Below are positions 1-64,000 of a DNA stretch of 64,000 bases, one piece after another. The notes beneath the pieces were generated by a model. That model was not told the origin of the DNA, searched no databases, and saw only the letters and a program-made list of their open reading frames with translations. The stretch lies in NCBI RefSeq assembly GCF_000328475.2, contig NC_026482.1:124001-188000 (forward strand), written 5' to 3'. The position numbers and the translations under genes were made by a program. The DNA is from Mycosarcoma maydis (taxonomy: Eukaryota; Basidiomycota; Ustilaginomycetes; Ustilaginales). The number at the start of each line of letters is the position of its first letter. Position 1 is the stretch's first letter.

Positions 1-968
1 GATGACCGTCTAAGTGGTTCGCTGCGTTTTGCGTTACACGTTTCTTGTCTGCAACCGATGCACACTCGTCGCTTCCCAAGACGTGGTTGTGCGTATCCAG
101 AAAGCGATGGCGAGATACGCTTCCGCGATATCGACCTACATGTGGAGTGAGCAGTGAGTCTGAGTGCTGCTGCGAGCCTCCTTTTTTGAGCTCAGGTCAC
201 GTGCTGCGCAGTGCCACAGACAGCCACAGCATCGCTCGCTCGAGCCAGCTCAAGCTCAAGCTCATCTGTACGGCACGTGGCGTGTGGTTTCATTCTATAT
301 GTTAGGCCCTTATTACTGCCTCTCGTTCTTGCCTTATCTGCTGTTCACACGTGACCACAGCCTGCTGCACTGGCCGTCCATCCGTAATTGGCGATTCACA
401 ATCACGAATAATCGTGAATTCACGATTGCACGTTCACATTCACGATTTCACGATTTCACATCTTTTTCAGATCGTGAATGTGAATCATCACGCACGACGA
501 TCAACACGATTCGTGAATTTTGAAAAGATAGTTAAGTCTAAATGGTTATACACCAGTCGAAAATGTTCACGATTCGTGATTCGTGATTCGTGATTCACGA
601 TTGCGACTCTGTGCTTTTCTGTGTTGGATTTGGGCCGAACGGATCACGGAAGTGGTCGAACGAGGAGAAAAAGAGGGTCCAGACCTCATTCCAGCCGCCA
701 CGACCGAGACGACATCTTCTCAACTTAGCGCCGTCTACCTCGTGCCTTGGCTCCACCGCTGTTGGCTTAATCTGATCCAGCCCAGCCCAACGCGCGCACA
801 ACTATCCGTGATCGTCTGCTTGCTAGCGCGACACATCTTGATCAGGAGGCCGAACGTCGTCAGTAGCAGCTTAGATCATCAGCCTCGAAAGCTCGCGGTG
901 TTCCTTCTGCTTGTCCTGCGGTTCATCTACAAGTGCAAACGGACGCTTTGCGCCTCGCGTATGCCACC
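1..968. other. 5' flank of HDAC gene; heptad-rich, no gene seen
   Basis: No reading frame here looks like a real protein; the short open frames are low-information and overlap on both strands. The stretch at about 380-600 is packed with the motif TTCGTGA and its complement TCACGAA, including three head-to-tail copies near 573-600, an arrangement that recurs in many intergenic regions of this window. The last part is presumably the promoter and 5' UTR of the deacetylase gene. Confidence 0.6.
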
Positions 969-2678
969 ATGTCGTCGACGTTTCTCGCGAGTAACTCGAT
1001 TGTCAACACGTACAACGGTACCTCTGCGTCTGGCGCGCCTCCGTCGGCGGACGAACCGTTGTTTGCGCCCATCTCGTCGTCTTCCAACCCGAATTCGTCG
1101 CGAGTATGCTACTTTTTCGACTCAGACATTGGCAACTACCACTACGGTCCTGGCCATCCGATGAAGCCTACGCGCATCCGAATGTGTCACTCGCTGGTGA
1201 TGAACTACGGTCTATACAAGCGCATGGAGATCTTCCGAGCCAAACCTGCCACGAAGCGCGAAATGTCGCAGTTCCATACGGACGAGTACGTCGAGTTTCT
1301 GAACCGAGTGACACCGGATAACGTGGACTCGTTTGTTCGAGAACAGGCCAAGTTCAACGTTGGCGACGACTGTCCCGTATTTGACGGCCTGTTCGAGTAC
1401 TGCTCGATCTCGGCGGGTGGGTCGATGGAGGGAGCCGCGAGGCTGTCGCGCGACAAATGCGATATCGCCATCAACTGGGCGGGCGGATTGCACCATGCCA
1501 AAAAGGGCGAAGCAAGCGGATTCTGCTACATCAACGATATCGTTCTCGGAATCCTCGAGTTGCTCCGCTACCATCCGCGTGTTCTGTACATCGACATTGA
1601 CGTGCACCACGGCGACGGTGTCGAAGAAGCGTTCTACACTACGGACCGCGTCATGACTTGCAGCTTTCACAAATACGGCGAGTTCTTCCCTGGCACAGGC
1701 GAACTAAGGGACATTGGCATCGGTAAAGGCAAGATGTACTCGTGCAATTTCCCGCTTCGCGACGGCATCACGGATGAGAGCTACAAAAGCGTGTTTGAAC
1801 CCGTCATCTCTCAGATCATGCAGCACTACCAGCCATCCGCGGTGGTGCTTCAGTGCGGTAGCGATTCGTTGGCGGGAGACAAGCTGGGATGTTTCAATCT
1901 ATCGATGCGAGGACATGCCAACTGCGTCGAGTACGTCAAGTCGTTCGGACTACCATTGCTGTTGTTGGGCGGAGGCGGATATACGATGCGCAACGTCAGT
2001 CGCGCCTGGGCATTCGAGACTGGACTCGCTGCCGGTCAGGAGTTGAACGCTCAAATCCCGGTGAACGAATACTACGAATACTTTGGGCCGGACTATCGGT
2101 TGGATGTTCGGCCGAACAACATGCAAGACCTCAACACGCGCGAGTATCTGGAAAAGATCAAGATCCAAGTGTTTGAGAATCTGCGTCAGACGGCACATGC
2201 GCCTTCGGTACAGGGGCATGTGGAGCCGCGCAGTATTGTCGAGTCGATGCATTTGCAACATGTCAACGGCGACATGGAGGAGCGCATCGATTTGGGCGAC
2301 AAGAACGGAATGCAGATCTTGGACGACAAGTATCCCGACGAGCGGCTTGTAGACACGCGTGAGTTTCAGGACCACTCTACGCGCGCCGACGAGTTGGACC
2401 GCGACGCCAGAGCGAATCCGACTCGGATCGACGACGCTGTCCACGCTCGTGCTGCACGACCCGCTCTGGCAGACTCTCGCAACCCCACCGCAGATCCTAG
2501 CGAGCACGCCATCGATGAGCAGATCCAGGCCGACGCCATGGCGAAACTACTCGCTCCTAAACCCACCCTACAAGCCGAGCATCCGCTCTCGTCATCCGCT
2601 CAACCCGCCCACACCCCTAACAGCCACCAACCATCACACTCCCCAACACCACCCGCCCCCAATCCGCCACACCCATAA
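969..2678 (+). CDS. rpd3: Class I histone deacetylase, Rpd3 type
   Basis: This 569-residue protein is a zinc-dependent lysine deacetylase expected to act in nuclear corepressor complexes. The deacetylase domain starts near residue 42 ([20 protein letters not shown]) and runs to about residue 400. The metal-binding and active-site segment DIDVHHGDG lies at residues 209-217, preceded by [16 protein letters not shown] and followed by the GGGGYTMRN loop. The similarity is to Rpd3 rather than Hos2 or Hda1 of yeast. I chose the ATG at 969 because GCCACCATG is an optimal context and the next in-frame upstream start is poor. The C-terminal 150 residues are acidic and then Pro/Ser-rich with no recognisable domain. 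One small oddity is QCGSDSLAG where the family usually has QCGGDSL. U. maydis literature names RPD3-class genes hda1/hda2; I cannot say which this is. Confidence 0.95.
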
Positions 2679-2952
2679 CCCCCCCCCCTTCCCCTCGCGC
2701 TTCCAACACCCACACATCTTTGTTTTCTCCGAGCCTCTCCTGTACGTTTCGTCCATTGTTGTTTCGTTCAATCCGCTTTTCTCGCACACCTTGGTACTGC
2801 ACTCGCTCACGCTCGTACATCAGTCTTGACACTTGAACGCACGCGAGCGCTCGCATGCACACGCTATCTGGAGTCGAACGCTTGATTGCAGTGACACAGT
2901 GCGCAAAGAGCGTGTCAACGTAAACGCGACGTGCGCGGTGCACGGTGCACGA

Positions 2953-5900
2953 TCAACTGCGTTTCGCCTTCGCACCCTTGCCCTTGACCAGCTTGAAGCC
3001 AGTATCGCTTGCGAGGGCGTGTGGCCACTTGTCCGAGTGCGCATTCTTTGGTGCGCCCGACTTGGATGTGGCCAAGTTGCCGATAGCGCCATTCGTCCTG
3101 GCCACCGCACCTCTTCCCTGTACGTCCATCTTCCTCTTTGTGACGAAATCGTTGGCGAAGCGTCTTCCGTCCAGAGTGCTGCTGTTAGCATATACGGTGT
3201 CGGCGATGATCTCGATCACGTCGCCACTTGGATCCAGCGGGAATTGGAGCAACATGTCGATGAAATCGTCCGTCTTGATTGTCAGGCCCTGTAGGTTGTC
3301 CTTGCAGTACTTTATGAATTCCGGAGATGGAGCGTTAGGGTCCGTGGACAAACGTGTGGGTTTGCTTGCTGGCATGCTCGATGTTGAAGCCGAGATGCGG
3401 CTCGCCGGCGAGGGCAAGGGCGAGGGCGACGCTGGAGCGTTTGACGCCCTCGCACCGACCACCGACCAAGCGCTTCCAGCCGACGACGTAGCCACCGACG
3501 ATGTCGCACGAGACGCCGTCGGTGCTCGTGTCGTCAGAGGTGATCCTGTCGATGTGCCGTATCCTGCACTGCCCGCGCTAGCTCCACCAGACGGTGTGCT
3601 AGGAGCGCTAGACTTGCCACTAGCACCAACCACCGACCACGCACCTCCTCCTCCCGCATTCGTGCTGGAACCCACCACAGAGCCGTGCAAATTCGACGCC
3701 GACGTGCTACGGCTAGCCGAATCCGCATATCCTTTACGCAGAGCGATCGCCTGAGCCGACTGCTGAGCTTTGAGTTTCTCGGCTCGCTTCCTTTCTTCCT
3801 CTTGGATCTCCATGAGCGTCTTTTTCGGTGCGGTTTTGCCGGCATTCCAAGCAGGTGCAAACGGAGCAGGAGCAGCCGGCGCAGCTTCGTTTGCGCCGCT
3901 ACCGCTGCTGGTAGCAGCGGAATTGCTGACGTTCTTAGAAGCAGAAGCCGGCGCCGAGGCAAGACCCCAGCTCAACGTCGTGGGCAAATCCTCAACAGCG
4001 CTAGGCGACGCAGCCATACGCGCGCGAGCCGCCGCCTTTTCAGCTGCGCGCTTGGCTTCGGCGCGCTTAGCCTCGGCCTCCTGGATCTCGCGCAGACTGG
4101 GTCCCGTCGGCTGCGGTGCTTCGTCTTTAGCAGCCGCCCACGGAGCTGGCCGACTAGCAGGAGCGCTCGGTTCGGCGCTAGACCCATCGTTGATCCAGTC
4201 GGAAAGAGGCACCTGCTGTGTGGCAGTGGAAGCGCTCGGGGTGCCTCGTCGGAACTGCTCCTGCGAAACGACGCGCACATTACCCGAAACCGTCGATCGC
4301 GCAGCAGCACCAGCAGCCCGATTAGCCGGCTCACCGCTTCCCGACACAATCCGAGACACATCTGAGCTTTGTCGCTGCAATCCAGATCGCGACTCGCGCT
4401 TGGAATCCTTGGCCGACTTGTTGGACGAAATGGTCAGAGCAGGCACGCTCGACAGCTCGGGTTCGGGGGCAAATTCCACCGCTTTCGGCGACTGCGGCCA
4501 CAGCTCTTCGGGACGAGGCTCACCCGTGGTGAAAGCTTCGGGAGGAGGAATTTCAGAATCGATCGACTTTGCGGTCACGGGCGCATCCTGAGCCGCACTG
4601 ATAGTCGGGCTGACGGCAGCAACAGCAGCAGCCGCCGTCGCCTTCTGAGTTTCCTTCTTGCTCGACTTGTTCTGCGGGGTTGTAGCAGTCTTGTCCGCCT
4701 CGGTGATTGCTTCGAGCTCTGTTTCCTTAGGAGCCTTGACTTCGAGGTCATCGCTAGTAACGCCAGGCGCGGCAGCAGATGATGCAACCGATGGCATGTC
4801 GACAGAGTTCTGCGCTTCCTGCGCAGGAGCGGGGAAAGCGTTCTCGAACGACTTGTGCAGTTCGTCGATGTGCTCGCCAGCCTGTTGTTGAGCTTGGGTC
4901 ACATCGTGATCGTGCTGAGGCGCAGGTGATCGGGCGCGCCGAGGCGTGCCGATCGGGTCGGCGGCTTTAATCGCTTCGTTGCGCAGGACAGCTTCGCTGA
5001 AGTCGATCTGACGGTTGCTCACATCGGGTGTGGTTGCCGAGTAGTTCCAAGGCGCTTGCTGCTCGCCCCATTGTCCATGCTGGGCGGGACGCATCGAGTC
5101 GAGTTGAGAACGGGGAGCGTTGAGCGAAGCTTTGTTGCTCCATGGGCTGCCGTTCTGATCAAAGTTTTGCCTCTGCTGATGTCCAAAACTTTCAAAGACA
5201 GGCCGATCGCCGACGTGTGGGCTTTGATGGCCGCCGAGACCAACGTCGCCAAACTGACCGAGAGCGCCGTGTCCGATGCCAGCACCCCAGTGTGATGGTG
5301 GCATGGCCGACTCGTTGCCCCATCCGGATCTACCAAGTCCGGCGCCGAAGCTGTCGAGTTGGCCGAGATGCATTCCACCAGGACCTCGCGAGGCAGAAGC
5401 GGCCGCAGCCTGACGCTGCTCGTGCAGCTCACGTTCGCGAAGGATGGAAATGAGGTCGTCCTGGTTGCGCAGTCCGGACTGGCCAGCCGAGAAAATGTCG
5501 TGGCGTCCAAACGGCGATGCGGGCGAGGGAGCGACGTTTGTTAGACCACCAAGATTCAAAGGAGCAGGCCAACCTTGTTGGTGCGACTGGTGCTGTTGTT
5601 GCTGGAGCTGCTGCGACTGTTGCTGCGGCCTGCCGCTTTGACCTGGCCAGGTCCGATCGAAAGAGTCAGTGAAGCGACTCTGCTCGTTGCTAAGCAAGCT
5701 GTCACTGGCGCCCGCTTTGGGGTCAAAGGCCGACCTAGCCAGCGCTGGGGGATGAAGCCAGGCCATGGGCGGGATCAGAAAGGGCTGAAGAGCGTTGCCA
5801 ACACCAGCAACCACTTGGGCGAGAGGCTTGAAATCGACATCCTCGTGACGCTTGACGAGCAGATCGTCGGCAAAGTATTGCTGCGAATACCAATCTTGCA

Positions 5901-7761
5901 TCATGAGACTGCTGAACGGACCTTGCACGTTGCCGGCCATATCTCTGTAGAGCCACAAGGATGTTTCTGGGGACCAGGACGTGGCCGACTGCAAGGTTGG
6001 GAGTGGCATGTTGCTGGAATGGTGCGGATGAGATTGATCAAAGTGATCTCTGACGTCGCGTTCTCGAGGAAAGTCGTCGGCATTGTTTGCCAAGTTTTGT
6101 TCTGGAGCGAGAGCAGAAGCGGAAGGCAGGGCGGGGCTGTCGTCTTCATCAAGTTTGAGTGAACCCAGCACGGCCGAAGCGTGCTGAGCTAGGTCTGGAT
6201 CGTCGCTGCCAAGGGTGGATTCGCCTGTCCCCGCGTTCTGTTTGACAGGCGCCTGGGTCTCGACGATGGCACCTTCAGTGGGGTCCTGGCCTGCATCAGT
6301 AACGCCCACAGCGGAGCCAATACTGGCTGCGGCATTGTCGCCTTTTGAAGCGTGGGGCTGCAGGAGCCTAGCTTGACTGGTCTGGCGCTCGCGTCGGCGG
6401 TCCAAGCCGGAAGACTTACCAAAGCCGATGCTACCATCGGAAGGAGGCCCGATGGGGCCTTCACCGGGCAGACGATCCTTGTGACGCGCAAAGCGAGCAG
6501 AGATGCTGAGTCCCTCGGAGTTTCCACTGGGTACGATGGGCTGCGAAGGCTGGGAGCAGTCGGTCGAATGCGGCGCGGCGGAAGCAGCAGTAAGAGGAGC
6601 CGCATCGGCAGCTGCCGATGCATTGCGGCCTCTCACGCGATTTGAGCTGAAAGCATCCGAGAAGGCACCCAGCACACCGCCTCCAGTGCCCACAGCATTG
6701 GGATGTGCCGTCGAATTCTGCGTCGAGCGACCCCAAGAGCCTGTTGCGGCAGAACCGTTGGTGGTCTGCGAGGCGCTGATCTCGTCCTGACTACCTCTGA
6801 GCGAGCGGCCGGAACGAGGAGCGTCTACAGTGCCGGCAGCACCGTCGCTGCTGTCCATCCTCTTGCGTGCGGGTGGAGCAACAGCCGAGAGAACGCCGCC
6901 TTGGATGCCGCTAAAGCGATCGCGCGAGACCGAAGGCGAGAGAGGACGAGAGCCAGAGTTGGATGTCACACCAGCCAAAGCGCCACTTGAAGCGCGCTGG
7001 AAGAGACCCGGACGCTCCTTTTCCGCCTTGTCCCAGGTCGAGCCAACCGCAGATCCAAAACCTCCCGTCGAGCTGCCCGAGGTAGAGCGTGCGTTGAGTC
7101 CACGCGGCTCATTCGCATTCAGGCCGGGTGAGAGGGGACCACCGCCCACAGCACCAAGCTCGGTAAAGGCAGACGGGCGGCGATCAGATGCGCCTTTTCT
7201 GCGGGAGGTGCTGGCGGGATGCTCAGCACCGGAACCGGAACCAGCGCCAGGCGCAACCGAATCCACCGGCGACGGCTCTGCGCTAGGTACCTTGCTAGTA
7301 CGGTCCGAGCTATACAAGCTCAACAGCTTTTCGCGTGTCACCTTGTCCTTTGCCAGTGCTGCCGAGCTTCCATTGAGCAAAGCCGCCGAGCCATCGCCGT
7401 CGTGACCGCTCCAGGTGCCATGCTGAGCAGAAGAATGCGTGCCATTTCGATTCGAGGTTTGCGCGGTGGCCGCAGCCGCAGCGGCAGCAAACGAGAATGC
7501 GCCTGGACTGATCACCGCGGGACTGACAACAGGTGTTGGACCAGACAAGTTTCCAAGCCCGTTTGATCCGCCATTGCGCTTGCCAACGCCAGCATTGGCG
7601 CCAGTGCTACCGTTGCCGGCGATGGCGTTTCCAGCGACAGTGCCTGTGCCTGGGCTGGTAGCAGCTGAAGTTGTGGTCGAAATGGAAGTTTCTTTTCCTC
7701 CCGATTTGCTGTTAGGACCTTTGCGCATCCACTCGGGACCGAATTGCATTGAAGTTGCCAT
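2953..7761 (-). CDS. GYF-domain protein, Smy2/GIGYF-like
   Basis: This 1602-residue, largely disordered protein has a GYF domain at about residues 590-650 (the segment containing SLWLYRDMAGNVQGPFSS and MQDWYSQQYF). GYF domains bind proline-rich peptides; the Smy2/Syh1/GIGYF group works in translational repression, mRNA decay and ER-Golgi traffic. The N-terminus carries FGPEWMRKG and a TREKLLSLY segment resembling conserved N-terminal motifs of the group. Other parts are a Gln/His-rich tract near residues 700-740, a Lys/Ala/Glu-rich probable coiled coil around 1210-1240, and a conserved folded-looking C-terminus (PSPEFIKYCKDNLQG onward). The start codon lies in ACACCATGG, a good context. It converges with the deacetylase gene, leaving 274 bp between their stop codons. 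No intron is needed. Confidence 0.88.
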   Translation of the reverse strand: MATSMQFGPEWMRKGPNSKSGGKETSISTTTSAATSPGTGTVAGNAIAGNGSTGANAGVGKRNGGSNGLGNLSGPTPVVSPAVISPGAFSFAAAAAAATAQTSNRNGTHSSAQHGTWSGHDGDGSAALLNGSSAALAKDKVTREKLLSLYSSDRTSKVPSAEPSPVDSVAPGAGSGSGAEHPASTSRRKGASDRRPSAFTELGAVGGGPLSPGLNANEPRGLNARSTSGSSTGGFGSAVGSTWDKAEKERPGLFQRASSGALAGVTSNSGSRPLSPSVSRDRFSGIQGGVLSAVAPPARKRMDSSDGAAGTVDAPRSGRSLRGSQDEISASQTTNGSAATGSWGRSTQNSTAHPNAVGTGGGVLGAFSDAFSSNRVRGRNASAAADAAPLTAASAAPHSTDCSQPSQPIVPSGNSEGLSISARFARHKDRLPGEGPIGPPSDGSIGFGKSSGLDRRRERQTSQARLLQPHASKGDNAAASIGSAVGVTDAGQDPTEGAIVETQAPVKQNAGTGESTLGSDDPDLAQHASAVLGSLKLDEDDSPALPSASALAPEQNLANNADDFPRERDVRDHFDQSHPHHSSNMPLPTLQSATSWSPETSLWLYRDMAGNVQGPFSSLMMQDWYSQQYFADDLLVKRHEDVDFKPLAQVVAGVGNALQPFLIPPMAWLHPPALARSAFDPKAGASDSLLSNEQSRFTDSFDRTWPGQSGRPQQQSQQLQQQQHQSHQQGWPAPLNLGGLTNVAPSPASPFGRHDIFSAGQSGLRNQDDLISILRERELHEQRQAAAASASRGPGGMHLGQLDSFGAGLGRSGWGNESAMPPSHWGAGIGHGALGQFGDVGLGGHQSPHVGDRPVFESFGHQQRQNFDQNGSPWSNKASLNAPRSQLDSMRPAQHGQWGEQQAPWNYSATTPDVSNRQIDFSEAVLRNEAIKAADPIGTPRRARSPAPQHDHDVTQAQQQAGEHIDELHKSFENAFPAPAQEAQNSVDMPSVASSAAAPGVTSDDLEVKAPKETELEAITEADKTATTPQNKSSKKETQKATAAAAVAAVSPTISAAQDAPVTAKSIDSEIPPPEAFTTGEPRPEELWPQSPKAVEFAPEPELSSVPALTISSNKSAKDSKRESRSGLQRQSSDVSRIVSGSGEPANRAAGAAARSTVSGNVRVVSQEQFRRGTPSASTATQQVPLSDWINDGSSAEPSAPASRPAPWAAAKDEAPQPTGPSLREIQEAEAKRAEAKRAAEKAAARARMAASPSAVEDLPTTLSWGLASAPASASKNVSNSAATSSGSGANEAAPAAPAPFAPAWNAGKTAPKKTLMEIQEEERKRAEKLKAQQSAQAIALRKGYADSASRSTSASNLHGSVVGSSTNAGGGGAWSVVGASGKSSAPSTPSGGASAGSAGYGTSTGSPLTTRAPTASRATSSVATSSAGSAWSVVGARASNAPASPSPLPSPASRISASTSSMPASKPTRLSTDPNAPSPEFIKYCKDNLQGLTIKTDDFIDMLLQFPLDPSGDVIEIIADTVYANSSTLDGRRFANDFVTKRKMDVQGRGAVARTNGAIGNLATSKSGAPKNAHSDKWPHALASDTGFKLVKGKGAKAKRS

Positions 7762-10010
7762 GGTGTCTGATTGCTGATAGGTGGTTATGAGGAGGCGGTC
7801 AGAGAAAAAGCTGTGCGGCCAACGTAAAAGTTTCTTGATTATGCCGAGATGATGCTGCAGAAAGTGCTTGAGCGAGGTTGCGACGAAAAGCTGACTGTTG
7901 TGATGTGGAGCTGAAGGCGGGAGGTGTGCGAACTAACAGCTCTGCAGTGTGGTCTTGAGAAGATCGAGCTGTGATTGTCGAGTTGGGAGATTGATGAGAA
8001 CGAACAAGGCTGGCATGCAGTTTGAAAGGTTTCGTGAGGTGCGGATGCGATGCAGTCGGAAAAGTTTGTGCAGTAGGATGTGGAGCTGTGCTTTGAATGT
8101 CAAGGACAGGTAGATACAGAAGCGATGATCAAGTTGAGACGCAAGTAGAGCAGTGAGCCGATAGGAATGCAAACAAGCTCGAATGCTATTGGCGGGTAGG
8201 AGACTAGAGTGAGGCGATCTTGTTCCAAGTCGAAAGGAGATTTTTTTTCTGTGCTGGAAAGCTTGATATGCGATGTGCGGAGTTTTCTGGAAGCGTCAAG
8301 CCAAAGTAGACGCTGTAGGTTGAGGCCTTGAGCCTTGTCTTGCAGATTAGGATGCGGTTGGAAGCAGTTGTGATGGGCTTGCAAACTTGCTGTACGAGCT
8401 AAGATGAAGCTGTGAACGTCGCTTTTCTACTTGAGCGAGTAGAGTTGAAGTGGTAAAGGACGAGAGAATACGAAGAGACAAGAAGAGTAAAGTGGAAGAG
8501 AGCGGAAGCGAAAGCGAAAGCGAAAGCGAAAGCGAAAGCAGTACGAGCGCCTGTCTAGTCGATGGACCCAAGACGATGCGAAGATTGACTTGAAAAAGAG
8601 TCACGAGTGGCAAGAGCGCAACAGGGCAACGCACCGACTTGAGCCAGCCAATCAACTCGAGAAATCTGTCTCTACAAGGCGCACAAAGACTTTGTAAGGC
8701 AAACTTGCCGGTGAGCCTGACACGCACACTCACGCTCTCGACTCGTGACTTTCTTCGATTTTCTCTCGTGTCTGCTCTGTAAGCGCTTTTTTTCCCTTCT
8801 GCCCTCTGTGCGCTATTAAATGCCATCAATAATAAGATTTATTAAGCGTGATAGAGTGTGAGTCTGGTTCCCATGTTTTTTTATTTAAGTTTCTTGCAGT
8901 GCTCTGTACCGTAATTTCGTAGACGCCGCCACAGCGAGGCCCCCCATTCACGATTTGAACTGGTGAACCTCTTTTTCTGTTTTTTCTTTTCTTTTCTTTT
9001 TAGCCTAGGCCAAGCTTTCGATTTTTCAAAATTTGGTCGAGGTTACCTGTATAGAAGTCAAGAGGGCCGCCTGTGAATTCCTTCCAGCTCTCTGCCTTGT
9101 ACACAAAACAGTCGTGAGTAAGCTTCGTGCTTGTTTGCGTCGTGTTCTACTTGGACGGTTCCGATCTTGACTAACTTACATAGTTAAAATCGTCGTGAGA
9201 TGTTTTCTTGTTTTAAAATATCAGTCAGTCATGAGTGAGTCTTGAGTGGTGGGTGAAATATTCAACCTCGCACAGTCAGCCATCAAGTCGTGAGTATAGA
9301 GTGATTTCTGCAGTTGTAAGAAGGAAGTTCACCATGTCCAGGCCCATTCACTTTTCACGATTGTAACGCAACGTCAGCTTGTAGACCGCCTTGTCTCTGG
9401 GTTCCGCAACATTTCATAGGCAAAGCAGGGCGACTCTGTGAAATGAAGCGGATGTTGCTTATATCAAACAGTCACGAGTCACGAGTCCACCTTCTCTTCT
9501 GCGTTCGTTGTGATCACATCCCACCCTCTCAATCACGAATTTGCAGCACGCACAACGCACAAATCCCGTCTTTGTTAAGTCACCGGACCGTGATCCTTTC
9601 TATCCACCAGCGATCACTCTCACAATAACATCTACATCGCGCATCCGCACAGTCAGAGTCACCAAGTGCCAATCACATCTTGGAGCAGTCGGCGAGTTGA
9701 CAAATCGTGATTAGTCTATTGCGGCTGCAATAATGCTAGAGTGAGTGGTACAAAAAAGGCTATTTTGTTACGAGGTGGATGACTTGGCGTCGCCGTCGCT
9801 CGCCGTGCTGCTGTCGTTCTTTTTGTTAATTGTTGGATCTGGCTTGAAAGATTCAGCTGCTTTGCTTTCGGCTGTTGTCATTTAGAGACGAGATGCAGAT
9901 AGACCAAAGGGAAGTAAACAAGAGTGGTGTCATTTCAGCGACCGATCGTGGTGAAGTGTAGAATACAAGGATCCGACATTCTCTCGTCTGACGCACTGGG
10001 CGAGCACTGT
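7762..10010. other. 2.2-kb intergenic region between GYF gene and mdj1
   Basis: No convincing gene. It holds the upstream region of the GYF gene and the 3' flank of mdj1, both on the minus strand. At about 8505-8540 there is a (GAAAGC)n microsatellite. From 9100 onward short motifs of the form GTCGTGAGT and TCACGA recur. The distance is large for a promoter here, so a long 5' UTR or an unrecognised noncoding RNA is possible but nothing shows it. Confidence 0.5.
8505..8541. repeat. (GAAAGC)n microsatellite
   Basis: About six tandem copies of the hexamer GAAAGC, with slightly variant first and last copies, upstream of the GYF gene. No coding frame crosses it convincingly. Confidence 0.8.
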
Positions 10011-11897
10011 TCACTTGCGACTTGTCATCCAGTCCCACGCCCGACCCAGAAACCCTTTCTGATGCTCCTGTGTAGAGGATTCAGCGGCAGAGGGGGTGGA
10101 TGCTTGCGGATGGCTAGAGGCGGGCCTGGCCGGGTCTGGAGTCGCTCTCCTGGCACTAGAGTTTGTCGTTGCCCCAGAGATTCCATCGAGATTGCTTGTG
10201 TCGTCAGAGCGAGAGGAAGGGTGGATCGAAAACCTACCTGCAGAAGTTTTTTTCGTCGATGCTTTCGTCGACGCTGCCTGCGCATTGTCAGAGGGAGCCG
10301 AAGAGGTCTTGGCGCTAGACGACGAGGCAGCAGAGGAGGATGTCGACGGCCTCGACTGGGAGTTGTCCTTTGTAGAGGTGGAAGAAGTACCTGAAGAAGC
10401 CTTTGAAGGCTTGCTTGATGAAGGGCTATCATCTGACGCTGGTGGTGGTGGTGGTGATGATGTCGCCGGCGAACGACCCTCTACCTCATCGGCATACTGT
10501 TGCAAAATCTCTCGCTGTCGCTTAGTGAGCGAGCGTGGCATGCTGACCTCGAACTGCACCATCAAGTCCCCTTTTTGACCACGTCGTGTTGGCGACGGCA
10601 CACCACGGCCGGGTAGGATCATCTCCTCACCCACTTGCGTGCCTGCTGGTACACGCACCTCGACGGGTCCGTCGAGCGTAGGCACGCGCACCTTGCCGCC
10701 GAGAATAGCCGTGTGGAATGGGATCGTGGCGGGGTAGAAGAGCGTGGAGCCTTGACGCCTCCAGATGCGGCTAGGTGCCACATTTATGCGAACATACAGA
10801 GAGCCGGGTGTGCCAGTGCCAGAGAGTGGAACATCACCGAAGCCATCCTTACGGATGCGGAAGCCATCATCGACACCTGCTGGAAGATCGATTTGAACTT
10901 CCTTGCGTCCACGTACTCTGCCGATGCCGTCACAAGTGTTGCAATTGTCGCCTGGTGCAACTGTTGAGCCTGCACCTCCGCAAGATGGACAAGTGGTAGC
11001 CATCTGGAAGCCGCTCTGGATGACAAACGTGCGCGTGCCTGTGCCGTTGCAGGTAGCACAGGTGCTCTTCTTGGCGCCAGGTTTGAGACCGGAGCCGGTA
11101 CAGGTGCCGCATGGTTCGATGGGGTTGATGACGACCTTGCGCTTGGTGCCCTTGCAGGCTTCTTCAAAGGTGAGGTTGATGGTGGTCTCGAGATCTTCTC
11201 CTCGTGCTTCGCCCGCAAACCCTGCACCGCCGAAGCCGGGCCCACGCTGAGCCCCGGGTCGACCTCCACCACCAAAGGCGCCAAAGAGACTCTCAAAGAT
11301 GGAGCCAGCATTTCCTGCGTTAGAGAAGCCGCCAAAGTCTTGGAATCCACCAAAACCGCCGGCGCCGAACGGAGACGAACCTCCACCGCCGAAAGGGTCG
11401 AAACCGGGCTGACCATCTGTCGTTCCGTATTGATCGTAAGCAGCTCTTTTTTTATCATCACTGAGCAGGTCGTAGGCGTTTTGGATTTCGACAAAACGCT
11501 CTTTTGAGCCCTTGTCCTTGTTGGTGTCTGGATGATATTTCTTGGCAAGACCGTAGTAGGCACGTTTGATGTCCTTGGCATCAGCGTCTTTCTTGACCCC
11601 GAGAACCGAATACGGGTCTTTGGTGGATGCAGAGCGGACAACCGAGGATGAAAACGACCGTTTCGAAGTGGAGAAAGACGACAGCTGAGAGCCGCACGAG
11701 CTGCAAGAGTGAGGAGCGTTGTTGGAAGCACGAGACCAACTGACGAGAGAGCGAGCCGAAGCGGGGATAGTTGAAGTGCTTGTGGCTGCCGATGTGATGG
11801 AACGGCGCGGTGCGATGGCGCTGACGGCTGTGGAAGAGGAAGGTGTACAGAGCGACGAGAGGCGACTCACCGCACCCCTAGCAGCTGACGCAGGCAT
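10011..11897 (-). CDS. mdj1: Mitochondrial type I DnaJ chaperone (Mdj1 family)
   Basis: This 628-residue protein is a co-chaperone that stimulates mitochondrial Hsp70 in the matrix and helps fold imported proteins. The first 90 residues are rich in Ser, Ala and Arg with almost no acids, as expected of a mitochondrial presequence. The J domain spans about 94-159, with the HPD motif at 122-124. A Gly/Phe-rich linker follows, then four CxxCxGxG zinc-finger motifs (CGTCTGSG, CATCNGTG, CPSCGGAG, CNTCDGIG), then the substrate-binding domain. The last 130 residues are Ser/Thr/Ala-rich, disordered and longer than in yeast Mdj1. I chose the ATG at 11897 because upstream in-frame starts are non-ATG. 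Confidence 0.93.
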   Translation of the reverse strand: MPASAARGAVSRLSSLCTPSSSTAVSAIAPRRSITSAATSTSTIPASARSLVSWSRASNNAPHSCSSCGSQLSSFSTSKRSFSSSVVRSASTKDPYSVLGVKKDADAKDIKRAYYGLAKKYHPDTNKDKGSKERFVEIQNAYDLLSDDKKRAAYDQYGTTDGQPGFDPFGGGGSSPFGAGGFGGFQDFGGFSNAGNAGSIFESLFGAFGGGGRPGAQRGPGFGGAGFAGEARGEDLETTINLTFEEACKGTKRKVVINPIEPCGTCTGSGLKPGAKKSTCATCNGTGTRTFVIQSGFQMATTCPSCGGAGSTVAPGDNCNTCDGIGRVRGRKEVQIDLPAGVDDGFRIRKDGFGDVPLSGTGTPGSLYVRINVAPSRIWRRQGSTLFYPATIPFHTAILGGKVRVPTLDGPVEVRVPAGTQVGEEMILPGRGVPSPTRRGQKGDLMVQFEVSMPRSLTKRQREILQQYADEVEGRSPATSSPPPPPASDDSPSSSKPSKASSGTSSTSTKDNSQSRPSTSSSAASSSSAKTSSAPSDNAQAASTKASTKKTSAGRFSIHPSSRSDDTSNLDGISGATTNSSARRATPDPARPASSHPQASTPSAAESSTQEHQKGFLGRAWDWMTSRK

Positions 11898-13176
11898 GGC
11901 GGTATGTACCTGAAAGGAGTTGCCTGGTGGATAGCAACCAGTGGCGCGAGCCAGTCTTACGATACAGAGAATAGTATGAAGAAGAACGGAGCAGGACAAG
12001 ATTCGGATCTAGACGATGAGGATGGTTGTGGTTGAAGTCGACAGAGAGATGGATGTCGCACGCTGCAACAAGTTTCTTGGTGGAGGACAAGATTCACGAC
12101 TCGCACACATTCACAATTCGTGATTTGGACGTTGGACGGCAGCGGCTGTTGCTTCTCACGACTTTACGACTGCTGCTGCCCTTGAAAGCGTGAGCACAGA
12201 TAATCCTTTTCGCAGCCAAAAAAGTGACTTGTGTGAGAGAGAACCTTCGAGATGGACGAATCGTGAATCACGAATTCCTGGTCTCTTTTTTTTGTGTTTT
12301 GTGGCTGAGTTCTTCTCGCTCGGATTTCACGATTTTAACGTGAATGTTAGCTAACAATCTGTCAAATCGGGAGTCGGATGAAACCGATGAGAGCGATTCC
12401 GACGCGTCGAGCAGAACGGGGCAAGCAATTCGTGATGAATCCTGGTTTCACCGCAACTCCCGACTCGTGATCAAAAAGCACCAGAAAAAGAAAGGAGAAA
12501 GGAGAGAGAAAGAGAAAGAGGCTCGATTAGAAGACGCGAGACTCGAAATCCAACTGGAAAAAAAAAACTCCATTTTACCTAAAAGACAGTTGAATTGAAT
12601 GACGGCTGGGCGGCGGCGACGCGGTGGACAGGCTTCAGAGTGGACATAAGCTGGGCAGAGAGAAAGCGCGAACAGGCAGCCAGCCAGTCACGAGTCAGTC
12701 ACTGAATCCATCACGAACTGTGAACTCACAATTCACGATTCACGATTCGTGATTGTGGACCGTGAACGGTCGTGAATTATTGTGAAATCGTGAAGCGCGA
12801 GATTAATCACGAATGTGAATCAAAATCGGCAGAGCAGGGCAGAGCATCGGCAGCTGCGAGAAGCGAGAAGCGACAGCATCGCGCTCATCGCGCGCAACCA
12901 CGCTCACAACTCGGCTTGTTCCTCTTCATCCATCGGCCCATCGGTCCATCCATCAAGTCTTCAAGCCTTGTCCCCTTCCACGACACATTGTCAAATCTTG
13001 AGTCTTGCTCACCACACGCCTGTCATCCATACTCTCCCTTCCATCTACCTGCTCCTTGCGGTTCTGTTCTCTTCTCACACGCAGCCCTCACTTGTCGCGC
13101 TTCGAGCCGCGCATTCAACGACGCGTCGCATTATACACCTTGTTCGCGTAGCAACGTGCTCTTGCAGCCAGCAACC
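11898..13176. other. Divergent promoter region mdj1 / AT-hook gene
   Basis: 1.28 kb between two divergent genes. It contains TTCGTGA/TCACGAA heptads at about 12095-12125, 12260-12275 and especially 12715-12815, where direct and inverted copies alternate. Open frames here (for example 12344-12598) are low-complexity Lys/Glu/Arg runs without family resemblance. The 3' part has pyrimidine-rich stretches and is probably the 5' UTR of the AT-hook gene. Confidence 0.5.
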
Positions 13177-14652
13177 ATGTACGGTCGAGGAAGCGGTCAG
13201 CAGCAATACCGTGGTGGTATCTCGTCGTGGGATATGCAGGCGCAGTCCACTTACGCGTCGTCGCCCTCGCAACAACAGCAACAACCGCAGCCCAACTACT
13301 TTGCAAGCAACATGCTTTCTTCTGGTTCCAGAGATGACGTTGGTGGTTACGCCGGATACGCCGGAGGCGGTTCCAGCTCCCACTTTCCATCCGGCTACCC
13401 GGGTCAGCAGCAGGGCAACGCTACCTCTTCATCCTCGGCCAATTCCCGTCCCAACACGTTTGCAAGTTTCTCTGAGGCCTTCACCGGCGGATACAATGGC
13501 AACCAGCTCATGCCTCAACAGCAGCAGCAACAGACCCAACAGGCGCAATCACAGCAGCAGCAACAACAGCAGCAACAACAGCAGCAACAACAACAGCAGC
13601 ATCAGCAGCAAACGCAACAGCAGCAACCACCGCCTACCACCTCGTACCGAAGCGAGCACAGCTACTATCAGCCTTCGTCAGATTCGTACGGCGCCAATCG
13701 CGATCGCTCAGCCCAGTCGCTCTACCCATCCGCCAGCGACAGCTTTGCCAAAGACTCGCGTTTCGACAATGGCTACTCTTCGGCAAGCGGTCAGCAGGAC
13801 TGGGGCAACTACCAGGCGTCGTCGGGTCAGTCGGGTGCCAACACCGCTTCTCGATCTCAGTCCAATACGACCGCACCACCATCCGCTTCACCTTTGGTAG
13901 CACCTTCTGCGGCCGCCTCGGCACAGCAACAGGCTGCAGCTGGAACCGGGCCGGCTGCGCCCAAGAAGCGTGGTCGCAAGCCCAAGAATCAAACACAAGC
14001 CTCAGCCACTGCACCTTCAGCACCGCTATCGTCATCCGCTGCCGGAAAAGCGGCAGGCGGCTTTCCAGCACAGCAACAGGCTGGTTTTATTGATCCATCT
14101 GCCACCATGATCAAGGCCAACGGAACCACGGTCAAAGGCAAGAAGGCTGCTGCTGCTGCTGCCGCTGCCGCTGCTGCTGCTGCTCAACCTGCGCCCGCTG
14201 CACCTGCCATTGCTGGGATTCGACCCAAAGGCAAACGTGGTCGCAAGTCCAAAGCCGAGCTCGCTGCAGAGGCAGCAGCGGCGGCAGCGGCACCAGCAGC
14301 CGTTGTTCAAGATGCATCCATGCATCCGCCTCCCGCCAAACGCAAACGACGTACGAAACTCGAAATGCAAGCGGCGCGAGCAGCCGAAGCCGAAGCGGCT
14401 GCAAGGCAAGCTGCGCTGCAAGCATCAGGACAAGCCCCGATACCGGTCAAAGATCCGCGGGGTCGCAAACCGGGAAGCAAGGGCAGCTTCACGATCGCAT
14501 GGAACAAGGAGATGGTATCCAAGATCCAAGGGTTGCGTGTGTTTGGCAACATGATCGAGGACGATGCTACGCATCAGGAGTTTGATAAAGTCGTAGTAGA
14601 GCTATTGAGCATGCTCGATGGCAAGTTGCCTGCAGACAAGAAGGCTTCCTGA
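13177..14652 (+). CDS. PolyQ- and AT-hook-containing probable DNA-binding protein
   Basis: This 491-residue protein has three AT-hook-like motifs: KKRGRKPK near residue 263, GKRGRKSK near 353 and DPRGRKPGSK near 426. AT hooks bind the minor groove of AT-rich DNA, so a chromatin or transcription role is inferred. The N-terminal third is Gln/Ser/Tyr/Gly-rich with a long glutamine tract at about residues 113-150 (CAG and CAA codons mixed). A polyalanine run lies near 325-338. The last 55 residues (SFTIAWNKEMVSKIQGLRVF onward) look folded and may be the conserved functional end. The ATG in CAACCATGT was chosen because the sequence upstream in the same frame does not look coding. I cannot name an orthologue. 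Confidence 0.8.
   Translation: MYGRGSGQQQYRGGISSWDMQAQSTYASSPSQQQQQPQPNYFASNMLSSGSRDDVGGYAGYAGGGSSSHFPSGYPGQQQGNATSSSSANSRPNTFASFSEAFTGGYNGNQLMPQQQQQQTQQAQSQQQQQQQQQQQQQQQQHQQQTQQQQPPPTTSYRSEHSYYQPSSDSYGANRDRSAQSLYPSASDSFAKDSRFDNGYSSASGQQDWGNYQASSGQSGANTASRSQSNTTAPPSASPLVAPSAAASAQQQAAAGTGPAAPKKRGRKPKNQTQASATAPSAPLSSSAAGKAAGGFPAQQQAGFIDPSATMIKANGTTVKGKKAAAAAAAAAAAAAQPAPAAPAIAGIRPKGKRGRKSKAELAAEAAAAAAAPAAVVQDASMHPPPAKRKRRTKLEMQAARAAEAEAAARQAALQASGQAPIPVKDPRGRKPGSKGSFTIAWNKEMVSKIQGLRVFGNMIEDDATHQEFDKVVVELLSMLDGKLPADKKAS
13514..13628 (+). repeat. (CAG/CAA)n polyglutamine tract
   Basis: Imperfect CAG/CAA triplet array inside the AT-hook protein gene, encoding a near-continuous glutamine run interrupted by His, Thr, Ala and Ser. 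Mixed codons make slippage less likely than in a pure CAG array, but length polymorphism between strains is expected. Confidence 0.85.
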
Positions 14653-14768
14653 TGTCTGTGTGCGGTTTATGATTTCTAGTCTTGGTCGGTTATACGTGTA
14701 CAATGAATTGTAATATGGATGGTTTTCGTGTTTTGTGTTTTACGTTGACGGTTGGGTTGGCTTACAGG

Positions 14769-15293
14769 TTAGGATTTTGCCTTTGTCAGGCCTAGTTCGG
14801 CGAGGTAGGCATGAGAGTAGCGAAGGACTTGTTTGTATGTGGTTTCAAAGTCGCCTGTGTAGTAGCTGTCTGCTACGGGTTGGTTGTCGTCTACATGGCC
14901 AAAGAGGCGGACATGGGCTTTCGAGGCGGGGGGTTGGATGCTTTTGAGGTTGCGGACGTTGTTGGTGTCCATTCCGAAGATGACGTCAAAGGTGAAAAAG
15001 TCGTCGCGCGTGATGGCGCGCGCGGTGTTGTTGAGGTCGATAGGGATGTTGCGTCGTTGGCAAAGTTGCGTGGTTCGTTCGTCCGGTTCTTCGCCTGTAT
15101 GGTAGGCAGCCGTACCGCACGAGTCGAGGATGCCAAAATGTGAGCGTACACCAGCCATGTTTGCGGTGTGTTCAAACACAGCCAGCGCCATAGGTGACCG
15201 ACAGATGTTGCCCAAACAGCAGAACAGCACATTCAGCTTGGCCTTTTCTCCACCTTGGCTTGACTCGCCGTGATTTGAAACCATCTTGTCCAT
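14769..15293 (-). CDS. ltp1: Low-molecular-weight protein tyrosine phosphatase
   Basis: The 174-residue product matches the size of this cytosolic phosphatase family, which hydrolyses phosphotyrosine through a cysteinyl-phosphate intermediate. The P-loop is CCLGNICRSP, with nucleophile Cys26 and Arg32. The general-acid loop reads VADSYYTGD, where most relatives have DPYY; the Asp is kept but the Pro is Ser. The first 18 residues are a short extension, and initiation could instead be at Met4. The gene ends 116 bp from the stop of the convergent AT-hook gene. It faces the SDR gene across a 454-bp divergent promoter. Confidence 0.92.
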   Translation of the reverse strand: MDKMVSNHGESSQGGEKAKLNVLFCCLGNICRSPMALAVFEHTANMAGVRSHFGILDSCGTAAYHTGEEPDERTTQLCQRRNIPIDLNNTARAITRDDFFTFDVIFGMDTNNVRNLKSIQPPASKAHVRLFGHVDDNQPVADSYYTGDFETTYKQVLRYSHAYLAELGLTKAKS

Positions 15294-15747
15294 CTGTAGT
15301 CGTCGTGGCTGAGCAAAGATGAGTTAGTCGTGAGTGACAGAGGAAATCACGAGTGACAAGCAAGCACACTGATATGCAGCCTAAAAATCCGTGATCGCGC
15401 GTCTGTGCACGACCAACAACAAACCACCATCACGAAATCACAAATATCACGAATCCATGAATCACGAATCGGGCAGATTTGGCTCTAACTGGACCTGCAT
15501 TCACGATTCTCGATTCTCGATTCACGAATCTTTTAGCACGCGTAAGCTAACGACCTCCACCTGGCTGCAGCTGCCACAGACCAAGAATCGCGAATCGTGA
15601 AGCACAAATGCAGACCAACCTTACGAGAGCGTGCAGCAGCCAACAGCAGCCACAGGAAATCCATATCAATAGTCGATCGTCACAGATCCTGTCGTCCATC
15701 ACTCGATCGCTAAGCAAGTCAGCTCGCCATCTCGCTTCTCTTCCGTC
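15294..15747. other. Divergent promoter ltp1 / SDR gene with heptads
   Basis: 454 bp with many TCACGAA/TTCGTGA copies between about 15415 and 15600, in both orientations and partly overlapping. No gene seen. Confidence 0.55.
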
Positions 15748-16734
15748 ATGGTGTCGTATTCGGAGCTAGCAACCAAGAACTCCAGTGTGGATGTGACCGG
15801 TCAGCGAGCGCTCGTCGCGGGAGGAACGCAGGGCATTGGTGCCGGTATTGCTCTTCGATTTGCTCTCTCTGGGGCGTCGGTGTGGCTAGTTGGGCGCAAC
15901 GAGAACAAGGCAGCGGATGTGCTCGAATTGCTCAACAAAGCATCGGCCGAAGCAGCACGACGTTCTAGTGCGAGCTCGAAAGCCGCTTGCACAACGTCGT
16001 CTGTCGACCATCAATTTTTCAAAGCGGATCTTTCCTCCACCGCGGAAGTCAAGCAAGTGGCGTCTGAGATCATCGCCAAAGCAGGCAAGGGTGGCATCGA
16101 CTATCTCATCGAAACCGCCGGCGGTCCACCCACAGGTGCGTTCGAAACCACGCCCGAGGGCATCGAAAAGCAGTACGCCGTCCAGGTGCTCTCCCGAGTG
16201 GGTCTAGCCAAACAGCTCGTTGAAGCAGGCGTCATCAAACGCTCATTGCTCATGGTCGCTGCTCCGGGCCAAGGCGGCAAATCCAGCATCGACACGGACG
16301 ATCTCGATTTTTCGCAATCCCACGCTGCCGGCCAATGGTGGTCCGGCCCTATCGGTTTGCTCAACAAGGGCAAGCGAGCATCCTCGCTTCTCGACGCCGC
16401 CTGTCAGCATCTCGCTGAATCCCACCCGAATTTGACTTTTACTCACGTCTTTCCCGGCTTGATCAATACCAACGCACTAGCCAACCAGGGTCACAGCAGC
16501 CTACTCGTCCTCGCAGCCAAGATATTTGGCCCATTGATCGGCAGCAAGCCGGGACCGGGTGGCTACGCCGAATTGCCATTTTACCTCTTGGCCAACCAAG
16601 AGGGTCAGAGATACTTGGAGGTAGGAAAGGCCAATTTGATCGATCAGAATCTCAAGAAACGCAAGATCAGTGAGAATGTGCAGAGCAAGGAAGTGAGGCA
16701 GAAGATTTGGGACAAGCTCGCCGCTTACTTCTGA
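15748..16734 (+). CDS. Short-chain dehydrogenase/reductase-like protein
   Basis: This 328-residue protein has a Rossmann-fold nucleotide-binding start: the glycine motif in TGQRALVAGGTQGIG at residues 18-32, and VWLVGRNENKA at the end of beta-2, which suggests NADP(H). The family reduces or oxidises carbonyl or hydroxyl groups on small molecules. The expected catalytic YxxxK is not visible: the region after LLMVAAPGQGG reads GLLNKGKRASSLL, with Lys but no Tyr four residues before it. It may be an atypical or non-catalytic member. Substrate unknown. The start ATG follows a pyrimidine-rich leader. It converges with PET100. Confidence 0.78.
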   Translation: MVSYSELATKNSSVDVTGQRALVAGGTQGIGAGIALRFALSGASVWLVGRNENKAADVLELLNKASAEAARRSSASSKAACTTSSVDHQFFKADLSSTAEVKQVASEIIAKAGKGGIDYLIETAGGPPTGAFETTPEGIEKQYAVQVLSRVGLAKQLVEAGVIKRSLLMVAAPGQGGKSSIDTDDLDFSQSHAAGQWWSGPIGLLNKGKRASSLLDAACQHLAESHPNLTFTHVFPGLINTNALANQGHSSLLVLAAKIFGPLIGSKPGPGGYAELPFYLLANQEGQRYLEVGKANLIDQNLKKRKISENVQSKEVRQKIWDKLAAYF

Positions 16735-16917
16735 TGCAGTTCCACGCTTGATCCGACAGGGTTGTTTCCAGCGCTGCAATTCCAATTCGGTCCGAACGGG
16801 TATGACGGTATGAAATGTAATAGCGGCGATAATAATACATAGCCCGAGGTGGAATCGTGCTTTGCTTCATGTTGCCGTTCTTGATTCTTGATTGGTGTGA
16901 GGGAGAAAAATTGCCAC

Positions 16918-17395
16918 TCACACCAGCCGCTGAGATTTTTTGTCCTCAATCAAGCTGGAAATCCTCGATGGTTGCGATTCATCCTGTTTTTTCCACGCAG
17001 AATCCGTCGCCAACGTTGATACCGAAGCCGACGGTGATGAAAGCTCGTCCGCCTGCTCCTTCAGCCTCGCCTCTCGTCTCGCCAGTCTTTTCGCTTTCAT
17101 CTCGTCCAGCGCTGCCTTGACATCTTCAGAGTTACGTGGTGGTCGATAAAGCGATTCTTCCTTGGGCCAGAATTGGTCTCGGATCTGTGGAATGCAGCCC
17201 AAACACAGTGTCAGTGGGGTAAAAAGAAAATGGCCGTTGAGGACCGACGCGACTATCTATGCATGACTTGATGCATTTACTTACAGGGAGGACGTTTTCA
17301 GAGTACCATTGCGGTGAGCCATAGTGGACCATGACAGCTAATGGGAAGAAGAGGTACACACCAAACTTGAAGAGCTCAAGGTTAGGGCCTGCCAT
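16918..17395 (-). CDS. pet100: Cytochrome c oxidase assembly protein Pet100, two exons
   Basis: Exon 1 is 17285-17395 (37 codons) and exon 2 is 16918-17184 (88 codons plus stop), giving a 125-residue protein. The intron, 17185-17284 (100 bp), has a GTAAGT donor and a CCACAG acceptor and is phase 0. Exon 1 encodes GPNLELFKFGVYLFFPLAVM, a strong match to the conserved N-terminal membrane segment of Pet100, an inner-membrane factor needed to assemble complex IV. Exon 2 begins IRDQFWPKEE, matching the conserved FWP region, then a basic helix and a variable tail. Without splicing the first exon runs into a stop. The combination of a family-specific N-terminus and a clean intron makes this a confident call despite its size. 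Confidence 0.88.
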
Positions 17396-17945
17396 TTTGA
17401 AGCGCAAGAGGTCAAAACGGGATAGATCAGTGTTTGGGGTGTTTCTAATTGTGGATAACAGCGAGAGCCGGGATTGTATAGCGGAGGAAGAGGAAGAAGG
17501 CGTGATGAGGACGAGATGGTGGCTGTGAGAAAGGCGTCTGCTGACCTAAGCAAAAATATAATCCCCCCGCTCGAGACAACCTCATTCAGCTGTGACCGCG
17601 TTCTGCAGCTGTAGAAGTCGCCCGAGATCCGATGTCACTCTCCTCCTCCGCATGTGGCCGTGGACATTATGTTGCGTGATACTTCGCCCTTACCGACACA
17701 AACAGCATCCATACACGACTATGGACACTGTGACCCACGACCATTCACAATTGTGATTCTCGTCTCGAAGCATCGCAGCACAGATCGAGGCACCTTGGCA
17801 AACATGGTGTGACGAGCCAAACGAGGGTACTTTTATCACGAATCTACAAAATAACACAAACAGGAAAAGCAGCGCGCCGTGCGGCTATCCTGCTACCTAA
17901 CAGCGATACAGCGTTCCAGCGCTGGCCAATGAACACGCATACACC
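17396..17945. other. 550-bp intergenic region, no gene seen
   Basis: Upstream of PET100 and downstream of the secreted hydrolase-like gene, both on the minus strand. Contains isolated TCACGAA-type motifs but no coding frame I can support. Confidence 0.5.
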
Positions 17946-19325
17946 TCAATCGTCGCCTTCGCCATCATTGCTATAGTCCTTGGCTCCTGCTCGATCCGCA
18001 GTATAACCTACAACTTCTTGACTGTAATCGGGTATGCTTCTGCTTCCGCTCGAAGCCTGGTCGGCAAAGAGCGCATTCCTCCCCTCTGCCGAACCGTACA
18101 CTTTGCTAGCACTGTGTCCTGCACCCGAAACGACGCTGAGCGAGTGTCGGATCTGGACACCTTTGAAGCTGTCGAGCATGATGCTGCTTGATCTTGGTAT
18201 GTTGGATTGGTTGGTGCGAGTGTTGGGATCGAGCGCAGGAAAGGCTCCTGGAAAGTTGCCCAGTAAATCGGCTGATGTAGTGCCAGCCAACAGATGGATG
18301 TATTTCCAGTAAGCTAGATTACGGTTTCGACGGATGGGTCCGCCCACGGCGTGAGCCATACAGGTTTGATCACCGTGCTTTTTCGAGGTGTCTGCTAGGG
18401 CTACGACGTGTCGTACCTCTTTGGCAGCGTACGACTTGAAGAGGAAAGGGGCGTGTGCGGCCGAGAGCGTGTTGTAAGGCGCAGTGTACCTGTCGAGACC
18501 GTAGCGATAGTCGTTCCAGGTCGGACAGGATATCTGGTCCACTCCGACAGGTCGATCCTGGGTAAAGTAAAGCTGCGAAGAGGGATCACCGACCACGTAC
18601 CTCACACTCAACCTGGCCGGATCTGGGTTGGCTTTGCCGAACACGGCGTAACGCTGAAGCATCTGAGCACCACCACCGTGCGCGACAAAGGTAATGGTTT
18701 TCATGTTGGGAAACGCTGCTGCATCACTGAACCTATCTAAGAGGACATCCAAGACGGTAAAGCTCGAAACATGGCTGAGCGGAGGGTTGGTGCTACCCTC
18801 ACCGGCAGTCCAGGCGTTGCTATCACCCCAAGCCAAATGCGTCTGGTTGTAGGCACCCTCATCTTGACGGGTACTGAAGAAGAGTGGGGCAACACGGATC
18901 GATTTAGGTCGAGCTGAGCCGAGCGATGCATCACGTGCTTGCGCCCAGGCTTTGTTAAGGATGCTCCAATAGGTGTTGGCGTTTCGATTGATGCCGTGGA
19001 TAATGATAAACGCAGATTCGGCGGTGGATTCATCGACGGGCGATTTGGAGTACCAGGTAAAGATGGACGAGGTGGGGGTGATGGGGATCGAACGCGCGTA
19101 GGCCCCCTTGGGGCGCTTGCCGATCGAGGAGAGCGATGCGTCGCCTACTGTGCCCCGGACGTCGGTAAAGGCGTCTCGTCGAGTGAGCGGTGTGGGTGGT
19201 GGAAGTGCGCTCGATGCCGAGATGGAGACCTGGGCGAAGAAGGAGAGTGTGACGAGGAGGGTGTAAACGAGGGTGGACAGATGGCCGCGCCGTAAAGGCG
19301 ATGTTGACGATGTGATGGCCAGCAT
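17946..19325 (-). CDS. Secreted alpha/beta-hydrolase-like protein, nucleophile Ser replaced
   Basis: From the ATG at 19325 the protein has 459 residues; an in-frame ATG at 19361 would add 12. A hydrophobic signal peptide (LVYTLLVTLSFFAQVSIS) is followed by possible Kex2-type dibasic sites (LTRRD, IGKRPKG). The fold is suggested by FIIIHGINRN (oxyanion loop), by FVAHGGGAQ at the nucleophile elbow and by SGAGHS near the C-terminus for the catalytic His. Active relatives have GHSxG at the elbow; here the Ser is Gly, so hydrolytic activity is doubtful. Function unknown; a secreted binding or structural role is possible. The C-terminus is acidic (DGEGDD). Confidence 0.78.
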   Translation of the reverse strand: MLAITSSTSPLRRGHLSTLVYTLLVTLSFFAQVSISASSALPPPTPLTRRDAFTDVRGTVGDASLSSIGKRPKGAYARSIPITPTSSIFTWYSKSPVDESTAESAFIIIHGINRNANTYWSILNKAWAQARDASLGSARPKSIRVAPLFFSTRQDEGAYNQTHLAWGDSNAWTAGEGSTNPPLSHVSSFTVLDVLLDRFSDAAAFPNMKTITFVAHGGGAQMLQRYAVFGKANPDPARLSVRYVVGDPSSQLYFTQDRPVGVDQISCPTWNDYRYGLDRYTAPYNTLSAAHAPFLFKSYAAKEVRHVVALADTSKKHGDQTCMAHAVGGPIRRNRNLAYWKYIHLLAGTTSADLLGNFPGAFPALDPNTRTNQSNIPRSSSIMLDSFKGVQIRHSLSVVSGAGHSASKVYGSAEGRNALFADQASSGSRSIPDYSQEVVGYTADRAGAKDYSNDGEGDD

Positions 19326-20578
19326 AGCTGCTCTCCTGGAATTGATGTGGAGATCAGACAAGGATGAATGGTGTAGTTGAAAAAGGTGAAGGGGATGTGA
19401 TCACCGACGAGGACGAGAAGGATGGACAGGCCAAGCGGGAGAGAATGCCAAGCGGTCAGTATACTTGGATGCCAATCACGAATGAATGCTGGTCGCTGGC
19501 GATGGGCGCTTGTCGAGACGAAAGGTGCGAGCGCGATTAACAGTCGACTTGCCGTTGCAATGAGGAGGAGCGAGCAGAATCACTGCAGACATTCACGACC
19601 GTCTGCTGTCGCGCGGTGTGCGTGTGCTCGTCAGCCTCGACGAGCTTGTGTGGCAAACAGTCTTGGCAGGTTCACGATGGCCTTTCTCGCTTCTCGTTCC
19701 AGTGGTGAGTCGTCGGTAGCCGGCTACGCCAAAGTCTGCTCGTTTTTCCGGTGTTGATCTTGGTGTCGCAGTCACACTTGACAGTCATGGTGCTCAAGTC
19801 GGCAGATCAGATGGAAAAATCCTTTTTAATGCACGATGCTTCATGATTCACGATTCACGATTCACGATATACGATTGCTTGGACTTGTTCGTCGTTGAGG
19901 CTCACGACTTGATCATGTTGTTGCTCGGACAGGCAAACAACCGCCTCAGCATCAGAGATTAACTTCCTCCTACCTTTTTCTATTCAAATTTGATAAATTG
20001 TGAACAAGTTAGTTACCTCGCTGGTTGGTCTTCTGTTCTCTTTGTTTCTCATTTAGCCACGTTTGACCATTTACGATTCGTGATTCGTGTTTGGCTCTCT
20101 CACATGAATTCCAGAAATCAAATATGAAATAGGGTAAAGCACCCTCGTCACTCACGGCTCACACCTCACAGACTCATGACTGTTATTCGAACAGTCAACA
20201 TGCGTCAACATCCGATGCTCCAGCGTTCATGATTCGTGATTCGCGACGTTGCGTGATCATGAATCGTGAATTGGACCAACGCTATCGATCTGGAATGCAA
20301 CCATCTCATCTTGCAACCGCAACGATTGCCTTGACACCCTGCGTGACTCTAGCTGCAACGAGTCAAAGAGGGCACGAAACGTGCAGCTTCCTTCTTCCGG
20401 CTTGAGCGAGTGTTCCGTCTTGGCAGCTTCACGCTGAGTTCTGTGATTTTGACAGCAGATCGTCGCGCGGCGTCTCTCAGCAATCTGGAATACAGTAACG
20501 CTTTAAGTTAACTTACCTTCGTTCGTACACACACAACAGACGCGTGTCGCTTGTCCAAAAAAAAAACAGAAAAAAAAA

Positions 20579-20597
20579 ACACACACACACACACACA
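20579..20597. repeat. (CA)n microsatellite after poly-A
   Basis: About nine CA dinucleotides immediately following two A-rich runs. Simple sequence with no coding relevance. Confidence 0.85.
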
Positions 20598-21411
20598 TGA
20601 AACACTCGTGACTTTTGCCACAGTCGCAAAATTCGCACTCCGTCGCGCTCCCTCGCCGCAAATTTGCCAAGAACGTCGATCAGGCACAAGCAACGAATCA
20701 CTTGTCAATCACGGATCCACGGATCCACGGATCTTGCCATTTACGAATCTACAATGTGTCGTGGCTGCAAGGAGGCGACACTCGTACAGGTTGCATCTTG
20801 CTCTCCAACCAGCCGGCGTCTAGTTGTGTTTGGCATGCTCGCGTATCCGGCTTCAGCGTGGTATGCCCATTGTTAGTCATGGCTGGCCCGATTGATGAGC
20901 ATTTCCTCTCTCGTTTCAGAAGTCTCGTAGCTGGACGGCGCTCTCTCCTTGTCCAAGAAAGGCTTTGTCGACTCGTGACTTGCCTTATTCACCGTCAAAG
21001 GTGTTATCTGGCGCATCCTTCTTGCTGCTTGTCTCCTCTGCTCGGAATTTTGTAGCCCTGATTTGCCATTTCTTTTTTTTCTTCTTTTTCCTTCTTTATT
21101 CGTGATTCACGATTTCGTTGCGGTTCTGTTTCTCATCGCCTCAAGCTACGATCTTAGCTCACGACTGTCCATATCATACTGTTAGATCGAAGAAAGGGGC
21201 ACACTTCGACCCGCTGTTAGACCGAGCCAGCACGTGTGATGTTTCAAATATCAAAGAAAAAGGCGTGAGGACGCGCAGACCAACACTCACGACTCACGAC
21301 TCGTGACTATAATTTTCACAGCTTGTCGCTGCGTCACTCATGACTGCGTGTGAGACATGAGAGGTGCACAGCGAAGAGGTGACAGTCGTGAGGGTGAGAG
21401 TTGTGAGGGTT

Positions 21412-21456
21412 CAGCGGGTCCAGCGGGTCCAGCGGGTCCAGCGGGTCCAGCGGGTC
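21412..21456. repeat. 9-bp tandem repeat (CAGCGGGTC) x5
   Basis: Five perfect copies of CAGCGGGTC, about 250 bp upstream of the dyn1 start codon. They may lie in the promoter or 5' UTR. No known binding site is recognised. Confidence 0.85.
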
Positions 21457-21710
21457 CAGCTCAGTCACGAGTGCAACACCTTCGTGCTTGATTCACGATT
21501 ATGTGGATTCGAGCTTGTGCTTGGCCACAACCGCGAATCGCCTTCACCTTGATTTCTGTCTTTATCTTGACCTACGCTCTCGACCATCACCAAGTGTAGC
21601 CTGTCTCCTCTGGATCCACTCGAGGCATCTCCGCGTATGCTCCCGCCGCTCATCTAGGCCCATCTCGATCTTTTTTTCTCGTCTTGGCTAGCGAGGCCTC
21701 AACCATCCCC

Positions 21711-24700
21711 ATGGACGACGCGATACCGAGCGGCATCAATGGCCGCTCGGTCCTCGGCCCTCGTCAGGACAGCGATCAAGACATGCTCAACAAAGGCAAC
21801 ACCGACATCTCGCCCTCTTCCTCATCCACCCGCCTCCATGGCCTCTACGACACCTCGCGTCTCAAGTCCTACTTTCGTTCACTGCTTCCTCTTCTGCTCG
21901 ACTCGGATGCTGACCTCTTATCCAGCCTCCTTCTCGACACGCCGGAATGGAAAGAGCTAGCCTCGGCATTCGCTGGTGATCCCGCTATCACCACCGCTTA
22001 CGTTAACAAGATCCGTCGTCAAGACGTCTCCTCCGACGCGCCCGAACATGAACTTTTCGAGTATCACATGTCTGCACAGGCTTCCTACTCTTCGCTGCAC
22101 GTGTCTAGCATTGCCCTTGTCAAACGTGTCCCTGTGCTCGATCCCACTGTGCCCTTGCCACATCAACTTCACGTGCTTACCCTCTTCGGTCCAGCAGCCG
22201 CCTCTTCCGCTTCCGCTTCCGCTTCCACCGCCCCGGCAACGCCAGCCTCAACTGAAGCAGATACTCCTAGTCTGCATCCAACCAACAACGCTGTCGCCAA
22301 TCTCGACCATGCCGACACTTCATCGGCCGCTTCAGCTGTCCGTGAAAGTCCCTACGAAGCGCTGCACAGCGTCGTCCACAACGTCATGTCGCCCTGGTTT
22401 GACGCCTTTGTAGCCAGCAAAGCGCCCAAGGACAAGCCGCTCCTCTCGGGCGCAAAATCAAAGGACAGCGACGCAAAAATGGGCATTCCCATGGCAAAAC
22501 GCAAATTTGCCGAGCTCGAGCTCAGTCTGTTCCATCTGCAGCAGAACGTCGAGATCCCCGACATCATCCTCACCATTCACCCTGTCGTGCGTGCCGCCGT
22601 CGATCGATGCCATGCTGCCGCCACCCGCGTTAGGGTCGAGGCCGTCGAGCCCGCCTCTCTTCTCCAAGACTCGTCCTTCCTCAACAAGCTCCAGTCCGAC
22701 GTCAACTCGTGGGTCAAAGAGGTCCAGACCATCACCAAGCTTGACCGTAGCGTCGCTTCCGGCACCGCTTCTCAAGAGATCAATTTTTGGCTCTCCATGG
22801 AAAAGGCCCAAGAATCCATCGAGCAGCAGCTTCGCTCCGATCCCATCGTGCTCACTCTCGACATTCTCAAGCACGCAAAGCGCTTCCACGCCACCGTCTC
22901 GTTCCTCGCCGACACTGGCCTCAAGGACTGTGCCGAAAAAACGCACAACTACAACCTTTTGATGAAAGACTTTCCTATCAACGAGCTCCTCTCCGCTACC
23001 GATCTCGACAAGTGCGCAGACGCTCTCGGCGCCATCTTCAATCACCTCAACAAGAAGCTCCGCATCAGCCCCTACCCAGTCAAACGTGCGCTCCCCCTCG
23101 TGGAAGCCATCAGCAGAGATCTCAACGATACGCTTCTCAAGGTGCTTGCATCTCAACGCATCATGTGGCAAGACTTTTCGCGCTTCTGGGACACCGTATC
23201 TGCTGCCGCCGAGGTCTTTCATGTTTGGGACGAGCTCATGAAGGATTTTGTCAACATCGCCAGAGAGGTCACCCGCAAGCGCTCCGAAAAGTTCCTCCCC
23301 ATCAAGATTAACCCAGCCCACGCAAAGCTCCGCGAGCGTCTCAACTACATTGGCGCCTTCCGCAAGACGCATGAGCAGTTGCGCGCCATGGTCAGCTCCG
23401 GAAAAGGTCTCGCCATGTCTGGTGCTAACAACGCTGCAGCCGCTTCTTCCAACGACAGACACGTCGCTACCCAGAATCTCGCAGGCATCGAGATGAGCGA
23501 AGAGATCCGCGCCGCCTACGACCAGGTCAAGGTCATCGATGTGCTCGATGTCTCCAACGAGGGCACCGAGATCTGGACCACTGCTGAAGCCGCCTACAAC
23601 GAGCGCGTTGCGCGTGTCGAAAACAGCCTCATCGCGCGCTTGCGACACTTGCTCGGCCAGGCCAAGTCTGCTCGCGAGATGCTGCGCGTCCTCTCCCAAT
23701 TTAACAGCCTCTTTGTGCGTCCCAAGGTACGCGGCGCCGTCCAAGAATACCAGCAACAGCTGCTCAACAGCGTAAAGTCCGACATCAAGGCGTTGCACGA
23801 CAAGTTCAAGGCTCAATACCGTCCCTCGGAAGCCAACCACATGAGCCAACTCCGCGACGTTCCCGAAATTGCCGGCGCCATCATCTGGGCCCGCCAGATC
23901 GAGCGTCAGCTCAACGTCTACATGAAGCGCGTCGAGGATGTGCTCGGTAAGGGCTGGGAACTTTACGCAGAGGGTCAGAAGCTGCAGACCGAAAGCGAAA
24001 CCTTCCGTCGCAAGCTCGACACAAGGCCTCTCTTCGACAGCTGGCTGCACGACATCAATCGCAGAGACATGAGCATCGCCGGCCGCGTCTTTGACGTCAC
24101 CAAGAACCGCGCTGCCGGCAACGCGTTCCAGCTCAGCGTCAACTTTGACGGTCACACAATCTCACTCTTCAAAGAGGTACGCATCTTGATTTGGCTCAAC
24201 TTCCAAATCCCGCATGCAATCACCAACCTCGCCAAAGACGCCAAACGTGTCTACCCGCACGCCGTATCGCTCATGGAGACGGTCCGCACCTACAACCAGA
24301 CCTGCAGCCTGGTCCGTGCCAACCCCGAGATCACTTGCCTCATCGCTCAGGTCTACACCGATGCGCACCAACTCATCTCGCAAGGCATGACGTTGCGTTG
24401 GGAGCACTTTGCCAATATCTACGAGAGTTCTCGTGCAGCATCCTACCTGCCTGGTTCCAGTGGCGAGCCTGGCCGCGAGAATCGCCAGATTGCGTTTGTG
24501 CGTCAATTTGCCAGCGTTGTCAGCCTCTTCCAGGACAAGACGGCCGAGCTTATCGAGATTCAGCGCGACATGCACTCCACCATCGACGAGCTTGCAAAGT
24601 GCCAGTATCGCACCGACGCTTTTGCGCAACGACTCCAAAAGATCCAGGACACCATCGACAAGCTCAACCTCGAAGGCTATCCCAACCTCGAAGAGTGGGT

Positions 24701-27700
24701 GGGCAATCTCGACCGTCTTATTGAAGACGTGCTGCTGCGCAGGCTCAAGTCGGTCAGCATGGCATGGTGCCGCGCTTTTGTTCGACCCGGTTCGAGCCCG
24801 AGTGGTCCCAATGCTGGCTCGGTACGTGGCGATCGAGGACTCCAGAGCATCGCCAACGGCGCCACCGGCCCTGTAGATGGCCAAGCAGGTGCAGCACCCG
24901 ATCAGATCGTCTTGGAGCCCATCACCCATGAAGTGCGAATCCAAAATCAAGTCATCTTCCTCGACCCGCCCCTTGAGAACGCGCGAGCTTCGTGGTTCCG
25001 ACAGCTGCACGAGGTTCTTTCCGTGGTCTGCTGCCTCAACCGAGTTCAGAGCTCGCGCTACGAGATTGGTCTCCAGATGCGTGGCAAGCAGCAAACCACG
25101 CAGCAAGACTACGCTTCGCTACTCACCCGCTTCCAGGACGACTCACTCACACGACCTTTTGTCCTGATCGAGGCCAAACTGGCCGAGGTCGGAAGCTACG
25201 TGTCCAAATGGCTTCAGTTCCAGTCGCTCTGGGATCTCGAGTCCGAGCATGTCTTTGCACGCCTCGGCGATTCGCTCGCCAACTGGCAACAGCTCCTCGC
25301 CGAAATTCGTCGCACGCGTGCTACCTTCGACAATTCGGACACGCAGCGCTCGTTCGGCATCTGCGTCATCGACTATGATCAGGTGCAGAGCAAGGTCAAT
25401 GCCAAATACGATACCTGGCAGCGCGACATTCTCAATCGCTTTGGCACCAAGCTCGGGGCTGCCATGCGAGAGGTGCATGCTACCGTAGCCAAGGCGCGTG
25501 TCGAGCTCGAGCAGCACAGCATCGAGGGCAGCTCAACCGCACAGGCCGTCACTTTTATCACCTTTGTTCAGGACCTCAAACGCAAGACCAAGGTGTGGCA
25601 GCCCCAGATCGAGCTCTTTGGCACAGGCCAAAAGACGCTCGAGCGCCAGCGCTACATGTTCCCACAGGATTGGCTGTACGTCGACCAGGTTGATGGCGAG
25701 TGGAGTGCGTTCCAGGAGATTCTTGGCCGAAAGAATGCCAGCATCCAGGAACAGCTTGCCGGTCTGCAGATGAAGATCATTGCCGAAGACAAGATTGTCA
25801 GCGACAAGATGTCCACCGTCATCAGCGAGTGGGAGCAGCAGAAACCCATCCAAGGCACGCTCAAAGCCGACGGCGCTATGAACACCATCAATGTCTTTGA
25901 AACACGAGTCTCCAAGCTCGCCGAAGACCGTGCGCTGGTGGTGCGCGCAAAGGAGGCTCTCGACCTGGAGCATACGCAGGACGACCGCCTCGAACCCGTC
26001 TTTGAAGAGTTGCGCGACCTCAAGACGGTGTGGACCGCACTCTCCGGAACGTGGAGCCAGCTTGCCGAGATCCGAGACACAAATTGGAACAACGTTCAGC
26101 CGCGAAAGCTTCGACAGCAGCTCGATGCATTGCTCGCACAGACGCGGGACATGCCCAGCCGAATGCGCCAGTACGCCGCTTTCGAGTACGTCCAGGAGCA
26201 CGTGCGTGCTCTGCTTAAAAGCAATCCTGTCATCTCTGATCTCAAGTCCGAGGCGATGCGTGAGCGTCATTGGCGCTCGCTCTTTAAACAACTCAAGGTG
26301 CAGGAACACTACTCGGCCAGTAGCATGATGCTTGGCACCGTCTGGGATCTTGATTTGAAAAGGCATGATGCCATCGTCAAGGCGGTTGTCGCTCAGGCCC
26401 AGGGAGAGCTGGCGCTCGAAGAGTACCTCAAGCAAGTGCGTGAAGCGTGGACCAACTACACGCTCGATCTTGTCAACTACCAAAATAAGTGTAGGCTCAT
26501 CCGCGGCTGGGACAATCTCTTCCAGCTTGCCGGTGACAACCTCAACGCGCTGCGAGCTATGTCCATGAGCCCGCACTACAAGGTGTTCGAAGAGGAAGCC
26601 TCGCTCTGGGAAGACCGGCTGTCCAAAATCTCGGTCCTTTTTGATACCTGGATCGACGTCCAGCGACAGTGGGTTTATCTCGAGGGCATCTTCACCAGCA
26701 GTGCCGAGATCCGCCACATCCTGCCCGTCGAGAGTTCGCGTTTCCAGAACATCAACACCGAGTTCCTCACCGTGATGAAAAAGGTGTACAAGTCGCCCTT
26801 TGTGCTCGATGTGCTCAACATTCCTGGCGTGCAAAAGAGTCTCGAGCGTCTGGCTGACCTGCTCAGCAAGATTCAAAAGGCGCTTGGAGAGTATCTGGAA
26901 CGCGAACGTGCCAACTTTCCGCGCTTCTACTTTGTCGGTGACGAGGATCTCCTCGAAATCATCGGCAACTCCAAGGACACGGCGCGCATCCTCAAGCACC
27001 TCAAGAAAATGTTTGCCGGCATTGCTACGATCGAATTTGACGAGGAGGCAGGCAAGTTGATGGCCATGGTCAGTAGGGAAGGCGAGACCGTGCCCTTCCG
27101 CACGCCTATCTCGCTTAAGGACCATGCCAAGATCAACGACTGGCTTGCGAAAGTGGAGAGCGAGATGCGCATCTCGCTTGCCGAGCTTCTGTCGGAGGCT
27201 GCCGCTGAACTCGAGTCGTTCTATACTAGCATCGAGTTGCTGACGCTCGATTCCTTCCTTGCGTGGATCGCAAAGTATCCCGCGCAACTGGTGGTTCTGG
27301 CTGTGCAAGCTCGGTGGACCGCCATGGTGGACGAGGCCTTTGAGAGCGGCGCCGGTCTGCAGCATCCGCTCGACGTCGTGCTGCGTGGACTCGACCTGCT
27401 CGCCGACACGGTGCTGACCGATGTCGAGGCACTGCAGCGCCGCAAATGCGAGCACCTCATCACTGAGCTAGTCCATCAGAGGGATGTGATTCGTCTGTTG
27501 GTCTCGCAGCGTGTCGAGAGCGCTCGCGATTTCAACTGGCTCTCGCAGATGCGCTTCTACCTCAATCGTCAGATCGAAAAGCCGCTCGACAGGCTCACGG
27601 TTCAGATGGCCAACGCAACATTCCCTTACGGCTATGAGTACCTCGGCGTGCCTGACCGCCTCGTTCAGACGCCTCTGACCGACCGTTGCTACCTCACGCT

Positions 27701-30700
27701 CACACAGGCGCTCCACTACAAGCTTGGCGGTGCCCCGTTCGGTCCCGCAGGTACGGGTAAGACCGAGTCGGTCAAAGCGCTCGGCGTCCAGTTGGGAATG
27801 TTTGTAATTGTCTTTTGCTGTGACGAGACATTTGATTTCCAAGCTATGGGTCGTATCTTTGTCGGTCTCTGCCGAGTCGGCGCATGGGGATGCTTCGACG
27901 AGTTCAATCGACTCGAGGAGCGCATCCTGTCGGCTGTCTCACAGCAGATCCAAAGCATCCAGCAAGGTCTGGCCGACTCGACAAGCGGCAGCAATACTAG
28001 CGGCAAGGAGATCGAGTTACTGGGCAAGCGCGTCTCTCTCAACGAACGTGTCGGTATCTTTATCACCACCAATCCAACATACGCTGGTCGATCCAACTTG
28101 CCCGACAATTTGAAGAAGCTCTTCCGTAATATGGCCATGACGCATCCTGATCGCGAGCTTATCGCCCAGGTGATGCTCTTCTCGCAAGGTTTCCGCACCG
28201 CTGAGACGCTGGCGTCCAAGGTCGTGCCGTTCTTCAACCTCTGTCTCGAGCAGCTCAGCCCCCAGCCACATTACGATTTCGGATTGCGAGCGCTCAAGGC
28301 GGTGCTCGTCAGCGCTGGCCAGCTCAAGCGAGAGCATATGCTGAATGGTGGCGACCAAGCCGAAAGTGCGCATGCCGCCGTATCGATCGACGTGTCGGAG
28401 CAGGAGATCTTGATCCAGAGCGTCTCCGAAACGATCGTGCCTAAGCTGATTGCCGAAGATGTACCGCTGCTCAAGAGCCTGCTGTCAGATGTGTTTCCCG
28501 GCGTCGAGTACAAGCCGGTCAACCTCGATGTGCTCCGCAACCACATTGCTGCTGTGTGCGCCGAGCGACATCTGGTCGAGGGCGGTCTGTGGACCGAAAA
28601 AGTGCTGCAGTTGTATCAGATCCAAAAGATCTCGCACGGTCTCATGCTTGTCGGACCGTCAGGTACTGGTAAAACGCAGGCCTGGCAGGTGCTGTTGGCG
28701 GCACTGGAGCGAATGGAGGGACAAGAGAGCGTTTCATACGTCATCGACCCTAAAGCTGTGTCGAAGGAGAGTCTCTACGGTACGCTCGACCCTACCACTC
28801 GAGAGTGGAACGATGGTCTGTTCACTCAGGTGCTGCGCAAGATCATCGACAACGTCCGTGGCGAGAGTGCGAAGCGTCACTGGATCGTATTTGATGGTGA
28901 TGTGGATCCTGAGTGGGTCGAGAACCTCAACTCGGTGCTCGACGACAACAAGCTGCTAACACTGCCCAACGGTGAACGTCTCAATCTGCCGCCCAACGTG
29001 CGTGTCATGTTTGAGGTCGAATCGCTGCGCTATGCCACGCTGGCTACCGTGTCGCGTTGTGGTATGATCTGGTTTAGCGATGATATTGTGCGCCCATCGA
29101 TGGTGTACACGAGGTACTTGACGGGTCTGCGCTCGACGCCGATCGAGCTGGACGATGACGGGCTGGCCAGCGCTGTAGCGTCACACAGGGCTGTCGCTGC
29201 GGGTAACGCCGCTTCTGCCACGGGAACGAACGAGGTCAGTCCAGATCTGCAAGTGCAAAGAGCCGTAGCCGACGCGCTGGCGCCCTTCTTCGAGGACGAC
29301 GGTCTTGTCAACGGAGCTCTCGAATTTGCCAGGACGGTGCCGCACATTATGGACTTTACCGAGGCTCGCGCGTTGTCGACGCTATTTTCGTTGATCAACA
29401 AGACGGTGCGCAACATCCTGGATTACAACACACAGCATCCCGACTTCCCGCTCGGTCCTGAACCGATTGAAGCGTATGCGACGCGCCGATTGCTGCTGGC
29501 GCTTGTCTGGGCGTTTACGGGCGATGCTAAGCTCGATGTGCGTGCACAGATGGGCGAGTATCTTCGCAACCACACTGGTGTCGATCTGCCGGCTCTCGGA
29601 CCGGGATCTTCGCTGATTGACTACGACGTGAGCTTTGCAGGTCAGTCGGTGGAATGGTCTTCGTGGCTGTCCAAGGTGCCTACAATCGAGATTGACACAG
29701 CGGCGGTGTCAACAGCCGACGTTGTGGTGCCGACCATTGACACGGTGCGACACGAAGACGTGCTGTACTCGTGGCTGTCGGAGCACAAGCCGCTCATGCT
29801 TTGCGGGCCTCCAGGCTCTGGTAAGACGATGACACTGTTCTCGGCGCTACGCAAGCTGCCGGACATGGAAGTGGTGGGACTCAATTTTTCGTCTGCCACC
29901 ACACCCGAGTTGATCCTCAAGACATTCGAGCAGTACTGCGAGTACCGCAAGACGCCGAACGGGATTGTGCTGTCTCCGACGCAGATTGGTCGCTGGCTGG
30001 TATTGTTCTGCGACGAAATCAACCTGCCGGCTACGGACAAGTACGGGACTCAGCGGGTCATCTCGTTCCTGCGCCAGCTGGTGGAGAGCGGCGGGTTCTG
30101 GAGGATCAGCGACAAGGCGTGGGTCAAGCTGGAGCGCATCCAGTTTGTGGGTGCTTGCAATCCTCCCACGGATCCAGGGCGAGTGCCGCTCTCGCATCGA
30201 TTCCTGCGCCATGCGCCGCTGATCATGGTGGACTATCCCGGTGAGATCTCGCTGAATCAGATCTACGGTACGTTTAACCGCGCGCTGTTGAAGGTGACGC
30301 CGAATCTGCGCGGCTATGCGGAGGCGTTGACGGCGGCCATGGTGGATTTCTACTTGGCTTCGCAGCGGAGGTTTACGCCGGACATGCAGGCGCACTACAT
30401 CTACTCTCCGCGAGAACTGACGCGCTGGATGAGGGGTATATACGAGGCGATCAAGCCGTTGGAGAGCCTGAATGTGGAAGGACTGGTGCGCGTGTGGGCA
30501 CACGAAGGGCTTCGGCTGTTCCAGGATCGATTGGTGGGGACCGAAGAAAAGGCGTGGACGGATGCACAGATTGACGCGGTGGCAGCATCGCGCTTCCCGA
30601 CACTGGACATTGGGTCGGCACTGGCGCGACCGATATTGTTCAGCAATTGGTTGAGCAAGGAGTACCGGAGCGTGGATCGCGAGTCTGTGCGCGAGTATGC

Positions 30701-31310
30701 CAAGGCGCGCTTGAAGGGGTATTCGGACGAGGAGTTGGATGCGAAGCTGGTGCTGCACGATTCCGTGTTGGATCTGGCGCTGTCGTGCGATCGGGTGTTG
30801 CGCCAGCCTGCGGGGCATTTGTTGTTGATAGGAGCGTCCGGGTCGGGGCGTACGACGGTGACGCGCTTCTGCGCATGGCTGCGCGGTCTATCGCTCTTCT
30901 CGATCAGCACATCCAACAAGTACACTGAAGACAATTTCGACGACGATCTGCGCGCTCTTCTGCGTCGTGTTGGCTGTAAGGCCGAAAAGGTCTGTTGGAC
31001 AATCGACGAATCGCAAATGTCGAACCCGGCGCGTCTTGAAAAACTCAACACGCTCCTCGCCAACGCCGAAGTCGCCGGCCTCTTCGAAGCCGACGAACTC
31101 ACCTCGCTCATCACCCAGCTCAAAGACGCCGCATCCCGCACCGGCCTCCTCCTAGACACCCACGACGAACTCTTCTCCTTCTTCCGCAACCAGATCACCG
31201 CCAACCTCCACGTCACCCTCACCATGAACCCCCCCCACTCCGCCACCGCCGCAAAGGCCGCTGCTTCCCCCGCCCTCTTCAATAGGACCAGCATCATGTT
31301 CTGCTGGTAA
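21711..31310 (+). CDS. dyn1: Cytoplasmic dynein heavy chain, N-terminal half (tail to AAA4)
   Basis: The 3199-residue product carries the dynein tail, the linker and four AAA+ modules. P-loops are GPAGTGKT at residue 2011 (AAA1), GPSGTGKT at 2315 (AAA2), GPPGSGKT at 2699 (AAA3) and GASGSGRT at 3041 (AAA4). Walker B segments are CFDEFNRL, IVFDGDVDP, LFCDEINLP and WTIDESQ. The frame stops directly after the AAA4 segment SPALFNR, a place where ordinary heavy chains continue into the stalk, AAA5 and AAA6 for about 1200 more residues. None of that is found in the window. U. maydis is known to encode its cytoplasmic dynein motor as two polypeptides, Dyn1 (this half) and Dyn2 (stalk and C-terminal modules), both needed for function; this gene fits Dyn1. 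The start ATG at 21711 follows CAACCATCCCC; the upstream in-frame start is TTG. No introns. The AAA4 Walker A Lys is Arg. Confidence 0.96.
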   Translation: MDDAIPSGINGRSVLGPRQDSDQDMLNKGNTDISPSSSSTRLHGLYDTSRLKSYFRSLLPLLLDSDADLLSSLLLDTPEWKELASAFAGDPAITTAYVNKIRRQDVSSDAPEHELFEYHMSAQASYSSLHVSSIALVKRVPVLDPTVPLPHQLHVLTLFGPAAASSASASASTAPATPASTEADTPSLHPTNNAVANLDHADTSSAASAVRESPYEALHSVVHNVMSPWFDAFVASKAPKDKPLLSGAKSKDSDAKMGIPMAKRKFAELELSLFHLQQNVEIPDIILTIHPVVRAAVDRCHAAATRVRVEAVEPASLLQDSSFLNKLQSDVNSWVKEVQTITKLDRSVASGTASQEINFWLSMEKAQESIEQQLRSDPIVLTLDILKHAKRFHATVSFLADTGLKDCAEKTHNYNLLMKDFPINELLSATDLDKCADALGAIFNHLNKKLRISPYPVKRALPLVEAISRDLNDTLLKVLASQRIMWQDFSRFWDTVSAAAEVFHVWDELMKDFVNIAREVTRKRSEKFLPIKINPAHAKLRERLNYIGAFRKTHEQLRAMVSSGKGLAMSGANNAAAASSNDRHVATQNLAGIEMSEEIRAAYDQVKVIDVLDVSNEGTEIWTTAEAAYNERVARVENSLIARLRHLLGQAKSAREMLRVLSQFNSLFVRPKVRGAVQEYQQQLLNSVKSDIKALHDKFKAQYRPSEANHMSQLRDVPEIAGAIIWARQIERQLNVYMKRVEDVLGKGWELYAEGQKLQTESETFRRKLDTRPLFDSWLHDINRRDMSIAGRVFDVTKNRAAGNAFQLSVNFDGHTISLFKEVRILIWLNFQIPHAITNLAKDAKRVYPHAVSLMETVRTYNQTCSLVRANPEITCLIAQVYTDAHQLISQGMTLRWEHFANIYESSRAASYLPGSSGEPGRENRQIAFVRQFASVVSLFQDKTAELIEIQRDMHSTIDELAKCQYRTDAFAQRLQKIQDTIDKLNLEGYPNLEEWVGNLDRLIEDVLLRRLKSVSMAWCRAFVRPGSSPSGPNAGSVRGDRGLQSIANGATGPVDGQAGAAPDQIVLEPITHEVRIQNQVIFLDPPLENARASWFRQLHEVLSVVCCLNRVQSSRYEIGLQMRGKQQTTQQDYASLLTRFQDDSLTRPFVLIEAKLAEVGSYVSKWLQFQSLWDLESEHVFARLGDSLANWQQLLAEIRRTRATFDNSDTQRSFGICVIDYDQVQSKVNAKYDTWQRDILNRFGTKLGAAMREVHATVAKARVELEQHSIEGSSTAQAVTFITFVQDLKRKTKVWQPQIELFGTGQKTLERQRYMFPQDWLYVDQVDGEWSAFQEILGRKNASIQEQLAGLQMKIIAEDKIVSDKMSTVISEWEQQKPIQGTLKADGAMNTINVFETRVSKLAEDRALVVRAKEALDLEHTQDDRLEPVFEELRDLKTVWTALSGTWSQLAEIRDTNWNNVQPRKLRQQLDALLAQTRDMPSRMRQYAAFEYVQEHVRALLKSNPVISDLKSEAMRERHWRSLFKQLKVQEHYSASSMMLGTVWDLDLKRHDAIVKAVVAQAQGELALEEYLKQVREAWTNYTLDLVNYQNKCRLIRGWDNLFQLAGDNLNALRAMSMSPHYKVFEEEASLWEDRLSKISVLFDTWIDVQRQWVYLEGIFTSSAEIRHILPVESSRFQNINTEFLTVMKKVYKSPFVLDVLNIPGVQKSLERLADLLSKIQKALGEYLERERANFPRFYFVGDEDLLEIIGNSKDTARILKHLKKMFAGIATIEFDEEAGKLMAMVSREGETVPFRTPISLKDHAKINDWLAKVESEMRISLAELLSEAAAELESFYTSIELLTLDSFLAWIAKYPAQLVVLAVQARWTAMVDEAFESGAGLQHPLDVVLRGLDLLADTVLTDVEALQRRKCEHLITELVHQRDVIRLLVSQRVESARDFNWLSQMRFYLNRQIEKPLDRLTVQMANATFPYGYEYLGVPDRLVQTPLTDRCYLTLTQALHYKLGGAPFGPAGTGKTESVKALGVQLGMFVIVFCCDETFDFQAMGRIFVGLCRVGAWGCFDEFNRLEERILSAVSQQIQSIQQGLADSTSGSNTSGKEIELLGKRVSLNERVGIFITTNPTYAGRSNLPDNLKKLFRNMAMTHPDRELIAQVMLFSQGFRTAETLASKVVPFFNLCLEQLSPQPHYDFGLRALKAVLVSAGQLKREHMLNGGDQAESAHAAVSIDVSEQEILIQSVSETIVPKLIAEDVPLLKSLLSDVFPGVEYKPVNLDVLRNHIAAVCAERHLVEGGLWTEKVLQLYQIQKISHGLMLVGPSGTGKTQAWQVLLAALERMEGQESVSYVIDPKAVSKESLYGTLDPTTREWNDGLFTQVLRKIIDNVRGESAKRHWIVFDGDVDPEWVENLNSVLDDNKLLTLPNGERLNLPPNVRVMFEVESLRYATLATVSRCGMIWFSDDIVRPSMVYTRYLTGLRSTPIELDDDGLASAVASHRAVAAGNAASATGTNEVSPDLQVQRAVADALAPFFEDDGLVNGALEFARTVPHIMDFTEARALSTLFSLINKTVRNILDYNTQHPDFPLGPEPIEAYATRRLLLALVWAFTGDAKLDVRAQMGEYLRNHTGVDLPALGPGSSLIDYDVSFAGQSVEWSSWLSKVPTIEIDTAAVSTADVVVPTIDTVRHEDVLYSWLSEHKPLMLCGPPGSGKTMTLFSALRKLPDMEVVGLNFSSATTPELILKTFEQYCEYRKTPNGIVLSPTQIGRWLVLFCDEINLPATDKYGTQRVISFLRQLVESGGFWRISDKAWVKLERIQFVGACNPPTDPGRVPLSHRFLRHAPLIMVDYPGEISLNQIYGTFNRALLKVTPNLRGYAEALTAAMVDFYLASQRRFTPDMQAHYIYSPRELTRWMRGIYEAIKPLESLNVEGLVRVWAHEGLRLFQDRLVGTEEKAWTDAQIDAVAASRFPTLDIGSALARPILFSNWLSKEYRSVDRESVREYAKARLKGYSDEELDAKLVLHDSVLDLALSCDRVLRQPAGHLLLIGASGSGRTTVTRFCAWLRGLSLFSISTSNKYTEDNFDDDLRALLRRVGCKAEKVCWTIDESQMSNPARLEKLNTLLANAEVAGLFEADELTSLITQLKDAASRTGLLLDTHDELFSFFRNQITANLHVTLTMNPPHSATAAKAAASPALFNRTSIMFCW

Positions 31311-31335
31311 TCGCGAATCTCCATCCTTCCATTCA

Positions 31336-33311
<1,976 letters not shown>

Positions 33312-34969
33312 TGGTAACAGCGGAAAGGGTGATGAAGCGAATGGAATGTGATTGTATGATGAAGAGATGGATGTAGTTGAGCGTATGTGATGGGCCAAAT
33401 AAGGGAATGGGTTGTCTGGTAGCGATGATGGTGAGCAGGACGAGTCGAGGTCACGGCTGAGCGTGTGCGGATTTATATAGAGATTGTGCGGGCAACGGCA
33501 GAGGTGCGACAGACGGGCGTGGGACAAGAGGCGGCGCACGGAGCGGCACGGAGAAAGCGAGGCTCAGGGTTCGGTGGGGAAGTGCGAGACTGGTCTAGTG
33601 CCGTGTAAGGGGCTTACATGAAGCGCGGCGTGGAGGTTCAGGGCAGAAGGCTGAGTCGAGTTTCTAAGTGCTTATCGACGGCACACGCTTTGCTGTGTTT
33701 GCTGTGCTTTGCTGTTCTGTTTGCACTCAACTCACGACTGTCAGGCTGTGTCGAGACGAAATTCCATCGAAATCGGGCGAAATCGATATTCCAAAATGGG
33801 TGCCCAACGACTATCGCAATTGGAATCGTCCAAGTTTCTCCAACTCGTGAATGAGTCGGTGGCGGGCGCCGAAACGAGGGGCTAGATCGGGGTCGATTAG
33901 GGCTTGAGGGCAAATAATTCACGATTTCTGATTCAAATTCGACCGAAACTTGCGTGTTGAGCGTACGGTAACTGTAGATAAAGTTATATTGAATCGGAGC
34001 CACAAATACAAATCAAGAATCACGAATCGCCGCCTTGAGCACTCCCATCCTGAATCGATGAAGCGAATGTTGCATCAGGTTCGTTCTGACCGGAGAGACA
34101 GTCACTCATAACTGTCATAAGCGCCATGATAGTACACACAATCATCAAAGTGGGTAAGCGGATCTGGGGAGCTGTGGTTTTGCAAACATGCAATCAAAAA
34201 AAACGCGCCATCATCTGTATCGGTGCATCGAGGGTTAATGACGAGTTGAACTAGGTAGAAGGACGAGGTCTTGTTCAGCCAAGCTTAAGCTCGAATCAAG
34301 ACGTCCGAACAAGAGCCGAAGCTGGTCGGATGGTTCTAGTGACAGACGTTGTTCGGCAACGTGCCGGTTGAATTGATCCCGAGCGTTGAACCCTGTCGGC
34401 CACGTTTGGTGTCAATCCAAGTCACGAGTGCTTGTCGATATTATTCGTGATTCACTTACGACTTGATCGGATTCTTGCGCGATCCACCCACCAGTTCTTG
34501 ACTGGTGACTGGACGGATGTGGAGAAGTTCGTGATATTTACAAAAGATCGAGATTCGTGATTCTTGCTTGATTCACGATTTGCGTGTTGATTTTTCGGCG
34601 AATCGGACCCTGAGTCGGATAGTTGTGAGAGTCGTGAGTCTGAGTGGAGAGTGCAACGCAGCCAAAAAGTGCAAACGTGAATTCGTGATTCGTGATTCAG
34701 GATTATTCAGGATTCAGGGTTGTCGATTTGTCGGTTCTGTCGATCTTTATGACCACCATCGATTTCTCTTTGCCTGACTTTGGGCTTCGCATCTTCCGAC
34801 GTTGGCCTAAAACCACCCATAGCGGGCTTCTACCCAAGGCAAGCCTCTATCTGCTCTGCTACTTTTGAGCTGCGGCGTGTCGCCGAACTAGCCCACTGAC
34901 TTGACATGCCATTTTGACCTCCGCTTTGCTCCATTGCTGTTCCTGCTCATCCTTCTCTCACGCGCTGTC
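33312..34969. other. Divergent region polyubiquitin / Prp4-like kinase
   Basis: About 1.7 kb without a supported gene. It includes the polyubiquitin promoter and, from 33915 to 34030 and 34445 to 34715, clusters of TTCGTGA/TCACGAA heptads. A pyrimidine-rich stretch (34920-34965) precedes the kinase start. Confidence 0.5.
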
Positions 34970-36841
34970 ATGCCCAACTGCCATCAGGCGTCAAGCTCCT
35001 CTCACTCGCTTGCAGGCCGTCATGTGATTCGCCCCACTCGTAGCTGCCCTACAGCCTCGCCCTCTGGTGAGCCACACCAGAAACGGTTACGGTCTGATCC
35101 TCACGCACATGCTCCCACTCAGGCATTTGTCACTTCCACCACGAACGTGTCCACGCATCAAGACCATGTAGCTTCTCATCTAGATAGCTGGATTGAAGAG
35201 TATGATGCCGGAATAGACCCCCAAGAAAAGGCACGAAGAGTGTTGGAGCAGAGGCGCAAACGTCGCCAGGCCATTCTAGCCAAATTCAGCAGCTCACACA
35301 TCACATCACCGCCTGACGACAACATTGCCGATTCGGCACCCACTTCTCCACAAGCAACTTCGAGCGCCCCTCAAAGCGTCTCGTTGAAGCCCAACGACCA
35401 AGCAACCTTGTTTCTGGTCAAGAGCATCAACGCTGCCCATAACGACACCAGCTCGGAACACGCCTCTGCCGCCGAGCTCGAACCTGATGCTGATCGTCAA
35501 CAAGAGCTCGCTCGTCTCGAACAGCGGCGACACTCCAAGGACCAAGCGCGCTTCCAAGCAACCGAGCACGACCACCACTATGAAAAGGTGGAAATCACCG
35601 ACGACCAAGATGATGACGAGCTCGACATGTTTGCCTTGTCGGACCATGACAATGCCAACGAGTCTGTTGCAAATAAGAAAACGACAAATTTTGTTCGCAT
35701 TCTCAAGCGCGTCAACTCGACTGAACCTCCATCCATCAGCGCCACAGCCTTGCCCTTGCCGAATTTGGCGGACACAAGCGGCGCAAACATTTCCAGCAAC
35801 TGGGACGACAGCGATGGCTATCTACGCACCATCTTGGGTGAAACGCTAGATGAGCGCTACCAGATCTTTGCGCTGCTAGGCAAAGGCATGTTTGCATCCG
35901 TTGTGCGTGCACGCGATCTGCGCGACAATGCACGTCAAGTGGCCATCAAGATCATCAGGGCGCAGGAGAGCATGTACAAGGCTGGACTCAAGGAGCTCAG
36001 CATCCTGCGAGACTTGAACCATTCCGACCCGGACGACCGCAAGCATCTGGTTCGTCTGGAGCGACATTTTGACTACAAGGGCCATCTATGCATGGTCTTT
36101 GAATCGCTCGGCATGAACTTGCGCGAACTTGTGCGCAGATACGGTCGCGACGTTGGTCTCAACCTACAGGCAGTACGAACGTACGCGCACCAGCTCTTTC
36201 TGGCGCTTTCGCACCTTGCCAAGCAGTCGGTCATCCACGCCGATATCAAGCCTGACAACGTATTGGTCAACGACAACAAAACTTCGCTCAAGCTCTGCGA
36301 TCTTGGTTCCGCTTCGTTGCTCAGCGAGATGGAGATCACCCCTTACCTCGTCTCTCGCTTCTATCGTGCTCCTGAAGTCATCCTTGGGCAGGCGTACGAC
36401 GGCTCGATCGACGTATGGTCAGTTGGCTGCACGCTCTACGAGCTGGCTACCGGCAAGATCCTGTTTCCTGGCAGAACCAACAATCATATGCTCCTTTTGA
36501 TGCAGCAGGTGCGTGGTCGCTTTACCACCAAGCAGATCCGCAAGAGTCAGTTTGGCGAACAGCACTTTGACGATGCTAACGCGTTCTTGTCGATCGAGCC
36601 AGACAAGAATACAGGCCTGAATGTCGTGCGCAAAGTGATGCTGCACAAGCCCACCTCGGATCTGCGCTCGCGTTTGCTGTCCGCCGATACGCTCAAGCTG
36701 CTCCAGCCGGATGAGCTAAAGATGTCGCATCTTTTTGTAGATTTCTTGGAACGCTGCCTAGAGCTGGATCCTGCCAAACGCATAAAGCCAAACGAGGCGC
36801 TCGAACACGCTTTTCTTGCGCACGTTTCCAAATCCGCCTAG
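34970..36841 (+). CDS. prp4: Prp4-like serine/threonine kinase (PRPF4B family)
   Basis: This 623-residue protein has a C-terminal kinase domain from about residue 297. Motifs seen are the Gly loop LLGKGMFASVVRA, the VAIKII lysine, the catalytic loop HADIKPDN near residue 423, DLGSA in place of DFG, and the activation segment TPYLVSRFYRAPEVILG. The HAD in place of HRD and the TPYLVSRFYRAPE segment are signatures of Prp4 kinases, which phosphorylate U4/U6.U5 snRNP proteins and activate the spliceosome. The N-terminal 290 residues are charged and disordered. It fits an organism that keeps spliceosomal introns. The ATG at 34970 is the first in frame; the earlier in-frame start is TTG. Confidence 0.93.
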   Translation: MPNCHQASSSSHSLAGRHVIRPTRSCPTASPSGEPHQKRLRSDPHAHAPTQAFVTSTTNVSTHQDHVASHLDSWIEEYDAGIDPQEKARRVLEQRRKRRQAILAKFSSSHITSPPDDNIADSAPTSPQATSSAPQSVSLKPNDQATLFLVKSINAAHNDTSSEHASAAELEPDADRQQELARLEQRRHSKDQARFQATEHDHHYEKVEITDDQDDDELDMFALSDHDNANESVANKKTTNFVRILKRVNSTEPPSISATALPLPNLADTSGANISSNWDDSDGYLRTILGETLDERYQIFALLGKGMFASVVRARDLRDNARQVAIKIIRAQESMYKAGLKELSILRDLNHSDPDDRKHLVRLERHFDYKGHLCMVFESLGMNLRELVRRYGRDVGLNLQAVRTYAHQLFLALSHLAKQSVIHADIKPDNVLVNDNKTSLKLCDLGSASLLSEMEITPYLVSRFYRAPEVILGQAYDGSIDVWSVGCTLYELATGKILFPGRTNNHMLLLMQQVRGRFTTKQIRKSQFGEQHFDDANAFLSIEPDKNTGLNVVRKVMLHKPTSDLRSRLLSADTLKLLQPDELKMSHLFVDFLERCLELDPAKRIKPNEALEHAFLAHVSKSA

Positions 36842-37473
36842 AGTGAAAGCATGGATGAATGCAAACACACTACACCTTCTGGCTGACTATGGCCGGTACA
36901 CACTACACGGCGTGTGACATGTGAGCTGATTCGTGATTATATTCGTGATTGATGAGCTTCCAAGCTGCGGCGCCAAGTTGAGTGGCAGAGTGAATCGCAA
37001 TCGTGAATGCTGGTGCGGATATTCGTGATTCACGATTGAACCCTGAAAGGGACGCGATCAATTCGCCGAACGTAAGGCTCGCAGCCAACACAGAGACTCG
37101 TGACTATCACGTGTGTGTAGCTGTAGCTGGACCAACACTCAAGTCACAGCTGTCACACTCACGACTCACGACTCACACTCACGACTTTTGTGCCAAGTCG
37201 TTTCGACTTTCATAGCACTCACGACTTTTGTCTTGGCACCTTTCCACCAACAGCCTCGTTTTGCACCATCTCTTGACGGCACATCCTCTATTCATCATCA
37301 CCACCGTATCCCATTTCTGATTTCTGTAGGGGTCCACCTTTGCACCTTGACCTCTTCCGTCACGTCCACTTCCCATCCGCACGCAGGACTTGATCTGCTT
37401 CTCTTTGTCAGTCGTACGAGCAAAGCACGTTGCCTTACTATACATCTGCTCTCGTAGCTATCTGCGCCGTGAC
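36842..37473. other. 632-bp intergenic region with heptads
   Basis: Between the kinase and the calpain gene, both plus strand. It holds TTCGTGA/TCACGAA copies at about 36925-37040 and ACTCACGACT repeats at 37145-37225. The last 200 bp are pyrimidine-rich and presumably the calpain gene leader. Confidence 0.5.
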
Positions 37474-40400
37474 ATGAGCGCTCCCATCACACAGGCCGAT
37501 TGGAACGCCAAGCTCAAACACGCACAGGACCAAGCACAACGAGCCACCAAGGCCGAACTCGCCCGCAATTACTCGGAAGCATTCGAGCTCTACGTGCGCG
37601 CGGGACAGCTCTTTGTCTGGCTGCTCGGAAACTTTCCCTCCACCAATCATCATCATGATTCCGCCATAGCGCCATCTCTGACGCGCGGTACGGCGCTGAG
37701 CACATCCAGCCCGCCAGCCGCCGATGGCTTGTCAGGTACATGTACCGCTCAATCCCGTCAACATCTAAAGCAGATGGCTACCAGGGTCATGGCGCGAGCC
37801 GAAAAGATAAAGGCCACATGCAAGCACCTTCGGCCGGTCGACCGTGATGCTTTGAGTCATGAAGAGCAATCCAGCGTCCTTGTCAGCTCGTCTCTCATCA
37901 ACGGCCTCCGATACCCCATATGGAAGGGTCCCCCTGCTCAGCTTCAGAACACAAATAGGTCGACATTCACTCAGGATGCACAGCCACCATTATCATCCAA
38001 CCAGATCCGCCAAGGTGCACTCTATCGACGGCCATCTTGGCTGAATGCCGGCGAAGACCAATGCTGGTCCACCAAGCTAAGTGGGTGTGATATTGTTCAG
38101 GATATTGTCACCGATTGCTCGTTCGTAGCTGCCCTCGAGGCTGCTGCACAGCACGATCGCATCTTTGGAGGGAACTTGGCAACATCAGCACTATACCCGC
38201 AAGACTCATCCGGACGCATCCGACCCAGTGCAAATGGCCAGTATCACGTCAAGCTGCACATCAACGGTACACCACGTGTCGTATTGATCGATGACCATCT
38301 CCCTTATTATCCAGCCGCTTGCCCTATTTCACAACCGACCACAACTGCAACTGCAACTGCGGCAACATCAAGTAAATCGAATGCACACAAGCAGCGCCTC
38401 ATGTGCGCAAGCTCGCGTGATGGCCATGCTGTTTGGCCAGCTCTGCTCGAGAAAGCTTACCTCCAAGTCATGGGCGGCTACGAATTCGCTGGATCCAACG
38501 GTAGCATCGATCTGTACGCTCTTACAAGCTGGTTGCCAGAACACATCTTTCTACGACACGCCGGCTTCCAACGCGAAAGATCGTGGACCAGGTTCCACAC
38601 CGCTTGGAATGCTGGTCAATGTATGGCTACAGCTGGCACAGGAAAAGCACCGCCTCGCAAGCAGCGCAGCGGTGAATCCATGTCGGAGGACTCACTAGCC
38701 ACCATCACGCTTGATTCGGGCCTTATCTCGAGCCATAACTATGCAATCCTCGATGTGCGCACCCATGGTAGTCGCCGCTACGTCAAGCTGATGAATCCTT
38801 GGCGCACAGCAGCTGGTATCCGGCCAGCGATTGCCATCTCGACAGAAGAAGAGCGGCGCATCTATGCCGATTCTGCCTCCTGCAATTCCTCGCTCGTGGC
38901 GCGGCTTGGCCATGTGAGATTGCAAGAGGCTGGTGAGCTAGATGAAAATTCATTGACCTTCACACTCTCATGGGACGACTTTTGCAGTCATTTTGACTCG
39001 CTGTTTCTGAATTGGGACCCCAAATTGTTCAGCAACAACGTCACTGTACACTCGAGCTGGCGGGGTAGCGCTTCGGCTTCGTCTGCGCTGGGCTCCAAGC
39101 AAGCAGATCCGCATTTCAGATTGTCTGTCACCGCTCCACCGAGCATTTCTACAAGCAGTACAGATCCCGCTGCTGAAGTATGGCTCCTACTCACTCGTCA
39201 CATTACCAACACGCAACCGATTCAGCGCAGCGCAGACGGGTCGCAACAGAGTGCAGAAGAGACTCCTGCAGAGTATATTGCGATACATGCGTTTCAAGAA
39301 GATCAACAAACCTCGGAAACCGCACAGCTGGCTTCGACTTCGGCTCTTCTCCTGCGCAAAGCCAAGCACAAAGGTGCCTACGTCGACGGAACACACTGCC
39401 TTGTCCGTCTCAAGCCCTCTTTTCCCCGTGACAATACGTCGATGCAGCCAAGCTCGTCCGATACCGGCAGTAAGCAAACAAAGGGGCAATGCAGCTTCAC
39501 CGTCGTTGTGTCGCGCCGGAACGAAGCTGATGCGACACCTTCATCGACTGCTGTCCAAACCAAGGATACACACAGGGACGTCAACTACACACTCTCGGTC
39601 TTTTCTCGCTATTCGATGGAGCTGTCGGAGCTGCGTACCCGGTTGCCCTACTGTGACTCGGTCAGTGGTGCCTGGACCGCACGCACTGCAGGGGGCAATG
39701 CCACTCTGGGCTCGTTCATGAGTAACCCACAGTACTCATTGGTGGTACCTGCTGGGCCGGGCGAAGTGCAACTGCAGGTGATGCTCGAGTCCTCGGACCG
39801 GCGGATCCCGGTCCAGGTGCTGCTGGCGTATCCGGGCGCTGGAACGGGACGTGTTACACACCTCACCGAGGGAGATGTAGTACTCAGCAGTGGAATGTAC
39901 CACCACGGCTTGGCGCTTTGCTGCACGTCACGTCCAGGTGCTCCGGGCGCAGTGCTTCGGCCGGGCACCTATACACTGATCGCATCGACGTTCGAAGCTG
40001 GCATGCAAGACGACTTTGATCTGCGTGTTGAAAGCACTCGCCCGATCCAGTTGAAGTGGATCGCACAAGAGGGGGCTGGCATGTTTCACCGGCGTCTGGT
40101 GTCATCCTGGAAGCGCGGCTTGAATGCGTGTGGGTCTCGCGCAAACAAGGCGTATTTTGAGAATCCCGCCTGGCGATTCACGATCGACAGGCCGGGGCTG
40201 ACCGACTTGGTCGCGAGGATCAAGGTCGAGGCGGTGCGCTCGACCGATCCGGTTCGACCGTATATCCAGCTTGCGCTATTTGTCCTTGATGAGGCGAGGT
40301 GCTGGGAACAGGTTGCGAGTAGTGGTGCGTATACGGATCTCGTATGTGGAGCAGCTATCGAGAAGGTCAGGCTGCAACAGGGATGTTACACGTTGGTTGC

Positions 40401-40482
40401 ATCTACGCTTCAGCCTGATACCGAGGCTGAGTTCGGCGTGGATCTGTATACAGCCGTCAAGGTCGATATTGTTGGCGTGTGA
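37474..40482 (+). CDS. rim13: Calpain-like cysteine protease of the PalB/Rim13 type
   Basis: This 1002-residue protein starts with a probable MIT domain (about residues 5-80, KLKHAQDQAQRATKAELARN), which binds ESCRT-III. The calpain catalytic domain follows: Cys215 in VTDCSFVAAL, His421 in SSHNYAIL and Asn441 in LMNPW, the order expected of the C2 family. C-terminal beta-rich domains follow, to residue 1002. PalB/Rim13 is thought to cleave the transcription factor PacC/Rim101 on endosomes at alkaline pH. The full triad suggests an active enzyme. The start at 37474 (GTGACATGAGC) matches the beginning of the MIT helix. The stop codons of this gene and the convergent helicase gene are only 81 bp apart. 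Confidence 0.9.
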   Translation: MSAPITQADWNAKLKHAQDQAQRATKAELARNYSEAFELYVRAGQLFVWLLGNFPSTNHHHDSAIAPSLTRGTALSTSSPPAADGLSGTCTAQSRQHLKQMATRVMARAEKIKATCKHLRPVDRDALSHEEQSSVLVSSSLINGLRYPIWKGPPAQLQNTNRSTFTQDAQPPLSSNQIRQGALYRRPSWLNAGEDQCWSTKLSGCDIVQDIVTDCSFVAALEAAAQHDRIFGGNLATSALYPQDSSGRIRPSANGQYHVKLHINGTPRVVLIDDHLPYYPAACPISQPTTTATATAATSSKSNAHKQRLMCASSRDGHAVWPALLEKAYLQVMGGYEFAGSNGSIDLYALTSWLPEHIFLRHAGFQRERSWTRFHTAWNAGQCMATAGTGKAPPRKQRSGESMSEDSLATITLDSGLISSHNYAILDVRTHGSRRYVKLMNPWRTAAGIRPAIAISTEEERRIYADSASCNSSLVARLGHVRLQEAGELDENSLTFTLSWDDFCSHFDSLFLNWDPKLFSNNVTVHSSWRGSASASSALGSKQADPHFRLSVTAPPSISTSSTDPAAEVWLLLTRHITNTQPIQRSADGSQQSAEETPAEYIAIHAFQEDQQTSETAQLASTSALLLRKAKHKGAYVDGTHCLVRLKPSFPRDNTSMQPSSSDTGSKQTKGQCSFTVVVSRRNEADATPSSTAVQTKDTHRDVNYTLSVFSRYSMELSELRTRLPYCDSVSGAWTARTAGGNATLGSFMSNPQYSLVVPAGPGEVQLQVMLESSDRRIPVQVLLAYPGAGTGRVTHLTEGDVVLSSGMYHHGLALCCTSRPGAPGAVLRPGTYTLIASTFEAGMQDDFDLRVESTRPIQLKWIAQEGAGMFHRRLVSSWKRGLNACGSRANKAYFENPAWRFTIDRPGLTDLVARIKVEAVRSTDPVRPYIQLALFVLDEARCWEQVASSGAYTDLVCGAAIEKVRLQQGCYTLVASTLQPDTEAEFGVDLYTAVKVDIVGV

Positions 40483-40563
40483 CATGCAATACAGACGTGA
40501 CTATTCCAGGCTATGTAGAAGGCAGGCATGGTTCGCTGATGATGGGTGAATCGTAGGGTGGAT

Positions 40564-42819
40564 CTACGGGGACTCTCGATTGTTGCTGGTAGGTAGGCGA
40601 GTCTGTGCATCTCGACCGCATCTAGTTTCGACCGTGTATGCACCAGGTACGCTGTCAGTCAGCCATTCGAGCTCGTCCAATACGCCGAGATCTCTTATGT
40701 ACACTTTGTCTTGCTGTGCACTATGGTGTTGTTCGGCGTGAGAGAAGATGATCCAGAACTTGCCCTGTTGGGGTTGTCTGTTGAAAAGGACGCTGGAAGG
40801 GTGGACGTGTAGTTGGTGTGCCGAGGTGGACGTGTAGGACATGGTGGCAGCGTTGTATCTTGCTAGGTTTGCGTAGAGGCCTGTGCAGAGGCATTTTGTG
40901 ATGGATTCTCGTGCTGTGGGGTGGTCTAAGACGGACGACGTAGGGTTCAACGTGATTCCGAGCGGATGCGAGGAAAAACGGACGAGGAAGCGCGACAGTT
41001 GCGATCGGATGTTGAGTGCACGATGTAACACGGTGAATGCTAGCCTGTTTTTGGTGGCCCATTTCTTGCTGCTTCCGTTCTGCATGAAGCCAGTGAGGAT
41101 GTTGAGCAGCGTGAGAAAGTCGCCTTCTTGTGCAGCAAAGTTTCGCACGCTCAGCTGCGTCTCGACAGAATCGCGTGCGAAGAATGGATCGGTGACAGTC
41201 AGCATGGCTAGGATCGAGAGCATTTCTTGAGCACATGCGAATTCCGGCTGCGCAGAAGCGATCAGTATACGCGCTAGATGTGGAGCCAGAGGTAGCTCGC
41301 CCATCCACGCTCCGACTATAGTGAGTCGAGCGTGGTCGTCCAGAGCTCTTAACGAGTGCAGACTGGATAGAGCGGATGCAAGCGACGTGACGCGCGGCGC
41401 AGGTGGCAGCCAGTCGAATTTGACCAGATCGTCGATCCCCAACGATTTCAACAGCAGCACAGTCGCCGAAAGATCGACTCGATACAACTCTGGTAGCGTC
41501 GTTTCGCGCATCGACGTGAGGAAGTACTCCTCAGTGTACAGTCTAAAACACTTGCCTGCGGCTGTCCGACCAGCTCGACCGGCGCGTTGCGTCGCACTCG
41601 CTCGACTGATCGGTTCGAGCCATAAAGAGTCCACACAAGACCCATGCGAGCCCGCGCTCCGGACCTTGACAAGCCCACAGTCAACGACGTAGACGATACC
41701 GTCGAGTGTGATACTAGCTTCGGCGATGTTGGTCGCAATCACCACTTTGCGCGTCGTGTGAGGCGACAGAGGGCGTGCAAAGATGGCGTTTTGTTCGTCC
41801 ATGGAGAGCCCTGCGTGCAGCGCAAGTAAATTCATCTTGAGAGCCGAAGGTGGCAGATCGAGTTGTCGGTCGGAAAGGTGTTGGAGTGCCAAGTCGATCT
41901 CGTGTCTTGCCGTGACGAAGGCTAGGATGTCACCTTGCGGTTCGGCCAGGTGGATTCGCCATATTGTTTCGATCGTTTCCAGCATCCAATCATCGCAAGG
42001 TTGCTTCAGATAGGCTATCTCGACCGGAAATGTGCTGGCTCCATCCAGCTGCAACACGGCCACTTTTTCTTCCGGTTCGTCTCCAGCGCTACCGCTTCCG
42101 CCAATGTCATGCTCGAAAAAACGCTTGAAAGCGAGCGCATCGATTGTTGCACTACTCACTACCACCCTCAACTCACGCCTCTTTCGCAAAATTTTCTTCA
42201 AGACGCCCAGCAACAAATCGCTCTGCACTTGCCTCTCATGTGCTTCGTCCACGATTATCACGCTGTACCTCGTCAAAAGCGGGTCTCGTATACACTCTCG
42301 AAGCAGTGCACCTGCTGTCATGTACTTGATCCTAGTTTCGGCAGACGAGTTATCTTCGAATCGGATCGTATAGCCGACCGTGGTGCCTAGGCGTGTGTTG
42401 AGTTCGGACGAGACACGTGAAGCGATGCTGATGGCTGAGAGTCGACGAGGTTGTGTGCAGGCGATAATGCCAGAGGTGGATGTGTAGCCGGCATGATAAA
42501 GGATCTGGGGTAGTTGGGTGGTTTTCCCGGAGCCGGTGGCCGCGACGACGATAAGGATCTGGTGGGTTTCTAGTGCGTATAAGATAGATAGTCGCGCAGA
42601 GTGGATCGGCAGCGAAGACGAATGCGAAGAGGGCGACGAGGTGACGAGTAGCGACGAGGATTCGGACGATCGGTCCAGCGAGCTACCAGGACGTGCTGAG
42701 CCGGGTTTCCAGAAGACCGGTTTTGGTGCTGTGGCCGACATGCGCGAAGAGACACGATTGCGCAAGGTTACGCCAGACAGCTTACCCCACGTCGCTGTAT
42801 CGTGTATGGCTGCTGACAA
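40564..42819 (-). CDS. DEAH-box RNA helicase, DHX35-like
   Basis: This 751-residue protein has the DEAH helicase set: motif I GSGKTTQ near residue 95, Ia TQPRR, II DEAHERQ near 191, III SSATID, V TNIAEASITLDGIVYVVDCG and VI QRAGRAGRTAAGKCFR, then the HA2 and OB-fold regions. The N-terminal KPVFWKPGSARPG resembles the KFWRPGTEGPG start of human DHX35, a factor found in spliceosomal C complexes. Translation may start at Met1 (42819) or Met27 (42741), and the second lies close to the family start. It is absent from budding yeast, so its presence agrees with an intron-bearing fungus. Confidence 0.87.
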   Translation of the reverse strand: MSAAIHDTATWGKLSGVTLRNRVSSRMSATAPKPVFWKPGSARPGSSLDRSSESSSLLVTSSPSSHSSSLPIHSARLSILYALETHQILIVVAATGSGKTTQLPQILYHAGYTSTSGIIACTQPRRLSAISIASRVSSELNTRLGTTVGYTIRFEDNSSAETRIKYMTAGALLRECIRDPLLTRYSVIIVDEAHERQVQSDLLLGVLKKILRKRRELRVVVSSATIDALAFKRFFEHDIGGSGSAGDEPEEKVAVLQLDGASTFPVEIAYLKQPCDDWMLETIETIWRIHLAEPQGDILAFVTARHEIDLALQHLSDRQLDLPPSALKMNLLALHAGLSMDEQNAIFARPLSPHTTRKVVIATNIAEASITLDGIVYVVDCGLVKVRSAGSHGSCVDSLWLEPISRASATQRAGRAGRTAAGKCFRLYTEEYFLTSMRETTLPELYRVDLSATVLLLKSLGIDDLVKFDWLPPAPRVTSLASALSSLHSLRALDDHARLTIVGAWMGELPLAPHLARILIASAQPEFACAQEMLSILAMLTVTDPFFARDSVETQLSVRNFAAQEGDFLTLLNILTGFMQNGSSKKWATKNRLAFTVLHRALNIRSQLSRFLVRFSSHPLGITLNPTSSVLDHPTARESITKCLCTGLYANLARYNAATMSYTSTSAHQLHVHPSSVLFNRQPQQGKFWIIFSHAEQHHSAQQDKVYIRDLGVLDELEWLTDSVPGAYTVETRCGRDAQTRLPTSNNRESP

Positions 42820-43337
42820 GGAATGACAGTTGAGCTAGCTTGGTCCTCACGGATGCGGATGGCAATCGAGGTAGTTGGTAGTGTGACGGCAGTCGAAGCG
42901 GCACATCTTGACAGGTTCGTGCTTCGGATTGGCGAAACACACGAATTACTCACAGACTCACTCACACTCACGACTCGTCACTAGAAAAATCTAAAAAAAA
43001 AACAACGGGTGCAGACAGGCACGACGAAAGGCGAGACCAACACCTCCACACTCACGTCTCACAACGGTCAACGACGAGGCTGAACTCACGATTCACTCAC
43101 ACTCTTGACTCACATGCACGCACAAGTCACGCCGTCATCCCCATCCTCCACTATCTCTTGCAAACCCTCGTAGACGTCCACATCCCTGGCAGATCTCGTC
43201 CTACCTCTCTGTACGCAGCTGCATCACATACTAGCAGTACGAGAGACCATCAAGTCGTCTGACATTCTGTGTTCCACCAACTGCTGGCGTGCTCGCTTTT
43301 ATCTGTGTTCCCACTCACACACATCCGATTGCCAAGC
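42820..43337. other. Divergent promoter helicase / CHMP7-like gene
   Basis: 518 bp with ACTCACGACT-type motifs at about 42945-42985 and 43050-43125 and pyrimidine-rich sequence towards the plus-strand gene. No gene seen. Confidence 0.5.
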
Positions 43338-44939
43338 ATGGCGCAAAGCAGTGACACCACCGCTCGCAAAACTGGAGTATCAAAGTACATCTCCACTCAC
43401 CCCTCGTTTCAAGACGCACGATCCTCCTCTTCACCGCTTCCTGCGTTATATTCGGATCTGTCTCGACAACGTAGATCTAATCCGGCAGGGTATCGTGCCA
43501 GCGTCGAGTGGTGGAAAGACGTTCTTGTGGATGTCACCTTTCGCGGTCTACAGTTCGACCATGATGCATCCACTCCATCTGAAGCAGACTCTCGACCGAG
43601 CTGTACGACTGCCGTGGTGGACCGAACAGTGTTTCGACTGGACGAGTCCACCAAGGCGCGCTGGACAGTCGAGCATGTCGGGCGACCGCTTGGACTCGGT
43701 ACCGTGATTGCGGAGCTCGAGAGCGAACATACTGTCTATCCGCTTTCCACGTATCTGAGATCTTCTACACCGGTTCCTCTTGCTTCGTCGCTGTCTCCAG
43801 CACGTGCCGGTATGCGCATGTACATGCCCACCGCAAGCGGTGTTGCTTCAACGCTGATCTTGACACCTGCGCGCTGGGCGGCGTCTTCGCTGTACTCGCT
43901 CGTCGTCGGCTCCAACATGGACGATGACGACGCTGATAGTGCTGACCAACAGCTGTTTCGCGCCAAGCGCGGCGACTGGGTCTTGCTTGCGCTAGTGCAT
44001 CGTCTTGCCACCACCTTCTTGACGCACTTCTACGCTAACCAAGCGCTTCTCAGCCCCGTCGCGTGTCTGATGACGTGCGATGAGTTTACGCTCAAGTTGG
44101 TCGAGGTTTGTTGGAAATCTTTTGCGTTTGCTCCCAGCGCACGCGATGTTGAGCTGGTCTTGACGTTTCTCTCACGAGATTGTTCGCCAAGGCTGGTAGT
44201 GAAGCAAGGTGGACTGGTCAAGCTGTCATCTACGCAAACTGAAGCGGTCCAACCGATCAGTCAAGAAGACCGATCGATTATCACAGTCAAAGAGACACTT
44301 GGCAAACTTGACGTTCAAATCAATTCGCTTTACGATCAAATTCGTAATCGCAACTCTGAAATCAAGTCTGCCCTGAACGCTTGCGAGAAGCGCAAAGCTC
44401 TCTCGCTGCTACACAGCAGAAAGGCGCTCGAAAAACAGCTCGAATCTCGCCAAGCGGTTCGCTCCAACTTGCGCCATGTGATGGACAAGATCGAAGAGGC
44501 CAAATCAGATGTCGAGGTGATCAAAGCGTTCCGAGCGGGCGAACAGGTGTTGCGCCACGTACTCAACAGCGACGAGATCAAGTTGGCGAATGTAGACAAG
44601 CTCATGGACGATTTCGGTGAGCTAATCGAGCGTCACGACCAAGTGCACAATGCCATGGCAATATCTAGTCAGTTCGAGGACCTAGATCAAGATCAACTCA
44701 TCGACCAACTCAATGCGTTGGAGGCCGAGAAACGCGAGGATGAACTACGAGAAAAGCACAAGCTGCACACCGACTCCAAGCCACTCCCACAACCACAGAC
44801 AGAACAGATGCAGTACGACGACCTACAAGCTCGACTCGACCGTCTCAGAGTATCTACTACTCCTCCACCCGCATCAACGCCATCCCAACAAGACAAGCAC
44901 TCCTCCACCAGTCAGTCTCATCCTGCCATCGCCGAATGA
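43338..44939 (+). CDS. chm7: CHMP7-like ESCRT-III protein
   Basis: This 533-residue protein has a poorly conserved N-terminal half, then a Snf7-type helical region at about residues 315-470 (VKETLGKLDVQINSLYDQIR onward), basic at first and acidic towards the end, as in ESCRT-III subunits. The length and the extra N-terminal domain fit CHMP7/Chm7, which recruits ESCRT-III to the nuclear envelope for sealing and pore surveillance. The ATG at 43338 (CAAGCATGG) is in good context; the earlier in-frame start is not ATG. The tail is Pro/Ser/Thr-rich. Snf7-group assignment is firm, CHMP7 less so. Confidence 0.82.
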   Translation: MAQSSDTTARKTGVSKYISTHPSFQDARSSSSPLPALYSDLSRQRRSNPAGYRASVEWWKDVLVDVTFRGLQFDHDASTPSEADSRPSCTTAVVDRTVFRLDESTKARWTVEHVGRPLGLGTVIAELESEHTVYPLSTYLRSSTPVPLASSLSPARAGMRMYMPTASGVASTLILTPARWAASSLYSLVVGSNMDDDDADSADQQLFRAKRGDWVLLALVHRLATTFLTHFYANQALLSPVACLMTCDEFTLKLVEVCWKSFAFAPSARDVELVLTFLSRDCSPRLVVKQGGLVKLSSTQTEAVQPISQEDRSIITVKETLGKLDVQINSLYDQIRNRNSEIKSALNACEKRKALSLLHSRKALEKQLESRQAVRSNLRHVMDKIEEAKSDVEVIKAFRAGEQVLRHVLNSDEIKLANVDKLMDDFGELIERHDQVHNAMAISSQFEDLDQDQLIDQLNALEAEKREDELREKHKLHTDSKPLPQPQTEQMQYDDLQARLDRLRVSTTPPPASTPSQQDKHSSTSQSHPAIAE

Positions 44940-45236
44940 ACCACCACTACACTCCATCCCTGCCATCCAACCTTGCTCTCTCGCCTATCTCGATCAAACA
45001 CATCCCGACGTGAAAATATGAGAAACAGATAGGAGGTCTTGCTTACACGCGCGTGTCTCTTGTTGTGTCAAGAGCAAGCACGTGGTGCAGAAGTGTGCTC
45101 CTGCTTTTTTGTATTGGCCCGAGAGCAAGTGTACAGTGTGTGTGCGTGTGCATGTGTGACAAGGGCCGAGACCCTAGGATAGGTATTGCATGTGGAGAGC
45201 ATGAGAAAGAGAACCGAGTTACGAGTTGCGAGGTCC

Positions 45237-46055
45237 TTACTTCTCACCGTTGGGGTTCATGCGGCGCTTGCCACCGGGACCGGCAACAACGTTGACGAAT
45301 CTGTGCATGTGCCAAAAGACCGACACGAGGTGGGCAAAAAAAGTGTGAGTGCCACGAAAAGAGACGATTTGTGCCGCGACACAAGAAGGGCAAAAAGGAC
45401 ATCGAGAGTCTAGTCGTAGTGAGGAGGTCGGTAAACGTGGAAGCTGGATGACGAGTCTAGCCACTCCCTTCGTGAGACGAGCGAGGGTGGATTCCGATCT
45501 GTCCAACAATCTAGTGCCGGCCGAGAATTTGTTATGATGCTTGCTGGCAGCATGCCATCCTTCCCATTGTAGGAACCATTCCAGCACTTGGGGGGTTAAA
45601 GCCTGGATTGCGTCGCGCAACCGTTCAAAGACAATATGCGCCATCGCCATCACATTGCAAGCACTCAACTTCGTTCCATTCTTCCATTCTTGACATCTTG
45701 ACATCCAATCTTTGATGCCATCCCTTTTTTTCCCTTGACCGAAAATTGCGCCACGATCAAGTGTCGACATCGATCCTCGATGCTTCAACTCCAAATATTT
45801 GCCGCGTCTGCCATGGCGGGATCCTTGCTGACGGTTGTTGTAACTTAGGTGGCGTCGGTCTGTATCTGCATTTCTCGATATCCTTGCTTGCCCTCTTTGC
45901 TGATCACTTTGTGCTGTGGAAACTTACCGTCGGGTGTACAAAAGACGCTTCTTGGCACGGCCCTTGGGCTGCTTGGCCTTCTCTTGCTTCTCGACCTTGG
46001 GGGTCTGCGACTTGACCTTACCGGCACGCGCGAGGGATCCGTGAACCTTACCCAT
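45237..46055 (-). CDS. RPS30: 40S ribosomal protein S30 (eS30), two exons
   Basis: Exon 1 is 45928-46055 (42 codons plus 2 nt) and exon 2 is 45237-45300, giving 63 residues. The start is [20 protein letters not shown] and the end is [12 protein letters not shown], an unmistakable eS30 of normal length. The intron 45301-45927 has a GTAAGT donor and a CACAG acceptor and restores the arginine pair at the junction. As in other fungi there is no fused ubiquitin-like leader. At 627 bp the intron is very long compared with the roughly 100-bp introns elsewhere in the window; I looked for box C/D motifs in it and saw none. Confidence 0.95.
45301..45927 (-). other. Long intron of RPS30
   Basis: 627-bp GT-AG intron, minus strand, splitting an Arg codon. 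Sequence is not coding. It may hold regulatory elements or an RNA, but no snoRNA signature was recognised. Confidence 0.9.
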
Positions 46056-48115
46056 GTTGAAATATGTGTGTTATCGGGGGGCTGTTCGAGTGCAACCAGT
46101 AGAAGAGGAAAGAGTCAGATAATTGTTGGAAAGTATAGTGACGGGAGATGTAGTTAGACAGCAAGGGCGCGCGCAATTGGTTGGTCAGGTGGACAAGCTC
46201 GTGACAGGCAAATTCGAGTTGAAGAATGGCTGACTAGCTGGCTGATGCTTGGTGAAAAATTGATGCCATAGAAAAGGGTTTGTAGGCCCTACGTCGAGAT
46301 TCTTTGGGTCCAACCGGAAAATATGCCAACCATAGAAGCTTGCTCTGAACGACAAAGATCGAGAAGTGGTTGAGAAGCTGAGCGATGGAGTAGCAGCTGC
46401 CCCATCATGTGTGCTTGGTTATCTTACTCTTGAAACATCCCGTACTAGATCTCATTGTCGAGTGTCGGATCGACTGTGTAGAGGAATCATGTTCGTGGTG
46501 TCTGATGGTAGCTGCTGAATAGGTAGGAGGCAATATTGGGGCTGCTGATGCGGTCGTTGCCGGGTATCCATGTCGCGATAAAGGCATTCTGCTCGCTATC
46601 TCGGTTTAAATGCGAATGGATTGGCTGGAATTGATGGTGTCTATGCTGCCTCGGCTGTCTCGTCCGATCGAACCAATGCGCGCGTGCTTGCTGACTATAA
46701 CACTACTGCGACTGCCTCAAACATGCGGCAGAGAAGGTGTGGTGTAGATGCTTACGTGTTTGAGTAACCTTGACGATATGGAGGGCAGAAGGAGGAGGTG
46801 ATGCCGAAGCCACTTTCGATAGCGTCGACTGGCCTGCCTGTTCAGCCACTCAACTGCGACTCGCTCCTGTTGCTCTTGCTCTTGCTCTTGCCTGCTGCCG
46901 CTGCCGCTGCCGCTGCTACTGCTGCTGCTGTTCACCAAAGACTTGGCTGAGTTCACTTGCAGACCTCTCTGCCACCAACCGGCGCCGAACTGTGCCTCGA
47001 AATGTGCTGACTCGCCCACCGACCTGCGCTGTCTGCTGTACCGAACCGTGACGAGCCATAAATTGCGCTAGCAACCCAGTCTCTAAATTTCGCTCTCGCC
47101 CCTAGCTTTTCTCTCTTCGAACTGACAAATCCCAAGCTCGCGGGTCTGATTAAGCCTTGAAGGCAGTAGATGGTGACATCTTAGATTTGAATACAAAGTT
47201 CCAAATTTTTAGAATAACACTATGATGATAATTCGACTTACAAAGTCCTGTTGGTCACTGTCTATTAGCCTAGCTCGAATATAAATTCCAAGCACATAAA
47301 TACATAACGTGGGAATTTTCTTCAATCATGCACGTGATTTATCGAAATGGCAGGACTCGCTCAAGAAATCGCTGTGCATCCTTGATGCTCCGGGTTCTGG
47401 AGTTGTGGGCGTCAAGTGGAAGAAAGTGAAGCCATGAGTTGGCTCGCGCTCTGAATCCAAAGTTGGCAAGCTCGTCGCGATCGTTGCATCATCCTCCTTT
47501 CCTCTTCTCTAGGACTCATATCTCATTCATCAAGAACGTAAGTACTCTTCACGATGTCCACGTCAGGATGCCCCACCGAATTACAGAAGAAAATGTACAT
47601 ATAATCGACACCAATGACCAGCAGCAACGACACTACGCCCGCAATCACAGCCCCTACACCACCATTACAGGTCACGGTGCTTTGGCAAGCCCGGCTGGAG
47701 GATTGAAATCAGCATGCGAGAGGCGCAAGATGTAGCAAAGGTGTAAAGGATGTTGCTAGGAAAGTGAAGGGAGCGGAAACGTCATCTAACGGGACATAGC
47801 ACGGCCAATCACGCATGTGAACATAGCAGGACCCGATGTTGGGGCTAGGAAGGACTGACTGTTCGCCAAGATACATAACAATCAATAAGGTGGCTTCGGC
47901 AACATGGGTCGAAAGCAGAATGACATAGGATCAACAGTGCAGATGCTATCGACGAACCGGGCTTCTCGCTGCTGCTGGTCTGGCTCGCATGCACGCATTT
48001 TCGACTTGTCTAGGCGGCTTCCGACGTTGCAACCTTGTAGCGTACCAATCGACTAACGCTCAAACATCCACACTATTGCACCTTTTCTTTGTATCCAGTT
48101 GACGACACCTTCAAA
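46056..48115. other. Shared upstream region of RPS30 and RPS10
   Basis: 2.06 kb between divergent ribosomal protein genes. The RPS30 side has a pyrimidine-rich tract followed by CGAACAG on the minus strand near 46082, a possible UTR acceptor. 46800-46935 is a low-complexity CTGCTC/GCTCTT-rich stretch. 47150-47340 is notably AT-rich for this genome. The RPS10 side contains a probable 5' UTR intron. No additional gene could be supported. Confidence 0.5.
47538..48098 (+). other. Probable 5' UTR intron of RPS10
   Basis: AAC|GTAAGT at 47538 and TTTTCTTTGTATCCAG at 48098 are strong donor and acceptor sites. A CTAAC branch-point-like sequence (GACTAACGC) lies near 48050, about 45 bp before the acceptor. 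The intron would be 561 bp and end 17 bp before the RPS10 ATG. Inferred from sites only. Confidence 0.6.
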
Positions 48116-48589
48116 ATGATCATCAGCAAGGAGAACCGCAAGACGATCTACGCCTCGCTCTTCAAGGAGGGTGTTATGGTCGCCCCCAAGAACTTCACTG
48201 TTCAGCACCCTGAGCTCGAGATCCCGAACCTCGAGGTTGTCAAGGCTCTTCAGTCGCTCACCTCGCGCGGTTACGTGCACACGCAGTTCTCGTGGCAGTG
48301 GTACTTCTACACGCTTACTGACGAGGGTGTTGAGTACCTGCGTGAGTTCCTGCACCTGCCCGCCGAGATTGTGCCTGCTACGCACAAGCGTCCCGCTCGC
48401 CCTGCTCGTGCGCCTGCTGGTGGCCGCGATGGCGCCTACCGCGCTCCCCGTGGTGACCGCGACGGTGGTGACCGCAGCGAGTACCGTCGTCGTGACGGTG
48501 CCGCCGCTGGCGACAAGAAGGACGCCGCCCCCTCAGGCGAGTACCGCCCTCGCTTCGCCGGTGTCGGCCGTGGTGCTCCCCGCCAGTAA
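48116..48589 (+). CDS. RPS10: 40S ribosomal protein S10 (eS10)
   Basis: This 157-residue protein has the eS10 winged-helix domain in its first 100 residues ([51 protein letters not shown]) followed by the usual Arg/Gly/Asp-rich tail. It is a component of the small subunit near the mRNA entry region. The start at 48116 (CAAAATGA) gives the family N-terminus. Codon usage is strongly biased to C/G-ending codons, as in a highly expressed gene. It pairs head-to-head with RPS30. Confidence 0.96.
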
Positions 48590-49238
48590 GCGTGCTCGCA
48601 CACAAGCGTGGTTCGCCAGGATGTCCACGTCGATGCAAAGCTCTTGGATTCTCTCGCCAAGCCTACCCTGCTTCAGCTGATCTAGCAACCCATCGGCCGG
48701 GCTCTGAATTTCGTCCGCTTCAATTCGCACGTCTCTCATCGATCCCCTTGATCTGACTCTACACCAAAAAAGACGTTCAGTCACAATCACCAATCGCCTT
48801 CATTCTGTCGGTCTCTGGTACTATCGCTCTCTCAATCTCATCATCAATTTCTTTCACACATGGATGCAAACTCGGGCACGTAGGATTCCCTACCGTTCAT
48901 CTTCTCATCTTGCTTGCCCTCTGCGCACACTGCGTTGCGTGGTAGGGTGTGCTTTTACTTCAGAGACTGTTTTTTCTCGTTCAAGAATCAAAATCCAACG
49001 TCGGGCTGGTGCCCTTAGTCCGTTTTATGCATCCCACTCCATGTTATGTTTTTCGAATCCTGTGGTTGTATTCGCATCTCGCAAACCAAACCAAAAAAAA
49101 AAAAAAACAGTCTCCACAAAAAGCCCATGTCTCTGGCGTTGTCAAAGTGGCTGAGAAGACAACTGCCAATATTGAGTCCGAGACAGATGTAGGCGCGCAG
49201 AAGGGAGGTCTGAGGTTCGAGCTCGCTTTGCAGGGAGA
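48590..49238. other. RPS10 3' flank; no gene seen
   Basis: 649 bp between convergent genes. Contains an uninterrupted A run of about 14 near 49093-49107. No coding frame supported. Confidence 0.5.
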
Positions 49239-49745
49239 TTACTTGGACTGCTGGACATCTCTGGCTTTTTGGGTCGCTCCGCTTGCACCAAAGTGGGACG
49301 TATCCGGTTGAGACTGCTCCTGTTTGGATGGACGTCGGTCGGACTGGTGTTGCGCTTTGGTCGCCATGTCTGAAGCCTCCTTGTTGGCGCTACTCGAGTC
49401 GAAGTTGGCGTGGGTTTCGCTTTCGATCTTGCTCGTCGAGGACTCGGGGTTGGTACGTGAGCCGTCGTAGGCACCCTGACTGTTGGCGATCTCTTCCGTC
49501 TGTTGATGTGCAAGCAGTAGCGCACGAAAGCAAGGCGTCAGTACTCACTGCGAACCAAGGCAGGTAAGCGGGGCAAGGCGCCAACCTACCGAACCAGCAC
49601 CAGGCGTAGTCGCTTCGCTCTCGCTGCCCGGTTTCACTGCTGATCTCACCAGCGGTGCTGTGCAGAAGGTGCGTGTGGAACAAGCCTCGGTGGCGAGCAA
49701 GCGAGTGCGTCGCACAGCGATGGCTCGGAACAGCGAAAAGGGCAT
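49239..49745 (-). CDS. Small protein with mitochondrial-type N-terminus, two exons
   Basis: Exon 1 is 49590-49745 (52 codons) and exon 2 is 49239-49499 (86 codons plus stop), 138 residues in all. The intron 49500-49589 (90 bp) has a GTAGGT donor, a CTGAC branch-like site near the middle and a CAACAG acceptor, and is phase 0. Exon 1 begins MPFSLFRAIAVRRTRLLATE, basic and amphipathic as in mitochondrial presequences. Exon 2 is hydrophilic, rich in Ser, Asn, Gln, Glu and Asp (EEIANSQGAYDGS, HFGASGATQKARDVQQSK). An alternative donor ten codons later would put exon 2 into an Arg/Pro/Thr-rich frame that looks like a shadow. No family recognised; mitochondrial targeting is inference. Confidence 0.6.
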
Positions 49746-50777
49746 TTTCGTTCGTTTTAGCTTCTGAGTGGCAGCTATTTGGTGATTGCAGATGTCGTTT
49801 GATGGAGCATGTGTGTTTGATCCAGTGTCATGGTGTTGACCCGACGGTGGAATATATACTCTTCCTTTGCTTCACACAGCATGGATCAGCCGCGGGCTGA
49901 TGCACAGAGAGACAGAGGGCTTGAGCAGCATTCAGGATTCGCGATTTGGACAGAGGGGCTCCCTCGTCTCTGCGACCCTGAACAAGTTGGCTTTGGCCGC
50001 CGTGATTGACAGGTGCTGAGTTTGGGCACAGAAAGCGCGGTGACGTTGGTGCTCACTCAGCCGTTCTGTGATTTCTCGTGGCAAATCGTGAAATCGTTAA
50101 TCGTGAATCACGAATCGAGCTCAACCAGCTTTGCCCTATTCGTGATTCGTGATTCGTGATTCGTGATTCGTGATTCGTGATTCGTGATTCGTGATCGTGA
50201 TGTGATTCACGATTTCGTGATTTTCAGAAATGGATTGTTAGGTGGTGTTGCAGCTAACACAAGATATGCCGCGCAACGGCGCAACGGCGCACACGGCACG
50301 TTAACGGTTCACGGTTCGTGGTTCGTGCTCGTTGCTCGGATCTCGGTGGTGCTGGGCCAGTCGCATGCTGCTTAATTATCGACGGCGTGGGACATGATGC
50401 TAAACAAGACAGTCAACCTCATCGGTTCTGTCGCCTGAGCAACATCCACTCGACGCTCTTGGTGCACTCGACTGTTCGCATGAGACGTCATACGCCAAGT
50501 GCGAACGTTTGGCACCATTTCTTCAGCGCGACGACTGTTGACTTTACCAAGCAACACCCAGCACGCTCGATAGGTTTGCGCCGAACGAGAAGCGCACTTT
50601 GTCCGATTCGTTCAGGCAAGTGGCGACCAAGTCGAGACGGCGTCTGACATTCATACGCGCAGATCCAACGCTTTGCCCTGCTACGTTTCTTCGAAGATAC
50701 GTCTTGCTCACCGATTCGTTGTTCGTGCATTGCAAATACGCACGATGCTTTCACTCACCGCAACACGGCGACCTGGA
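49746..50777. other. 1-kb region upstream of a small secreted protein; heptad arrays
   Basis: Holds the strongest TTCGTGA array of the window (50139-50194) within a denser zone of direct and inverted copies from 50085 to 50225. No gene supported. Confidence 0.55.
50139..50194. repeat. Perfect 7-bp tandem array (TTCGTGA) x8
   Basis: Eight head-to-tail perfect copies of TTCGTGA, followed by degenerate and inverted copies (GTGATTCACGATTTCGTGA). The same heptamer, singly or in short runs, recurs in at least ten other intergenic regions here, always outside recognised coding sequence. Confidence 0.92.
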
Positions 50778-51140
50778 ATGATGCTTCTGCGCATCGTACT
50801 GCTGCACTCAATTCTGCTGCTGCTAATCGCGACACACTCGTTTGCAGCATCCTCGCACAAAAGAGGCGTCGATCAAGCCTCGGTAGCGCACCTCCCCTAC
50901 CAATACTTCCTCTCGGACGGTGTCGGTGGCAGCAAAGCCGTATGCTGGCTATCGCGGATACCGTTCCCGGTCATTGAGGGCGTCACGTGTCACTTTGCGG
51001 ATACCATCTCTCAGGTCAAGGGTAGGCAGATCTGGCAATGTGAAGGAGATCAAGCCAAATTCTGCGATGGATGTCATGAATTGGAGAAGCACTTGGTAGA
51101 TCCGAAGGATTCGGTTCAGTGGAAGTTGCAGGGGTGTTAA
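50778..51140 (+). CDS. Small secreted cysteine-containing protein (candidate effector)
   Basis: From the ATG at 50778 the protein has 120 residues; a second ATG follows directly at 50781. The first 23 residues form a clear signal peptide (LLRIVLLHSILLLLIATHSFA). Shortly after the predicted cleavage there is a Lys-Arg dibasic site (SSHKRG), possibly a Kex2 site. The mature part has six cysteines (in AVCW, VTCH, WQCEG, FCDGCH and the terminal Cys), an even number consistent with disulfides. No family recognised. Small secreted Cys-rich proteins are typical of plant-pathogenic smut effectors, but that role here is inference. It converges with another small secreted protein gene about 740 bp away. 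Confidence 0.65.
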   Translation: MMLLRIVLLHSILLLLIATHSFAASSHKRGVDQASVAHLPYQYFLSDGVGGSKAVCWLSRIPFPVIEGVTCHFADTISQVKGRQIWQCEGDQAKFCDGCHELEKHLVDPKDSVQWKLQGC

Positions 51141-51882
51141 ACGGTGGCAAGCGAGGCTAAAGCAAAGATGTGGTGTCACATGAGATGTGATCGAGACAAG
51201 GTGGACTCGAACGTTGCAAACGAGCGAATCAGAGAGACTGGCATGTAACGCACGTAAACGAATCGTCTGCATTGCAAAGCTTGCACTTTCAGCCACGCCG
51301 CGCTCAACATACAGTTTTAGTAAGGTCAGAAGCGAACGAGCAACACAGCGCACAGCCATGCGCGTCATATTTGCTCGCGTGCGCGGGCAAGTGCAGCCGG
51401 CCAACCAAGAACATCATGGCTCGACGCAGTGCCTTGACCGATCAATCCAGATACAGCAGAGCATGTACGCGCAGAGAACCGCACTCTTGTCAACCGTCAC
51501 CACCGAAACGTTTGTCGCGCACATCCACTTCTTGCAGGGACGCATGGAGCGTGGTTTGTAATAGGTGCATCGCGCTTGTCACATCGACTTGACAGTGCAA
51601 CATTCTGATTGCTTGTGATGCTGTTCTTTCATTCACGATTCGTGATTGCATTGTCTGTTTTCAGAGCGAATATTCTAACACACCCTTGCTAGTTGTGCGC
51701 GTCTCTCGTCGCTCTGTAATGCGACGGCACCGATGGTTTCGTCGATCGATCAAGTGGATGTTTTCCACTTGCACTCTGCTGTGTCGTCGTACATTGTGGT
51801 GCAGACATGGCTACACGTCAGGCTGATTTTAGCAAGCACGCTTGATCGTGCGGCTACATGAGGTCGCACGGCGGGTGGCGAC
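51141..51882. other. 742-bp region between two small secreted-protein genes
   Basis: Convergent 3' flanks. One TTCACGATTCGTGATT dyad lies at about 51632-51647. Open frames on either strand (for example 51187-51561) show no signal peptide or family match and are not supported. Confidence 0.45.
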
Positions 51883-52173
51883 TTAGCGCAACTCACTCCA
51901 GCCACCGGGACATTGCTGGTCGTAACAGACGGTGTTGGATTGACTGGAGTATTCACAGAGCAGAGCATGGTTCAGTATGCGCATTTTCGGAACGGGCAGG
52001 ACCAAGAGACCAAGTGCGGAAGAGCCGAGCAACGGGAGGACTCACTCGGAATTTTGAGCACAGCATTTCTGGTAGTATCCGCAGTAGGATTGGTTCCAAC
52101 ACTCGCCGGCGCGCACGAGTTTGCAAGAGAAACAGAGCACCAAGAGGCTCAGGTAGAGCGTGGATCGGTTCAT
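51883..52173 (-). CDS. Spliced small secreted protein with cystine-knot-like Cys spacing
   Basis: Exon 1 is 52046-52173 (42 codons plus 2 nt) and exon 2 is 51883-51943, giving 62 residues. The intron 51944-52045 (102 bp) has a GTGAGT donor and a CTCCAG acceptor preceded by pyrimidines. Exon 1 encodes MNRSTLYLSLLVLCFSC followed by KLVRAG, a good signal peptide, then a Cys-rich stretch. The predicted mature part has six cysteines in the order C-x5-C-x5-CC-x10-C-x4-C, the framework seen in inhibitor-cystine-knot peptides, which include protease inhibitors and many unrelated secreted peptides. Two of the cysteines lie in exon 2, so the intron is what completes the pattern. No family member recognised. 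The gene model rests on splice sites and pattern only; a second intron extending the C-terminus cannot be excluded. Confidence 0.5.
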
Positions 52174-52718
52174 GTTTCAAAGAGTCGCAGATGGCGAGGG
52201 GTTTATGGTATGCAGGACGGGAATGAGCTAGAGCAACAGCGGACGCTTTATAGTGCCGCCTTGAATCGAATCATACGCACCAACAAGACGACACCAACAG
52301 CCACGAATCACGAATCACGAATCATGAAGCCGTGCGACGCGCGCGCGAGAGCAACAGCAGAGAGAAGCAGGCCAAGTATGTGGCTGTGTGCCAATCGTGT
52401 ATGATCCCACAACAACCTTGCGCCTGCCTTGTCACGCACGGTTGTGGGTTGCAAAACTCTTCGCAGCTCAGCAGCGTCGTGTCTAAGCAACCAAGCTTCT
52501 TAACGCCACGTCGCTCCTTTGCCCCACTGTGCCAAGTTGATCGTCCCACACCAACCCACACCAGCCACTTGCTAGCACTTCAATGTAGTTTGATTGTATC
52601 AGTGTAAAAATCGCAGTGCTCATCCGAGTCTCCAAGGCGTTCTTACAAAATCGGCTTTCGTTGGTGGATCGGAAATCTTAGGCGATCTGCTCGGCGCGGC
52701 TCCATCTCTCTTGTCTCG
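52174..52718. other. 545-bp intergenic region, no gene seen
   Basis: Upstream of the small secreted protein and downstream of the Ca2+ ATPase gene. It has CACGAATCACGAATCATGAA repeats at 52302-52327. Confidence 0.5.
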
Positions 52719-55700
52719 TCAAAGCTGCTTCTTGTGCGAACCCACCTTCTCGGGCTGAGCGCGCTGAGTTACAAACATGATGCGAGTGACCAACTTGCAC
52801 ACCTCCTCGATCAGCACCACGGGTGCACTGATCCAAACCACCGCCTTGACCTCTTGCACGGTCAGACGAGTCACCTGGAACCAATCCTGGAGGAAGGGAA
52901 TGGTGCAGATGGCGTAGTGAAGTGCCAATGACAACGCAATCGCTCCGATCAGCAGCGGGTTTTTCCACGGACCGAAAGTGAGCAACGAGTCGGTCTCGCT
53001 GATCGCGTTGAGAGCGTTGAACATCTCGACCACCACGAGTACCGATAGGGCGATGGTCGACGGTTGACGGTACGTGGAGAAGATGGAACAGTCAATTCCG
53101 TCAAACAATCCACCCGCGGCTTGAGAGGCGGGTAGCGAGCATTGGTGGAAGTGCGACAACTGCGCGTAGCTGATCTGTGGGCCCGTGGAAGAAAAGAGGA
53201 ACCACCAGGCGTAGCCAAAGATGGTGGCCGCTCCAACGAAAGCGCCTACCAAAAGGTAGCGCGTAAAGATCCAGCCGGAGATCAGAGGATCGTTTCGAGA
53301 ACGTGGTTTCTCGCGCATGATGGTCGTACTCGGCGGGTTAAAGCCCAATGCCGTAGCTGGCAGTCCATCGGTGACCAGGTTGACCCACAGCAACTGGACA
53401 GGGATCAACGCTTCCGGTAGTCCGAGCAGCACCGTGAGGAAAATCGACACCACTTCTCCGATGTTCGACGAGATCAGGTAACGAATAAAGCTCTGCATGT
53501 TGTTGAAGATGGATCGTCCTTCTTGAACGGCGGCTTCGATGGTGGCAAAGTTGTCGTCGGCGAGAACCATATCAGCAGCGAGCTTGGCCACGTCGGTTCC
53601 GGAACCCATGGCGATTCCGATGTCTGCCTTTTTCAGAGCGGGCGCATCATTGACACCGTCGCCAGTCATAGCTACAACCAGTCCCTGAGACTGCAACAGG
53701 TCTACCAGTTGCGACTTGTGCGATGGTTCAACTCGGGAGAACAAGGATGCGTTTGAAACGGCATCTAGCTTCTGCTGATGCGTTGTAAGCGCGTCGAATT
53801 CTCGTCCAGTAAACGATTTGCCTTGGAGATCTTCCGAAGCGCCGAAAACGCCGATTTGGCGACAGATGGTTTCAGCCGTGTTCTTGTTGTCGCCCGTGAT
53901 GACAATGACACGGATGCCAGCCTGGCGGCATCGTTGGATCGCATGACGAACTTCGGGTCGCGGTGGATCCAACATTCCCACGAGACCGACGAGCGTCATT
54001 CGCTGTTCAAACTGAACGTACTCGCTCGGACTGCTGCTGCGGTACGATTCAACGTCGAGCGGTACATCCTCCTTGATGGCAATGGCGAGCGTTCGCAAGC
54101 CCTGTCGACCGTACTCGAACACCTTTTCATCAATCTGTGCACGCAGAGCCGAGTCGAGAGGAGCGGTCTTTTTACCGAGAAGCACGGTATCGCATCGCTC
54201 AACGACGGTTTCCGGGGCACCCTTGACGAGCAGGCATCCGGTCGCCGAGGAACGCTGGATCAGAGTCGACATGCTTTTGCGGTCGCGGCTGAATTCAAAG
54301 GTGAGCAGCCTCGGGTGTGCTTTGCCATACTCGTTGCTGACGGCGCTGGTTCGCTCGACAGGGTCGAGCTTGGCAAGCGTCGCATTGAAGGCGTCATCGT
54401 GGTGACCGAGTTTTTCCACGAGCACTTTCAAAGCGGCTTCGGTGGGCTGACCTACAATGGTGTAGTTGTTGTGGTCGTCGAGATGAACGTGTGAGTCGTT
54501 GCAGATAGAACAAGCCTCGGCAAGCGCGTGGAAAGCAGTGCGAGGCTTGTTGAGATTGGTAACGCTCTTTCCGAGCGAATCGGTGATCTCGCCGACAGGT
54601 GCAAAAGTGGTTCCCGAAACCGAGTAGTCGGCGATGGATGCATTGGTGTCAAGAACGGAGAAGTGCGTGACGCTCATCTGGTTGGTGGTGAGCGTACCGG
54701 TCTTGTCAGAGCAAATGACATTGGTCGAGCCGAGCGTTTCAACCGAAGGCAGGTGGCGGACGATGGCGTTTTTCTTGGCCATTTTTTTGGTTCCGAGCGC
54801 CAAACAGGCGGTGATGACAGCGGCTAGACCTTCTGGAATTGCAGCTACGGCGAGAGCGACGGCGATCTTGAAGTAGTACATGGCACCTCGAACCCAGCCG
54901 TGATGCGAAGGGTCGTTGAAATGGCGAAAGTTGACGATCCAGACCAAGATGCAGATGACGGTGATGACCTTGGCGAGGAGCTCACCAAAGTCGTCGAGTT
55001 TCTGCTTGAGAGGAGTTTTGTCATCATCATCTTTGGAGATTTCTGCGTGAATGTCACCGATGGCGGTACGTGTTCCGGTCAGAGCTACGACGGCAAGCGC
55101 GGTGCCATTGGCGACGGTGGTACCGGAGAAGAGAATGTTGACCTGGTCCTGCTTGACTGCGTTGGCATCCGGAACGGCATCAAGCGTCTTGTTGACCGAG
55201 ATCGACTCTCCAGTAAGAATGGCTTGGTCTACACGGAAGGAAGAGGAGTTAATGGCAATAAGACGGCAATCGGCAGGAATCTTGTCACCGACGGTAAGGA
55301 TGAGAATGTCACCAGGTACGAGGTCTTCGGATCGAACCTTTTCGGTAGAGCCCTCACGGATGACGTTGGCCGTATCGGGGCTGTATTCCTTGAGCGCATC
55401 GATGGCCTTGTCAGCGTTACGCTCCTGGACGACTCCGACGGTGGCATTGGCGATGAGGATGAGAAAGATGACACCGGGTTCGATGAGAGCCGAGCCGAGC
55501 GTAGTGTCTTGCTCGAGCAGGGCAAGGACGAACGAGATGACGGCGGATGCGAGAAGAATGAGCACGAGTTGGTCCTTGAACTGATCGAGAATGAGCTGCC
55601 ATAGTGGCGTAGGCGGCTGCTCGGGTAACGTGTTGGAACCGTACTTTGCACGACGCTCTTCGACCTCGGTAGCCGAGAGACCCTTGGAAGGGTTTACTCG

Positions 55701-55748
55701 AAGTTGAGTGAGCGCCTCATGGACGCTCTTTGTCCACGCTGCTTCCAT
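52719..55748 (-). CDS. eca1: SERCA-type Ca2+-transporting P-type ATPase
   Basis: This 1009-residue pump moves Ca2+ from cytosol into the ER lumen. It has the SERCA plan: N-terminal A-domain with TGES, phosphorylation site DKTGTLT with Asp348, the nucleotide-binding region with KGAPE, hinge TGDGVNDAP, and about ten membrane segments. Calcium-site residues typical of SERCA are visible in M4 ([16 protein letters not shown]), M5 (NIGEVVSIF) and M6 ([12 protein letters not shown]). The C-terminus is KKQL, a KKxx ER-retrieval signal. SERCA similarity exceeds that to Golgi Pmr1 or plasma-membrane pumps. The ATG at 55748 gives the family start (MEAAWTKSV). In U. maydis the SERCA gene is called eca1, and its loss was reported to disturb dynein-dependent microtubule organisation. 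Confidence 0.94.
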
Positions 55749-57058
55749 GATGGCCAAGACGGCAAAGATGAGGCAAGGGGAACGAGAGGATGGTGGCCGA
55801 GAGTGAGAATGAGTGGAGCACAGAATGAGAGACACAGCCCATCAGGTCCAGAATACTGCCCGCCACGTCCTAAAATTTCTCATTGACCATCGTCCATGTG
55901 CACGGTCACATTGACAGTTCACGAGTCTGTGATTCTCGTGTCAGGGTTGACATGTTGCCGATTGAGGGAACTGCATACGTGTCACCCCAAAGTGGTAGCC
56001 GTCGCACTCACGCTTTGAGGACAAAACAGACACTCACTCACGACTCTTGACTGTACGCTGACAGACTTTGCGTCGCTTCTCGCTGGACCATCGCCGATCG
56101 AATCATGAAAGCAAACTCGCTCTACTCACAGCTGTATTCGTGTTCATTCGTGATTGCAAGCGCCAAACCTGACGCTTCAGGCTTGGCACTTTTTTTTTTT
56201 TTCTTTTTCTTTTTTTTTTTTTTCTTTTTTTTCGTGAGTTTCAAACGAAAGTACGCGAAGAATCGTGAATCCATTTGCCGTTGCGTGGTGCCTTCTGGTT
56301 TTCCTTCCTTTCGCTCCAAATTTAATGAGATCTCGACGTCTGGTTTTCTGCACCGCACTCTGACATTGACACGCATAACACTCTCTCACTGACGAGAGAG
56401 TAGCGGGAGCAAGTGCCTAAAGGGGAAGAGGAGCCAAGATGTGTTTCGAGAGCGAGAGGAAAAACGAGAGCACAAACCGTGATTCAGGAATCTTCTTTGT
56501 GATCGACACGTGGAAGGCTCTCTTTCGTCGATTCACGATTTACGATTGCCACAGTCACGAGTCGTGAGTGTTGACAGCAAACCGTGAACACGCACGGCAA
56601 AGCTCTTTCTATTTACTACTCTCACGATTCACGTTCGTAAATTCACGTTTTGTATCGAGATCGCTCCTTGGTTTCTCCCGATGCTTTTGATTGGTAATGG
56701 TAGCGGTCTAACATTCCTTTGGGCGGATCACAGATCGTGGATCACGCATCCACGTGATTCGCGATGGTGCGTCTCTGATTCTGAAGATGGAGAAAGATTT
56801 TTGGATTCTTCTCATGGTCCTCGTCCTCCTCCTCATCATCCTCGTCACCTTGAATTTTTCTCTGGTGTTGTTGTCGAAGGCCGACCACTGCCAAACGCTG
56901 TTAAATACTATCCGCATTCAGGCATAGCAGGGCTAACGTCCCAACAAGCTCGCGTCTTCCGACACGTTGGGCATTTGGATTGTCTCAAGGCCAGGCGATC
57001 GCTAGCATTTCATCTCAACACCTCTGTCACTCGGCTCACGCCATCTGTTTATAGTACC
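55749..57058. other. 1.3-kb divergent region eca1 / mL60
   Basis: Contains a T-rich tract at 56190-56232, TCACGA/TCGTGA motifs at about 56030-56045 and 56530-56650, but no supported gene. The in-frame extension upstream of the mL60 start does not resemble the family. Confidence 0.5.
56190..56232. repeat. Poly-T tract
   Basis: About 40 nearly uninterrupted T residues with a few C. It could be the poly-A tail of an old retroposed sequence in minus orientation, but no adjacent element is recognisable. Confidence 0.7.
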
Positions 57059-57379
57059 ATGCTGGGTGCATTTCGGCCCACTCTCCCATCCCTCGGTGGA
57101 CTGCTATGGAAGAACCCATGGAGGCTATCGTCCACCCGCAAGAACCGGGTTCGACAACGGCTTCGAGCTGTCGACAACGTAATTGCAACACTCGAGCAAT
57201 CCTCGGTCCAATGCAACTCGCTCTCGCACGCCATCGCTTCCATCAAACCCGAATCTCAAATGTCACCAAACGACAAATATACCACTTTCAGCAAACACGA
57301 TCGTGGCTTCCGAAAAAGCGTCCACAAGGTCCCCAAATGGACGCGCAAGACCATCCGTGAAAACCCCGTCGGCTACTAA
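57059..57379 (+). CDS. MRPL31: Mitochondrial large-subunit ribosomal protein mL60 (MRPL31)
   Basis: The 106-residue product resembles yeast Mrpl31: it starts MLGAFRPTLPSLGGLLWKNP with WRLSSTRKNRVRQRLRAVDN, and ends HKVPKWTRKTIRENPVGY, close to the family's LPKWTR...NPPGF end. It belongs to the fungal mitochondrial 54S subunit. The basic, aromatic N-terminus serves for import. The start at 57059 (GTACCATGC) matches the family; the upstream frame extends far but carries unrelated sequence. The gene converges with rad54, leaving 279 bp between stops. Confidence 0.88.
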   Translation: MLGAFRPTLPSLGGLLWKNPWRLSSTRKNRVRQRLRAVDNVIATLEQSSVQCNSLSHAIASIKPESQMSPNDKYTTFSKHDRGFRKSVHKVPKWTRKTIRENPVGY

Positions 57380-57658
57380 TCCCTCCCTCCGATCAAGAGC
57401 ACCTCCCTTTCCCAATCCTTCTCTTGCATCTCTCACTCTGTACACTAGCTCCATTCTCAATTGTATCCCCGCACGCAGCACTCCATCTTCTCCACCATCG
57501 TCTTGTCGTCCGGCTCATCACCATCCTACAACCAACACGTAACGCTTGACAGTATCTGTCAACAAAAGCAACCCGCGACGATTCTTGAATGTACATGCCA
57601 ATGATAGGGTATACAGACACAACGTGACCGGAAAGAAACCAGATCGGCCGACGAAGCG

Positions 57659-60271
57659 CTAGTGACTGCAGTACTGGAAAACGAAACTAACATCGTCATA
57701 CGCCTGCTCGGCTCTCAACAAATCATCGTGCAAGTGATGCATCTCGTTCTTGCCGTAATGGTTCCACGTGCTCGTATCGCCGTACAGCAGCGCGCCGGCT
57801 TTGATAAACTGCTTGCCGTTCTTGCATCGTTTGCACTTGTACGTGTCGTGTGTATCGCATGCCGTCTCTTCTTTGAACGTGAAAAGCGCGCGCAGATCTT
57901 CACCTGAGAAATGGCGTGCTGCATCCTGCGCTTCGTCTACCACGCACGACGACAACGACTGTTTGTGCGACTGGCGCTGCAGGATCTTCTCCTCGATCGA
58001 CCCTGTGGCAATGAATCGGTAGACGAAGCACGACTTTTTTTGTCCGTCTCGCCATACTCGTGCCAACGCTTGTTGGTCGGATGCCGGATTCCAATCCGGA
58101 TCAAACAGCACCAATCGATTGGCACCGATCAGATTCAGACCGCATCCACCCGCTTTCGACGACAGCAAAAAGATAAACTCTTTGCCCTCCGGATCGTTGA
58201 ATCGGTCTACTAGCTTCTGCCGCTTGTTGATCGTCATGGTGCCGTCCAGTCGGAACATACCCCATCGGTTGGCGCGGCACATGCGCTCAAACACGTCGAG
58301 CGTCTGCGTGTAATTCGAGATCAGCACAATCTTGTCGTTGCTAGTAGCACGGATTGTCTCTAGAAAGCGTTGCAACACCATCATCTTGCCCGACAGCTCC
58401 GGGTTGACGTATCGTCGATCTCGGGGCGTATATGCCTCGGGAAAGTACTCCTCGCTTCCCTCCAAGTCGTTTGGCAAGTCGAGCAGATCCGGATGGTTGC
58501 ACAGCTTTTTTAGGATACCGATCGCCTTGAGCGGTTGACTACCCGTACCTCGAAGCAGCTTCTTGATCTCGGGCGAACGGATGAATAGTCGGTATAGGTC
58601 GAGCTGGAAGGCTGACATCTTGCAAAACACCACATGTTCGTACTTGACCGGCAGATATTTGGAAAGCAGATCGTTGGTTCGTCGGATGATGAACCGGCTC
58701 ACCAGCGCAGAGAGCTGGCTCAGCTTTTCGTTGGCTTCCTGCTGCTGCTTTTCGGTCGCCTCGGCATCGCGCCCCTTGAGAATGGCAATTTCAAAGTTCT
58801 TGCGGAACTCGGTGCGGCTGCCTAGTAACTCTGGGTTGGCAAAGTTGAGCAGCGCAAAGTACTCGGACAGGTCGTTTTGGATGGGCGTACCAGAAAGAAT
58901 GACACGGCGACGCACCTTAATCTGCGTGAGCGCCTGAAAAGTGAGCGAGTCGGCATTCTTGAGTCGATGGCCCTCGTCACAGAGCAGCAGGCCGACCTCG
59001 GTATTGCCCAACTCCTCCTGCAAGTTGCGCAGCGTCTCATACGATACGATCATGACTGGTTGCGAGATGGCACGCCCCGAGGCACTGCACCATCGACGCG
59101 TCGCTTCAATCATCTCGTCCTTGCTCAGCTTGCCGTCCAGAGCTAGGTTGCCAGGCGCAGCCGGGCCGAGCCACTTGATGAGCTCGTTGGCCCAATTTCT
59201 CACCAAGGATGAAGGGCAGACGATGATGCACTTTTCAATGGTCGACTTGTGTGCGATCGGAGACTGCTTGAGCAGCGTCCACATGAGTGCGATGCACTGA
59301 AGCGTTTTGCCTAGGCCCATTTCGTCGGCCATAATGCAGCCGTACGCCTTCTCGACGACGAGACCGGTAGTGCATCGATAGAGGAACTTGACACCTTCGA
59401 CCTGATGGGGACGGAGCACCTTGCTGAGGACTGGATCAATGACGACGGGTACCTTTTCGATTTCTTTGGACTTGGCCTTATTGAGACCGAGGATGTCTGC
59501 GAGGCTCTTATGCGGGGTCTGCACCGCTGCGCCCGCTTCGATGCGTGTCTCTTCTGCTGCTTGCTCCTGCTGGATTTCGGCCTTTCTGCGCTCGGCTTCG
59601 CGATCATCTATGGTAGGATCAAAAAGGACGATGGCATGCTCGCCCATGGGGTCATGCAGCGGACGAGGAGGGATGTCGATCTGCCTTCTGGTGCCCAACG
59701 CTGCATATGAAAGCCTCGTCTCGATGACCTGGCCCTGCTTGTTGGTCATGACTGGGACAGAAAAGCCCTTTTTGATTGCGTTTGGTTTGATCTCAAACAC
59801 GTCCCATTTGCGACGATCCACGTTGAGAGAAACACCTGTGGCGTCGATGCCTTTGTAGATCCCCTCGAGCGTCTTCACGGCCGCTTTGCCCTTCTTTTTG
59901 GCGACAGTCTTTCGAGCTTTGGTGTTGCCGTCATTGTCAGAGCCAGATCCAGCATCACTATCGCTATTGGCATCGGCATCTCGGCCTTCGCCCGAGTCCA
60001 TGCCGCGGTAGTCAACCTTTTTGCGCTTCCTTCCACCGCCCGGATTGTCTTTCTCGCGCTGGTTGGCGAACGAAGGTGGCTTGAATGGTTTTCTGCCCAG
60101 AAGCGGCCCGAAACCAGCAGCATTGGCATTGCGTGAGTAGTCTCCGAGCGGAGACGGGCGTGAAAATGTCGAACTCTTTCCTTTGAGCGGTGTAGCCGAA
60201 TCCTTTGTGCCGTCTGCTGGTATCAAAGACGGCGAGCCACCGAGCGCTGCAAGGATAACGCTTCTACGCAT
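57659..60271 (-). CDS. rad54: Rad54, Swi2/Snf2-type recombination translocase
   Basis: This 870-residue protein is a dsDNA translocase that works with Rad51 in homologous recombination, remodelling chromatin and promoting strand invasion. Helicase motifs are complete: GLGKT at 319-323, DEGH at 432-435, SGTPIQND, and in the C-terminal lobe SSKAGGCGLNLIGANR and WNPASDQQALARVWRDGQKK. The N-terminal MRRSVI and RKPFKPPSFAN segments, and the zinc-finger-like CxxC and CKRCKNG region near the C-terminus, match Rad54 rather than other Snf2 proteins. The N-terminal region to about residue 130 is charged and disordered. No introns. Confidence 0.95.
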   Translation of the reverse strand: MRRSVILAALGGSPSLIPADGTKDSATPLKGKSSTFSRPSPLGDYSRNANAAGFGPLLGRKPFKPPSFANQREKDNPGGGRKRKKVDYRGMDSGEGRDADANSDSDAGSGSDNDGNTKARKTVAKKKGKAAVKTLEGIYKGIDATGVSLNVDRRKWDVFEIKPNAIKKGFSVPVMTNKQGQVIETRLSYAALGTRRQIDIPPRPLHDPMGEHAIVLFDPTIDDREAERRKAEIQQEQAAEETRIEAGAAVQTPHKSLADILGLNKAKSKEIEKVPVVIDPVLSKVLRPHQVEGVKFLYRCTTGLVVEKAYGCIMADEMGLGKTLQCIALMWTLLKQSPIAHKSTIEKCIIVCPSSLVRNWANELIKWLGPAAPGNLALDGKLSKDEMIEATRRWCSASGRAISQPVMIVSYETLRNLQEELGNTEVGLLLCDEGHRLKNADSLTFQALTQIKVRRRVILSGTPIQNDLSEYFALLNFANPELLGSRTEFRKNFEIAILKGRDAEATEKQQQEANEKLSQLSALVSRFIIRRTNDLLSKYLPVKYEHVVFCKMSAFQLDLYRLFIRSPEIKKLLRGTGSQPLKAIGILKKLCNHPDLLDLPNDLEGSEEYFPEAYTPRDRRYVNPELSGKMMVLQRFLETIRATSNDKIVLISNYTQTLDVFERMCRANRWGMFRLDGTMTINKRQKLVDRFNDPEGKEFIFLLSSKAGGCGLNLIGANRLVLFDPDWNPASDQQALARVWRDGQKKSCFVYRFIATGSIEEKILQRQSHKQSLSSCVVDEAQDAARHFSGEDLRALFTFKEETACDTHDTYKCKRCKNGKQFIKAGALLYGDTSTWNHYGKNEMHHLHDDLLRAEQAYDDVSFVFQYCSH

Positions 60272-60940
60272 GATGTGCGAGTGCTTGTGCTGTTGCCGCA
60301 GCTGCTGCTCGCTTACTTAGATGATGCGCAGCTCCACTGGGTAGCACTGGTCTGACTGAAGCGGATGTCGGCCGAAGCACGCGTTGAAACTTGATCCAAG
60401 CACGAGACCGCGCCTGATCAAGTTGGGAAACGCTGAAGCTATGGATGTCGTTACTGGATGGGTTCGCACAGAAGAGGAGGGACAGGTGGCGGTCGGGAGG
60501 ATGGGCCAAGTGAAAGTGGAAACTTGGAGGCTGCTAGCCAGCGTTACGTGGATAGAAAAGGCCACAAGGCTCAGTTCGACTTGCGTATGTCACTTTTCTC
60601 GAAGTAGGCCACAACGAAATAACGGCATCAGAACGCGGTGTAATTTGTTTGAAATCGCATTCGTGATTCGTGATACGATTTGGAACAACCTACTCACGAC
60701 TGTACGCACAGCTGAGTCTCACGCTGGCTGAAAAAAGTGACACTCGTGACTCGTGACTCGCAAGGATCGCGTAAAGTTCAAAGTAACGCGTCACTTTCTC
60801 GAAACAACGTGATGGGAACGAGTCAATTCGAGAGATGAAGCATTCACCACCGCTTGACTTTTCATCGCAACGGAGCAAAGCATGACGAGTAGATTTTAAT
60901 TGGGACAGACGGAACCAAATGGGTGTGCCTGCTTGCCGCA
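60272..60940. other. 669-bp region upstream of rad54
   Basis: 3' flank of the glycosyltransferase gene and promoter of rad54. It holds a TTCGTGATTCGTGA motif (60660-60673), ACTCGTGACTCGTGACTCG (60742-60760) and one ACGCGT hexamer near 60786. No gene seen. Confidence 0.5.
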
Positions 60941-60957
60941 TCAGGTCGATCCTGCCG

Positions 60958-61048
<91 letters not shown>

Positions 61049-63916
61049 AATCGGCGGCGGTGGAGCAGTGGCCGGCTTAGCCCTGGTAAAGCTGCCCATC
61101 CTCGCTGCCAGAGCCTGAGCCTGCGCAGCATTCGCCTGCGCTTGAATTCTGGCCTGTTGCATGTACGCCATCTCCATATCTGGACGTGGCTGACTCCTAC
61201 CTTCGCTGACATATCCATCCTCATGACGCACGAGTGGACTGCCGTATGACCTCCATTCGCTGCCTGTACCACCAGCACCGTCAGGCCAGAAGCTTCCACG
61301 ACCCGAGAAAGCCAAGGCCGTCTCATAGAACCATTCGCTCTTTTTCAAGTAATGCACTACCACTGTCCCACCAAACGGTCGTCCGAGATATCGTCGATGT
61401 CGCAGCTCTTCTGCCTCGCCGTTGCCGTCCTTATGGGTAGGCAGGGGTATCATGCGTGGCTGCAGGGCTGCACTGGCAAACGACCGTTTACGTTTCTCGG
61501 CTGCTCTGCGCGACACACCACCAGCGCCAAAGTCAAAGCCAGGCACCGAGGGTAGATCGGCGAGCAAGGGTATATCCCGCTTTCGTCGACGGGGCGGCGA
61601 TTGCGGATCGTCATCCATGTTGTCGGCCACTGGATCCGATGGCTTTGGGCCTACCGTGTCAATGTGACGTACCGTTAGGCCAGAGGCAGGATCGATGCTT
61701 ACTTCTTCGGCAATCGTCGGATGAGCGCCAAGGTTGTCAAACCCAGCTGGTCTGAGCCGCTCGTCGTTGGCCTCAAAAACAATCTGTTGCCATGGGACCC
61801 AGATCTGTGTCTCGTTGCCCTCTTCGCCCCGTACCCATGTACCCTCCCATCGACCTCCACCTTCCACCAAAGCCTCGACCTCTTCTTCAATCGTCATATC
61901 GCCGCGTGGTTCAACATACGGCAAATGCCATCGCGAGACGGTCGAGTATGACTTTGCCCGATGTTCGCCACCGCGCCGTGCGATCTCTTGGTCAGTCAGA
62001 CCGCGTCGGCCTTCCAACTTGATCTTTTCGACGTAATCGGGAAAAAGAAAGCCGTGCGAATAGGCGGTACCCGCCTTTGGATGGTCATAGATCCAGCAGC
62101 GTTCAGCCACCCAGTGAATGCCGGATCGATTTGGATGCAAGTTAATCCACTGAGCCACCTTTTTGTCCTCCTTGCCCTTGACGTGATGCAGCACGTTTGC
62201 TGAATGCGCCACGTACTGCACTAGGTCGCTGGACAGCGCGTAACACTCACCGCCCATGAACCAGTTGCGGATGAGATAGCCCCAATAGGTCATCTGGCGA
62301 GGTGCAACGCGGAGATGACGCTCAAGCTCTTGAAGGAAGATGTACGCATCGTCGTCGGCTTTGACCACATAATCGGCCTTCTTCCAGAGCACTTGGTAGC
62401 GTTGCGGCTGGTCAGCAGTGCCACCGAGCACTTCACGCGTTTGCCCATGGCCGTTGCCGCGCTGTCTCGGCTCATCGAGGTGAGCGCCTAGAGGGCGCTG
62501 TGAAGTTTGCTGATCGACAGCGCGTAAGAAGGGCACGGTAGCATTCTCTGCAGCCCATTGAAAGTAGGCGTGCGTCTTGCCTCTGTTCATGTTCTCGTCT
62601 ATATCGAGCACAACAATGTCATTGAATGTCTCCATTTCGAGCGCGACTCGCCTCGCGTGTGCGTTACGCGGTTTTCCGATGATAAATTTGACCTGGACAT
62701 GGCTGGTCGGCCTACCCGTGCTCGGATCGAGCGGAAGCTCATGTGTGGCATAAGTGCTTCGAATGAGATGGCGGCGCTCGTAGGAGCTATCGACGCTAAA
62801 GACGCCGACAAACACGTCGACGGGAGCGAGTGCGTCGGCGTAGGCGTGCGGAAAGGAGGACTGATTCTGACAGTAAGTGCGCCACTGCGCATGCTCCTTG
62901 TCGGGATTAAGGATGTAGATGATGAGTTTGGTGACCGAGGCTACAAAACTGGCGATGAGCACGAGCGCCAGAATGATGGTAATGGGATGAATGGGTCCAA
63001 AGGCGGTTCGAAAGAGCTTGATGAAAAAAGAGCCAAGCATGCTCACGGGATGCGTCCATACAGACGAAGACCTGCGACCACGGCTGCGGTCCTTGGATGC
63101 AGATGAGGCAGTGGAAAAGAGTGCCTTGTCCGTCTTGGAACTGCGATTCCACCTGGATTTCTTGAGGCTGCGTGAACGAGTTGTACCTGTGAGCGGGGCA
63201 TAAGAGACACTCGACTTGTTCCAGAAGGGCTCGCCGCGAAAACTTTTTGTGATAGAGCTAAAGACCGACGTAGCAGCGGAATTGGCACTGCTTGCACGCC
63301 GCGCACGCCGCAGCTTGGCACTATCATCGCACTCCGAGACGTCGGATTCGGTCATGTCAGCGATCTGCTGGTTGGTGAGGTTGACGCCAACAAGAGGCGT
63401 ACGAGCAGCACTAGCCTGGTTTGGATTAGAAGTTGACGCTATCGGTGTGAGGTCGCCGTCGGTGGATGATGCATAGCCAGTGGAAGCCTCGTTGTGCAGC
63501 CTCGGACGTCTGAATTGAGGCCACGAGCGATCATCCAAAGTGCAGCTGTCGCGATCTGGGCCACCGTTGGCATTGAATGACACAGGGTGCGAGTCCGAAA
63601 CCGATGGTTCTGGCCAGTATTTTGAGGGCGAGGATGGGCCAGCAGCAGCGGGAGAGACTGAAGAGGAGGGGAGGCTGTTGACAGAGGCATCGAACGATGC
63701 ATGCTCATATCTGCTGGATCTGGTTGCGCCACGATGCACTGCCAATGTGCCGTCGCTTGCTGGGGCAGAATGTGACTCGTGAGATAGGTGGAAGCGTGGT
63801 GGTTCCGTGGAGGGGGTTCGAGTGAAGGGATGTCGTTGGACAGCAGTGGGACTCACGGGCGAGCTTGAGCCGGCGCTGGCGTTGTCCCTGCAAGACGACC
63901 TGGAGTTGCCTGACAT
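60941..63916 (-). CDS. GT31-type (beta-1,3-galactosyltransferase-like) membrane glycosyltransferase
   Basis: This 991-residue protein has an N-terminal disordered Ser-rich region of about 300 residues, then a single membrane anchor (about 309-335, ITIILALVLIASFVASVTKL), then a lumenal catalytic domain. The latter contains DVFVGVFSVDSSYERRHLIR, FIIGKP, the DxD-type motif in VVKADDDAYIF near residue 519, YWGYLIRNWFMGGECYALSS and a conserved PHP-like segment, all as in fungal GT31 proteins. It probably adds a hexose in the Golgi as a type II protein; donor and acceptor unknown. The C-terminus ends in a run of 30 glutamines and PAGST. The start at 63916 is the first in-frame ATG. Confidence 0.87.
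60959..61048. repeat. (CTGTTG)n hexamer array encoding 30 glutamines
   Basis: A 90-bp array of alternating CTG and TTG triplets (CAG/CAA on the coding strand), six codons from the stop of the glycosyltransferase gene. The near-perfect hexamer periodicity suggests expansion in units of two codons. Confidence 0.95.
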
Positions 63917-64000
63917 GATCACTGATGATACTGCCGAGCGCAGGTTGCTATACGGATGAGGCCTTGTTCTCCGCGTCGTCTGACATGAGATTGCAAGCTT
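63917..64000. other. Glycosyltransferase 5' flank, window edge
   Basis: Short 5' flank of the minus-strand glycosyltransferase gene. Nothing else seen. Confidence 0.4.

Follow-up and report, generated by a model that had tools for sequence, protein, structure and literature searches.

A dynein heavy chain divided inside AAA4 in Mycosarcoma maydis, with an altered ATP pocket at the break

Introduction

What kind of motor results when a dynein heavy-chain gene stops inside AAA4, leaving the rest of a six-module ring to be encoded elsewhere? Dynein carries cargo towards minus ends in the cell and is ordinarily one very large protein. The question is posed by a frame in a 64,000-nucleotide stretch of Mycosarcoma maydis (U. 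maydis) DNA, here called the window (NC_026482.1, positions 124,001 to 188,000). The original prediction, drawn from the letters of this DNA, took the frame for dyn1, placed the missing half elsewhere in the genome, and noted that the dynein of U. maydis consists of two polypeptides in one motor.

That last point is in print. The dyn1/dyn2 split is credited to Straube et al. (2001, EMBO J 20:5091) in PMC4540427 and PMC7373426, and the former cites the same authors for the presence of Dyn1 and Dyn2 in one complex in vivo and for the lethality of either knock-out. A Dyn2 triple-GFP fusion is called functional in PMC5415202, where minus-end-directed movement is reported. The prediction also called a AAA+ ring made of two chains very unusual; this holds, with the correction that three independent types of heavy-chain split are reported within Basidiomycota, the Ustilaginomycotina point being conserved (Brunsch 2015, PMC4540427).

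The split itself is thus already published and is not new. What sequence comparison adds here is the exact cut, a divergence specific to AAA4, an arginine in the Walker A motif, the loss of 21 residues, and an unsplit sister, P0236. We propose, with a probability of about 0.9, that dyn1 encodes the N-terminal two thirds of the heavy chain and ends inside AAA4, that dyn2 elsewhere in the genome supplies the rest, and that the two chains would form one six-module ring through AAA4.

Materials and Methods

The genome searched comprises 27 contigs and 19,664,356 bases; the window is C5:124001-188000. Heavy-chain genes were sought with six dynein family profiles (PF12777, PF12781, PF03028, DHC_N2, AAA_6 and AAA_8). 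The comparison set contains 320 proteins taken from the best 120 of 2,303, the best 120 of 620 and the best 120 of 798 matches, and class labels were assigned from protein names. Identities were calculated against the dynein of Rhizophagus. Two trees were built, the second from 640 residues downstream of AAA4. The divergent protein P0235 appears in the first tree, on a long branch, and was left out of the second; eight Dyn2 proteins are missing from the first tree because of a motif filter, and five of these are in the second.

Results

The dyn1 frame and its modules

The frame occupies 21711 to 31310 on the plus strand of the window and encodes 3,199 amino acids from ATG to TAA without an internal stop. 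Its length, together with dynein homology along the whole of it, dismisses a chance origin. The closest relative in the PDB is human cytoplasmic dynein 1, which aligns over residues 212-3194 with a score of 3,621 bits, against 960 for dynein 2 and 934 for the best axonemal protein. The assignment to dyn1 of U. maydis, or of a nearly identical strain, agrees with P0003, a protein of equal length that is 100% identical over the searched part, and with six named relatives among the smuts whose identity there is 90-93%, all among the best 120 of 2,303 matches.

The Pfam families follow the order DHC_N1, DHC_N2, AAA_6, AAA_5, Dynein_AAA_lid, AAA_7, DYN_lid and a partial AAA_8. The tail (DHC_N1, E 9.8e-121; residues 324-900, 22680-24410) and the linker (DHC_N2, E 1e-130; residues 1428-1830, 25992-27200) are both present. 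They are followed by AAA1 (AAA_6, residues 1973-2322, 27627-28676), AAA2 (AAA_5, residues 2311-2448, 28641-29054), and AAA3 with its lid (AAA_7 and DYN_lid, residues 2665-2947, 29703-30551), all on the plus strand. The P-loops of these three modules are intact: GPAGTGKT at residue 2011, GPSGTGKT at 2315 and GPPGSGKT at 2699. The AAA_8 match, covering the large part of AAA4 (residues 3012-3198, 30744-31304), begins at profile position 2 and stops at position 187 of 259. On the opposite strand, within dyn1, lies a frame of 610 amino acids (25533-27365), probably a by-product of codon use.

The missing half of the heavy chain

The profiles for the stalk (PF12777), AAA_9 (PF12781) and D6 (PF03028) each match the genome once; the match lies on contig C14 in every case, and C5 has none. 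All three fall to dyn2, a frame of 1,596 amino acids at G000:C14:236173-240963 (2673-7463 of locus L002), whose Pfam content is the stalk, AAA_9, D6, AAA_lid_11 and C-terminal families. The stalk and microtubule-binding domain, AAA5, AAA6 and the C-terminus are thus all encoded in the genome and outside the window, as the original prediction had supposed. A tblastn search of the window with the small domain of an unsplit AAA4 gave no significant match (best E 2.3).

The division extends to a single profile, since AAA_8 is shared out between the two frames: dyn1 covers positions 2-187 and dyn2 covers 190-258, the latter piece scoring below the cut-off (E 0.003). DHC_N2 has a single match in the genome, and DHC_N2 and AAA_6 rise above the cut-off only in dyn1. 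Extra matches to AAA_8 and AAA_6 are weak and below the cut-off; they comprise the AAA4 piece of dyn2 and a 5,471-residue frame on contig C17 (G000:C17:528607-533184, minus strand). The latter, with its weak dynein AAA matches, is probably midasin.

No intact single-gene heavy chain, the finding that the prediction had named as fatal to a split, was detected by the six family searches of the 27 contigs. Three-frame translation and tblastn revealed no remnant of the small part of AAA4 past the dyn1 stop and no remnant of the large part before dyn2. Instead of one polypeptide there are two frames on two contigs, and their complementary domain content favours a two-chain motor. On this sequence evidence the cytoplasmic dynein 1 heavy chain is the pair of Dyn1 and Dyn2, and not Dyn1 alone.

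The cut point

The original prediction had the frame stopping just past the sensor segment of AAA4, and the end can now be placed more exactly. Dyn1 closes with SPALFNRTSIMFCW, followed by TAA. The stop comes 7 residues past the arginine of an SPALFNR motif (31266-31286); the final seven codons, TSIMFCW, and the stop codon fill 31287-31310. Among the matches listed, Dyn1 ends 6-7 residues past SPALFNR in 18 distinct proteins, an agreement that is partly a selection effect because these were chosen for having ALFNR 3-9 residues from the end. In P0014 (Violaceomyces) the gene model departs from the common end point; this protein is included in the P-loop and AAA4 identity counts given below and not in the count of Dyn1 ends. 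On the other side of the break, 40 distinct Dyn2 proteins among the matches listed start with a leader of 8-73 residues, at most 13 in 34 of them, and then read GDW. Unsplit proteins carry SPALFNRCVLDWFGDW or a near variant at the junction. Almost no sequence is lost at the cut point itself.

In the human alignments, residue 3194 of Dyn1 corresponds to 3090 and residue 36 of Dyn2 to 3138; extension of the Dyn1 alignment puts the cut near 3093-3095 in human numbering. From the position in the AAA_8 profile and general knowledge of AAA+ proteins, we take the cut to follow the final strand of the AAA4 large subdomain, and hence to fall at the joint between the large and small subdomains.

Could the two halves be rejoined as RNA? 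Provided that the contigs are right, the location of dyn2 on a different one excludes splicing in cis to an exon further downstream. Trans-splicing would yield one normal heavy chain. By eye, the GT closest to the stop of dyn1 is in phase 2 and the AG immediately preceding the GDW of dyn2 is in phase 1; an origin of the two ends as splice sites was rejected on this account. The out-of-phase sites argue likewise against trans-splicing, as do the end and stop common to 18 distinct Dyn1 proteins among the matches listed and the citation of Straube et al. for two genes with products in a complex (PMC4540427). Nothing in favour of trans-splicing was found, and we regard it as very improbable.

Neighbouring genes

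Convergent with dyn1 is a polyubiquitin gene (31301-33123, minus strand) of four units, the fourth with a frameshift. Adjoining it at an offset of about 697 bases is a partial duplicate, made of two intact units and a stop, and the 3' flank that the two share (90 bases, 93%) is present there again. The duplicate may stem either from unequal exchange or from an assembly fault. If the latter, this duplication 190 bases downstream would lend something to the idea that an assembly or sequencing artefact has cut one gene in two. That idea is refuted by the agreement of the compared proteins, since among the matches listed many independent species show the identical end and restart, and the split in U. 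maydis has been published by others (PMC4540427); it is hardly credible.

Further along the window lie a calpain with a MIT domain (37474-40482) and a Snf7-domain protein (43338-44939), both on the plus strand and separated by about 3 kb that include a helicase-domain frame. To our mind, the pair presumably recalls the Rim/Pal pH pathway.

Loss of 21 residues and divergence of AAA4

Beside the cut, the distance from GDW to the next motif is 101 residues in 183 of the 194 unsplit proteins measured, and 80 residues in 39 of 40 Dyn2 proteins (90 in the remaining one, P0166), among the matches listed. Human alignments of Dyn1 and Dyn2 give the identical difference of 21 residues.

Both parts of AAA4 have diverged. 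Among the matches listed, the large part is 57-72% identical to the reference in 19 split proteins and 78-100% in 195 unsplit ones, a number that counts the Rhizophagus reference itself. Measured against AAA3 of the same protein, it lies 12 to 26 points lower in 19 of 19 split proteins and 0-19 points higher in 137 of 137 unsplit ones. The small part, with gaps counted, is 25-41% identical in 40 Dyn2 proteins and 46-100% in 201 unsplit proteins among these matches; its difference from AAA5 runs from -43 to -23 in Dyn2 (n=40) and from -28 to +8 in unsplit proteins (n=196), with slight overlap. Median identities elsewhere are alike in split and unsplit proteins among the matches listed (stalk, 61 versus 62; AAA5, 76 versus 77).

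Certain proteins blur these boundaries. Those outside the three classes give 72-88% for the large part (n=16) and 52-63% for the small part (n=18) among the matches listed, and P0240, an unsplit protein with SPALYNR, reaches, at 72% in its large part, the upper limit of the split range. Microstroma is low also in the linker and AAA1, and Sympodiomycopsis also in AAA5. P0235, which we guess to be Malassezia-like, is a very divergent Dyn2 with 25% identity in the small part of AAA4 and a changed small-domain arginine; its cut and spacing are unchanged.

Two Agaricomycetes proteins, from dyneins split elsewhere, show normal AAA4 conservation. The divergence of AAA4 is thus tied to a cut in AAA4 and not to splitting as such.

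An unsplit sister and the date of the split

Comparison of the junction across smuts and other basidiomycetes, suggested with the original prediction as a means of dating the split, yields a common cut in the 18 Dyn1 and 40 Dyn2 proteins among the matches listed, and one unsplit sister. Since its columns all lie outside AAA4, the second tree is independent of the AAA4 traits linked to the cut. In it, 18 Dyn2 proteins form one clade (support 97/88) with the unsplit P0236, for which Moniliellomycetes would be our guess, as sister (support 100/98). P0236 reads through the junction without the 21-residue loss, and its AAA4 large part, of which 132 residues are present, is up to 97% identical to Agaricomycetes. 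A grouping of P0236 with four Agaricomycetes proteins was rejected (AU test, p 1.5e-36). Placement inside the split clade, which would imply re-fusion, is disfavoured by the tree, although the AU test does not reject it (p 0.0889 with Ustilaginomycetes, 0.0893 with Exobasidiomycetes); re-fusion would have to undo three things, namely the cut, the loss of 21 residues and the divergence of the large part.

The simplest history suggested by these sequences would place a single cut and the changes in AAA4 together on the branch leading to the split clade, once P0236 had diverged. P0236 thus probably brackets the splitting event. The available portion of PMC4540427 reports no unsplit dynein, either within the Ustilaginomycotina group or in a close sister lineage.

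The ATP pocket of AAA4

In the Walker A motif of Dyn1 AAA4, GASGSGRT (30831-30854), an arginine encoded at 30849-30851 replaces the usual lysine. Among the matches listed the arginine is present in 19 of 19 split proteins (18 of 18 Dyn1 and P0014), while the lysine is found in all 137 unsplit proteins, of 203, in which the pattern is readable, and also in P0240, which is outside the classes; these counts cover neither P0236, whose sequence begins past the P-loop, nor any Malassezia-like Dyn1. In four of the 19 split proteins among these matches (P0018, P0021, P0024 and P0041, Microstroma) the Walker A threonine has also become alanine. We found no report of the P-loop change in the literature searched, Straube et al. 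2001 lying outside it.

Other elements persist. Among the matches listed, the Asp-Glu of Walker B is retained in 19 of 19 split proteins, the Asn of sensor I in 17 of 18 that are readable (it is lost in P0018), and the small-domain arginine of the PR motif in 38 of 40 Dyn2 proteins; AAA5 presents an arginine in 35 of these 40 and a lysine in 2, with 3 unread. We take the roles of all these residues, and of Walker A, from general knowledge. The pocket is thus altered at a key residue and not decayed, its components now lying on two polypeptides. With Walker B, sensor I and the AAA5 arginine in place, AAA4 does not seem simply dead.

What, then, does the arginine do? It is possible that ATP is bound and left unhydrolysed, stapling Dyn1 to Dyn2 and holding the AAA4 gate open. 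A Walker A arginine in every split protein listed, beside a Walker B and sensor I so widely kept, would be expected of such a static clamp. RAD51 K133R is described as an ATP-binding, non-hydrolysing protein (PMC10681713), although RAD51 is not a AAA+ protein of the dynein type. In yeast dynein, a block of AAA4 hydrolysis (E/Q) leaves movement at 89 against 110 nm/s and a block of binding (K/A) gives no motion (PMC7683685). The loss of the Walker A threonine speaks against the clamp in four of the 19 listed split proteins, where ATP binding should be weakened.

Alternatively, AAA4 could be empty, its control of the motor lost and the module purely structural and drifting after the cut. The Walker A change, the threonine losses, the missing sensor I residue of P0018, and the divergence of both AAA4 parts would all suit such a drift, as would the statement that the Dictyostelium K/A mutant loses only 60% of gliding (PMC7683685). 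Against it stand the retention of Walker B and of the small-domain and AAA5 arginines in the proteins listed, and the immobility of yeast dynein without ATP at AAA4 (PMC7683685); we consider an empty site unlikely, though still worth weighing beside the clamp.

A third view, that arginine substitutes for lysine in an ordinary ATPase while the divergence is a refit to a new subunit interface, accounts for the retained catalytic residues and for changes that span both parts of AAA4, beyond the pocket. The lysine of all 137 readable unsplit proteins listed tells against it, since arginine seems not to be tolerated in the other proteins seen, and it appears rather improbable. On the strength of the yeast mutants and the lysine-to-arginine change in RAD51, the static clamp is favoured over both, at somewhat less than even odds.

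Discussion

In the arrangement proposed, Dyn1 would end at the presumed joint between the large and small subdomains of AAA4, and Dyn2 would bring the small part, the stalk and microtubule-binding domain, AAA5, AAA6 and the C-terminal domain. Closure of the ring would be non-covalent, the large part of AAA4 on Dyn1 packing against the small part on Dyn2, and AAA4 may have become a static subunit interface that no longer cycles as an ATPase. A fuller version is more tentative than the clamp by itself: the Walker A change, the 21-residue loss and the cut at the large/small joint would all belong to one branch after P0236, and AAA4 would have become a two-chain clamp in which nucleotide without turnover staples the ring and leaves the gate permanently open.

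One idea is that the cut separates two rigid portions of the ring. Older models described in PMC6600642 treat AAA2-AAA4 as a rigid body and would suit a cut here, but the data of that paper place AAA4s and AAA5L in the half that contains AAA4L; an explanation in terms of rigid blocks is therefore partly supported only.

The AAA4 of the smut relatives compared offers a natural experiment on a module whose role is disputed between yeast and Dictyostelium (PMC7683685), and an altered pocket at the very break makes that role testable. If AAA4 is static in smuts, its turnover would be dispensable in nature, and the cut would mark a site where the dynein ring can open and still work.

In the split itself we see no difference from the published Dyn1/Dyn2 of U. 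maydis: the gene, the break within AAA4 and the location of dyn2 elsewhere are all identical. The dhc1/dhc2 pair of Agaricomycetes and Dacrymycetes also comprises two genes, but the cut is in the tail, at residue 1180 (PMC4540427); the proteins shown retain the AAA4 P-loop lysine, and AAA4 identity is 92-93% in two of them among the matches listed. Wallemiomycetes likewise have two genes, but with the cut between AAA1 and AAA2 (PMC4540427), and the AAA4 P-loop is GVSGSGKT in both proteins seen among the matches listed. Human cytoplasmic dynein 1 has the same modules in the same order, but in one chain, with the AAA4 Walker A lysine present in the alignments shown and with a stretch from GDW to the following aligned part that is 21 residues longer.
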